DNA of 64,000 nt. Source: Owenia fusiformis. Its lineage: Eukaryota; Annelida; Polychaeta; Sabellida; Oweniidae. The position numbers and the translations under genes were made by a program. The notes under the pieces were generated by a model. The model was not told where the DNA came from, did not search any database, and saw only the letters and a list, made by a program, of their open reading frames with translations. Positions 1-64,000 of this stretch are shown here, piece after piece. Every line of letters starts with the position of its first letter. The stretch's first letter is position 1. The DNA lies in the NCBI GenBank assembly GCA_903813345.2, contig CAIIXF020000001.1, positions 23,455,915-23,519,914 of the forward strand. Direction: 5' to 3'.

Positions 1-180
1 TATACTCAGTGTCAAGTATGCAGACACAAACTTGTATACTTACAGGGAAGCAAAGAGACACAATGTACCCAAAATCAAGCACACTGACAAATATACTCAG
101 TTTCAAGCATTCAGACATAAATATGTATACTTACAGGGAAGCAATGAGGCACAATCTACCCAAAGGCAAGCATGCAGACA
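1..180. repeat. 91 bp tandem duplication in an intron of the PAG1-like gene
   Basis: The block starting TATACTCAGTGTCAAGTATG at base 1 recurs at base 92 with scattered changes. It may extend left of the window. Confidence 0.7.
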
Positions 181-241
181 CATAGACACGAGGCAAACAC
201 CTAGAAAACTTGAATTTTACAATCATGTATTTGTTTTATAG

Positions 242-3200
242 GATATTGTGGACTCAGCAAATCTCCAAATTGAAGTAGAGGGGGCTAAAAGACAGAGTAA
301 TGGATCTGCAACACATGAACATATCAGAGAAAATGTTTCATCAAACAGCAATGATAAACACAGGTATATAATCAAATATAAGTTAAATGTTAATGCCTAA
401 TGTTTTGTCTTTTGTATTCAGTTTGCCTGAAATTAGAATTACTATACATGTACTTTTTGTACAGTAAACCAGTAGTATGTCTATGTAGTGATGATTGATG
501 GTGTTTTCAGCACTGTATTCTACATTACTTTACCAATTCTGATCAAAATATCCTAATTCTCCATAACTTACCAATTTTCACTTGCTGGTATCAATGTGTT
601 ATGATTTGATATCATCTTCTATGTATTTTCCAGGGCTGAGTCAACCAAGTCAGCCACTATTGCTCGCAGACTTCCCGAGATCCCTGGAGTCCATACACCC
701 CTCAGTGGCTCAGATGATGCCGTTTTTGAGGGTAGAGAAGAGAACTATTACAGTATACCAAAAGACTATCCTCAAAATATTGGCAAACAGGCAGCTGAGA
801 GGTCCAGTGCTATTCCTGCAGGTGTTGATGATGATAAGGATGATAGCATTATTGATCCATATAATACAGTGAAAGATGACACTAGTGAGACAGCTGGTGA
901 CTCTGCAAGTGGGGCTGTTGGAGGAGTAGACCCAAAATACACTAGAGTCAAAGGAGAGCCCCCCTATGCCAAAGTGAAAGGAGAGCCTCCATATTCGAAA
1001 GTGAAGGGTGAACCTCCATACTCCAAGATTAAAACAGATACTTCCAAGAATGACACTGGTGAAGAGGACCCCGACTATGCCACAACAGAAGATGACTATG
1101 CTGCTATTACTCCACCCCCTGTACCCAACAGAGGATATCTTGACTCTAGCCCCCTACAACAACCCCCCAGATCCACGAGCCCAAACTTACCATCTAGAAA
1201 TCTCAACCCCCACATTCCAGCAGCTAATCTACCCCTCAGTTCCTCTGCTCCTCAGGGAACAAGTTCAGTGACGGACCAGGAGAGGGAGCCACCATACAAT
1301 CAAGTAACAGTACGTGAGTCGTTGCAGAGTATCCGTGAGCGTCAACAGGAACAGCTCAGGGAGGCCAACTCACGTACTCTTAGTAATGTGGATGAAGATT
1401 ATGCCTCTGTAGATGCTGACAAAGTAAAGGTCTGTTCATTTATATCGCACCCTTGGGTGCTATAATATATTGTGCTATATTGTTCAAATCTGACTTCAGA
1501 TTTGAGAATGACTTCTCAGGATCAAAAAACTCCAGATGTTGACCAATTTTTTTTCAAAATCAAGTTCTCAGAAATTCAAATCCGACTTAAGATTGAACTC
1601 ATTGTATTTGCATTGTATTGAGAAACCAGGAGCAACTAGGTGGTGACATTTTGTCATGTTAATGCCTTGTTATTTTCTATGGTATGGGAAATACAATTGG
1701 CAAATTGATGATATTTCAAGCATACTCCTTTATTTGAGGACACAGATTTTTGTATCCTGACAATCTACATGTACATTTCCATCAATATCATAAGTATTTC
1801 CTCGTAGGTTATGTAAATAAAAATTCAAATATAAAAAGGCTTCAACAAGTATGGTTGCCAAACTTGTGGAGGGGAGTGTATATTTGATCATATGTTTATA
1901 AATGTGTATATTTGATAGATGCATTAGCTTCAGAAAAGGCAATCCTAGGTATAAAAGAGTATAAAATGAAGCGACACATTTTTAGATGAATAACATAACA
2001 TGAATGTCCAATATAATATTACGACCCCTTGGATTAGTGTACCACTCCCAATTTACCTTTTTGGGGACCTAAATTCTATTACATTATTGTTTAACAATAT
2101 GCCATACATTGGTGTTGTTGCATCATTGCTCAAATCTAGAGGAGTGTTTTTGCATCTTCGGTTTGGTGTTGTTGCATCAATAGTGAGGAACAAAAACCGT
2201 GAATTAATTGTTTCTTGATGATGCTACATGTATACCAATGGCAGTTATTTAAAACATAGATCGTGCACTAACTCTACGTGTATGGTTATTGAGAAACTCG
2301 TCTTAGAAATGGGTTAAAATTGGGAAAACAAAATATCTTACGAAAATCTATCACCGGAAGTCTGGCCATCTTGATGCAACAACACAGTGTTGTTGCATCA
2401 CGATACTCCCCAGTGAATACTGAGTTGATTGATGCCTGTCAGTAGTCAGGTTTGTAAGGAAGATTTGTTTTATTGAATTATATCAGAAGTTGTTTGAAAA
2501 TGAAAGTAAAAAGTAAGTATTGAGTCAACTGGTATAGTACTAGTATTATGAGGAAGTTGGAGGATTAAGTTGGGCATTAAGTTTAAGGAAGTGAAACCCA
2601 TTGTATTACCTATATACACATTGTTTATGTACTCTGTCTAGTCTCTTTATCTCTCAAAATAATACATACAATCTAACTTTCAATATACTGTACATGTTGA
2701 TTCCTGGGCTGATTCATTTTTATCACACAGATTTTAATCACATAGATTTCCAGAAATCAAATACTACGTGAGAAAAATTTTGCGCTTTATTGTAAGTCTT
2801 TAAAGTATGATTGGAGAGTACTTCCCCATGTCATAAAATGAGGGAAAGTTTGTAAGATTAGACATTTATGTTTGAAATTTTGGAGTCTGAAGAGGAATAC
2901 ATGTACGTTGATTTTAACTTGTGCATAATTACAAGTAGTTTTGTGTATGGTGTCAATTGGAGCTAGGGACACATAGTCAACCTCTATAATTTTCCAAATA
3001 CTGATGTTTTGAACAACTGAGATCACCCTTTATGTCCTCCATTCAAAGTTATGGATGTTAGAACACCCTGTTACATTTTTTCCATTTCAGAGTGAAGACA
3101 GTATCCCATTTGTCACACCCCCTCTATCAGATTTAAACAGAACTAGCCAGTACAGTGCCAGCGAGGTGTATGCTGAAATATCCCCTAACTCAGGTATGAT

Positions 3201-6200
3201 AAGTTTATATATGTTAACTACATGTACAAACATAAGTCAGCTTCCCAAGTTTGGTTTTCTGAATGTTCCATATCATATCTCATGTTCATGCATCTTTCAA
3301 TTGTTGCTTTTATTGTTTTTATGAAGTTTCAGCTCAGTAGTGATGTTTATATATATATGTTCGCTGCAATTATTTACCTTTTATGTGCTACCCTGTATTC
3401 AAATCTATTTTCTTTTTGACCCAATATGCCTATTATCAGAAATACAGAGTGATCATGAAATTTAAGGAATTTTTGATCACCATGTTCATACAGTAATCAG
3501 GATTACTGTGAACTGCATAAATGCATGATTTGAAAATGACAGTAGTTAAAAATTATTGCGAGGATGGGAATTGCATGGGGTTTGAATTGAATTAAACTGA
3601 AGAATACACCAAAGGACACTTGGCATATTTGTTCCACTAGGAATGGTGTGTGGAATGGTGTGTAGTGTATAGCTGGTGCAGCACACTGGCCAACAAATGC
3701 TCAATACGTGTTTGAGTATTCTTAGGTTGGTTATGAAATCACAAAAACAGTTTTTTTCTACTCACAATCTTTTTTATTTGAAAGAATGTTTCGAATCCTA
3801 ACTTGATCCTGATTTCAGTTCAGTGTTTTAAAACAGTAAATAAAGGGTCTGATCCGAAATGTTCTTTGATTTCGAATGATAAAGGTTGTGAATAGAAGAA
3901 AACTGTTTTTGTGATTTTTCAAGTTGAATAAACATGGTTTAATAGGCATATTTTGGATATTTCCCTATTATAGAACAATTTTAGAAGCTTCTGAAATAGG
4001 GCTTGCTGTTTTTGTGTTTATTGTTATGTTTACTTTTTGTGTTGTTATTGTCATGGTTACCATGTGAAAATGTTGTTGTTGCTAGGTGAGAACTCCAACC
4101 GTAGCTCGTTGTATGCAGGTATCCAGGACTCTGCTGTTAGCTCATCGGCCAATGAGAAACCTGCTAGTAGAAGTAAAGGTAGTTGTAGTTTGTTCTTTAG
4201 CCTTATGATCTTTTTACACTTCTTTAGCCCCATGGAAGTATGTATTACATGATTTAAACCATATATATCTTGTGTCGAGACTGCATGAGGAGTGCAGCCC
4301 AAATTCAAAGTCTATGATACAAGACATGAGTGCATTGAGTCATCCACAATTCATCAAATGGTTTTGTATTGTATCACTAAAAAGAATGATTTTTGCAAGG
4401 TTTGACCTCAAAGAAATGTGTATCATGTGCATCAATTATTTTAAAGAAAACAACATTTCTTGCCTTACAGAAATGTGTACAGTGATCTCCACAAGATTTT
4501 TTCTCAAGTGGTTGCAAAATTCTCATTTTCACAATTCAAACCAAATTGGTCAAAATATGCCCATTTTTCATGATTTCTCTCATTTTCAAATTTTCATTTT
4601 GCAAATGGATTTTCAGGTGGGCGCAAGCCTATTTACAAAATCTGAGGTGGGTGCTGCTCCCACTATCTTTAATGCTGGGGAAATCACTGGTGTATCATTA
4701 TCCCAACAAATGAAATTTACAAAAAAAATCTAATAAATCAAGAAAATCTGTTTATGTAGAAGAATACTTTATCAAAAGACTGGAGCTTTCCTTCTGTTAT
4801 GATTCACCAAAAAAATGTTGATTCATATGAGAATTTTAGTGCCAATAAAGAACACTGTTGAGAACCCTACATTTTTACATTGAATGTTTGACAAAAATGT
4901 AGATACAACAAATATTATGATAATCAATATTCAATATAGTTGCGGAAAATAGAGGTCAGTTAAAGGGTGGAAACTTTTTATGATTTTATGCATTTACCTT
5001 TAATATTTATTTAAAATTTAAATCCTCATAATTTCAATATTCCATATCTACACATGTCCTGCAAAACTATAATTGGACAAGGCTGGTGAGCTTCAGAAAA
5101 TGTTCTAAGATCCAGTTTTTGGAGGAGGAAAGAAGATAACAGAAGCTTCTTTAAAGTGATTTGGAGGTTTTTCTACTCCTAAACCAAGCTGTTCTCCGAC
5201 TCCATACTTTCTATGATACATGTCACAGTCCAGTGGTCCAAATCCATTTTCATCATATTTTAGATAAGTCTTGGTTGTGAAGGTTATCACATCTGGCTCA
5301 CTGCTAAACCCACATTCTTGATCAGTTTCCATTAGATATGCTCCCATGAAGACAATAGCTCCTTCAGGGATGGTCACGTTTAAACCACCTGATAATAGAT
5401 ATATTATATGAGGGGTATATGTTATGGGGGGTTTTAGATATGGATCCAAGGTAAGGTATCATATTTCCTAAGGGAAACTAATCCATTGGAGCTTTTGCAA
5501 AGACTCTACAAGTGGACATAAAAGATTTTGGCATATATTTCATCAGAAAACTGGAAAGTGGGAAATATCCCCATGTTATTTCTTCAGTAGACATTAGCAC
5601 AGCCACAAAGGTTAACATCGTGTAAGAAGCTTGTGTTTGTATTGCAATACAAACTAAACAAACTTGACCAAACCCATGAACAATGTAGCTTACAAAGTGT
5701 AAAAAAAATACTAGAAGCTCCATACCTGTGGCCTTATATGTGTATGGTACCTTTGGAATTATGAGAAAAGCCCCATCATCGACTTCTGTATTCCTGTAAT
5801 ATTTAACCCTGGAAGGAGTTGTTTCTGTTATAACTCTAAATGATATATCAGGTTTGTATGGGCTAAAGATGAAATCACCCAAGTCCACCTCATCTCCATT
5901 GGTCAACTGGTCATCTGTTACTGCATTAGCATCAATGCCATATTTCTCCTCTGCCCACATGATGAATTCTCTCCCTTTGAAAAACAATGCTTATCTACAT
6001 ATTACTTCATTTCACTGGTTTACTATAAAATATGTATTGATAGGGTTCAAACAGCAGATAGCTGATTATCTTAGAAATACTTACATATGTCATATATACT
6101 TACCAATTAATCATCCCTGTTTTTGTCCAGCTTGACATTAATCTGGACTGGGAAAACAGGACTGTTCGTGAGATGTCAATGAAATAATATTAATTGAATA

Positions 6201-9002
6201 TTAATCATCTCTTAATGATTATGAAATGTTTGATTTTTGATTTTATTGATGCACGCCACATCCTCACAATAACAATATTTAGATGTACCATCAATATTGA
6301 AAATTTTGAGCATCTTCACTAGCATCTACACTGAATCATTAGCTGAATATACTAGTATATAGTACTACCCAGACAGGCGGCTTCTGGAAATTTTCTTTTC
6401 CTTTACAAAGAGAAGTGTCACGGAGTGCAAGAGTTGTCTACTGTCGAGGAGCAATTTTTCATAAAAACACAAAAAATTGTATGTTACATTGTAACAAAGA
6501 AAATTAACTACTTTATGCATATTGGTATATCATTTGCTTCTGGTCGAAGTCCAATAATGCTAGGTGTAAAAGCTATTGAAAACGGCACCAGATGTTATCA
6601 TACTCAACAATGTGCCGTTTCTTTTTAACTTTTGAATAGCACAATACAGTATTGTGACATGATAATATTTACATCTGGTTTAAGTATAACTTTGAAGATA
6701 TTAATTCGATCTATAGGTATTGGGTCTTATACATTTTTTTCATAAAATAAATGTTTAATTTTTTGTCCGCCATGGAGGAGCAGTTTCAAATGTGAAAGAC
6801 CTTAATAATATATCTATTGCAATGTCAATTTGGGAAAGGGGTTCGAAACATTTTCATGTTTTTGGGTAAAACTGGGAAATTATAAATGTCCCAAATGATT
6901 TTTTGTGTTTCAAAAGTCTTTCTACTAGATCCTTTTCTATTTTGATGACCAAAACCCAACATTCAGTCTATAAAACTTGAAATTGGTTTTGAAAGACACA
7001 ACTTGTTTACTCATTTAACCCAAAGGTTAATTGCTTAAAGATACAAAATTCTTCACCACAGTTCTTACCAAACTTGACTGCCGATGACCCAATATCATGC
7101 CAAAAGTCCTGCCATGTTTTTGGCCATGGAGCTTTCGTGAATGAAAGCCTCACCCCATCAGCAACTATTGTAAATGTTCTTTCATACACAGTGAAGTTCG
7201 TTGGTGTTCTATTTTTTGGTCCTTTTCTTTTTGTACATGATCCTGACATCTTCTTTGATGCATCTGTGAAAATTACTACTGCATTGAATGTTAAAATTCC
7301 TAAGATTACAATATGTTTTAAACTTTTCATTTTGAATTTTCGGTATGTATGCATATAGTTTATGAGTAGATTGCTTTTATGAATAGACATTAATTAGAAA
7401 GCAATAAATTATTTGCAATATTGTACAGAGGAACCCTAATAAAACAGAACAGCTCAAAATTGTAACGAATTCTTTTATAAATGTGTAATTGATCTAGTAA
7501 ATTAAAGTAACTTAATGACATTATGCTCATTATCTTGTCATGGAGAATCAAATTATTTGTATACTTTACAGATCTGCATTGTGCATTTTAATTACCTAAA
7601 AATTGGACGTATCCTTAGATTTCTATACCCTCGAAAGTATAATGCTGATAACATAGATTATATTACAAGTAATTACAATTTTAGGTGATTCCATTTTTAT
7701 GTCACCACAATAAGTGGTGACATATTGTTATAGTCGTAGCCTCCAACTTTTTTGTGGATGGTGTCCAGTAGTTGGTGTTTGGCATCTGTAACAAATGGAA
7801 GGTGGTAACATTTTGCATGTTAATGCCTTGTTTTGGTTACCCTGTATGTTATCATAGATAAGGACAAGGTGAAATTATTGATGTTCGCCTACTAATTTAT
7901 TTAATTATTACTAGTAAACAAAACAAAAAACAAACAAAAAACTGCAATGAGTGCAATAAAGAAGTTAATAGCCCGGAACATAATAAAAATTAATAAAATA
8001 GTGATCACTGGTCAGTATCTTGAGCCAAATGTCCACAGTAAAGTGGTTTAATGCAATGGTATAATAAAATCAACACTTACCATTCGCTATTTTGAAAGAG
8101 AAGAAAATGGCCCTCATCTTCATCAGATACTGACTCATGATGATGTTCACTGCACAAAGCAATACATGACCAAATCATAAACACATGTTCACTGCACAAA
8201 GCAATATATGACCAAATCATAAACACACTATTTAATGTTCTCTTGACACAAAAAAACAATATTTTACATGCATACAATTTATTTTTCAGATGACACAGAT
8301 ATTGACCCTAGATATGATGTGATCAGTCGTCCAAAGAGTAGTGTGGCATCCAGCAGCTTCCCAAGTCCGCAGCTTGATCCATCAGGGTCCCCTCTGTACT
8401 CAGAAATAGACAAATCTAAGAAATCAAGAAAGACAATACATATCGATGACCACGCCAGGTTGAGCCAAGGTGCCAGCAGTAACATGCCTTTATATTCTGT
8501 TGTAAACAAACCGAGGAAAAGTCGCTTGGCTCCTGGGTATGATAACCATATTCCTCAAGCTAGAGCATCACCACCAGATTCTATGTCAAAAACAGAACAT
8601 AATAATGGAGGGGTTGATATGACCTCTGTAGCTAAACGACACCCGGGACTAGAAGGTATTGATGTCCCGGGCTATCAGACTGTGTCAGATGTAGAGCGAG
8701 TAAGGATGCGTGGAACTGGAGATCACGTAGATTCTGAGACAGGTGATCCAGGATATGACTGTGTTCGACCTCTTAGTGATATGTCCCAGTCAAGCACTGG
8801 AAGCAGTAATAGATTGTCCCAGAATGAGATGGTACATATAGACTCTCACCATGTCCCAGACACGTTCTGGCAGAAATCTGAACATTTGTATCAGGAGATA
8901 CCTGCTGACTCTAGTCGTAAACCATCCAAACATAAACATAAGGAAAAGAAGAAAGGAAGTTGGAGGAGCAGTAGGAGAAAGGATAAAGGTGCATCTCATT
9001 AG
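242..9002 (+). CDS. PAG1: PAG1/Cbp-like tyrosine-motif adaptor, 3' part (5' exons lie left of the window)
   Basis: Five exons fit by splice sites and phase: 242-363, 634-1423 (alternative donor gives 1429), 3091-3193, 4086-4178, 8290-9002 (stop TAG), encoding 606 residues. There is no folded domain; the chain is polar and full of Tyr motifs: SIPKDY, DPYNTVKD, four Y-x-[KR]-[VI] repeats (KYTRVK, then GEPPYxK[VI]K three times), DYATTEDDYAAI, PPPVPNRGY, DEDYASVDADK, VYAEISP, LYAGIQD, LYSEIDKSKKSRK, LYSVVNKP, PGYQTVSD, DPGYDCV. Vertebrate PAG1 (Cbp), a raft membrane scaffold that recruits Csk by SH2 binding to restrain Src kinases, has as I recall a similar order of motifs (RELPRIP, PPPVP, YASVD, YSSVNKPG). 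The membrane segment expected at the N-terminus is not in the window. The C-terminus is Lys-rich and lacks the PDZ-type end of PAG1. Exon joins are well supported; the family name is inferred. It could instead be another docking scaffold. Confidence 0.68.
1479..1672 (+). repeat. dispersed repeat family A, 3' part
   Basis: Shares CAAATCTGACTTCAGATTTG and the terminal GGTGGTGACATTTTGTCATG ... TTAATGCCTTGTT with 11068-11575. The 5' part is missing. Confidence 0.7.
5006..5011 (-). terminator. candidate poly(A) signal of the nested secreted gene
   Basis: AATAAA on the minus strand, about 95 bases past the stop codon at 5105. Such hexamers occur by chance in AT-rich DNA, so this is a candidate only. 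Confidence 0.35.
5105..7330 (-). CDS. small secreted glycoprotein of unknown family, nested in an intron of the PAG1-like gene
   Basis: Three exons on the minus strand join in phase: 7330-7069, 5974-5726, 5388-5105 (stop at 5105-5107), giving 264 residues. The chosen Met (7330) starts a good signal peptide: MKSLK, then a hydrophobic run (HIVILGILTFNAVVIF) and TDASKK. An upstream in-frame ATG at 7390 would put 20 polar residues before it. The mature part has few Cys (GSCTK, QECGF, LDCDMY), three N-glycosylation sequons (NRT, NFT, NVT) and aromatic, beta-rich sequence (NFTVYERTFTIVADGVRLSF; GAFLIIPKVPYTYKAT; VTIPEGAIVFMGAYL). No known domain or catalytic motif is evident. It lies wholly in the 4179-8289 intron of the opposite-strand gene, has its own TATA box (7472-7479) and a candidate poly(A) signal (5006-5011). 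I do not recognise the family; function unknown. Confidence 0.72.
7472..7479 (-). promoter_or_regulatory. TATA box of the nested secreted gene
   Basis: Read on the minus strand this is TATAAAAG, a canonical TATA box, about 140 bases before the signal-peptide ATG at 7330. The spacing leaves room for a 5' leader of about 110 bases with no intron needed. It is an inference that it is used. Confidence 0.4.
7699..7834 (+). repeat. dispersed repeat family A, internally deleted copy
   Basis: Starts ATGTCACCACAATAAGTGGT and ends TTAATGCCTTG; the middle part seen in the long copy is lost. Confidence 0.7.
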
Positions 9003-9013
9003 GATAAGGTATC

Positions 9014-9420
9014 CATAAAATTTGGGTGGGGTATCTATCATATTGGGGTGGGGTATCTATCAGATTTAAGTGTTGTCTTAAACATATTTGCATAAGGTAC
9101 CGACTGTTTCTTTTTATGATGGGTAATGGGTATCCATCACATTGGTGTACTCTTGACACTATTTTCGAATATTCATCTCATTAGGTTTGGTATCCAACAC
9201 ATTAGAGTGAGTATCCATCACATTAGTGTATCCTTGACACTATGTTGGGGTATTTATCACATTAGGTTGAGTATTCATCACATTAGGTTGGGTATTCAAC
9301 ACATTAGAGTGTCCATTACCATCATATTAGGTGGGTATCTATCAAATCAGGGTGTTGTATCTATCAAATTAGGTCAAACTATCAATTGCATTAGGGTGGT
9401 GCATCCATTCTATAATGGTA
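9014..9420. repeat. degenerate minisatellite in the 3' region of the PAG1-like gene
   Basis: Irregular units of about 20-35 bases built on GGGTATCCATCACATTAG, starting within about 12 bases of the stop codon at 9002. It probably forms part of the 3' untranslated region. Confidence 0.75.
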
Positions 9421-10039
9421 ATATATGAATGGCTCGTAATTGTAAATCAATGGATTTAATTTTATTTGTAGTTTATTTGGGATAGTAGATTATTTATTTG
9501 TGTCATCAACATTGTTTGAGACAAAAATTTGTATGAGCGTTGTTAAAAAAACGTGTGTGATTTTTAACATTTTTTCAGTCAATTTGATTAGTTTATGAAC
9601 TTGTCATGCAAAGTACAACTTTAAATCAGCATACACATGTGTCTGATGTTTAATGTGTCTGATGTTTCATAAAGGTTGTCTGTACCTGGGTTAACTTATG
9701 TCATGTGGATTTATTTAATAACCAAGTTATTTAAGGTTTCCTCATCTGTTTACCATCTTCGTTCACTCGGCTCCAGTCGATTGATAAACACAGTGAAGAC
9801 CGAGTTTGCGAAGATGTCTGTATACCAGAAGCAAAGTTTTCACACATTATATGAAAAAAGTCAATGAGCACATAATTGGAAATATGAAATAATTGGTCTT
9901 GCACTAAGCCCTTGTGTTTTTTCTGTATTCTTAGAAGGATTGGGGCAAAATTCAAAATAGGACAATGTGTTATTAATTACAAGTCTGCTGTATGATATGA
10001 CATGTATATCAATGAAGCCAATGTGTAATTTATAAAAAA

Positions 10040-10045
10040 AATAAA
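10040..10045 (+). terminator. candidate poly(A) signal of the PAG1-like gene
   Basis: AATAAA about 1.04 kb past the stop, after the minisatellite. Positional candidate only. Confidence 0.25.
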
Positions 10046-10329
10046 CTGGGTAAATAAGGAATTATAGAATACCATAAGCCTGTTACATTAACTGTCACAT
10101 TTTTGCTATAGCGATTTGCAAAAATCTTTCTGAAGTTTTGTCTTGCTAAAAATTGTAATTGTATAAAAATTGTTTAAAAATAGGTTTATTTATATGCCAA
10201 GATTTATATATGTTTTAGTAGGTAGCTCACAGTAACTTTAAAATAAGAAAGGATGCGGAGCTTGGACAAATACTAATGTGTAAAAATAAACCTGGTTTTG
10301 TTGAATTAAAAATGATTGAAATTCAGTAA

Positions 10330-10550
10330 CTCAGATGCAAGTAGGTAGTTACCAGTTTCACCAGTAGGTGGCTCGTTTGGGTCAGATAGCATGGCGGGTA
10401 TAGTAGAAAGTTCCCTTTAAGTTCAATATTTATCCGTTTTAGTCGTTCAATTTTCGTATCACCCTTATGTATCAAATAGTTATGTAAATTAAAATATGTC
10501 TAGTAAAAGAGAATGTTACCTGGCCAATACAAGAAAAGATATTAGTATAA
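10330..10550 (+). repeat. dispersed repeat family C, copy 1
   Basis: Shares GTAGTTACCAGTTTCACCA, GAAAGTTCCCTT and AAAATATGTC blocks with 18775-18990 over about 210 bases at roughly 80 percent by eye. Confidence 0.65.
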
Positions 10551-11067
10551 TTTAATGAAAAGGGTGACAATTCTTTGTTAAATAAGTTTTACAAACTAAA
10601 ACTCTTCCCTTGTTTTTTAAAAACAATTTTTTTTATATATATATGATACATTCATGAATTTCACTAATGTACTTTGGGGAAGTATGGAATTTGTGAATAT
10701 AATTTGTTAAATATACCACATCATTTTATCAGATATAAATGTGTACAAAATCAATTGTAAATAGTCAATATAAGATAGAATAATGGGGTATGTCTGTAAG
10801 TAAACTTATGTTTTACAGCTTAAAACTACAAACTCCAATACATAACTACAATTAATTGAACTTCTATTGAATGCTTGCATCAGCAGATAAGTGACTGATG
10901 GTGTGTTAGTTGGCATTTTCAACATGATTTAAATTGAATATTTTGATGCATATATTACATCACCTCTCCTTTGAATGTGAGGTACAGTAGGTTACATTAA
11001 TGTGTTTTTGTAAAGTGTATTAAAATGTGGCTTCAAAGGTAAATGAGTTGGAGTATATGCTTTTGTT

Positions 11068-11575
11068 ATGTCACCACCAAAAAGTGGTGACATATTGTTA
11101 TGGTCTCCTTTTTATGGGGGTTGGTGGTTGGCGATCAGCTGCGGCGTCTGTAACAAATTCTTACAACTTCCAATAACTTAACAAATACTGTTCAGACTGA
11201 CAACAATTTTTTTCAAAATTATCTACATGTTTTCAGAAGTTCAAATCTGACTATATATATAAGATTTGACTTTCAATGACCTTTTCAAGGTAAAAAAAGG
11301 TCGAAAAGTATTTTTTCAACTTGCTTCAAATTGACCAATTTTTTCAAAATCATCTACAAGTTCTCAGAAGTTCAAATCTGACTTTAGATTTGAGATTGCA
11401 CCTTTAATGAACTTTTCAGGGTAAAAAAGGTCTTTTTTCAACTCGCTTCAAATTGACGAATTTATTTTTTCAAAATCATCTACAAGTTCTCAGAAATTCA
11501 AATCTTACTTAAGATTGAACTCATAATATCGTGAGCAACTAGGTGGTGACATTTTGTCATGTTAATGCCTTGTTT
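11068..11575 (+). repeat. dispersed repeat family A, longest copy
   Basis: Begins with the small palindrome ATGTCACCAC...GTGGTGACAT, then ATTGTTATGG, two internal blocks with ACAAGTTCTCAGAA, and the end GTCATGTTAATGCCTTGTTT. It occurs in both orientations in the window. It is likely a non-autonomous transposon; the superfamily is unknown. Confidence 0.75.
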
Positions 11576-14500
11576 AGTCTTCTAATTGTCTGAGAAGAAA
11601 ATTTATATGATTGTACATGTTTTGCTTTGTAAAATGAAATATTAGTTATGTGCATTTTTGTGCCCGTACTTTGGGAGCTTTGTACATTGTACATTGAAAG
11701 TATATAAGGCACAGCATTCATAACTTAACTTAAAGTATTAGTCACTAGCCTAATATATGGTTTATTGGAAGCATCATAAGACTTTTGTATCAGTTTAATT
11801 ATTTTAGGTAATTATTTATCTATCGGATGGTAAGCTTTCCTAAAATAAGGTAATTGTTGTGACTTCTTGTTGCCTTAGAAACATGTAAAAATATCAAATG
11901 TGTGCAGATATTATATTTAAATTTACATTATTGTTTTATATGAAATAAAACCTGACAAATGAATACTTAAGTTGTTTTTAAATAAGTCTCCAATGTTGCC
12001 CTTCGGTATATTTTGTCTTGAAAGATAGAGGGCAGTTGCTATTAAAATTGTTATCAAATCGTTCACCAGCCTCAGTATAAGACCTATAGTATTTCTTCTG
12101 CTTACTTTGCAAATAGCCTTACTTAATTGTAAATTGAAAATGATATTGAAATTAGTCAGATTGAATTTGTAAAAGTTGAATGCTCCATTCATTGACCTTG
12201 CTTAAAAGGAATCACAATGGTAAAATGTAGAAATGCACTCACGGTATTTATATAGTTAAGTCAATATGATTACAGTTTGGAAAGCCCCTGTTATTTGCCA
12301 TGTTCATAGATACCATAGAGGCCAAGTTTAATTTATCTTTATGCAAACTCTACATCCCCCAAAATAAGTTTGAAACTCGAGGGCTACCGGAATGAAGAGT
12401 GGTTTTGATTATGAGAATTCCAGTTTAACAGATGACTAACATACATGGGCCTAATATTAAATAGAATCAGATAAACCAAGTGCCATAGAGGTTTGGAATT
12501 CTTTTGGCCTTTAGGGTAATTGAAAAGTGAAAGGTAAAAATTTCGATTCAAGATATAAAAATACTGAATTGACCTTAATCAAACTTCATTCTATAATGAA
12601 AAATAAATACAATTTCAAAGGATGAATTTATGAAAAGGTTATCTAAACATTACATTTGTAATGTCTCACTATTTGAACTTGTACTTCTAGCCCACATACT
12701 TGAGTGGGTCATGAATCACAAAATGAACAAAAGGCAAATTTGATTTTATATTTCCTTTTTATTGAAAACAGTAGTGAAAATATAGTTACAAAATCACAGA
12801 TGGAAGATGACTGATTTCCACTATAGTTACAAGCTTTTCTCATGTGCAATGAAATAATATGTTTACAAATTCTTTGATCAATGTAGGCTGAGTATGACAA
12901 TTTTGAAACCTGTTTACATACGTTTGCGAGCCTAAAAGTAAAAAGTTCTACTCGCCTACCTTATGAGGCACAGTGAAGCTTAGTTTTAATGAGGCTCTTG
13001 TTCTTATTAGGAGAGAGCTCCAGAAGAGAAGCCTCTTACTCTGCCTTTATAATTTCACACATTGTAGTGAGTAATTTATTCTGCTTGAATGTGCCACATT
13101 TTATAAAATCACCATGGTTTCTTTTATTTTCCAAAAATAGTTAAATCTACCATACATAAATAGATATACAACAGTTATTTACATTTTTTTCAATCACAGA
13201 TCACAAGTTGCATTGTTGTTGATGTACATGTTAATATAAATGTTTATATATTTACAGGGTGGGACAAAAAATCAATACTCAAGTTTAAAAATGAATATCA
13301 TAGGATATGTTGAATCATGACATGTATTATATATAATTTTAAAGATAAATCATTTCCTAACAATATGACACCATCCGATTGGAACCGTTGTTTTCTTGTG
13401 GAGTTGGAGGCTAAAATTGACACCAGGGGTGCCTTAGTTTAAGATATATCATATGAAACATTTATCTTTAAACTTTGGTATTGGTTTTTTGGCCCACCTG
13501 TACATGTACTGAGGAAAAAAGAACTATTGAGGACAAAAAGAACTATAAACATTAGATCTTGTATAGTAGGGGTAGGTATTCTCTATATGCCACAGTCAGG
13601 TTATTTGTAGATTGTATTATTGTATTTTGTTTATCAATACCACCAAGGCAAGTGAATATCCCATATTTCATAGTTTTTTTTATGATGGAACCATAAAAGA
13701 CCCATGGATAATTGTTTGTGGGATCCTGATATTGTTGTATGATGTGTGGTCCGCTTATTCAAACACTCTGAATATCAACAAGTAAACAAAAAAAAGTATT
13801 CTTGTCTAGACTGGGTATAAACGTAGGCCCATTGTGTCATACACATGGAGACTATGAGTGAGATAAACACATGAACTAAAGAACAATTTTGTATAAAAAC
13901 ATCATTTTGGTGGTGACATTAAAAACCTTAACACAACTGTAACTGTAAAAATAATCCTGATCTAATGTTCATAGTTCTAACTTTTCCTCACTGAAGCTAT
14001 TCTTCCTTGTTTAATGTATGTACTGTAAAATAAGCAAGCATAAAATACATCATGATGACAAATACTAGGCTAGTACATGTACATATAACTTGTGAGCATT
14101 TTGGTAGTTCTGTACAAAATCTATAAACTCTAATTACAAAAGACACTTGATTTTCACATACATGCATATGATGAACAGATGGAAGGATATGACTTCTTGG
14201 CTTTCAAAACCAGAATCACTAGTGGTTTTGATTTCATTATCCCTCAATTTAAAAATATTCGATAATGAAAAAATACAATCTCAGACCATTCTCTTGTAGT
14301 TTGGCTCCCCTTGCTACTGCATATGTAAAGTTAAAGACACTTTTTGCCATTGATGCAAATACACATATGCAACAAGTAAATATAAACATTGATCATAACA
14401 AATGGTTGAGAAGTAGTTGCAAATTCATACAACATCAAGCTGAGTGTATACGAGCAAGGGGTCATTAACAGAAACTTCGTTAAGTTACAAATTCGTAAAT

Positions 14501-15715
14501 CAATTGTTGTAACCATGGATATAATGACATCATAGTTAGAGTGCAATGGATTTTATGTATTCTTAACTAAATAAAGTTTCTGTTAATGGCCCCCAGCTCG
14601 TATATCTCTAAATATGAGTTTGTACCTCATTTATAGAACTGGCCTCCATTTTACTACTTCATATTTTGCAATTCAGTTAGAATGTTGGGCACCAACCATG
14701 CTTTTCAGTTAATCTACATCGTCATGCTGAGTGCTTTCAAAATAACTATGACAATGTCCTATGATTAGTATGAAAAAGAAGAACAACTCATGCTTTTGAT
14801 GTGAATATTTCATATAATCACATTTTGGAATTTTCCTATTCCAATATCTCCAACATATAAAAAATTGAAAAAATGTCCAAAAAGTACAATTGATTAGACA
14901 ATTTGGTGAATAATTTCAATATGCAAACTAATCACAGGATAGAGGGTTGCTCCCTGGCTAGAATTCTATTAGTTTTTAAAGGTTTATCAAACATTTGATA
15001 AGCCATGTGCTAGATCCACATTGTCATAAATAAGGCTGTTTCATTCGAACATAAGATTTTGATATTGATATACATGTACATGTAAGTTGAAAATCCCATT
15101 TACTCCATTTTGTTACATCATTGAAATAGTAAAACTACCTACACTATCTATTTTCAATACCAGCACTTATATTCTGTACAAATAAGACAATAGACACCAT
15201 AAAGTACTCACAGGGGAAGACTTTGCTAAACATAGTACTACCATTCCTGAAGATTGTTTCAGTTGCTATGCATTGGTTGCTAAGAGATTCTCTGACACTC
15301 ACTGTCATGACAACACTATATAAATAAAGCACATTGTGAAAAATCACTATTAAATGGCATAATAAAAGCGTATCTCAAACTGCATGAAGGCACATGTGTA
15401 TAATATAAAATACTGACATGTTCAAAGACATGTACTGATATAAATATTCTATAAAGAGATACAATTCCAAAGCTTGACGACTGGCCATAAAATCGAGCAA
15501 AACAAATAAATGCACTGTATGAAAATGTCATGATATAGAACTGTTCTACATCTGATACATACAAGTATGTAAACATAGTTTTTGATATGATAATATCACG
15601 GTGATTCAAAAACATTGAAACAGCCGCTTTAGAACTGTTCTATGTTGTGGACGCACAATTCGTAACTATTCCATCAATTAGCTTGTTTTCCTTTGGGTCT
15701 GTTCTCTTATAATCT

Positions 15716-15900
15716 ACAGTAAAACCTGTCTTAGTGAACACCTTTCTCTGGTGAACACCTTTATTTAGTGAACACTGAACACCACTTCAAGACACATTTT
15801 ACATTGCCTCCTGTTGTATTAAATCCCCTCTGCAGTGAACAACTACCTACAGTGAACACTTTTTTGGTCCATAGGTGTTCACTGTATACAGGTTTTACTG
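15716..15900. mobile_element. pogo/Tc1-type MITE
   Basis: Ends ACAGTAAAACCTGT and ACAGGTTTTACTG are inverted. The body is made of degenerate GTGAACACC repeats. This resembles MITEs of pogo-like elements. Confidence 0.7.
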
Positions 15901-17088
15901 GATATCAATGTTATACCAGATACTGTCTTGATAGTACTTGTCACCCCAAACCCATGAACAATGGGCAAACAATGCAAAAGGTAAGCATCAAAGCACTACT
16001 TCTCACAAACCTAATGTAGGTGGGTTTCTGTTAAGCTCAAACCTCTTCCAGTAATATGTTAATATATAACAATCTCCTGTTTTTCAGTCCTGGATTGATG
16101 TCAAGTACTGTTGTTCTACTAATGTAGCATGATTTTGGCAATTTTTGGCAGAGATAATAGAAATGAAGTGAACTTCATTCATTCTTTCCACTTTATCTCA
16201 CTTGATTAGTTCTGGGTCATAATCACCAAATTAAAAACAAGTGCCACATTTAGCATAAGAACAGTATTTGCAAATCATATACATATATACATGTATCTGT
16301 ATATGCATATGATTTCTTCATGGACATAATTATTATTTCATGTCTTCTGATTCCCGATCAGTCTGCTAGTTTGAAGTCCCTGTCTTCTTTATACCTTGTT
16401 TATCGAGTTTCTGTTATGATTTGCCAATTCAATAATAATTGTTCATGGTTGTCATAGCTACTGCATATATTTTGTCATGGAAACAATAATCAATATGGTT
16501 TCCATGTGCTTGAGAGATCAACATTAGTTCCTCTTATCAAATGTTCGTGATTTCCTTCAAGAATTTCGTCAAAATATTCAACATTTGGAATTTCTGCAAA
16601 TATACAAACATTACATTTGTAGATATCTTATGAGACTTGAACTTTGCTATCTTCAATAGATGGCAGATTCAGTACTATAAACAAAAAAATAAAATGAAAT
16701 GAAATGAAAGAATCATCTGAGCTGTTTTTTAGTAATGTTCGCCATTCTTCCATTTCAAACTGATAATCAGATGTACAGTACAGTATATGGGCGAACCATG
16801 AAAGACAGTTACATATTATTTTTTATATCATAATTCATATCATTTTTTAAAAATATCCTACTGATATATAATGTCAATTTTAAAATAAAATTTCAAAACA
16901 ATTTCAAAACACAGCAGATGGTATTAAACAATTAATGTCCATAATCCCTCTCCCCATATTATAACAAAACAAGGTGATCAATCCCATAAACCGGGTTTTA
17001 ATTCAAATACACAATAATATTAAAGGGGTAATAGCTGTGAAAGAAGGTTTATGACCAAGTCTCACACATCATTCTGAATTTAAAATAT

Positions 17089-20000
17089 TTAAGGATTATT
17101 TAAGATGTGAGCTGCAGCTATAGGCTCTTTTAATGCAAACAAGAATATGAGCTTACTGAAGGCCTTTCTCAGGAATCCCACTACAGCTCTGGTATTGATG
17201 TGCATACAGCATTTTGGGTCCAGAGTGTGTCTCATTCTCATGAATCGACCAGCCTGTTTGCTTATCATGAACTGAAAATCAGTCTGGCTTTGATGGCACC
17301 CACCCCTGTAAAACATGCATTACAATATGAACAAACATGGGTTTAAGTCAAAGATGAACAATTTTATTTAGTTATGCATGGATATTATCTGAAACAGGCA
17401 TTAAGGTATCTTATATGTGTAATGCCAACTGCAATTTTTAGTAACTCTCCTCTGTCACCTTAGATTATCCACCAAACAGAGCTTGAGCTAAGGGCTGGTC
17501 AACTGGTCATTGCCAGCGCGGAATTACTTCTGACATGGACCAGTTGTTTTCATTGGAAAATAATGAAAATGACCAAGTTTTCAGTAGATATAGGAAAATA
17601 ATGAAAATGACCGAGTTTTCAGTAGGTATAGGAAAACAACATGTCAACTGGTCCATAATGCCATTTTGACCAACTGCTCTGAGAATTTCAACTCCTGCCA
17701 CCTGATACATGTATATAATAATCATGCTTCTAATTTTCAAGGTATTTCGGTTGAAGATGCATTCACAGTTTTCAGTGTATAGTATGGCTTTCAAATGAGG
17801 TACAATAAGGACGTATCATTGCCTTAAATCAGAACTAGGTCAAGATGGCAACAAACCTACATGTACTTCATATATGTGAAATCTTTATAAACAAAGAGAC
17901 TTACATTAAGGTGATCATTTTTCTCTTCTCTTCTAGGTCACCTTGGTCATTATCTAGGTTGCCTGGCATTAAACGGAATTGATCTTTGATGTTATCAGCC
18001 CATTGGAATGTTTCATTGTTTAGAAGCAAGATGGGCTGATCTTGTATCTTGGAATAAAGTTCTGACTCTACTGGGTCAAACCAGCCATCTAGTGCAATGG
18101 CAACTCTGGAAAAATGAAATATATGAAGGTGATTTGGTATTTAACCTCATGACTACCTGGAGTGACGATAATGAACTAGAAACCCAGAGAAACAACCAAA
18201 TTTGTCACAAAATTTTTCACTAAAATTGGTCCTATTTGAACAATTTTCGTCCAATTTACACAAAATTGTTTTAAAATGTGTAGAAATGATCTCTGCCATC
18301 TAATTTTACTAGGTTGAGCATCTAAAGTTGCACAATGTCAAAAAGTGGCAAAAATGAAATATTCTCTGGTTTCAGCTGATTTTAGAGCCTGGGATTCAAG
18401 TGGTTAACAAAGAGTCTGTGGAAAATCCTTCATTGTGTTCTGTGGTTCTATCATACTTCAGGCCAAGGTTGTCAAATTTCTTTTGTCTAAAGTAATTCCA
18501 TAATCATGTAAAAAGTCATCATATTTTTATTATATAGGTAGATATGAGAATTGCAGGATTACAAAGGTTTTGCTTACTTGAATCTGGAATCTTTGGTAAG
18601 AGCTGTGACTGCTGTGCCACCCCCAAATGAGTGGCCAACTACTGCAACTTGGTTCAAGTTGAACCGATTCTAGAAGGATAAGGTGGTATTTCAATGATAA
18701 CATGCAATCAAGATTATACAATTATCATTGATAAAAGAATGTGAGATAATATATCAATGATGACACGCAATTACCCAAATGCGAGTAGGTACATGTAGTT
18801 ACCAGTTTCACCACCAGGTGGCTGATTCGGGTCAATTAACATGGCAGGTATATAAGAAAGTTCCCTTAAACTTGAATATTATCAATTTAAGTGGCTCAAT
18901 TTTCATATAACCCTTATGCGTCTAATACTTATACTAATGAAAATATGTCCAGTAAAGCAAAATATTATCTGTCCACTAAAAGAAAAGATACTTCATTTTT
19001 TGTGATTTTATAGCATGGGGTCTATGGGGAATCTCCCCGAGCTAGAAGTCACATTTTCAAAGAAAATTAATTTTTCAAAGTTGATAAACACTTTTTAAAA
19101 CCACATTTCTAGATGTAATTTTACATGTAGATTTCAAATATGATATTACTTTGACTGAATTTTGAAGTTTTAATGACGTAAATCAAGATTATTTCTACTC
19201 GCATCTGGGTTATTGTGATGCATGTTTATATCATCATTGACAGAAGAATTAGGTAGTATTTCAATGACAACATGCAATCAAGTTTATATTATCATTGATA
19301 CAAGGATGTGAGGTAAAATTTCAATAACTTAATGCAATAATGATGCATCCCCATAATAATACCAATAGAAGAATGTAAGGTATACTAATTTAAAGAAATG
19401 ACATGTCATCTAGCAATGTTCATATTAACATTGTTCCAAATGGTTTAAGTTTTTTTACATAGATCATGTGCATATCAAATACATAATCTTTCTATATTCA
19501 ACAATGAATAAACATTCATTTTATGACTCATCAAAATAATATGAAAACTGCATTGTCTGTAAGTCTCAATTACAGTCTGTAAATCAATAAAGTTCCCTGC
19601 ACACGAACCAGAAACTTATATCCTGGTATATAACTGTAATCTGATCGACTTACAGGTGGCTTATTACTTTTCAATAATATTACAGGTATGTACAGTAAAA
19701 CCTGTGTAAGTGGAACATTTATGGTACCATTTAAAAGTGTTCCACTTGGGAGGTGTTCCACTTAAAGGGGTCAATTAACATTATGTCAATTGGTCATTGG
19801 ATTTGAGTGTTCTACTTATGCATGTATTCCCCTTACAGAGGTGTTCCTCTTTACAAGTTTTACTGTATAAGATATACCTTAAGATAAATGCTATTATAAT
19901 AGATCAGGCCCGTAGCCAGGATTTGCCAAGGGGGGTTCAGTTTTCAAAAATTTCCAGGGGAGGTTCACATCTGACAATTTTGGCCCAAATGTTGCTAAAA

Positions 20001-23000
20001 TCACTTGAGAAATGCTCAAAATGGTGAAAACTGCATGATTTTGAAAGAATTTTTGGCCAAGGGTGGGTTCGCCCAAACCCTGCGAACTGCGAACCCATCG
20101 CTTGTTTGTACATTATAAATGATAATCTACAGGCCCGTAGCCAGGGGGGGGGGAGTTCGCCCAAACGGGAAGTGTGGAAACTTCCCAATGGATCTGCAAA
20201 ACTTACTTTAAAATTGAGCGCTGTTAATTCCTGGAAGCATAGGACGTTGTTGATGTCTCCTCCTTCATTGAGAGCTGTCAGTAGATTCAATGTATTAACA
20301 CATTCGTCAGCTCTGTGGTGGACCTAGAACACAGCAAGACCACATATTGGAATTTATCATTTCATGTGGGTAAGGGAGGAAGGGGGGGGGGGGGGGGGGT
20401 AGGAAAAAGAAATTCTAAGTCAAAGTGTACGAAATCCAATTGAATATTGTCTAAATGCCATACAATACTTAAATACCCAGATTCACAGAACAACTTTTAC
20501 CAATTATGTAAATAACCTCTGAACTCCTACAAATCATTAGGAATGGTATTGAATGATGTACAATACTAATACAAGCTTAGGTGAAACATTTCTCAAACTT
20601 TTGGGAATCACAATTTCTTTAAGACATGCATACTGGATATACTTGTCAAGCTAATAATTTCCCTGATGTTTCAGTATTATTTATGATTCAATGGAGAAGC
20701 AGGATATAACTGTAATTAGAAATAGTTCTAATAATTAGACTCTTGGTGCAACTGATACCCTATCTGGCCTTATCTACCTTATCTGAACAAAATGTAATTA
20801 CATAACCCTGCTATCTGAGATATGCGCTACCTCTAGTTAGACAGCTATGGTAAATGATCATTACTAGTTGATCATGATTAGAAATATTAATCTGACATAT
20901 GTTCAATAACAGACACATATTTGTACAGATCTTATACTATCCAGTTAACAAATCAAGTTCAAGACCTGCCATTCAAAAGTATTTTTCAATCAATTATTTT
21001 TCATTGCTCAACACAAAAACATTCCTTTCAGATTGTCTTACATGTGATTGAACACAAGATTTGCAGGTTCTCCCACTGATAAGGTGCAGTTGCTATGGTG
21101 ATAAACAAATGGTGAATGTAGACAGCGATTGATGGTTTCCAAGGTAACAGTTGCAAAGTTAGTAAACAACAGGAAAGCTAAATATTTGATTGGAGTGTAG
21201 TTGAATCATTGAAAACCTTGAACAGCGTTTATTTGAATCTGATCATTGAACAGTTAAAACATCATGACATAAAAGAGTCAAATCATCCTACAGTTTGGCA
21301 AGTAAATACCATAGTTTGAACGATGTGGAGTCCAAAGTGAAAACAAGACATTAACATGTCAACCCATTGTCTTTCTTGATGTATAAAATGAATTGTATGA
21401 TAACATGAAATTAAATTTCTTGAGTCATAATTTTTTATGAATGGCCTCCGGATTAGCCTTTAGGCCAATCCAGATTTTATCAGATTCAGAACCACTCATT
21501 TTTACATTTACTTTTTAACCCTTATATAAAAAAAGAGAAAGGCTTCAGTGAAAGTGACATTTATGACTATCATATTTGCATGTTGATAACACAGACAAAC
21601 ATTTGATACATTAACATACCTTCCAAAGGCCTTACAGGATTATAGCCAGGGGGCATAAGTCAATTTGTAAACAGTCACTTTCCAAACATTACCAACTCAG
21701 CTAAACATGCATGGCCATCAGGATTTATCCAAAATGGGATAGACTAACAAACATTGATCATTCATTTGCACACATGCCTTTCAGTTCATAGGTCTTTTAA
21801 CAAGATTTAATCATTTAGCCAGTTCAAGAATAAAAAATATGCAAGTAGACTGCGTGACCTAGTCATAGTGCCTGACCTATCGATTTTACAAGACCAAATT
21901 ATCAAAACATCACCTGATGATATTAGCCTACCTCACAAAAATAGTTTTTTAATCACCCACACCATGCTCATAGTGATACAGTATAAATGTAGCTAAATTG
22001 AAACCTTTGCTATATTTGCTCTAAAAATAGTCCCATGTGATTCATAATTAAGTGTCATATCAAGAGATGAGTGGAAGTCATATAGATATCCGGCACACTA
22101 GAGATAGCATTTTCGTCCCATAACCATGCAAAGTAAAATTTGCAGAATGTAAATGGAATGTAAATATCAGTACAGCTTTAATTTGATAAATCACTTTTTA
22201 ACCACTCCAATTTAGCACCTATTCGTTAGTAGTGATATTTTCAAGCATACCTGTTTATTCCGAAATTCAAAGTTAAATAATGGTGAGATTTTTTCATATT
22301 TGAGCCACTCTGCATCGTGAGTAAAGCTTGGAAGCCTGTGGAAGTGTTCCCCTCGTGTTTCACCCACATTGTTGTTAAAGCTGTCTTTTAAGTGATATGT
22401 CATAGATGCTGAACCATCTCTGAAAAACAAATGTTTTTAATGTTAAATGCCTGAAATGACTTTTCTCATAATTTCATGATTTTGAGTTTATTAAACGTGA
22501 ATACCATTTTCTTGAGAACAGGAGAGAAAAATATAATATACAGTAATGCATTTCAAAATTAAAATATACCAAAAATATAATATTTTATTTCAGGTCCGTA
22601 GCCAGGATTTGCCAAGGTGGTTCACTTTTTGAAAAATTCCAGGGGGGTTCACTTGGTCCAAAAGTGGCCAAAATCACTAAAAAAGTGCTCAGAATGGTGA
22701 AAAACTGCATTTTTTGGCCAGGGGGGTTTATGGCAAAAATTATTACAAGCTTCAGATGTAGCGAACAAATATAAACAAAAAATTGTCTCAATTTTAAAAT
22801 ATTTTGGGCTAATATCATGTCTATTTTCTAAAAATCCTAAAAATTGGGAACAGTAATTCATGTTTCAGTCTACAGGTTTCACTGGACAATTAAATTACCA
22901 GAAAAGCAGGTTTCACTGTATATTTTACCAGACATGCAATGAGCTGATTGCAATCATGGCACAAAATATTGTTACTGTTACCATTTTCAATCATTCAATA

Positions 23001-26000
23001 ATGAGTAACCTAAGGACAATCAGATGCGTTGTGAACATTTGCAAAACCCATTTTGGCTCATTATCAAAAAATCAATTACAAATATATTTTCATAACAATT
23101 TTGAAGATTTAAAAGCCACTGTTGTTGTCCTGACATTTCCTAGAATGAAACCTTCCAGTCCAGCACATATGTATTTTCAATAAACTTTATTTTCAATAAA
23201 CCAACGTTACATGTTTCTCACCTGTGTTCTATAGCAGCTACAACAAAGCCATAGCTGGCGACATCCATCAATAAGGTTGTATTTGTGGTACGATTGCCCC
23301 CCATACCATGGGAGAATACAATTACTGGGTACTTGTGCCCACGTAGTATTGAGGCCTGCCACAATACTGGGGCGTACACATCTCCTAAAATACAAATAAA
23401 ATTGTGTGCATTTGTTCAACAATGTCCTTCAAGGTTAAAAGATTAATGTTCATTCACGATATATTTGGCAATTTGGGAAACACTCTGGAACAATAAATTA
23501 TGTTTTTTCATCTATCATTTTAAAGATATTTTCCAGGATCTAATTCAAAGATACAAATGTTCAATTACATTTTTGGAATAAGGGATCAATCAGAAATCAA
23601 TTTAATCATTCTTAGAAATAACATGATATGGACTCCGCTAAGTCAATAAGTGTTTCTATAATCTTGCAAATTGAGAACTTAACTCTGATTAAAGGAGAAA
23701 AAATTCTTAGATCAAAATGGAGAAACTGGCATTCTTCCTTGTCTTGTTTCAGTCTGTAGAAGAACTGATAACATAACTGCCACAAGTGTTGCTAAATATG
23801 ACGGAGTGTTTCATATGTTAGTTCCTTCCTGAATTTCTGATATTTCATCTTTACCAGATTTTCATACGTAGAGTAAGAATTTAATAAGATATGTATTAAG
23901 CATTTTTAATAAATCGTATAACTATAGAGGTAATAAGCAAATATCAATAATAAGGGTTATGCATATGATCTCTTATTTATCTAAAGCTGATCATGAGTCG
24001 TATGACATTTATATTAATTCAAGGCTGATTTTGACATTCACAAAATACCCTGCAGTTTAATTACAATTACAGTGCTTTTACCTCCGAAATATTGTAACAA
24101 TTTCCCGAACACCTTGGCAGGCCAATTGAGGAAATCTGCATAACCCTCAAAGTAATGTTTCCGTGGTAACCAAAGGGGCCATTGAAGGTGCCTTTCCTGG
24201 AAAGAAATGACAAAACTAGACATTCTTAAACAAAAACAGTATGACATTTTGTTAAATTTAATTGATGACCTATAAACATTTTATAATACATGTAAGGGAT
24301 GATACAATGGATTGTAAGTACATGTATGATAATTGTCAATAATTGTCAAAAACAGTCAACCTGCCAGTTATAACAGCTCAATAAAAGTAGCTAAACAAAT
24401 ACCAACAATAGAAGATCATAACTGATTCATTGGGGAACCTGGGATTCTGAAGTAGATAAATTTTCAGGAAGCAGAGGGAGTCTGTATTGATTCTTTCAAG
24501 AATTCTATATGAAGAACCAAGGAATGACAGGTGGTTTATAGACCTTCCTTTTCAGAAAATAAGTCCAGGGATTTTCAGATTCTCATACAGATAACTTTAT
24601 GATCCAAGGGATTTAACCTTGGGGAGGACATAAAGCTTAAAGCGGAAATAATGTCAGGTATCCTAATCATCATTATATGTAGTTCCAATACTACTGAATA
24701 AAATGCAATAAGTTGAAAATCTTGTTATGTGTTAGTTTTTGTATAATATTGAAAATAAAAATAATAAATTGACCCAGTGACCCAGTTGTCTGTTGGACGG
24801 GGCTCGCCATATTTCCCTCAGAGACCCGGATGTAGACCGGAAGTGTGACGTTTCTGCGACCTGAGCCGATATAAATGACAATTGCCATTTTCTCATTAAA
24901 CCACATTGAAACAATTCATCTCTACATCTAATGGTATAAGTAACATTTTTAATCATTGAAAAGCTTGAAGATTAGTGTTAAAGCTTAAACTGCCTATTTG
25001 TTCGCTTCTGAAATATATAGCAACACTATAATCAAATCAACCTGTCACTTTAAACATCAATATAGACTCTGTTGCAAACATTATTTTCGCATTATACTAA
25101 ATGCACTATTCATCAATGACATGGAGCAACAGATACTTTGACCACTCCATCATTTGTTATTTAATTGAAGGTCATCAGTTGATCCACCAGGTTTATATTA
25201 GTTAAATTAGCTAGTTGCTTGGAAACAGTTAGGAGGTGCTACCCTGCCTACAGAGTGCCGAGTCTAGTTAACAAAGCTCTCTTTTAAGAAGAGAAATTGA
25301 ACAATGCAAAGGGTAACCAGGGGCAAATTCTGTTGATCAAATTTAACAAAAGGATTATAAAATATGATATAAAAGAAAAAGTATTCTTAACATATAAATT
25401 GTTCTTTCAAGATTCTTGACGTCATTCTTGAATTTTATTTCAACGACTAAAAGGTTTTATAAAGTTTCAAGAGAGTTAAATGTCAACAAATATCACAATG
25501 AAAGAGGGTTGCTGATTTTCACAGTGAATGGGAAGGATATTGACACTTAGCATACACTTTTGAGCTTTTTTTATAAAATGCCAATGATGTGTTTACACTT
25601 ACAGTAAATTCAATGTTTATGTGGGAGTTCAAAAATGTATAGCGACCCGTATATTTTTACTCATACATTTAACCTCAGAGCAACATAAAACTCTCTACGC
25701 TGAATTTAATTCCTAAAACCTACAAAATACCTGAGTACATGAGCACCCATACTTAATTTAACCCAGTATTTATCCCAGTATCTAAGGATGTACTGTCATG
25801 TGCCATTTTTGAGCTCACTTAACAGTTCATGTATATTTACGATTCCTTCAAGGGAACAGTTTACGTAACCATATAATGTCATCTCTAATTTGAACAAAAC
25901 AATTTAAATGTAGTAAACTTATGTAAGAATTAAGTCAATCATAATTAGCCAATACTATGTGCATATGAAGAGGTAGCCACATTTCTGATAACAATATAAC

Positions 26001-29000
26001 AATAAATGCGTCATCAAATTATGAAAAAGATCAGAAAAGTATTTTTATTTTGAGGAATTCACTTTGAAATGGTGACCAAATATACAGGTTTTACTGTACA
26101 GTAAACTGATCAGTTAGAGTGAAAAAGGAAAATAGCTAGCCATATGAACATGGTTAACACTGGGTGGGTCTCAATCATAAACTAAAGCTTAGAGTGCACT
26201 AACAAATGTTGTACATTACTCCAACTGTCTCATAAAAGCATCCCTGATATAGTCAAATAGAAAGATTGTGTCCAAAATTTGAAAATATCATGAGAGCAAA
26301 GAGATTTCAATAAGTTGTTAAAAGTTCTCATATCTCAAATAAAAGCAATATAAAAAGTCCATCTCAGGGTATTACTAATTGGAAAAAACCAATGAATTTA
26401 CACATGACATCCTGAATAAGCAGTAAGTGGGCGTATCAGTACCTATACCAAATATATTACATGAGTAACCAAATACCAAAAAACACACTTAATGTTTCTT
26501 CAAAAATTTAGAAATTGAATATAAGTATACATGTTGAAAGCACTGATACATCACACTAAGTAATATACAAATCGGTTGTATGAAACTTTTAGTATTAATT
26601 GTGTCATTTTGTATCAGAGTCTGTAGTTTTACTTTTTGTTTTTGTTAAATTGACTGATACATCATTTGACATAATTTAATTTAGTCAATAAAAAATACAA
26701 CACATAACACTATATCAAAACATACTATTACAAGACATAAGGACAATTCATAATTATTTCCTGATAGTTGTCTACTATATACTGCATTGGGAGTCATACC
26801 AATTGAATTAAAACAATTCTACCTGAGGAAAAATGTACATGACGATGATGATGTGAAGGTGGATTGACTAATCTAACATGGATGTTCAAATTCACCTTCT
26901 GGGTTAACATTACGGATCATGAGATATTTATGATGCTATTTTATCATCATGTACTTTGTACTGAGTACTGCCCACTTAATTTATGTGTACATGTTTCCAC
27001 CTACCTAGTAATGTCAAAAGATAACATTCTTTAAGCAGTGCACTTTAACCTGGGTTTGTCACTTAAGTCTTTCCTTTTCATTAATTCTGAATTAATTTCT
27101 GACAGAATTAATTATTGCAAGAATTATATTATTCAACTCAACTAATACTTTACCTATTTATGATCTACATAAATAGCCCATTATTTGAAAATTAAAATTT
27201 TGGATAAATAAAGTTAAAATATGTAAAACTGAAACACAATTTGGGGTAATACCTATAGAAACAGGATAATTCAAATCACCAATATAAAATCTCTGGAATC
27301 ATTCTGATGAAACTCATTTCAAAACATGTGTTTTATACAGACATAAATTCATGAACTTTGTAAAAAAAAATAATGACAAAATACAATAGGACATCAGCCA
27401 CATTTGTTTTGAATTTTCAAAATATGCCCCTGCGTTTTTCTGTAGCAAGGTTTTACCAAGGGGAGCTTTTTACACTAAAGAGCTAAAAATTTATGCAAAT
27501 AGTGCTCAGAATGGTGTAAAACTTCATGTTTTGAAAGAACTTCTGGCTTTCCCCCTCCTAGCCATGGGTCTGCTGTGTTTTGAATTGTTTTTCATCTACT
27601 TCACTAAATGTTAAAATAAAACACCATTTCGGGTATGTCAGACGTTTCATTAGAAACAGCAAACAGGCGATTTTCACTTGTTTTCACAAAATCACATGTT
27701 GTCATAAGGGACCTTTCAACTTTTATGATTTCCATAATTATTTTTTTCTATTTTCTCCGTCCCTGACATACAAATATAGTGGAATTTGTGTCCATAATGA
27801 TAAATAGGAACTTGAAAATTTGAACTGATATTCAAATGTTAATGCCGACTCTTCAAATGTTGAGGTGATTTGGGAGCCCGATTACGCCGCAAGGAGGATT
27901 GGCTCCCAGAATGCAACATGACACGTGCCAGCTTTCAAAATGCCGTTCCACCATTTTGAAACCTGTCACGAGTAAATAAGGTTAACTGATGTTGCATTCT
28001 GGGAGTCAATCCTCTTTGGATCACAAACATGCTGATTCATGAAAACATTCGTTCGATTTGGTAGGAATTTATCCATCATTTGCAGGTATGAAGTTTTGGA
28101 TTCACTTATTGTGCTACTTACCATTATTTTTCTACCGCTTGGGAGAGTTTGAGACATGAAATCTAGAATTTAGCTCATTGTGACAACTTTTGATGGTTGA
28201 GGTTTATTATGATGTCTCCGACTGTAATTATGTTCACCACTTAAGGTTCGGCTGGAAAGTAACATTTTGGTAAAAAATTGCTATAGGCCTACCTGCACAT
28301 GTTATTTTCTGGTACAAAATTAAGTATGAAGTCATGTGTGTATTTCTTTGCTTTTTTCAGGAAAGTATCATTACACTGTCTACTTTTAGTAAACCTGGAA
28401 ACAGGTCAATGGTCGTAGCTCCTGTGTTGTCTGGAAACTTTGAAAGAAAATTTGGAAAAATAGAAAGTGTGAAATATCAGAATTTCCATGAGTTCCCATT
28501 GAACTCCTACTAGATATTCTTAAAGAAGACAATATAATGATACTTTTCTGAAAAAAGCAAGGCAATTGACACATGTCTTCATACTTTATTTTGTACCAGA
28601 AAATAACATGTGCATGCTGGTATAGCAATTTTTTACCAAAATGTGAGACCCTATCTGTTGCAAGACTAACGCCTGGCGTAACCGTCACCATGTTATATAG
28701 TGTTTTTTAAGTAGCGCAAGGATCCTGCCATGACCGTGGTAATGTTATCGTGAAAGCCTGGTATAACCGCGACAATGCTGTATTATATTGCAATGCCTGC
28801 CATGACCGTGACAATGTAATATAGTTCTGCAAGGCTTGGTATGACCGTAACAATGTAATATGGTACTGCAAAGCCTGGCATGACCGTGACAATGTAGTAT
28901 AGTATTGCAAGTTCAGGTATGAGAGTGGTACTGTAGAAATTTACGATTAGGACTGCTATAACCGTGACAATGTGTATTGCAAAGCATTGCATGACCATGA

Positions 29001-30393
29001 CAATGTATTATGGGATTGCAAAGCCTGGTATGACCGTGACAATGTAATATAGTATTGCAAGGCCAGGTATGAGGGTGGTAATGTAGAGATTTAGGCTTAG
29101 TTCTACTATGACCGTTATAATGTATTGCAATGACTAGTAAATATGTATGATATTATGCCAGGAATATCCTTAACAATTCTAAGTGATCCTCATTACAATT
29201 AAACAGTTTAATACTATGATCATGGTGTTTAACTACCTTAATCATGTCAAAATCAAAATTACTACTACATTAATATTCACATTCGCTTATAAACCACAAT
29301 AAAGGCTACGGTCGCGCCAGGCTTCCACGATAACACTTCCAGGGTCATGACAGGCCTTGCAATAGAATACAGCATTGTCACGGTTATACCAGCCTGTCAC
29401 GGTTATACCAGGCTTACACGATAACACTACCACGGTCATGGCAGGATCCTTGCGCTACTTAAAAAACACTGATTAACATGGTGACGGTTGTGGCAGGCGT
29501 AAGTCTTGCAATAGATAGCATGTGCAAAATGTTAGGCTACTTTCCAGCTGTACCCATAGGCTAAGGGTTAAGTAATAGTAAGCTGTATATATAAGAGACA
29601 GGTCCACAAGTAAGATTGAAAATTATTCAAATTTTTTTAGTCTTGGCACTAGTTCTCCTTACTGGTATCAAATTTTATTCCAAAATTTCTCCAAAATCTT
29701 CTTCAAAGTGTTTTTCAAACTTATATCATTGTTTTTTTCAAATCTTTATCTAAAAACTGCATATTATACTGCATATAAAACAACAACTATGGAAACCTAC
29801 AATTGCCTGGCAAGCTGAAACTGATTGTCACTGGTGGAGGTCAGGGAGGTCAGCAGTGACCAATCAGATCACTTGTTTACTAATGAACTTGCCAGGCAAT
29901 TGTAGGTTTTCAGAAATTCTCTCTTTTAGACAGCATTATTCACTCTATATCATCTGACTGAGTTTCAATCTTAGGTAAGAGCTACAAACTATCAATTTTA
30001 TATCAACTCCCCATGGCTTTTTGAAAATAATACACTAAATATTGTTGAAATCTCCATCTTAACAAGTGGTCTAAGTCAGAGTTGTTCACCTGTCTCTTAT
30101 ATATACAGCTTACTATTACTTAACCCTTAGCCTATGGCTGTACCTAAGGCGTTCTAAACTGAATAGATCTATATAAATGTCAAAGGCAAAGTCAAACTTA
30201 CAAATATATCAGTCGACTGCGTCGGGTAGAACAATCTGACGAACGTTCCATTCTTATTGGGCTCACTCATCAAGTCTAAACATCCAACGGTGAACGGCCC
30301 TGTAGGAATTGGCAAATGCTTTCGTTCAATCCTTCTCGAATTCCTATTCGGCTGCTTGAAAAGTCCCATATCGATATCTTCTTTCCTCCCCAT
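17089..30393 (-). CDS. PAFAH2: platelet-activating-factor acetylhydrolase (PAF-AH / group VII phospholipase A2 family), intracellular type
   Basis: Eight minus-strand exons join in phase to 421 residues: 30393-30202, 24196-24082, 23384-23222, 22419-22251, 20323-20207, 18669-18578, 18105-17905, 17305-17089. The family removes the short sn-2 acyl group of PAF and oxidised phospholipids. Landmarks: TGPFTVGCLDLM (31-42), FVRLFYPTQ, PLWLPRKHYFEG, oxyanion-side FSHGMGGNR (126-134), AAIEHRDGSAS, nucleophile elbow VVGHSFGG (Ser266), acid IALDGW (Asp289), GGCHQSQTDF (His354). Ser-to-Asp spacing of 23 matches human PLA2G7; Asp to His is about 10 residues longer. There is no signal peptide, and GCHQSQTDF resembles PAFAH2, so a cytosolic enzyme is likely; the N-terminus lacks a good myristoylation signal. 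The last 24 or so residues (after AVVGFLRK) lose family likeness, and a GTAAGC donor lies at 17156-17151, so a further 3' exon is possible. Ortholog (PAFAH2 or PLA2G7) is not settled. Confidence 0.88.
18775..18990 (+). repeat. dispersed repeat family C, copy 2
   Basis: Direct-orientation relative of 10330-10550, in the PAF-AH intron beside the exon that carries the active-site Ser. Confidence 0.65.
19692..19868. mobile_element. pogo/Tc1-type MITE, second copy
   Basis: Ends ACAGTAAAACCTGTGTAAGT and CAAGTTTTACTGTA, with GGAACA and TGTTCC repeats inside. Same family as 15716-15900; TA flanks fit a TA target. It is in a PAF-AH intron. Lone ends of the family are near 22870 and 26080. Confidence 0.7.
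19906..20100 (+). repeat. dispersed repeat family B (GCCCGTAGCCAGG)
   Basis: Begins GGCCCGTAGCCAGGATTTGC and carries GGGGGTTCAG and GTGCTCA-like blocks. Relatives follow at 20131, 22594 and 27420, all in the same orientation. Confidence 0.65.
20131..20170 (+). repeat. dispersed repeat family B, short copy next to a PAF-AH exon
   Basis: CAGGCCCGTAGCCAGGGGGG and a few following bases; the copy ends about 37 bases before exon 20207-20323. Confidence 0.55.
20382..20399 (+). repeat. 18-base G run
   Basis: Unbroken G tract in a PAF-AH intron, C-rich in the transcript since the gene is on the minus strand. Length in the assembly may be unreliable. Confidence 0.9.
22594..22740 (+). repeat. dispersed repeat family B, copy in a PAF-AH intron
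   Basis: GGTCCGTAGCCAGGATTTGC, then the GGGGGGTTCACTT and TGCTCAGAATGGTG blocks. Confidence 0.65.
25240..25315. repeat. small MITE-like repeat (TACCCTG...AAGGGTA)
   Basis: Shares GAGTCTAGTTA and GCTCTCTTTTAAGAAG with 40485-40572; the ends are inverted CTACCCTG and AAAGGGTA. Confidence 0.5.
27420..27560 (+). repeat. dispersed repeat family B, diverged copy
   Basis: Contains AAGGGGAGCTTTT and GTGCTCAGAATGGTGTAAAA in the family order; the 5' end is worn. Confidence 0.5.
27894..28014. repeat. short hairpin in PAF-AH intron 1
   Basis: Bases 27894-27918 and 27990-28014 are reverse complements at 24 of 25 positions (GAGGATTGGCTCCCAGAATG on the left), around a 71 bp loop. Probably a small MITE. 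Confidence 0.65.
28262..28644. repeat. 383 bp hairpin with arms of about 120 bp
   Basis: Bases 28262-28382 pair with 28523-28644; both contain GGTAAAAAATTGCTATA and CATGTTATTTTCTGGTAC in opposite orientation, with scattered mismatches. The spacer is about 140 bp. Confidence 0.7.
28720..29137. repeat. 39 bp minisatellite, about 11 units, with higher-order pattern
   Basis: Units begin TGGTATGACCGTGACAATGT or close variants at 28759, 28798, 28837, 28876, 28915, 28954, 28987 (after a 33 bp unit), 29026, 29065 and 29104. A divergent AGGTATGAG unit follows a standard unit at 28915 and again at 29065, so a three-unit block has itself been duplicated. Confidence 0.85.
29554..30137. mobile_element. 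584 bp foldback/MITE with 50 bp perfect terminal repeats
   Basis: Bases 29554-29603 and 30088-30137 are exact reverse complements over 50 bases, starting CCATAGGCTAAGGGTTAAGT. CTGTAC flanks both ends (29548-29553, 30138-30143), a 6 bp target duplication. An inner 22 bp perfect pair lies at 29793-29814 and 29888-29909. No coding frame is seen. Confidence 0.8.
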
Positions 30394-31003
30394 ATATATT
30401 TAGGTCTAATATCTTACATCATTGTGTTCTTGAGATTCTTAACTATATCCCTGCATCATGTGTAACTCCTTTTGAGCCGTATAAACTACATTTTTGACGA
30501 GTTTTCAAACTTTTTTCTTTAATTCTGGAACATCATGGCGATGGTTGTCATGGCCAGGCCCAATATAACCCTAATTATGCGCGACCTTGACCCCGATAAC
30601 ACATTCCATAAAAATGTCGGTATTTCCACGTTAATTATTAACAACCCTCTTACGATAAGTGTTAGTTGTCATTGTTTTGTCATTGATCTTTGTCCAACCA
30701 AATTGTTTTGATAAAGTATCATTAAAAATGAAACAATAGTTGTACACAAATCAATAAACTCTTTTAATGTTTACATTTTATGTCAAAGGTCACCCACGTG
30801 ACATGAAATAAACAACCATCTGTTGCCGATGAGAGCAATTGAAACAGAAGATTGTTGACTTAAAAATCGATCATAATCTTAACAGTTACACTACAATCAT
30901 ACGTGGCTTTGCCTCGTTGTCTTAAAATTCAAGAACGTTTTAAGTGATAAAAACCAAGCAACGTCAAACAATTGATTGTGCTGTGAATTTCTGGATTTAT
31001 AAA
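30394..31003. promoter_or_regulatory. head-to-head promoter region between PAF-AH and the JmjC gene
   Basis: Start codons of two divergent genes lie 610 bp apart (30393 minus, 31004 plus), so both promoters must fit here unless unseen 5' exons exist. No clear TATA box is seen for either gene. An E-box CACGTGAC stands at 30795-30802. No CCAAT-N9-CCACG ER-stress element was seen. Shared regulation is an inference from the layout. Confidence 0.45.
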
Positions 31004-34000
31004 ATGGAGCTTCATTTTTGGATGGTTCTGGTGCAGATTATGACTTTGGAAGTGATTTGGGGGAAAATAGGATTTAAAAAAGACTTAAATATGAACGTGG
31101 AATTCCCACCTACTATAATACGACACAGAAATGAGAATATTCCAGCCGGACATCTTAGACCCCTCGGTAAGATTACATGCAAATAAATAAGAATGAACGC
31201 GACAGTGATACGTGGATTGCGTCCCAAACTTTCTAGGATTCAATGAACCATGGATGATACATGTATATTCTATTAACTTTTATTCTTATGTTTTACAAAT
31301 ACGTTTAACTGATCTACAAATTTTCAGGTTATTCTTTCTTTCACTGCGACTAAAAATATTTTACCCGCTAGAAAACCAACTGAAGATACATGTAGGCTTA
31401 CTGTACATGCAAATCTGGTGAAAGTATACCAGGTGAATAAACTCTAGAAACTCCATGGTGTGACAAATTACAGAGGGCTTAGGAAAGGCGGGGTAAACAA
31501 AGACAAAGAGCAAAATTTATTTACTTGCACGCGACTTTCATTTTCTTCATTTTCTTGGAAACATGAACCTGGGGGTCTATTTTGGAATTGGGACCTGTCG
31601 TAACTTACGATTTTGTCAGCTCAAGTCACTGTTCCTCTTTCAATGAACGGCTGTTTCCAAAGAGTCGTACCAAAATCGGCCATTGTCAAAAACGCTCGTC
31701 TTTTTAATGACTACTGCAAGGGGGTGGAAATATACAGTTCGCAGCTAAATTATATTAGAACAACTACGTGTCTATTTATTCGGATGTAACCAAATATTAT
31801 ATTTGTTTATGTTACACCATGGACTGTATGATGTAATTATTTGGGAATTATAGATTATGATCAACAGCATACATTTGGATTTAGATGATGATCATATTTC
31901 TATCGGAAATCACTAATTCAATCTTAACCCTGAACGCAGAGTTTAGTTTTAAACTAATGAAGCTAGCTTTTAAGAAGCTAAGTCATCTGATGTAAAGGAT
32001 GATCTTTCATGTGCAATGTATTTATTTTATCTCGGCCTATGTTTGATGTAAGACGCTTTCATTAAAGAGGGAGCATGGTTTTCGATAATTGCGTTTTATG
32101 CCTAGGTCCCATTTGCTCCGATTCATTGGCCGGCGCCCGACCGTTGTAGTATTTTGTTCAAAACTGATTTCAACTTGCTTCAAATTGACCAAACCTTTTT
32201 TTAAATCATGTACAAGTTCCCAGGAGTTCACAAGTGACCTCAAATTTAAGATTTGACCTTCAATTTTGAACAAAATGCTCAATCGGCCGGGCACCGGCTG
32301 ATGAATTGGGGCAAATGTGACATAGGCTTTGGCTTTGCATGAATAAATCGATCCAAATAATTAAGCGATATTTTGTTTTTACATATCCATTGTTATTACA
32401 GGCTGGCAAAGAAGACCAGAGGGCAAGATCACAGAAGAAAAAGAAATGTTAAAACCCCAGAAGTTTTATTCTCGTTTTGTAAAGAACAAGAAGCCTGTTG
32501 TATTTCGTGGAGTCGCTGATGAAGTTCCTGCAATGAAACAATGGGAGAAAGATTCAACCTTAGATAAGAAGTGTGTTTGTACAATAAATTCTCCTAAACT
32601 GCTTTTAAAAGTGACAAAAGTGACAATACCACATTAGGGCCTAGTATGAAATTCATTTTCATAATCTCTCGAATTTTCCTTGATCATGACATACATGTAG
32701 TTTAGCCCGACACTTGGCCTTATTGTCAAATCAAAAAATCATTTACATTCTCTTTTTAAGGTATGGTAAATTAGATGTTATGGTAACAGTAAAAAACTCA
32801 ATGTTGAAATCGACCGGGCCGATCAAACTCAAACTGAAGAAATTCTTGAGGGAGTACGAATACGAGAACTGGTACTTAGCTACTACAACTCCACATGAGA
32901 TGATGCATGAACTCTTGGTAAGGCATTGTCGCAACCTGATTAGAATACAATGAAATAAAATACAATCACCTATGATCAACTTAGCTTTAAAGATGTTGAT
33001 TTAAGAGCAAAAAAAGGCTCCAAAACTTAATAAAATATGTAGTTTGGATGTTCATTTATGTCTGTGGATTATATTTTATACCACAAACACTTTATAAATA
33101 CCTGAAATTTGCAATAAAAGTGCCCAAAAATTGTTGTTTCGAAATTCCCCATTTTTCCTGTATCGCGCTAGTCACGTGACCATTACACGTAGCAGTCAAT
33201 GTACAGATATTACAGTACATATAATATGTTCAATATGGCAAACATCAGCGATTCTGATTCCCGGGTTCTGGGAAATGACTATATAAATCGGCGAGAGGGT
33301 GTAATTTGAATGAAGACAATTTAAGGATATGACGGAGAATCAACTAAAAATGTGAGTTCTGGAATGAAGACCCGTTGCCATTGACTGAAGCGATACTATT
33401 ATCATACTCAGTTTGAATCTAGACGCGGAAAACAGATTATGAAAACAGGTTTTCTGCAAAGTTATCAAATTTAGAAGATATGGATCTTGTTTTTGAGTGG
33501 CTTAACAAGCATTTAGATACCAGACTTGGCGCTATCTCTTGTCAAATACATGCACTGGACTTGCAGTAAATTGGCCATTGCAAATTGCAAAATCAGATCG
33601 TCAAATTAATCGCTTCGTTTTTAAACCTACGCTTCATATCTTCTTCCAAAACTTTAGGATTCGATAGAGATAAGTTATAACTTGTACAGGAAAAAATGGC
33701 AGATCCTACCTTAATTTAGAATCGCTGATTTCTCTGGACAAATTCCGAGAAGAAATTGTTCAACATCGCGATCACCCCAGACAACATGTCGCGTGCGTGT
33801 CACTCTGAACTCACGTGATAAAATACGGCATCTTGATTGGTTACTACTCGTGTTGTCATGACGTGAAAAGCAGTAGTAAACACTGAATATGTTAATGAAC
33901 TGCCATATATGGAACAATTGTCTTTCTGATTGGTTAACTTTACACGCCTCCTAAATGAATATAGTAGTCGTAGTAAATGATTCATTGATAACTCTGAAAG

Positions 34001-37000
34001 TGGGCGTGACCAGCTTCATTTTGACACCAAATTCAAGATGTTTCAAATCAAAATGGCCTCGCAAGACGAGGTTGAAATATCAGTAATTTGATACTGATAT
34101 GGTCTACGATAGATCAAAATTGACTGCCCCGCGTCACATGTCACGTGAGCCTATATTTGTTGAAAAATGAAAGAGATAGTGACACTTTTTAATCTTAAGT
34201 TTATACCAATATTACAAACACATATCTATTTTTTTCATTATATATTTATTTCTTCATAATACATACATTTGTTTTATACTACATTGATTTATTTTTGCAA
34301 AACCTTTGCTATTAGATCTTTAACTGAATTGAGATAGACATGATCTTTACATGATGAATATATAGCAATGCGTTGTGATACAACAAACACTCAACAAATA
34401 TCTCTGCTAAGGTATCGAAATGACGTCAGTCAAAAAATAAACATTTTTCCAAGAATTTTGACAATTTTACGCTGACGTCATTATGACGACTTGGTATAGT
34501 GTCTTGACGATGTAATCGTTGTCACTAATAAATAATTTGATACGAAAAATTAAAGATTTTCAGCCTAACCCTTAAAGCTTCTGATCAAATATCACTCTTT
34601 TTAGATATTCTTTTTGAAGAAAGACGTAAATATATATCAGAGACAAACACGTTCGCATTCTTGAGTGGAGTATATCTTTTTGGTAACTTTTCCCATATCC
34701 CTGACTTTTTTACAATATTAGATTATTCATTTCTTGCGAAAATGTTTTTGAAATGTACGAGTTATAATAAAAGTTGTAGCAAAATGAAAATTTTGGACGT
34801 TTTCTCCCACTTTCACTTTAGTTGCCCAAGTGCCTGCGATGCAGCACCATGAGAAAGAACCTCGTTGAGAGTGAAGTTTGGATGTCTTCTGGTGGAACAA
34901 GTTCTACGCTTCATTACCACGCAGACCATGACATTCATTGTATATTAGATGGGCGCAAAGATTTCATCCTCATCCATCCAAAATATAAATCTGATATTAC
35001 TTTTGTTGAGAAGGTATTGGTCGTCTTTTCCCTTATTAGTGATTGTAGTTTAATCATAGTCAAATTCGTAATCATATTTCAAACACAGACTTCTCCTTCG
35101 AAAGACTACGGGACATACTTGGGGTGGCTACCTACTTTGGCAACGTACATGTATGTCTTCGTATATAAACCAACTACCTAACGACAACTTAGCAATAACA
35201 CGAATAGTTCCACGCTTTTTACAATTTCTGATTTGTTACTACTTGCGGATTCACGACAGTTTCAGACTACCATGATATCCAGGAGAAAGTAGTAATTTAC
35301 GAAGTCAATCGAAAATGGTAGTCTCCCGGGGGAAGTCTCAAATATATGTTCGTATATCAAATATATATTCGTATATCTATATAAAGGTATTATTATGATC
35401 AGTTTTAACTCTATTTTATACTGCAGAGTCCACATTCAGGCTCTGGTCACTCAACGGTAGACGTGGATATGGTAAACGCATTCAAAGACTCAAAACTTGC
35501 TGCGACTCCATGGCACTACACCACACTTCTTGCTGGGGATTGCATCTTCATTCCAGCAGGTTAATCTACGAAAACATCTTCTCCATCCTTTTTCCTTCAT
35601 CTCATATATATGCTGAGAAGCAATAAAGAGTACTTGCTGTATTATGTATTATTTTAGTATAAATAAACTTTCTCCATCATCATAATTTTCACGCTGGTTT
35701 TTTTGTAATGAAATGAGGCCATGAAAATTCATCATATTTTTATTTCTCTTTTACAGATTACCTACATCAAGTACGCTCTTATGGGCGAAGCATTTCCTAT
35801 ACAGTTCTGTGGTCCCCCACACCCAAGGTTGACATCAAGGACTGTAACGAAGAAGTCGAAAATAAATTCACTTTGCTTACCGATGCTTCATTTATGTGGA
35901 CTTTCGCCGATGGTGACAAGGTATTGTAATATTTTGCAGATTTTATCCGAACAACCGCACTTTATGTGAAGTAGAATAAAATATGTGCGTTCACAAAATG
36001 ATGGAAACTGTGGATGCTCGTATGATTCACTTGATCTGGAATATGGAACTGGTATCCATATTCACCCGGGGTCTCCAGCATAGTAACAAAGATTATTCCA
36101 TAATAACATGTTTTCCCTGGGAAAATAACAGGGAATAAAAGTGTTATTTGAAAAATCCCGTATCAGATCCCGTATCAGCCAAAATCCCGTATCAGATCCC
36201 GTATTGGATCCCGTATCAGCAAAAATCCCGTATCAGATCCCGTATCAGAAAAATTGAAAAAAAAATATTATGAAATAAATAGGTTATTGATGGTCGTGAT
36301 GGAATATGGATTTATTCCTTGAGAAAATATGATATTGGCCTCAGAAAATATCATATTGACACTCGGGCTATCGCCCTCGGTCAATATGATATTTTCCTTG
36401 GCCAATATCATATTTTCCCTCGGAATAAAATCCATATTCCATCCCTCCCATTGAATAACCTCTATTTATTCCATGATGGTGAAATTCCCTGCAATCTGAT
36501 TGGTCCACGTGACTTAAATATATTCTGTATTTACACGCACTTTCCTGTGTCAATGACGTCAGCGTTGGGATACGGTCCAGTATCCCAACGCCCCAGATTT
36601 CCATCCAGGATATGACTGTTACTGAAAAAAATCAATGGCGATTACTTTGCACCAACGCATGCTTATCTTTGAATTTTGCTATAAATATCTGATTCAAATA
36701 TCAGAAACGTATACTGTGATCACCAGAATCAATAATTTTAAGAGGAAAAAACGCAAACAAAAAGCAAACAACAAGGACATAAAGATTTTGAAGGAATATC
36801 GATGTAAAATACCTCTGAGGTGAGAAGGTTGATCTGTTTCTCCGGCCCCAAGCCAACGGACTTGATTTAGGCGAATTTTATATGGGTAATCATGGAATAA
36901 AAACGTTATTCAATGATTTCTTGTGAAATACAGAAAATATTCTTCCCTTGAACGTCTGTATTTCACTCTGCTAGCGCATCGTGAAATACAACCTTCTCGG

Positions 37001-37703
37001 GAAGAATATTTTCTGTATTTCACTCGAATCATTGAATAACTTATAATATACGCATACATATAGTGAATTATATTACATATAGCGCCATAGAGCTGTTCCA
37101 AATTGCGAGTCCAAATTTAAAACATTCTTATCTTATTTTTGCAGTTGTTGTTCAACTCTAGACTAAATCCAGAAAGTACAAGGCAACATCTTCTTGGTTT
37201 GATGAGGACTGATAGCGAACTGTATTATGATCGCTTTCATCTATTCTACAACGAATCTCTTAGCGAGGTACGTATAACACTCTTAAAAACCAGAATATTT
37301 TTTAGTTTTTAAACCACAAGCGTTATTCTTAATTCAATGAATGGCGTAAATAGGAAAGAGGATTGAGCTTTGACACCCAAGTCTACATGTATTGCATGAA
37401 AACAAATTGCAAGAGGCAGTAATGACCAACACCTAAGAAAATCAAAATCAAAGTATCTATCTTAAACTGCGAACTTTACATATCATTCCTTGCCCCGTCC
37501 GACTTCCAATGTTTTAAAGCTTGCGTTCATTTCAGGTACGAGATGCACCAGATTCATCGGAAGTGTTTAAGAGCCTTGACCCAAACAACCAGGGTTTCAT
37601 AACCAGAGAAGCCGTTGAGAAGTTGGACAACATGCGACTCCAAGAACTAGCAGATGTCCTCAACAGAGCCCATGCCCATGGTCATAAACACGACGAACTC
37701 TAA
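31004..37703 (+). CDS. ER-lumen JmjC-domain oxygenase with EF-hand-like segment and C-terminal HDEL
   Basis: Eight exons join in phase to 422 residues: 31004-31166, 32402-32570, 32761-32917, 34822-35013, 35427-35559, 35757-35920, 37145-37267, 37536-37703. Residues 1-20 form a signal peptide (MELHFW, then hydrophobic). The JmjC core has WMSSGGTSSTLHYHADHDIH with His196-x-Asp198 as the first two Fe(II) ligands, GRKDFILIHP (Lys209, probable 2-oxoglutarate contact), and GDCIFIPADYLHQV with the third ligand His275. The Asp198-His275 spacing of 77 matches FIH-type hydroxylases. A CxxC (CLRC, 167-170) precedes the core. The C-terminus has an EF-hand-like loop (SLDPNNQGFITRE, 380-392; Gln at position 5 and Glu off register, so calcium binding is doubtful) and ends HGHKHDEL. 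HDEL is the ER retrieval signal. Likely a 2-oxoglutarate-dependent protein hydroxylase of the ER; substrate unknown. Human JMJD8 is also an ER protein but I do not see this as a clear ortholog. Confidence 0.86.
32100..32327. mobile_element. MITE with GCCTAGGTCCCATTTGCTCC ends, with a family A fragment inside
   Basis: Inverted ends (GCCTAGG...CATTTGCTCCGATTCAT and ATGAATTGGGGCAAATG...CATAGGC). The middle, near 32160-32265, resembles family A. It lies in JmjC intron 1, 74 bases before exon 2. Confidence 0.6.
32918..34821. other. JmjC intron 3
   Basis: No exon seen. CACGTGA/TCACGTG words cluster at about 33173, 33812 and 34141, and the block 33125-34160 has a higher GC content than its flanks, suggesting an old mobile element, but no matching ends were found. 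Confidence 0.4.
36153..36250 (+). repeat. tandem ATCCCGTATCAG array in a JmjC intron
   Basis: At least six copies of ATCCCGTATCAG with short spacers; one copy reads TATTGG. Confidence 0.8.
36271..36472. repeat. 202 bp hairpin around a CGGGCTATCGCCCTCGG core
   Basis: Bases 36271-36360 pair with 36380-36472 (arms contain GAATATGGATTTATTCC and AAATATCATATTGAC in reverse). The centre is ACTCGGGCTATCGCCCTCGG. Confidence 0.75.
36907..37041. repeat. 135 bp hairpin in the same JmjC intron
   Basis: Bases 36907-36952 (GTTATTCAATGATTTCTTGT ...) pair with 36999-37041 (... GAATCATTGAATAAC); both arms hold AAATACAGAAAATATTCTTC or its complement. Confidence 0.75.
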
Positions 37704-38238
37704 AGCCCAACAAATACCAAGATGGAACCTCTATAGATATATGTTTGGACACATATTTGAACTAGATCTAAATTAGACTTATTCCTAGAGGCAGTGATCT
37801 GGAATATGAAACCGTTAACCGTTGACGGATATTTCATACGTTATTTGCCCGTTTTTGTACCTAGATTAGTGATGTACCATTTCCGGGGTACCATTATTGT
37901 CAATTCATCTGTATGAACCAGTCGTCAGCAGTTGTATTCGTTATCGTCATTTATTATAATTGTTGTACAGAACAGTTTTCTTCATCTTTAGCCATCCTTT
38001 GTAAGGATACTCCATTTAGGCTTTAGCCAGTAGTGCATGTGGGAAGGGAATCCTTTAATATGTAATATTGTCTAAAATCTCAAAAATGTCATTATAGGAT
38101 GCATATTCTCTCCTATTCGATAACCCTAGGATGAAGAAAAGAACGTTTCCATGAAATCAAACAAGTATGACTATCCCTTGGATCTCACAAGCTTTAGATA
38201 AAGATAAACTCTGATAAATCAAAATGCGAAAATATATT

Positions 38239-38244
38239 AATAAA
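38239..38244 (+). terminator. candidate poly(A) signal of the JmjC gene
   Basis: AATAAA about 535 bases after the stop codon of the JmjC gene. Positional candidate only; the AT-rich spacer makes chance hits common. Confidence 0.25.
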
Positions 38245-38748
38245 TGGAAGGTGGCATTTGTTTCCGATCTTATCATATATTTATATTTTGTATTGAGTTG
38301 AAGCTGGTGGGAATTTAATCGTTGAGATATTTGTAGATGTGTTTATTTTTGAGATTTCCTCTTTAATTCTTCATGCTTGATTTCCTTAATCTTTCATTTT
38401 GTGAGGGATATTTGTTTTTGAACAATCGGACTTATAGTTATTTAGAATTTATTCTTTAATACTTCTGATTTTACGTTTTAGTCATCCGAATTTGTCATGC
38501 GAACTATGTGATTTAGGAATAAATTATGTATAAGCAAGGGAATCACTCTTGGAGTGTACCTGTATTCACATGTACATGTGGAATTTTGATTCAGTAAACC
38601 TGCCAGATGGCTTTTTCCATCAGGATGCCATAGAAAATTGCTCAGAGTATAAAATAACAGTGAACTCAGAAAAGTAGAACATAAAACTCTACAATGAGGA
38701 TTCGACCTGATATATTTGTTAGAAGTAAGATTAATACATGAATTTGGG

Positions 38749-39807
38749 ATGCAAATTAAGAAATATAAACAATCTATGTATGAGGAGAGAATCGAGAATG
38801 AGAAATCAATAAAGTCCGGTGATGAAGTCGTTGCGAACATCAACATAGACATAGAGGACCGTCCACACAAGGCAACAGAGGGGATAATGAAGGAGAATGA
38901 GTCGTTGAGGTTGATGACGGGCTTCATGATGTTCACAGGTGGAGGAGTAGCATTCGGATTGCCCGGGGTGTTGTTCACGATACGAAATAACAACCCAAAC
39001 AATATTCTAACGTCCTTAGGTCCCGTTCTCATCTCGATAAGCCTTGTCATGATGGTTGGATCATTTATAGTGTGTACATATGCATTTGATGACTCTGACG
39101 ATGATGCCACGGACCGCAAATACAAATCACAATACCGGAAGGCATGCGTTGTGCTATTCTTTGGGGCTCTACTCTGTGTACCAGGGGGTGTAGCACTTGC
39201 TCTGTCCAGACACTATGGATTTAACTCGGAACATGCATTGTCAATAGGCGGCATCATCAGTGCTCAAATAGGCGGTGGTCTACTTGTATCAGGGTTGATA
39301 ATGTGTTGTGCTATTCGCGTGCGTAAGAAAATGACGAGGCGTATTGAGGACAAAGCGACCTCAGAAGAAAACCTATCGGGTTCACAAAGTAAGATGACCA
39401 TTAACCGTGGTGTTGCACGTTGGTCACCGGTGGATACACCAATGATGGACTCGGACGCAGACGTTTGTGACTGCGCTTATTGCCCTCGGCACGGCTTGAT
39501 GCTTACCGGCAGGCAACCAGAAGAAGAGGCAGAGCCCTGGTGTCCATTCAGCTCCAGTTCAGATTCCGATGGACGCGTTGATCCATTGATCGAAAGGATG
39601 CAATTAAGAGTGATGCAAGGACGGAGTAGAAAATGCCAGAGAGGCAAGAAAATTGGTAAAAAGGGTGCTGGTAGAAAGAATAAACGGAGACAGCAATTAG
39701 ATATTGATAGTGGTGATGATATGAATGACTCTGATGATATGGACGATGAGGGCGTTGATGCGTATGATGGAATGGTTCAAATAATTGGAGAAATCATGCC
39801 CATGTAA
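38749..39807 (+). CDS. four-pass membrane protein with charged, Cys- and Lys-rich C-terminal tail; family unknown
   Basis: One uninterrupted frame; the first ATG (38749, G at -3) gives 352 residues, a second ATG at 38776 gives 343. An in-frame TGA at 38695-38697 closes the frame upstream, though an upstream coding exon cannot be excluded. Four hydrophobic segments: around LMTGFMMFTGGGVAFGLPGV, ILTSLGPVLISISLVMMVGS, ACVVLFFGALLCVPGGVALA and ALSIGGIISAQIGGGLLVSG. The first and second pairs look alike (PG followed by an Arg a few residues on, a short polar loop, then a Gly-rich helix ending in Cys), so the protein may have arisen by internal duplication. The short N-terminus and long tail are probably cytosolic. 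The tail has CDCAYC, an EEEAE stretch, a Lys/Arg-rich run and DD/DSDD acidic runs near the end. No domain is recognised. Confidence 0.75.
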   Translation: MQIKKYKQSMYEERIENEKSIKSGDEVVANINIDIEDRPHKATEGIMKENESLRLMTGFMMFTGGGVAFGLPGVLFTIRNNNPNNILTSLGPVLISISLVMMVGSFIVCTYAFDDSDDDATDRKYKSQYRKACVVLFFGALLCVPGGVALALSRHYGFNSEHALSIGGIISAQIGGGLLVSGLIMCCAIRVRKKMTRRIEDKATSEENLSGSQSKMTINRGVARWSPVDTPMMDSDADVCDCAYCPRHGLMLTGRQPEEEAEPWCPFSSSSDSDGRVDPLIERMQLRVMQGRSRKCQRGKKIGKKGAGRKNKRRQQLDIDSGDDMNDSDDMDDEGVDAYDGMVQIIGEIMPM

Positions 39808-40254
39808 ATGGCACACCTATACAGATCATCAAATAGATTGGAGCAATTGATAAAATAACAGCTATCAAATGATCAAAGCCATTGTGGGATCCACAACATG
39901 TACTATCCCTTATAATACTTCTCAAGTATAAGATGAAGAGGAACGCTGATGAATCAGAATGGATCAAACTTAGTATGAACGGTATTCATATTAATTAATG
40001 GATAAACATACTGGATGGTTAGAAGTTTTTTTTTCATCGGGAACTTTTGATCTATTTAGTTGTGCATATACCAGTTTTTGCTCTGTCCTCGTATTAAATG
40101 GATGTTTTCCGTTCGTGAGCTTTTTGTTTTCTTCATTTATTTAGCGACAGATAAATGGCGCTTTTGGCGTAAAGTCAATGTGATTAGGGTTTACTCGCAG
40201 TGGCCTTAGAAGAAGGTAAATTAGGGTAGAGAAGTATGATACTTGGTACTTGAT

Positions 40255-40260
40255 AATAAA
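40255..40260 (+). terminator. candidate poly(A) signal of the four-pass membrane gene
   Basis: AATAAA about 450 bases past the stop at 39807. A second AATAAA-like site follows near 40385. Positional candidate only. Confidence 0.25.
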
Positions 40261-40484
40261 ATCAAATTCATAGATATCGAAATCAACACCATCCGCCATA
40301 TTAGATGCGAAGTTTACGGCCGTTACCTTCGCTTAATACTGAGCAGTGACAATGGGGGACAACGTTATATTTCAAAACACTAAAAATAAAGGATTGACTG
40401 CATAATTGATTGGTACATCCCATGATACATCCCAAATATATGCATGCATCATTGAAACATTGAATATGGGACCATCGAATAACT

Positions 40485-40572
40485 TACCCTGTGCGCAGAG
40501 TCTAGTTATAAACTACCGACGAAAAGACGAAGCTCTCTTTTAAGAAGCGTAGTTGAACGAATTCAAAGGGTA
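40485..40572. repeat. second copy of the small TACCCTG...AAGGGTA repeat
   Basis: Relative of 25240-25315; it lies 37 bases left of the target duplication of the 3.48 kb transposon. Confidence 0.5.
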
Positions 40573-41680
40573 CGAATAACTGGTTTGCTCAGACGAAACC
40601 AAGAGTGCATTCACACCCTGGACGAAGTGATAAGGTCAAAACAAGTGGCTCTGATTTAGGAAAAAACGATCTTCCTAAAAATTAATAATTTTTGTACCCC
40701 AATTTTTGTAAGGTTAAATTCTTGTGGACAAAGAGGAGAATCATATACAATTTTGTATTATGTTCAAGTGGTACATCTTAAACTACTCAGTTCGTGTGTT
40801 TTAAATTGAATGGAACGCGCATTAGTGGCTGGAGTGTAAATTAAAGTTGAGAATTATATCTCCCGCTAAAAATTACGATTTTATATTGTCAAAATATCTT
40901 TCATTGATGATCAATGATGCATATAAACGTTCATGCACACCATCATGATATACCATGACATCTCATTTCTTCTCAGCCCTGAGATTTCAGGTGAAACAGA
41001 AAGATGCTATGAGTATCAGAATGCATGCACACCGAGATTGTATGTTTCTTTTCATATGTGCATTTACAGCATCGACAGTTATTTTAATTTGATGTGATGC
41101 CCATTGTTTTACTCCCGACGACGAACATTTGAGGAAAATAAGCGGTTATTGATTTGCGATGGTGATTTGTGATAAAACGCGGCTTTCTATACCTGATTTA
41201 GTTTCATTAATTTAACGTTTTCCAGTCATGTCCTATGACAATCGCCGTTATGAAGCGTCGAAAATCTCTTTATATTACATCAAGTCATGTGGAAGTGGCC
41301 TTTGGATGAAATAAGAGTCTAAGATACATGCAGCTTGTTAGACGTACGATGCCCGTTGTCAACGCAAAGTCCAAAGATCTGGATGTCAAAACAACCCCTT
41401 TATTTACACTGCCATTGCACATGAATGGGAATTATGTTTATGTCCACTATTTTAGTAAATCGTCTTGGACATTTACTATAGAACAAATCATTTGCCTTAC
41501 TGTATCTTTTGTTTAAGTATTGTGCGTATAGATCCATCGTCGGCAAGTCGTTGAATGACATCAGGTAACACACTGGTGAACTCATTTATTAGATCTTCAA
41601 TATTTTCATCTAGCATCTGTATCGTTGCATTGCCATCTGTGGAACTGTGTGCTTCATTGCTGTGACAAGATTTCAGGCAA

Positions 41681-41796
41681 GAGTACCGACAATTGTCGGT
41701 ACTCTAGACTCTGAGGTGGTGGCACGCTAGAGGACCGACGAATAAATTGTCGGTACGGGAGATATGCTGTGTTTACACGCTAGAGGACCGACAAAT
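41681..41796. repeat. cluster of ACCGACAATTGTCGGT palindromes, left group
   Basis: A perfect 24 bp palindrome GAGTACCGACAA/TTGTCGGTACTC spans 41681-41704. Variants follow at 41734-41754 and a half site at 41787-41796, each beside CTAGAG. A matching group lies at 43001-43154. Confidence 0.7.
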
Positions 41797-43000
41797 ATTG
41801 ATTTTCGAATTTTCTGGCGCATGCGCAATGCGCGGGGGATATTTCAGATATCATACGGATATTTTGGGAACAAGTGCAAAACCCGCGGAGGGCATTACCA
41901 AACCCAGTCAAAAAATGGTAGCCCGGGAACAGGGAATGGTAGTAAACGTTGAAAACCCAATATAAAAAACATGAACAAGTAAGACGTTAGAAAGCTATTA
42001 ATGCAGAGTAAACGGCTATACATATTCTATACAGACAGGATATTACTCCTGAGCCGATCAGGCGTAGAAACGGGCGTTTGCTACCCATTAGATAGAAGAA
42101 AATAGCTAGAATGTTTTTTATTTGAAGCTTATGGTATGAGGTTCCATATCCATCCGCCAAAAGGTATGACCCCTATATAGTCCATTTAAAAACCAGTGGT
42201 ATCGTTCTAAATAACCCATAGTTGGCTTCTAGGGTACCTAGTATGCCACTATTTGGTATCAAAATAAAGAGGAGTTCAACTTTCATTTGAATTACGAAAA
42301 TAGCGATGTAGGTCAAAATAGTTCCGAACGTGAGCATGTTTACTACGCGTTTGCCCGTCATATCAGAATTGAGGAAGTGGTAGCAAACGCGAGTTACAAT
42401 AAACGGACGCTGATATCTCAAAAAGTAACCTGACTCCCTATAATTTGATGTAGGTCAATCGAACCCCTATATGGACAGGTGCATTTTGATATATAACACT
42501 ATGGGGGGGGGGGGTAAGCGTTTCATAGTTGGTCACGAACGCCATATGTGCAAAGTATTGTTATGAATTTTCGAATTTGGTGTTGGATTACGGTACTCAT
42601 ACCTTATAGCACAATTTTTGATGGAAGTTGCATTTGGCTCCCTTAGTTAATGGCCACGATTCCATCTCGCATGAGAGAGCTACCAAACGCAAAGTAAACA
42701 GTGATATATTCCAAATGAGATATTTCTCCTGTGCCATGGCGTAGTAAGGGTAGAGAGCGACGGGGGCGAAAGCATCCCCTCCCCTAACTGTATATATCGA
42801 CCCATTAGATAGAACAAGAAAAAAGCTTTAAAATGTTTTTTAATTGAAGCTTGTAGGACAATTTTGATGGAAGTTGAATCAATTTTTGTCGAAATAAATT
42901 ATGGCTCAATCCGAGTGTGTTCGAGTCGTGCTCGCTAACCACGAGGCTACCAGTGATGAGGTTATTTCTAAAAGTAAAAGTAGTCGATTTATCTATGAAA

Positions 43001-43154
43001 TTGTCGGCTCTCTAGCAAAAACACGTAGTAGCCACTTGCGTACCGACAATTGTCGGTTCTCTATCTGGCACTACTAGGTGACGATAGAGTGCCGACAATT
43101 GTCGGTACCCTAGCAAATACCCCTGGACAGTCTCCAGTACCGACTTTTGTCGGT
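43001..43154. repeat. cluster of ACCGACAATTGTCGGT palindromes, right group
   Basis: Sites at 43001-43008 (half), 43042-43057 (perfect), 43091-43106 (one base changed) and 43139-43154 (altered centre), again next to CTCTAG or CCTAG. The half sites face those of the left group. Confidence 0.7.
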
Positions 43155-44102
43155 CCTGGAGCCACTCCGTGTATTATATCATTCATTTCATTGGTGATTT
43201 CATTGGTGGTTTCATTTTCAATTTTATTTTCAATTTCATTTTCTTTTTCAATGTTATTATCCATTGTTGTACGACATTTCATTTCATTGTTACTGTCAAT
43301 ATCTAATTTTGAGCATTTAGATACATGGGGAACATCACTGTCCAAGTACATTGTACTGGGCTATTGATATTGTCATGGAGTCTTGATCCTGAATCACTAT
43401 TTTTTTGCCACTGGCTTCGATCTCACTGGGAATCACATCTGAGAAATTTTTTGTTATCAATTTAATCGTTCCATTCACATTAATAATTTTTCTGATTTTC
43501 ATTTCATTTTCAGGATGTTTTAAAATCAAGTGTTGTATTATTGCATTAAATTGTTTTGTTTTCCCGTCACAATTGTAGCATTGGAAGCCTACACACCTGA
43601 AAGTAAACAAGTGATTAATTAGACATCCATTCCACGTATTTTCCATATATTCTGTGGGAATCAGAGCCGCGTTTTTTCCAGAAAATAAATCTAATCTCGT
43701 CTCAGGGACGTAAATTACTTCTTGTATTAGAAAAGTAATGGTGATATGACATTCCCTGGTTCATAAACTATCATATCGCCAAATATCAATGCAATTTGAA
43801 ACAGAGTATCTACCATTTTTTCGAAAATAATCAAAAAAAAATATTGCGGTTATTTACAAAAATATATTATTTCAATTCGTATTCATTTCGTTTCTTAGTA
43901 TTAATCGTTACAATATTATATATAGACAGGTGGATATGTCTTGGATCAATGTACCGAGTTTGAACATGTCAGGTGGCCAAGAAAGGGTATAATTTAAAGA
44001 AATAAATCACCCCTGCTCTGCCATGTTTATTTTTAGGAAGATCGTTTTTTCCTAAATCAGAGCCACTTGTTTTGACCTTATCACTTCGTCCAGGGTGATT
44101 CA

Positions 44103-46041
44103 AGAGGAGATGGTGAAATATAACAAAAGTTATGTTATAGTTTTATAGATGTCGTCGTAGCAGTTCAAATACTTGTCAGTGTCCGTCTTTCCAAGGTGCT
44201 ACGTACAACCCCAAAAATAAATTTGAAAAATACCTTTCCCCATTCCCCATGTTTTATTTATACATTTTAAATATATCATGGTTAAGTCAACATTTCAAAA
44301 ATATATCTACACCAAATTTTTAAAAGGAACATTGCATAATGTAGAACTGTCAACAAAAATGTACATTGAAAGTAAATCATGAAAAGGGATTTTGATCTCA
44401 AATTAAATGACCCGCCCCATGGAAAATCAATTTGATTATTGATTTTGACCTTTACATACCAGGAATGGATTTTGCAAACTATAAATAAGAACCAAGATTT
44501 TGATGTATTGATTTTTCAAATTTTGTTCTCGCCAGCTCAAGATCACAGCGATAAACGACAGTTGTCCAATCAGCGACGATGATTTAGCGGGTGTGTCAGT
44601 CACAGACCAATGGACCAAAGGAGTTCACCGTATAAGTGAAGGTTCATCTTTATAAGGGGGTTCCCCTCTTCTTTCCAAAAAAGACATGGCAAGAATAACC
44701 GACCATCGACCCATGGCACTCAAAGTTGGGTACACATGGGGAGACGGTCATACCAAATTAGTTTGCTTGCCTTTTATTTAACAATTTTTACGAACAAAAT
44801 GGGACATAAACAAAAAACGTTTAATATGATTGGCATATTCAAAATCGAAATCTATAAATAATTTAAGGCTACGTGTACATAAAGTCGGTCTCTTTCACAT
44901 TTTCCTCCTTGCTTTGAGGCTACCTGTGGAAAACACCAACCGGCCACAGGTCGATGGGGTCGATATTTTTCTTAAACACAGACAAAAAGATGATGGTGTA
45001 TAATTTAAAAAGAAACTTCTCTCACATTTTAATCCTTTATCTAACGCCGCTTTGAGCTGTGGGTTTGGATGCCACCCGGGGGATGCCACAACTTATGAGG
45101 AAGTCGACACTATGACGTATTGAGTTTGAGCATAGGTTATGACCATACATAAGTAAATGTATATCTATAGGGTAGAATCCAGAATTGGCCCCAGTACCGA
45201 TCAATGGAGAGAGCTTGTTTAGAATGGTGTAAATAGTGACTTTACATTAAACCCTTTGGAGTTACTATTTGCCATGGGAGATTCGATTTCGATTTCACTT
45301 TAAAAGAACATTTTCTGTCAACTAGAGTGTAAATTGTATCAATATTTATCTCTGATATAAAACAAATACAACACAAATGTTATAAATGGTGAAAAGTGTG
45401 TAAGTCCTTGTGCGATGATGGGCATTTTCGATGGACATTTTTGTTCGGAATTATAATGTATCTCGTGGATAGTTTAATTCAAGATTGATTGATTGATTGA
45501 TTGATTTGTGGCAATCGATCATTTATGATCAATGCTAGTTGGGATTAGCGCTCGGATACAATATGGATAGACGGTTAGGAAGGTACCAATATATGTTTAG
45601 TACTTATCACCACATGGAGTGAAACAACCACGATGCCTTTATAGGTCATTTCGGAATTTAGTAAGAAAAAAGATATGAAAAAGCTGGATTGTGTTCATGA
45701 AAGTTGCCAATATGCTAATTTAAGGAAATCTATCGTGGATATGCCAAACCAAAAATGGGTAGTTTATAATATGTAATCCCAATTAAAAGAATATTTATAG
45801 TAGAAATGCATTCCATGGAATTCATTATGGAAAATGTGTGGAATAATAAACGATAGCGAAATAATTATAATATTAGTTTAACTATTTAAGAGCGCAAATA
45901 GAGATTTGCAAGTTCAAGGGTATGTGACAAGAATCATGAGCCGAATACCACATACACTTACTATATAGCCCATAACCGATAACAATGATTTGAACAATCT
46001 ACATAATCAGGTGTCCGGAAATAAGTCGAGACGCATTAGCG
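44103..46041. other. spacer between the transposon and the NOS promoter
   Basis: No gene recognised. Contains an ATTG microsatellite and AT-rich sequence. Confidence 0.5.
45484..45506 (+). repeat. ATTG tetranucleotide microsatellite
   Basis: About five ATTG units in the spacer upstream of NOS. An ATT microsatellite is at 59056-59072. Confidence 0.8.
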
Positions 46042-46146
46042 ATCACATGAGATAAAGTGGGATTGAAAAAAGTATTCTATTGGATAAAAAAAAGTATGAG
46101 GAAGAAATGTTAAAAAATCAAATATGCAAGAGTTTAAGGCTATGAC
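46042..46146 (+). repeat. 105 bp direct repeat, copy 1, upstream of the NOS TATA box
   Basis: Begins ATCACATGAGATAAAGTGGG. It matches 46722-46826 at 102 of 105 positions, 680 bases apart. The NOS promoter and exon 1 lie between the copies. Confidence 0.9.
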
Positions 46147-46192
46147 ATTATAAATTCCGTCCAACAGAATGTCGTAAGGACGTCAATTTCAG

Positions 46193-46200
46193 TATAAATA
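46193..46200 (+). promoter_or_regulatory. TATA box upstream of nitric oxide synthase exon 1
   Basis: TATAAATA, 122 bases before the NOS start codon at 46322, with a CRE-like GACGTCA half at 46179-46185 just upstream. Together they make a plausible inducible core promoter. The elements are seen; their use is inferred. Confidence 0.4.
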
Positions 46201-46321
46201 GATTGGAGTGTAACGTCCATACTCCATACTGGTCTGATTTTATACGATCGTTTCAACTTTTAAAAGACTCAAAATATTTGTAGTATAAGATATAACACCA
46301 CCCTGAAGTACTATTATTAAA

Positions 46322-49300
46322 ATGGAGAACCGAAATGACAGAAGTAAATTTGAAAAGGCTCCTTTGAATACTGTTGTTCGCCTTAACAACGTAGCTGATG
46401 GGACACAGATAGAGGACACCCTTTATAGGAGTGCGACAAGGGTAAGTTCTGGTATTTTGGTATCTTATTTTTATTTTTATTATTAATTGAAATAGCACTA
46501 TATCTTATCTTCTTTAAATCTTTATGGTGAGCCAAAAATGGTCATAATTGTATGGCCATGTAACAAAACATGCTCAAAAACAAAACGCCGGTCTTGTCAT
46601 TGGATGCAAACTTGAATGCATCGGTGAAGTTGGTCTGACCACACGCTCACAGATATCTTATGTAATACGAGGGGTTGATCCAAAAGTTCTGCACCGTTTG
46701 CTCTAGAAATCGTAATTATTTATCACATGAGATAAAGTGGGATTGAAAAAAGTATTCTATTGGATAACAAAAAGTATGAGGAAGAAATGTTAAAAAATCA
46801 AATATGCAAGAGTTTAGGGCAATGACCTCGTATAATAATTCTGATCCCATCTATACCTTCAAATCTCTTGTTTTAACTCTCTAATGCTTCTGGGGTTGTT
46901 ATTGTAGATATCATCTTTGAAATTGTCCCAAAAATTAACGTCTCGGGGTTCATTCCATGGGGTTCAATGTGTACAAAATTCGGCGCGGTCCTAGTCTGAA
47001 CCCTCAGATATCAATATGTTCCTATGCCAATCTGTCAAATTCCAATGTGTTCCCATACCAACCAAAACAAGGCATTAACATGACAAAATGTCACCGCCTA
47101 GTTGCTCACAATATTATGAATCTTTTTTACTTTAAGAAGGTCATTAAAGGTCAAATATCAAATCTATAGTCAGATTTGAACTTTTGAGAACTTGTGGATG
47201 AATTTGTAAAAAATTGGGTCAATTTGAAGCAAGTTGAGAAAATACCTTTTTGAACTTTTAACCTATCTTGACCTTTAGAAGGTCATTGAAGGTCAAATTG
47301 TAAATCTATAGTCAGATTTGACATTTTGAGAACTTGAAGATGATCTTTGAAAAAATGAAGTCAGTCTTAACAGTATTTGTGTAGTTATTGGAAGTTGTAA
47401 AAATTTGTTACAGACGCCGATTCGCCAACCGCAACCCACCGATCGCCAATCGCAACCCACCGATCGCCAACCGCCAGATATGACTGTAAATCCATGGATG
47501 ATAGAGTTATTAACATTTCTTTTGATTACCTCCTTGGCTCATCCTGTATACATACAAAATAAAGCCATAAGATACAAGCAAATTGGATGAATTCTGCATT
47601 GTAATCAGTCTTTTTAATTTTGTTCGAAAAATTGTGAATTTCTTTAAAATAAAACTTTATGTTGTCACGCATATCTATTAATATACATTACTTTACATCA
47701 ATGTCAACCCTCATATTTTGTCAGGTGAAAGAAAGGAAAATATCGATTGGAAGATAAAAAATGAATTCATAAATCAGAGGCACAAAAAAGTGTTCAAAGA
47801 AGAATACATTTTACAAATGGTATAGAAATATCTTAAACACGATAAGCAATGCAAGCACGTCTCTTCAACGTACCAGCATTGCTTTATCCTAAAACTATAT
47901 TTGAACAAGATTTATAAAATGAAATCTTGATAAATAGGAAGAAAGTCTCAGTTTAAGTTTTTACAAATCATGGAAATATTTTACGTAAAACTTGATATTC
48001 TGCTATTACTTGGATAACTAATGTAATCGATATGTCTACTGCATCAATTAATCGACAGTCTGCTAAGAAAGTCAATTTGGATTACCCCATTTATACACAG
48101 AGCTCGACAACCTGAACTGAACTGAACTACAGGGTGGGTCAAAAAACCATCCCCATAGCAAATATTCCTGATAAATATTTATTCTTAACAAATGATCAAC
48201 AATGATATATAATAGAACAATATTTAACAAGCATCACTTGATATATTACCAATTATGTGACATAGGGGAAAACACCTTCTAAATTTTCATAGATGATTTT
48301 TACTGTACAGTTAAAAATTGCATCAATGTTGCAAGTTTTTCCTAATTGACTGTTATTTATTGTTTTAATTCAGTTTTTGAATCATGCATGCTTAAGGTAC
48401 ATGTGTATGCTTATGAAACAAATCCGAGTCTGTCCAAATATGGCTCTGTAGGCCCACCTTCTGATTCAATTACTCGCTTAATAAGACGCGGACGTTATTG
48501 TTTGATGGCATAATTGATGGATGTCTGCGAAGTACCATTCAACTCCTAGTTATTCGTTCTTTCAGTTCCTCTACGTCCCTGATGTGCTGGATGATGGGGA
48601 CATTTTGAGTCTCCTAAAACTTCAGGGTAGCATTGGTCCTGTGTGATGCTGCATCCTATCGGAAATGGAATTTCTTTTCACGTTTTTATCCTTGAGGGGT
48701 CCCTTTTTAACACCTCATTACAGTGGGCTAATATTCAGAGTACATATATATTACAATATGTATATTTGTGCCCCTGGTTTAACAAAACAGAGTCGGTCTT
48801 TCCTTTTTGGAAACACCGAGTGACATCATTCCATCAAATTTTCAGAAAAATGTCATCTTGATTTGAGCAGCCTTTTTCGCAAGTGTCACTCTTCTTGCTT
48901 ACGGATACAAAGCGTCTATCCTGTTTATTACCATACTTGGAGACATCTAGAACAGTTTATCTATGAAGATCCCTAGCCCATCCGGGATGTAGACGAACTG
49001 AAAGAAAGAATAATTAAGAGTTGGATGGTACTTCCGCAGACATCCATCAACAATCAATCAATCGTGCCATCAACCAAAAGCTTCGGCGTCTTAAGCTAAG
49101 AATCGAATCAGAAGGCGGGCCTACATGTATGAGCCACATTTTGACATACTGAAGAAGAAATGCATTTGTTTCCAAGCATTTACATGTATTTTAAGCATAC
49201 AAAAACTGAATGAAAACAAAATGTAATATCCAGTTAGGAAAGTCTCGTGACAATGATGCAAGTTTCAACTCAATCTAAGTTTTACCAATCTGATGAGAGG

Positions 49301-52300
49301 TTTTGATCCAGAACTAAATATTCAGTTGTTCATGTTATTTTATTTCAAATTATTTCAAATATAGCTAAATCCAATTATACGATACAAATATTTGTCATAT
49401 TCCGCGACGAATATGGCATTTTCCTTACATCGATTTCACGAACGGGCAAAGGTTTATAAACTATTATAATGATTACTCAATCAACAGGTCTATGCCTTGA
49501 ATTTATCAACTAATACAATGGAATAACATACACCGGTGGTGCCTGTATTGTTTGATCTTGTTTTATGTATGTGTTACAAGAAAATACACACTTCATGGGA
49601 AACATTATTACGCATAAATAAACGAATCTACAAAAATCATGAGTATTTATGTATTGTTGAATTGGCAATCACGATTTACAGAATCATTTAGCTATTACAC
49701 GTAATAAACCTACTTAATCAATCCAGGATTCATATATTAGTACTCGAAGCGCTAACAATATTGGTAAGCCAGCGTAGTTTTACATTTAGAATCGATTGTT
49801 TTGACCAATCAAATCGAGGTTTTCTGTATCGCGTTTTCACCTGCGGTATATGGCATATTCCGCAGGTGAATATGCCATATTCAGGAGGAGAATATGACAT
49901 ATTCCGCAAGTCGGGTATTCACTGAAATCATTTCACTGCGGAATAAGCCATACTCACCTGCAGAATATGCCATATTCCGCAGGTGAGTGTGAAAAGACTT
50001 CATTCCACTCAGGCGTTGTCTCCTAAACTTAGCAATCGATTCTGCACAACACCTTGGAGGTAGTGATCAGTTCACAATGCACTAAGTCCAGGGCTTAAAT
50101 CCTAAGATCGTGAGTCTACACGTGCGAAGAAATTGTATTAAATATGTATCAAATATGTCACACTATTAATTTTCATCGACTAGATGCAAGCGACTAGAAA
50201 TAGCATTGATTTTCATCATTAAATACTCAAAACCTATCTATACAAAGTGATTGCATCTGGAAATGAAGTTATAAAGATTGTTGTTCAGCTTTGAAATCTT
50301 CATTTTCTTTGAAAATGTAATTTCTAGATCGGGAAGAGATATATTTTGAAACATCGTTTCTTTCTATTTTGTTTAGTTGAATTATAAAGCTCATAAGGTT
50401 CTAGGTGAATATAGATCCAATAAATCTGTGTATTATTCAAGTTTATGGGAACGTTTTCTATGTCTGTTATTGTGCATGTAATGTTATCTGACCCGAATAA
50501 GCCCTCCATTGGTGAAACTGGTATCCATATCTACCCACTTGCACCTGGACAATTGCCTTAAGATTAGGATAAGAGTTATCTTTTCTTTCACAACGTTTTG
50601 CACGTCTGTGTATTTCTGTGATTTCAGTGATTTCTGATGATATTCTTGTATCATCATTTTTGTATCCGCATTTAAATAAATGATTTTACGAAAGAGGTTA
50701 TGCGCAACGATGCGCATAAAAACTGTAAATGCGCATCATTTGCAAACAATTCGGTCCTACACATACATTATTTGATTTATCAATTAAATTCTAATCCCAA
50801 TCGAACATTTTAAAGTTCTCAATTTAAGTTTATTTTGAACCTGAATGACACATACGTACGTATTTCTTCAGGAAACTATTTAAAGTCTTTGTTACTTTAG
50901 GGGCAAATGGTCGGAATATTTTTACAAGTTGGAATAAGTGCAAATATACATGCATGAAGGAAGTAATACTTAAGCAAAGATAACACGCAAAAAGTAAATA
51001 TTGGAGTACAAGGACAGAATGCCCAAGTACGACCTGAAATGGAAATTAGATGTTTGCGTTTGTAAAACCCATTCACTAAATACGAAATAAAATATGCTCT
51101 AGGAAGGGGAATGTATAACTAATACTTTTACGAATGTCTTTCAATTTGTCCCACTGCACTTACCCATGGTTTTATACGGTTTTGAATTACTTACATCTAA
51201 AAAATTACAAAAATCTAGCTACAAGCCCCTCGCCGTCTAGTTACCTCCCAACAATTGATGTGTCGTGTCGGTGAAATATATAGGGGGAGGTCTGAACTGA
51301 ACAGTGCCATACTTCCTTTTTGATGATAATCAAAAAAGACTAGATAAATGTATACATTTACTTCTCCTCGCGTGTTGCATTGTGGCTAATAGTCAAGAAC
51401 ACATTCCAATAAAAATATAATTTGTGAGAGCATCTTCACTTTCATTATTGCCTTAATTATTATGATTTCCATTTTGTATTATACTCTCAACATGTATGCA
51501 GATAATCATGTTTCCATTTTTGATTTATTTCTTTTAATCATACATGAAAAGTACAAAATATAATTTTTCTTGGAAACGGTACAGGAAGATTATTTTCTCC
51601 AATTTTGAAAACCCAGGGCAATGCTGAATGCTTATGTATGAAATATGTGTTGTATACCCCCGGGTGTATACCCTTCTCTTGAATGACCATGATGTTTACC
51701 TCACAGAGTAAACGAACATGTCAAGAAGTTTTGTGGCTTTGTGTTGAATTACAGCTAGGATCACACCTACAAACTCTAGCATAACGGTAACAAAACTGAG
51801 TTGAAACAATACATTGACTCATATACAATTAATCATCCTTGCTCATTTGATCTTTTTTGACAACGCCATCGTCACGGACTCAAATAGCCTCATAAGATAT
51901 GAATTGTGCATGTTATTCATGTATGATTTCAGTAAGTCATGACTATAACCAAAATATAGAAAAATAGGATCGAATATTATGAATAGGGTTTGAAAGTGCA
52001 TTGCCCGCCGTATTTTGCATACTCTATTGTTGTTCATGAATATCGTATTGCTCAAAAGTGGATTTGTATCAATACGTGTTGTAAATATATACCCTATGCA
52101 GACAGATCGCCTGAAATTACATTCGTATGATGCGGTGATTGAAATTACGATGTAAAGATAAAACCACAACGAAATATTTGTAGATTTCTTCGAAAAACTA
52201 TCTAGTACTACTTTATTACCGTGAAGTACACATCATACTTATGTCCGATCATAAGTTCGAATAATAGTTTTGTTTCAAATATCAATTGTATGACATACAC

Positions 52301-55300
52301 GAGACCAATGATAATCCTACCAGGGGGAATCGGACCTGCAGGCTATGTTTTTTTCTGTTTTGAAAAATTCGATATGTGATGTATGTTTCTCAGTTTCTTA
52401 GTCAATATAGTGCAGCAACATTTGAACCAATATTTAAGGAGGTCCATATGTCGTAATTCTTTTTAAATGCCGTTTGCTGAAAAAACGTAGGGCTTTTGGG
52501 TCGTTAATGTAAGCATATTTACAATAAATTGGATTATCACTATGTCAAAATTAATTCTAATTTCAATGTAATTTGGTTAATTAGTGTAATTACATAAATG
52601 TGCTTATTATATTTTGTTTATCTTTTCAAATATTGGTCAAGCAGATTCGACAAAATTGTGGGAATTATCCCAAAAATTCATAATTTCGAATTTAAGGTTT
52701 TTACTATTTCAAACTTTTATTTAAATTAAAGAATTTATACATTTCATCGCCAGGAGTCAAACAAGAAATAATAATGTTTTATAAAACATAAAACAATGAC
52801 AACTATGTAAAATATATATCTATTTGAATGTTACAGAGGTATTAGCTAACGTTTATATATCCAGAGGGCATGTCTAATAATCTATAAGAGACATACACTG
52901 GTGATCCACTCGATTAAACGCTGGTTACCAAAACGGTTCGTTTTGGTAACAAAATGTCGGAACGTCGAAGGTACGATTTTTCTTTTTTCCTTATTTCACG
53001 CGTTGTAGGCAGAATCCCCACGACGTTTTTTCTCACAAACGTATATCAGTATCACATGTTTTAGAAAAAGTTCATGTTTGCGAAAAAATAGCTCAGAAGA
53101 CAACAGAATCGTCGATTTAATTCCTCACTTAAGTTACATAAACGGTTTTGGTTAAAAGTGCAGATCTTAACTGTTTTTCGAAAAACCGTTTATGTAACTT
53201 AAGTGAAGAATTAAATCGACGATTCTGTTGTCTTCTGAACTATTTGTTCGCATATACCTTTGTAATGAGATGATTTAATTTCGTAATGGATGTTATTTTA
53301 ATGTATTGTTATGTTTAGTCGTGATGAACAATAAAATGTATTTGTTATATGTACATGATGCCGATACACGTTTGTGTTAAAAATGTCGTGGGAATTCTGC
53401 CTACAACGTGTGAAATAAGGAAAAGAGAAAAATCGTACCTTCGACGTTCCAACATTTTGTTACCAAAACGAACCGTTTCGGTAACCAGCGTAATCGAGTG
53501 GATCACCAGTGCATATGCAATCAAACGCCTTACATTTCTCTTGTGACGTTATTGCTGCATATCATCACATTTTCTGATGGTAATACATTCTTAGACATAA
53601 CTGCTGGTTATCATCAGATTTTTGGTGAAAATCTAAACCATTTTTTCTCAAAGCTTCATGAATTCGACCAGGTCTTGGTGGTTGTTTTATAAACAACTGA
53701 GTAATATCTAACTAGGGGCAAAATAATTTTAGCCGAAGCCACATTAAGTCAATGAAGAGCAATACGCCCGACCGACTTTATTGATAGTTGACCCCTGACG
53801 GTGACAGTCCATATCTCAAAACGTATTAAGACCCATTTTTCGAAAAACTACAATAATTTTAGCATTTTTTATTCTTACATAAAAACGATTCATTGATAAC
53901 ATTTACATCACCAATATTGAAGAGATACTTCAAAATGTTGATGTGCTGATTACATAATTTTTTGTATTTATGAGAAAAATAACATCAAATTTATAGTGAG
54001 AACCCTAAAACATGCACTCAAAATATAGATTTTTCTGTTGCAGTATGTACGCCAAATTGTAAAAAGGGATTTCTTTTTTACTAATATTTTTACCCCTGCT
54101 AATGACACGCATAATTCAGCTCAAACGCCCGAAGAATATTGAATGGTTATAGTTAAAACAATACTGGACATGTCACGCCTAACCATCGACAAGGTACAGT
54201 GACAAAATATACCGTAGTACACTTTAGATGTACGATGTCACTATTTAACCGATTTGAAGCAAAGACAATGATGCAGGTGTGATGTCGATTTAAAAAAATT
54301 ATCTTGGGAATACTTGAAAGATTTCATGTTTAATTTCGTGTGTATTCGTTTAGAAAGACATTAAACTTTCTAATAATGTTAAAAGATTTTCGAACAGTGC
54401 TCGATTTTTTTCGTAATCAATCTACCCACGAAAATTTATCGGAAATTCATGAGATATAGGTAATATTAAACAATGGTAATACTGTAATGATTTCATTTCA
54501 AAATTCATTAAGGTTTTTAAAAGTAACAAGTGATCTTTAACGAACATGTTCAAGTATCCTTTTTGCTTTTTCATTTTATGAAAGTATTGTTGTGGCGGTG
54601 GTTAATTTGTGCCCATTTGGTGTTAGCTTCCAGCCCAAACCCCCATCCAGTCTCTCGGAATAAAATATGTTGAAGACTAGCACTGCCACGGAGTCTGCTT
54701 CCAGTCTGTTTGATTATTTGGCGTCTGTACCTTACGTTTGTTAGTTACATTGATAGATATATCTACTGATCTATACTAGGTTATTGAATATGACTTTTTA
54801 AAACCCAGTTTATGATATCTGGAAAGTTTCAATAGTTCAATCAAATTGATGTAATTCTGTAATTGTTCTGTGTCAATTTTAAATGCATCTGACCCCACTG
54901 TCTGTTAGTGTTATGAAAAATACGTTGTTTTTGCTTCAAATTGGTTAAGTAGTGACATCGTACATCTAAAGTGTACTACGGTATATTATGTCACTGTTAC
55001 TTGTCGATGGTTAGGCGTGTAATTAGGCGTCCTAAGAATTTCATACCATGGACTAATATGTCAAACGTCTATGTTTCGTGTCACATTTTACCAAACGCAG
55101 GTACTAGTATACTGCACATATACAAGTACAATGACCGCACATGGTATGGCTTGTGTGAAAACAGACCCATTTAGTATTCACCAATGGGACAAGTTGGGGC
55201 CTCCATAGACTTAACATTGCGTGGGACCTCGTGGGACTTCTTGGGATTTTGCCCCATTGGTCAATGGTGTATACTGTGCTTTACACTATAGTGCGAACAT

Positions 55301-58300
55301 TTTCAAGAATGTAACTCATTATTCCATGACGTTTGAACATTGTTCTTCTGGAGACATTGGTTGACGTGAATGACTGACAAACGATTCATCGATTACCATT
55401 TCCATCTGAAAATGCCATTTTTATGTCACCACCAGAAGTAGTGACATATTGTTATGGTGTCCGACTTTTTTGTGGACGGCGGTTAGTGTTCGGCATTTTG
55501 GTGTTCGGCGGTCGGCGCCTAGCTGTAACAAATTCTTACGGCGTCTGTAACAAATGTTTACAACTTCCAATAACTGTTCAGATTGACTTCAAATGTTATG
55601 AGCTCCAACACATTTCTGCCAATATCTGTTACCATGACGACAAAGAAGTGGACGTTGAAGGTCAATAAATGTCTTTTTCAACTCACTTCAATTTTTTTCA
55701 AATCATCTACATGATCTCAGTAGTTCAACTCTGACTTTAGATTTGAGATTTGACCTTTGGTTGACCTTCATTAAAACCTCCGAAAGGCCAAAACGTTTTC
55801 AATGTCAAAGTAAATTGTATGTCAAACTAAAATCACAAACGGTGTTGGCAACATATTGAAGGTCAAAATAGGTCAATAAGGTATTTTTCAACGTGCATCA
55901 AATTGACCAAATGTCTTAGTGTTTTACACTTGTATGTATATTTGTATCACTGGGTTAAAAATCATTTTGGGGAAACCTGTTTTTTATTGCAGAGCACCCA
56001 TTGTAAAGGCCAAAGATGCGTCGGCTCAAAAATGTTTCACACCGCAGATATGAGGAAACCATCACAGATGCATCCAAAACACAAAGTAAAGGAATTGGCT
56101 GAAGACTTTCTCAAACAATATTATGCGCATCTAAATAAGTAAATATGAACATTTAATTCCAATTCAGTCCTACCTGAAAATGTTACTGTATCACGTAAAA
56201 TAATAGCTCCATGTTGATTTGTTGTTACATACTTTTTAAAATAAATTAGATTGTTTAAACTGTACAAGTCGTCACGTGATCATATATATCAAAGTGTTAT
56301 CATATTCTGAAGAAATTATTCATTTTCTCCACTCCATTACTTTAAAATCGAATAGAGCTAGCTCATTTTACTCAAAAATGAGAAGGCATTTTAAATTGTT
56401 ATCCATCTACTTTCAATAAGGTTGAATAGTGAAGAACATCTTGCCAGACTAAATTCAGTGACGACCAACATAGAGAAAACTGGTTATTATGAGCACACCT
56501 TCGATGAGTTACAATTTGGTGCCAGAACTGCATGGAGAAATGCACCGAGATGCGTCAATAGGATTTTTTGGAATGAGCTTCAGGTATTATATGGCCGTTT
56601 GACTTTTTACTTGCTTGTTATCATTTTATGAATTCTTTTAAATAAATGTTTCTAAAAGTGAATCAATCGGTGAATGATTTACTTATTTTCTGATTGATTG
56701 ATAGATTTTCAAAACACTCAATGGTAAAAGCACTTATTGATATTTTTCAGTTACTGGATGGACGAAAGTGTAGGTCTGCCAAAGATATGTACAAAGCCGC
56801 ATGTGAACATCTTGTATATGGCGGCAATGGTGGAAAAATAAGGTAATAATTAGGTCTTGCGATTCAACAATTAATTTCAGGCCGAATTTATCATGTGACA
56901 ACCTATCACATTTAAGAAATTCATGAATTGAAAACTGATCATGATTTGTTGAGTGTCCAGCTTTCTGTTTCTGACAAGTTGAACAAAATTGTTTTTTACA
57001 ACATAATTTGCATTGACTAATACTCAGTCAGAAAACCAGACATTGACTCACGTGGTGAATCTTAAATATCTATAAGAGGGACTCCCTTTACAGAAGCTTT
57101 GAACTGAATTTACACTTCTTAATGCTGAAATTGAGAGTTTATCCATACATTTTAAGAAAATAGGTATATCAAAGAAAATGTTAAGCCAAATACTGACCTG
57201 ATAGCTCAGAAAATTTTTTAAAAAATCGAATTTCTCTCTCCAGTCCTTGTTGCCCCTTTAAATTACCTGACGTGTCGCAAAAAGGTGGCGCATTTTTTTT
57301 AAGGGTATCGCGTGAATGTAACTTTGATTCCCCGGATTATAAGATAATATTCTAATTAAAGTTATATATCATTTTAAAGCTGTTTCGATGAAGTTTTTAG
57401 ATCAACTACACTCCGTTCACGATTCTTGCGCGTTCTTTTTAAAAAAAAGAGTTTTTACCAAAACATCTGGCAAATATCCCCTGTTGACACGTTACATTTT
57501 GAATTATTTTTCGTCTGTAAACGCTCATAACTCAAACAATATATGACTATTATACTTATTTTTCATCTTGATAAAGGAAGATGAAAGTTTTATTTCAAAG
57601 GATGAATTTTAGTAAGCGTCCCATATTGTGACGTCATAGAGTTTGAAAAATAGAATCTGTTGACAGCGACCTTTTTTTGCTCATTTTGTTACCTTCAACT
57701 TTTCAAGTAGACATTAAACAAAAAATACGAGATCAATTTTTAATAAATCATACATGATTATTTTGCTCTTAAACTCTAGTTTATTAATAAATAGTTGATT
57801 TTGTTCACAAAAGTATGTGTTTTCTGTTGTATGTGGAAAAGTGGAGGACGAAAGGTTTTCAAAATTCATTAAAATAGGGCTAATTTACGCCATTCGCCTA
57901 TTTTCAAGCACAGCAACACGTATACTTATTTCATCTAAAATATCAATTGATTTGTGTTTTATGATGCTCCTATCCCATTGTTAATACATATAGTTCTGGT
58001 CAAATATAACACTAATAATGTTGACATTACTCTTTTTATGATAAGTAATAACATTAACGTTAACGTTAATCAATGTAATATCGCTTAACATCCATTACAT
58101 GGTGCCATTAGTGTATACAAACAAATGGCAGATAAGAATTAACTTGAATTCCATAAAAACAAAAATGTTTGAAACCATCGATTTCTCAAGGCTGTGATCT
58201 CTCGAGAGGTCTCCGATATTAACCTTGTTATTTTGTTGTCTAATGATTTTGCCAAATTTAAATGTAATTGTTTTCCTATTTCCTTGTTTTGAATGAGACA

Positions 58301-61300
58301 TAAAAACATTCGATACAACACCCTCAGTTATTATCCAATGAGGACACTGGAAATAATCCTAACATATATTAATTATGTTTTATCAGCTAGCGGTTTCCTC
58401 ATCAGTACCTCGTCTGTATTCTAGAAAATCATCGCTTGGTTAAACATTGTTCTCGTGCCAAATAATCATGAGTCATTTCTAAGAAAATCTCATTGATGTA
58501 CAATGTAATATGGTATCCTTGTTTATGCATATGTTCGCCTTCATTTTTGTTCACTGAAGTCATATCATCTTTTGTTAAGGTTAACGTCCTGGTTGCTGAA
58601 GCCAGCTCAGATTCATCGGATTAAGTATTTTGCTCAAAACTGTCAAAACTGAATACAATTTTGAACAAAATACTCAATCGACCGCCGTCCGATGAATCGG
58701 AGCACATGTGACTCAGGCATAACATACGGGTAAAATATTTGGATTCTTTTTTGGTGAAAATGATGAAATTAAAAAGTTAAAAAGTTAAAAATTTCCCCAA
58801 CGTAAGTTCATCCATTTTGTTATAAAGACATTATAACAAAATGTTATTATCATGAACTTAGGTTATCATTTTAAGAATGAAGTCATTCTCGATCAAGGTA
58901 ACCTCATCGCCATTCACACCTCACACCTTGGGAGTGTGATGCACGACTCCGTGCCATGTGCAAATTAGATCAATTTTAAATGACAAGGCTAGTTTTACGG
59001 CAATGTTCACCGTGTCCCGGGTTTCACCATGTCATACTAGTTGATCAAGTGCAGATATTATTATTATTATTATGAGCTTTATTATACTTGTATCCCACAT
59101 TTGGGCAAAGTGTACAGCTTAACCAGAAAAAAAATGAAAAAGCTTAACTAATTATCTATATAGTATATTAACTAATCAAAGGGTGCTTGATCATTGCAAG
59201 ATTTTATTGGATGCATTTCGTGTTTTTTTCTCTCTCGATAAAAATATTAGATATATATTTTGCTAGTATATTATACAAATATTGAATTCTGTGGAGTTGA
59301 ATATCTGTATATATTTCTAAAGGTGTATTCACCGCAGCCCGAAGGGCGAGGTGAATACATCCCTAAGAAATATATACAGATATTAAACGATCACAGAATT
59401 CAATATTTGTTTTATTATTTCCTCATTAGTTTCAACGTATTTCCAAACGTTTGCCAATATTCTGTTATAAATCACGATCTCTGTCACACCATAATATAGT
59501 AAAAATTAGATTCGGATCTTCCATGTTAAAGTCCATAGTCTTCGTGCTTTCATTAGTTGACATTTTGAATACATTTGTAAAATCTTTATCCCGCGTTTGT
59601 TATACAGTATTGAACCTTTTCTTGGAAGGACTTCGTGATACAACTTCACCGCCTGTCATATCGGATGAAAATACGTTTTACTAAATTCCCGGGAATTCAG
59701 TGATGTGACGTCATTTTTAGTGAATACCACTATTTATTCAATTAAAATGACGTCATTCTTAGTGAATACACTCTTCACACGTTTTCTAAGCAAGGAGACA
59801 AGGAATACCTCTATATATTTTTAGTCACATGGTATCTAATTGACCAATGAGAGAACGAGTATCACGGCATGGAAATAATAATTAATATTATTCCCTCTGA
59901 ATTAAATAGAAACATTAATTTATGTTACACGTTATTCATGTTTTCTAAATTTTGACAGTGTTTTTTTATTTTATCCATGTAACTTGACCGAACATCTTTT
60001 AACTTATTGCATTCTAATAGGTAATGACATTCTGAACCGGTTTTCTTGTTACACATTAAACATTTTCTTTCTTCAATAGGGGTAATTGGTTTTGTGTAAC
60101 GACCTGTTTCGATTTCTAATTTATATGACATACTAAAATGTCAAACAAATGTAGTTTCTGTAAATTGAGATCATGTTCTAAGCAAGGAGATCGTGTTTTT
60201 CATTTTTATTGCATAAATAGATAATACAACAAGATACCTATTACTTCTTCAAAGGTAGAATGCCGTTAAACGTCTAATTTGGAAATGGTAGTGTCCAAAT
60301 AATGCAGAAAACCGGCAGAAAACAATGAGGAGCATTCGTTTTCCATATGAGAAAATAGAATGGTATCTACTGTTTTCAACTTGATTCCGTTTCAACGTAG
60401 CCCCCTTCCAAAACTGATTATTTACCACATTTTGGCCTCGACCCCCTTCCAAATTCTGCAAAAGAATCTGTATTCTCCCGTAATGATATTGGCGATTGTA
60501 GATGTACAATATTAACCATTTGCAGAAATAAATATTAATAACAATAATAAATGATAACTTCAAAGAAAACATATCAATTTTTATGATAAATGTTTAATTA
60601 TATAGCCATAATCAAAGATATAATTGTCTTAAATAAATTGCCATACCATACCTGGTCCTTTCAACTTAATATATCACCAATGTTTCTAGGTCAGTTGTAA
60701 CAATGTTCCCAGCCAGGCATAATGGGGAATATCGGGTGTGGAACAGCCAACTCATCAGATATGCTGGCTACAGACAACCCGATGGATCTGTCATTGGAGA
60801 CCCACTAAATGTGGAGTTCACAGAGGTACACAACCTTTGCTAAACTAGTTGACCTTTGACCTCATCTAGGAGCCGATAACTTAAGTGGCGATCAATACAT
60901 TTTGCAAATGACCCTCTGGAGTCTGGAGTCATAACATTAAACTTGGTAGAACTAGATTGTATATAGATGAACCACCATCGAGTTTTTTCCTTTTAGTAGA
61001 TCATACATCTAAATGAGAGTTATGTTCTGGAATCGAAAAATGTCAACCAATCTCCCATCAGTTGCCCTGGGCACAACCACGAACCTATGCCAGATTGCTC
61101 CTGTTGTCTAGGCTCAATTATATAAAACTCATTATTTCATTGAGCCGAGCACTAAATTACCAATGGGGACTGGATGTGGCTCGAGGCATGTGGGCATGAC
61201 CGATATTCCTAATACATTAGTTACACTAGTTATACGACTATGGTTATTTTTCAGATATGTCAGCGTATGGGTTGGGTTGGCAGTGGAGGCATGTTTGATG

Positions 61301-61394
61301 TTTTGCCTCTAATTCTTGAGGCTAACGGTGAAGATCCAGAGTTGTTCGACATTCCAAAACAATTTATCCATGAGGTGCACATTAAGCACCCAGA
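46322..61394 (+). CDS. NOS: nitric oxide synthase, N-terminal half of the oxygenase domain (gene continues past the window)
   Basis: Six exons join in phase: 46322-46441, 55993-56138, 56421-56583, 56751-56842, 60690-60825, 61255-61394, giving 265 residues before the window ends inside the next intron. NOS turns L-arginine into citrulline and NO using heme, tetrahydrobiopterin and NADPH. Seen: [17 protein letters not shown] (18-34), zinc-tetrathiolate pair Cys44/Cys49 (CKGQRC), EEHLARL, heme-ligand segment AWRNAPRC (Trp127, Cys133), [20 protein letters not shown] with substrate-side Gln194, [33 protein letters not shown]. The Met is chosen because an in-frame TGA lies 18 bases upstream and the context is good; exon 1 then encodes only 40 residues, so there is no PDZ or long N-terminal extension. 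Oddities: Cys133 is followed by VNR where the family has a Gly (CIGR/CVGR). The substrate Glu region and reductase domain lie outside. Confidence 0.9.
46665..46833. mobile_element. 169 bp mariner-type MITE next to NOS exon 1
   Basis: Left end ATACGAGGGGTTGATCCAAA, right end CCTCGTAT; only the outer eight bases are inverted. The left end has the look of mariner ends. It contains the second copy of a 105 bp direct repeat (46722-46826). Confidence 0.4.
46722..46826 (+). repeat. 105 bp direct repeat, copy 2, in NOS intron 1
   Basis: Second copy of the repeat at 46042-46146, with three substitutions. It ends where a mariner-like end (CCTCGTAT) begins. Confidence 0.9.
47066..47440 (-). repeat. dispersed repeat family A, inverted copy
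   Basis: Reverse-complement copy: AACAAGGCATTAACATGACA at 47066, then the CAAATCTGAC blocks, ending near the GCGTCTG-type sequence close to the 5' end. Confidence 0.7.
48128..49265. mobile_element. degenerate mariner-like copies in inverted arrangement
   Basis: At 48130 a mariner-style end reads ACAGGGTGGGTCAAAAAACC. The plus strand near 48989-49090 encodes [20 protein letters not shown], the kind of C-terminal stretch found in mariner transposases. The reverse complement of about 48430-48590 encodes a related but broken version ([12 protein letters not shown] then a stop). The two C-terminal halves thus face each other. Both are dead. Confidence 0.6.
49790..50045. repeat. foldback with repeated GCATATTCCGCAGGTGA arms, NOS intron 1
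   Basis: Outer arms AGAATCGATTG and CAATCGATTCT (near 49790 and 50032), inner arms 49830-49875 and 49946-49996, with extra short GAATATG...CATATTC pairs between. Confidence 0.65.
50046..52891. other. NOS intron 1, stretch without recognised elements
   Basis: AT-rich, short frames only; nothing recognised. Confidence 0.5.
52896..53511. mobile_element. 616 bp foldback transposon with about 128 bp terminal repeats
   Basis: Ends begin CACTGGTGATCCACTCGATT and stay alike for about 128 bases with around seven changes. CATA flanks both sides (52892-52895, 53512-53515), a 4 bp target duplication. A second inverted pair (53091-53149 and 53183-53241) fills the centre, so nearly the whole element can fold on itself. 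It lies in NOS intron 1 and has no convincing coding frame. Confidence 0.8.
54174..55019. mobile_element. 846 bp element with about 95 bp terminal inverted repeats
   Basis: The left end CACGCCTAACCATCGACAAG and the right end (reverse complement) agree over about 95 bases with about seven changes. No clear target duplication was seen. It is in NOS intron 1 and looks non-autonomous. Confidence 0.7.
55422..55920 (+). repeat. dispersed repeat family A, copy ending 72 bases before NOS exon 2
   Basis: Starts ATGTCACCACCAGAAGTAGT and keeps the 5' and middle blocks but not the 3' end. The tail lies just before the acceptor of NOS exon 2 (55993). Confidence 0.7.
58596..58720. mobile_element. short copy of the 32100-type MITE
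   Basis: Inverted GATTCATCGGA and CCGATGAATC arms with TTTTGCTCAAAAC and GTTTTGAACAAAA-like inner pairs, as at 32100-32327 but without the inserted middle. It is in NOS intron 4. Confidence 0.6.
59280..59407. repeat. hairpin around a GCAGCCCGAAGGGCGAGG core, NOS intron 4
   Basis: ATTGAATTCTGTG...GTGTATTCACC pairs with GGTGAATAC...CACAGAATTCAAT across the core near 59333-59352. The core shares AGCCCGA and GGGCGA with the core at 36361-36379. Confidence 0.75.
59925..60131 (-). pseudogene. non-LTR retrotransposon C-terminal fragment
   Basis: The frame reads [14 protein letters not shown], then [10 protein letters not shown] and [16 protein letters not shown]. This order (IE-GRY, C-x2-C, H-x4-C, then LR-x-Y) is the usual tail of endonuclease/reverse-transcriptase retroelement proteins. 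The Glu normally before His is replaced by Cys and no polymerase region is seen upstream, so it is a truncated relic in NOS intron 4. Confidence 0.6.
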
Positions 61395-64000
61395 GTAAGT
61401 ACAGAACCATTGATATTTTCCTGGTAAATGGCTCTCTGTTTTAATTTATCTTATTTTTGTAAAAGGATATCAAAATCCCCGGATCAAAATCAGTCAAAGG
61501 TTCCTCGTGACGACTGTTGAAATTATTGTTAAATTATTGTGTTTGTTTGGTGTTGACCAGCACCCTTAACAGCATTTTAGGCTTAGATTTCATCTTCCCC
61601 GCATCATTTGAGACTGAATTTCCGACATTGTTCAAGTTCAGTACAATTAATGTTTTCCATTTATTGGTATTTGGGCACTTTTTACAATTTAGATTATTCT
61701 TCTACGTGTGTTTTAATGACTTTAAATGGTATGTCCCATGATCTTGTGCGTGGTTTTGTGCTGTGATATTGACAATGTGATATTGATATTGAATGGTCAT
61801 CATGATAAACCATGACATCTCAATTCTTCGATCTCAGCCCTGAGATGGTTTCAGGTGAAACAGAAAGATGCTATGAGTATCAGAATGTTGAATGGTTGGT
61901 AGGGGATGTTCTAAACATTGCTATTTCGTGTGTTATATCATAGTTTGGGATACTGGGGGTTTGTATTCAGTATGTATAACTTGATTACTTTTGAAAGGAA
62001 TCCATTTTGTCTCGTATACACCATCCATTTGCCAGTAAAAGTCTTGCCTTGTGTCTATTTATACATGTGAATATGTTTCAGTTTCACTCAGTTAAACGTT
62101 AAAGACAATGTTGCAAACATCACTGAAAATGAAAAACACTTATCTAATCATATTAAATGATATCAGTGAGTCCATTGTGATCCTTCATGGAAACAAATGA
62201 ATTTCAACGGATGTATCTCATGAACTCTGGATCTTAAGTGTAATTGAATAATGTGTACATTTTATGTAACCTACCTAAAGTAGGCTGGCCAAGTGCTTGT
62301 AAGGGTAGGAAACGTGACTGTGTTGAACTGGTTGAGAGGACGTCTTATTATATAGTGCTTGCCCAAAGTATTAAAATTCATGTTCTTTTGTGTCCGAAGT
62401 TTATAATCTGTATGATCGCGGAGATGGGTTTAAGTTATTGTTAATAGACCGTCAACAATCGAAAAACAATACCGAACAACCAATACAGTGAAGAGCAATT
62501 CCAAAGTTACCATTGGTTCTTTCGCCACAATGTTTTAATCGTATAGCTAAGATTTTTGAGAAAGGGTTGTTTAAGCACTATCATCAATAATTGTTCCATA
62601 CTTGGAATTGCATTCAGTTCTACGCCAATCGTAATGAAGACCTTTGAGAGCATGTCATCTAAAATGTCGGATTTCTCAGAATATATTTTTACAATGAATT
62701 TTTACAAGTGAATTGCAACATGAATTTTCTTTATCATGTGAAAATTCCAGCTGTTTTCGATAAAGGAAAACGAGTTAATCTTGTTTTATTTTGGTACAAT
62801 GTTTTGGGACACTCCGTACTTACATCAGTCTCATTCAAATAGTTTTGATTGTTTAAAAGTCGGCAGAATCTTTGGAATCATTCCTTTGATTCCGATTCCA
62901 TTTCATTATTACAACACTGGTATTTCACAAGAAATAACATTATTTGCTGTGAAATAATTATTTGAATTCAATAAACAAGTTTGATTCAACTGACCGGTTC
63001 AATGCGTGAGATTGGAATGGGTAAAGAAAACACTTCGATAACTATTCTTTAATATCTACAAATGGTTCTTTTATTTATTTAGTTTCTTTTATCTATTAGA
63101 AATACTTTCAATTTCGAGTATTTGCGTTTCAAATGATTCTTTTATGTTTTTGATCCAATGTTTGTGAATCTTAAGTTAATCAAGTTGCTTTACACCTAAA
63201 ACTGAAGGTCGAGGTTTAAGGCTAACGTACAATTTCCACATATGGCAAAATAGTTTTATAAAACGAAGAGGAATTCAGCTACATGTCGACAAATCATTGG
63301 CCTCGATCCATTTCTGGTGGTACATTCTCCATCTTATATTCTTATTCTCATTTAAACAGTCTAGATCTTGTATTCTTAAATTGAATGGATCAACAAATTT
63401 TACTCAAAGGACAAATTCATGTTATTGTGTGAAAAAAGAAAAGATAACAAAAACATAATGCGTTTTTGCCATTGACTGAATTGTATAAAGGTCATGGTCA
63501 TAAGAACTTGAACGAATTTTTAGGGTTGGTGACATAGTGATTTGCCAATCGGCTTGACATATTTATCGATTTCTAATTTGCATTTGTATTTGTCAATGAT
63601 ACAAAAAGCATTCTTTCTTTAAGACCGCAGAGTTTGTTTGTGAAAGAACGTTGTCGGTTTGGACCACCCTGTACATTAAAATGTCTTCTATGATCCAACC
63701 TCAAATACTTTCACTTTTTTCTATATATTCTTTTTTCTAGTTCGTCAAAAACGTCGCAGAGAATCAAATAAATGTTTTGAAAACACCATTGATAACCCCG
63801 GGTTGGTACCCATACCTGTGTATGTTAAAGCTCACATAATATAACTAACTAGATCATGGTATGACTTTCATTTTTCACTGAAATGCCAAATTACTACATA
63901 TAAATGCTATTCCCAGTGTGATCATTTTCCTCATTACCAATCCTCGTTCCGATCCGTTGCTTTCCTCATAATTTTCTCAAGATGCCCAGAGTCCACGAGT
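61395..64000. other. NOS intron 6, running to the window edge
   Basis: The next oxygenase exon (expected to begin near the conserved WF-x5-KW segment) was looked for and not found, so the intron is at least 2.6 kb. A lone mariner-like end (GGACCACCCTGTAC) is at 63661-63674. Confidence 0.55.
61799..61887 (+). repeat. fragment shared with the inside of the 3.48 kb transposon
   Basis: CCATGACATCTCA, CAGCCCTGAGAT and AGGTGAAACAGAAAGATGCT match 40948-41023 with small insertions. It is in the NOS intron after exon 6. Confidence 0.65.

Follow-up and report, generated by a model that had tools for sequence, protein, structure and literature searches.

JMJD5 (KDM8) is a nuclear and cytosolic JmjC protein. 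A member of the family from another compartment is human JMJD8. A 2017 study presented it as the first protein with a JmjC domain to be located in the ER lumen; in JMJD8, a conserved histidine replaces the aspartate of the Fe(II) site (PMC5684140). Owing to this substitution, Yeo et al. suspected that JMJD8 functions neither as a hydroxylase nor as a demethylase (PMC5684140). In a separate report, the metal-site residues are given as H179, H181 and H248, and the protein is said to demethylate an AKT1 peptide, an activity essentially abolished by changing H179 and H181 to alanine (PMC9820096). Whether the His-for-Asp site of JMJD8 is active is disputed between these two accounts (PMC9820096, PMC5684140); a review, in the part that deals with JMJD8, gives the activity as unknown and makes no mention of KDEL there. 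Two other 2OG oxygenases bear on the question: the ER-luminal AspH works with two histidines only (PMC6817910, PMC13168262), and the D201G form of FIH has been termed catalytically viable (PMC6817910). Given the three precedents, a histidine in place of the aspartate neither proves nor rules out an enzyme.

Here we describe a gene, lying in a 64,000-nt stretch of DNA (the window), whose product is most likely a soluble ER-luminal protein of the 2OG-oxygenase fold with an atypical metal site. Its core resembles that of JMJD5, from which it differs by a hydrophobic N-terminus, an HDEL tail and a probable histidine at the ligand aspartate position. With AspH it would share the ER lumen and a metal site devoid of a carboxylate ligand; AspH, however, is membrane-anchored, has a TPR region and uses two histidines instead of three. 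While the family itself is known, a JMJD5-like, ER-addressed JmjC protein with a probable His-for-Asp site and an apparently vestigial EF-like tail is probably new.

Gene structure and terminal sequences

The JmjC gene at positions 31004-37703 of the forward strand is genuine. Its eight exons (Table 1) join in frame to specify a 422-residue protein ending in HGHKHDEL and a stop codon. All seven introns begin with GT and end with AG, their phases match and the acceptors are pyrimidine-rich; the donors are weak at two or three of the seven (GTGTGT and GTTAAT being among these). Coordinates and splicing are as proposed in the initial annotation, which had assigned a signal-type N-terminus, a JmjC core, an EF-like stretch and HDEL to one spliced protein. 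A local tblastn search gave no sign of another JmjC copy within the window (best other match, E 0.15), and neither a tRNA scan nor Rfam at gathering scores returned matches. Exons of a nitric oxide synthase and of a PAF-acetylhydrolase neighbour the JmjC gene; together with the introns, they indicate that it is probably an animal gene.

Table 1. Exons of the JmjC gene in window coordinates. Residues of exon 4 are labelled in the better-supported register, in which His194 is the first metal ligand and His196 takes the aspartate position.
Exon	Position	Strand	Residues	Features
1	31004..31166	+	1-55	start codon; hydrophobic N-terminus MELHFWMVLVQIMTLEVIWG, a putative signal peptide judged from hydrophobicity only
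2	32402..32570	+	55-111	Cupin_8 begins at residue 73
3	32761..32917	+	111-163	Tyr149, aligned with the tyrosine of JMJD5 YLAQ
4	34822..35013	+	164-227	C167-x-x-C170; Ser191 (H-3); His194; His196; Lys209 (H+15)
5	35427..35559	+	228-272	GDCIFIPA motif
6	35757..35920	+	272-326	His275, distal metal histidine; Cupin_8 match stops at 294
7	37145..37267	+	327-367	linker; N362, sole N-glycosylation sequon
8	37536..37703	+	368-422	degenerate EF-like loop DPNNQGFITREA (382-393); His-rich stretch; HDEL (419-422); stop

The best 11-residue Kyte-Doolittle mean of the N-terminus is 2.13, a value reached by none of 342 internal 40-residue stretches and by 114 of 5000 shuffles. The same segment contains Glu2, Gln11 and Glu16 and lacks a basic start. 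Judged by its hydrophobicity, the signal peptide that had been proposed is plausible, but these residues make it atypical. At the opposite end of the protein, HDEL stands directly before the stop codon, as first noted; from the protein's own composition, the chance of HDEL at this place is 2.3e-5 and that of any [HKR]DEL about 9e-5.

The tail ahead of HDEL had been described as carrying an EF-hand-like segment, and a calcium-sensing function had been suggested. The stretch is present and loop-like; however, it has Gln at loop position 5 and Ala393 at position 12, and Pfam EF-hand models score 15.3 bits at best, far below their cut-off of 30. For the C-terminal 129 residues, the solved structure that matches best is FKBP14, at a non-significant E of 0.25; the Smith-Waterman score of 73 between the two is reached by none of 2000 shuffles, the partner having been chosen as the database best. 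FKBP14 resides in the ER and carries both EF-hands and HDEL; in the present protein, a single degenerate loop stands in place of the EF pair, and the PPIase domain is missing. By its residues, the tail reads as a degenerate, vestigial half of an EF-hand. Binding of calcium by the loop alone is unlikely because it is single and degenerate and lacks the acid at position 12; a role of the tail as an EF-hand Ca2+ sensor was rejected on the residues at positions 5 and 12, and calcium sensing by the protein is poorly supported.

Core domain and nearest relatives

Residues 73-294 match Pfam Cupin_8 (PF13621) with an E-value of 4.7e-27 and 95.9 bits, against a curated cut-off of 27.4; NCBIfam gave no match at E 1. 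The CxxC pair that had been placed just ahead of the core exists but falls inside this match. Among the sequences of solved structures, phmmer identified human JMJD5/KDM8 as the best match (from 9.9e-12), followed far more weakly by JMJD7 (0.0012), TYW5 (0.013) and fly JMJD7 (0.18); JMJD6 and AspH are both absent from the 23 distinct sequences of this collection that match at E 1 or better. Pairwise scores of the core, evaluated with 300 shuffles each, rank the relatives similarly: 150 for JMJD5 (z 28; 26% identity), 76 for human JMJD7 (z 11.6), 72 for fly JMJD7 (z 8.1) and 62 for FIH (z 7.2). The motif around the distal histidine, FIPxxYxHxVR, is shared with JMJD5. Positions of the 2OG pocket are kept as well. 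Tyr149 aligns with the family tyrosine and Lys209 with the family lysine, the latter irrespective of which of two alignment registers (see below) is adopted at the metal site; Ser191 corresponds to the H-3 Ser/Thr in the His194 register only. For these comparisons we take FIH Thr196 and JMJD5 Ser318 to be the H-3 residue, and FIH Lys214 to be the family lysine.

Structure prediction yielded nothing usable when run without an alignment (pLDDT 30.0, pTM 0.18). An AlphaFold2 model built with six viral-contig relatives reached a pTM of 0.45 and a mean pLDDT of 41.5, values which suggest that it is adequate for a match at the level of family and fold, and inadequate for ligand geometry. Submitted to Foldseek, this model recovered JMJD5 chains at ranks 1 to 21 among the best 50 matches listed (best, 1.8e-14), with TYW5, FIH and JMJD7 following within the same 50; because the model is weak, this result backs the family only. 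Nor is the model an independent test of the register, since its input alignment already carried the His194 register. Searches of the viral_contigs set with the window protein, with its core and with a Bacteroidota alignment returned no relative, and a scan of genome_contigs gave one distant Bacteroidia locus and no others.

Register of the metal site

The initial annotation had recognized a complete Fe(II) triad formed by His196, Asp198 and His275. These residues exist; however, the better-supported register is His194/His196/His275. In phmmer and MAFFT pairwise alignments, His194 falls on the first ligand histidine of JMJD5 and His196 on its ligand aspartate. In this register, the block from Trp183 to Lys209 aligns without gaps to JMJD5 and to other relatives with a 13-residue H-to-G spacing. 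The two registers were scored with fixed anchors (BLOSUM62, gaps 11/1). The His194 register won with all four animal references (JMJD5, 113 v 100; FIH, 62 v 45; human JMJD7, 76 v 71; fly JMJD7, 72 v 61) and with six of six viral-contig Cupin_8 proteins, four of which are close kin, by 15-21 units. Relatives of equal loop length, with the 13-residue spacing, prefer it in 10 of 10 cases, by margins of 5-21 units. Bacteroidota Cupin_8 proteins (32 loci, 31 distinct proteins), which have two extra residues in the loop that follows HxD, are divided: the His194 register is ahead for 17 loci by 1-5 units and behind for 15 by up to 20. The choice made by MAFFT depended on the company, being His194 when aligned with the animal references or with the viral-contig relatives, and His196/Asp198 with the 32 Bacteroidota loci or with 11 Bacteroidota loci plus JMJD5 and FIH. 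On balance, these alignments make it fairly likely that the site is His194-x-His196...His275 rather than the canonical triad. Because no close animal relative was among the sequences compared, the histidine at 196 may be peculiar to this protein or stem from a single wrong base (CAC for GAC).

The alignments thus lend no support to an intact, canonical site of an Fe(II) hydroxylase, and because the aspartate position is probably occupied by histidine, the sensing of oxygen or iron that had been suggested for this protein is not to be assumed. The view of an ER-addressed JmjC-domain protein does find support. We postulate, with a confidence that falls just short of even, an ER-resident Fe(II)/2OG protein hydroxylase with a JMJD5-like core, a His-x-His...His or two-His site and retrieval through HDEL. 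In this scheme, the N-terminal signal peptide would send the protein into the secretory pathway and HDEL would retain it in the ER by way of the KDEL receptor. The core would be a JMJD5-like Cupin_8/JmjC double-stranded beta-helix with Tyr149, Ser191 and Lys209 lining the pocket; His194 and His275 would serve as the outer metal histidines, and His196 would occupy the place of the ligand aspartate. The non-canonical site, with three histidines or two, would bind the metal, and the enzyme would presumably hydroxylate proteins of the secretory pathway.

The same features could belong to a catalytically dead protein of the JmjC fold, acting as an ER binding partner or a chaperone cofactor in line with the suspicion of Yeo et al. 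for JMJD8. Such a protein would account for the histidine at the ligand aspartate position and for Asp200, which is Asn in FIH, JMJD5 and JMJD7; moreover, folding factors are among the interactors of JMJD8, with the authors' caution that overexpression may have produced false positives here (PMC5684140). Drift in a dead enzyme would be expected to erase the 2OG-pocket positions and the two outer histidines, yet all are retained, and both AspH and FIH D201G function without the aspartate (PMC6817910, PMC13168262). We regard a dead enzyme as unlikely. It is also rather unlikely that the register first read is correct and the protein an ordinary, active 2OG oxygenase of the ER with a canonical His196-x-Asp198...His275 site. 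Besides the Bacteroidota data (the MAFFT alignments and the 15 of 32 loci), this possibility draws on the prevalence of the canonical motif among family members, and on the consideration that a two-residue slip would preserve the in/out alternation of the strand. It requires, however, two compensating two-residue indels around the site where the His194 register needs no gap; the H-3 Ser/Thr position would fall to Leu193; and all ten relatives compared that have the 13-residue spacing favour the other register.

Relationship to JMJD8

The likeness to JMJD8 would lie in the ER lumen and, depending on the register, in a probable histidine at the aspartate position of the Fe(II) site. The sequences tell a different story. 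Against human JMJD8, in a sequence with its histidines at 179, 181 and 248 as printed, the core scores 36 (z 1.5, 300 shuffles), near background. The JMJD8 sequence compared here stops in the JmjC domain and has neither an EF-like tail nor HDEL. Its best match is JMJD6 (2e-10), with which it clusters at 98/97 in a 24-row tree. In the same tree, the window protein sits on a very long branch (3.13) outside every starred group, emerging from an open fork near JMJD5; the best tree joins it to JMJD5 at 75/83, unstarred. Its placement near JMJD5 and JMJD7 is loose, because the tree includes neither TYW5 nor HSPBAP1 nor any close animal relative. In topology tests, the grouping of the window protein with JMJD8 gave a p-AU of 0.045, uncorrected for the four groupings that were compared, and those with JMJD8 plus JMJD6 (0.267) and with JMJD7 (0.285) were not rejected. 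A clade of the window protein and JMJD8 thus appears weakly disfavoured. The contention that the gene is no plain JMJD8 orthologue is upheld by the similarity scores and by the tie between JMJD8 and JMJD6; the tree agrees in giving no plain-JMJD8 placement, but leaves the joint grouping with JMJD8 and JMJD6 standing.

A diverged JMJD8 orthologue with the same metal site would explain why the probable His-x-His...His site equals that printed for JMJD8 (PMC9820096) and why, judging from the protein's labels, the compartment is shared. It is very improbable in view of the near-background score against JMJD8 (JMJD5 scoring 150), the long branch, the p-AU of the two-member clade and the affinity of JMJD8 for JMJD6, even with the three-member grouping unrejected. 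We find it somewhat unlikely, though worth stating, that the gene represents a second ER-luminal JmjC lineage, derived from JMJD5, which became a three-histidine 2OG oxygenase by an Asp-to-His change independent of that in JMJD8; the corollary, that the change in JMJD8 arose from a JMJD6-like ancestor, is to be taken just as cautiously. In that case, the ER lumen would be an environment in which the carboxylate ligand tends to be lost, AspH being a third case. A JMJD5-like protein with HDEL and a JMJD8-type site would provide a second, independent test case, and it raises the question of whether the ER has repeatedly selected oxygenases that lack the carboxylate.

In the open-licence literature, judged by title, we found no article on a JmjC protein with HDEL, KDEL or another retention signal (the single titles that came up for HDEL and for KDEL retention concern rice grain size and myeloproliferative disease), nor any title on a JmjC 2-oxoglutarate hydroxylase with KDEL in the ER lumen, nor any on a JmjC protein combining an EF-hand, a signal peptide and the ER lumen, on an invertebrate or mollusc JmjC hydroxylase with an EF-hand, or on such a protein within JMJD5/KDM8/cupin evolution; a search of the same literature for three-histidine JmjC proteins also returned no article. 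Least probable of all is a partial artefact, with the first or last exon foreign to the gene or a wrong base in codon 196: the tail lacks a significant match and some donors are weak, but the GT-AG introns with their matching phases and pyrimidine-rich acceptors, a start, an exon 8 and a stop compatible with a single open frame, and the low chance of a terminal [HKR]DEL all speak against it.

Motif order in viral-contig ORFs

The two adjacent ORFs of the viral-contig locus L044 are 43% identical to each other, and in both of them a motif resembling the distal metal histidine of the JmjC fold lies N-terminal to the HYD motif, the reverse of the JmjC order. The arrangement looks as if a permutation or fusion had taken place. 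The IMG/VR contigs of loci L056-L061 and L068 encode JMJD5-like Cupin_8 proteins, most of which have an additional N-terminal region.

Features of the window

Pfam recognized three frames as carrying exons that belong to a gene for nitric oxide synthase. Three further frames, for which Pfam gave no match at a threshold of E 0.01, may be exons of a single secreted protein. The 369-residue frame contains hydrophobic segments; its likeness to TMEM100/PIRT is weak and under the cut-off.

Coordinates of the features (window positions unless L044 is given)
Feature	Position	Strand	Remarks
Adjacent ORFs	L044 1190-2269, 3893-4933	-	
Candidate secreted-protein exons	5105-7393	-	
PAF-acetylhydrolase exon-bearing frame	23221-23415	-	PAF-AH_p_II 7.5e-18
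Minisatellite	28753-29130		larger than the intron 6 repeat
12-base tandem repeat, unit ATCCCGTATCAG	36155-36249		inside intron 6 of JmjC gene
369-residue open frame	38698-39807	+	~1 kb downstream of JmjC gene
NO_synthase frames	56395-56628, 60670-60840, 61213-61395	+	Pfam NO_synthase 1.6e-20, 1.9e-16, 1.9e-15, respectively
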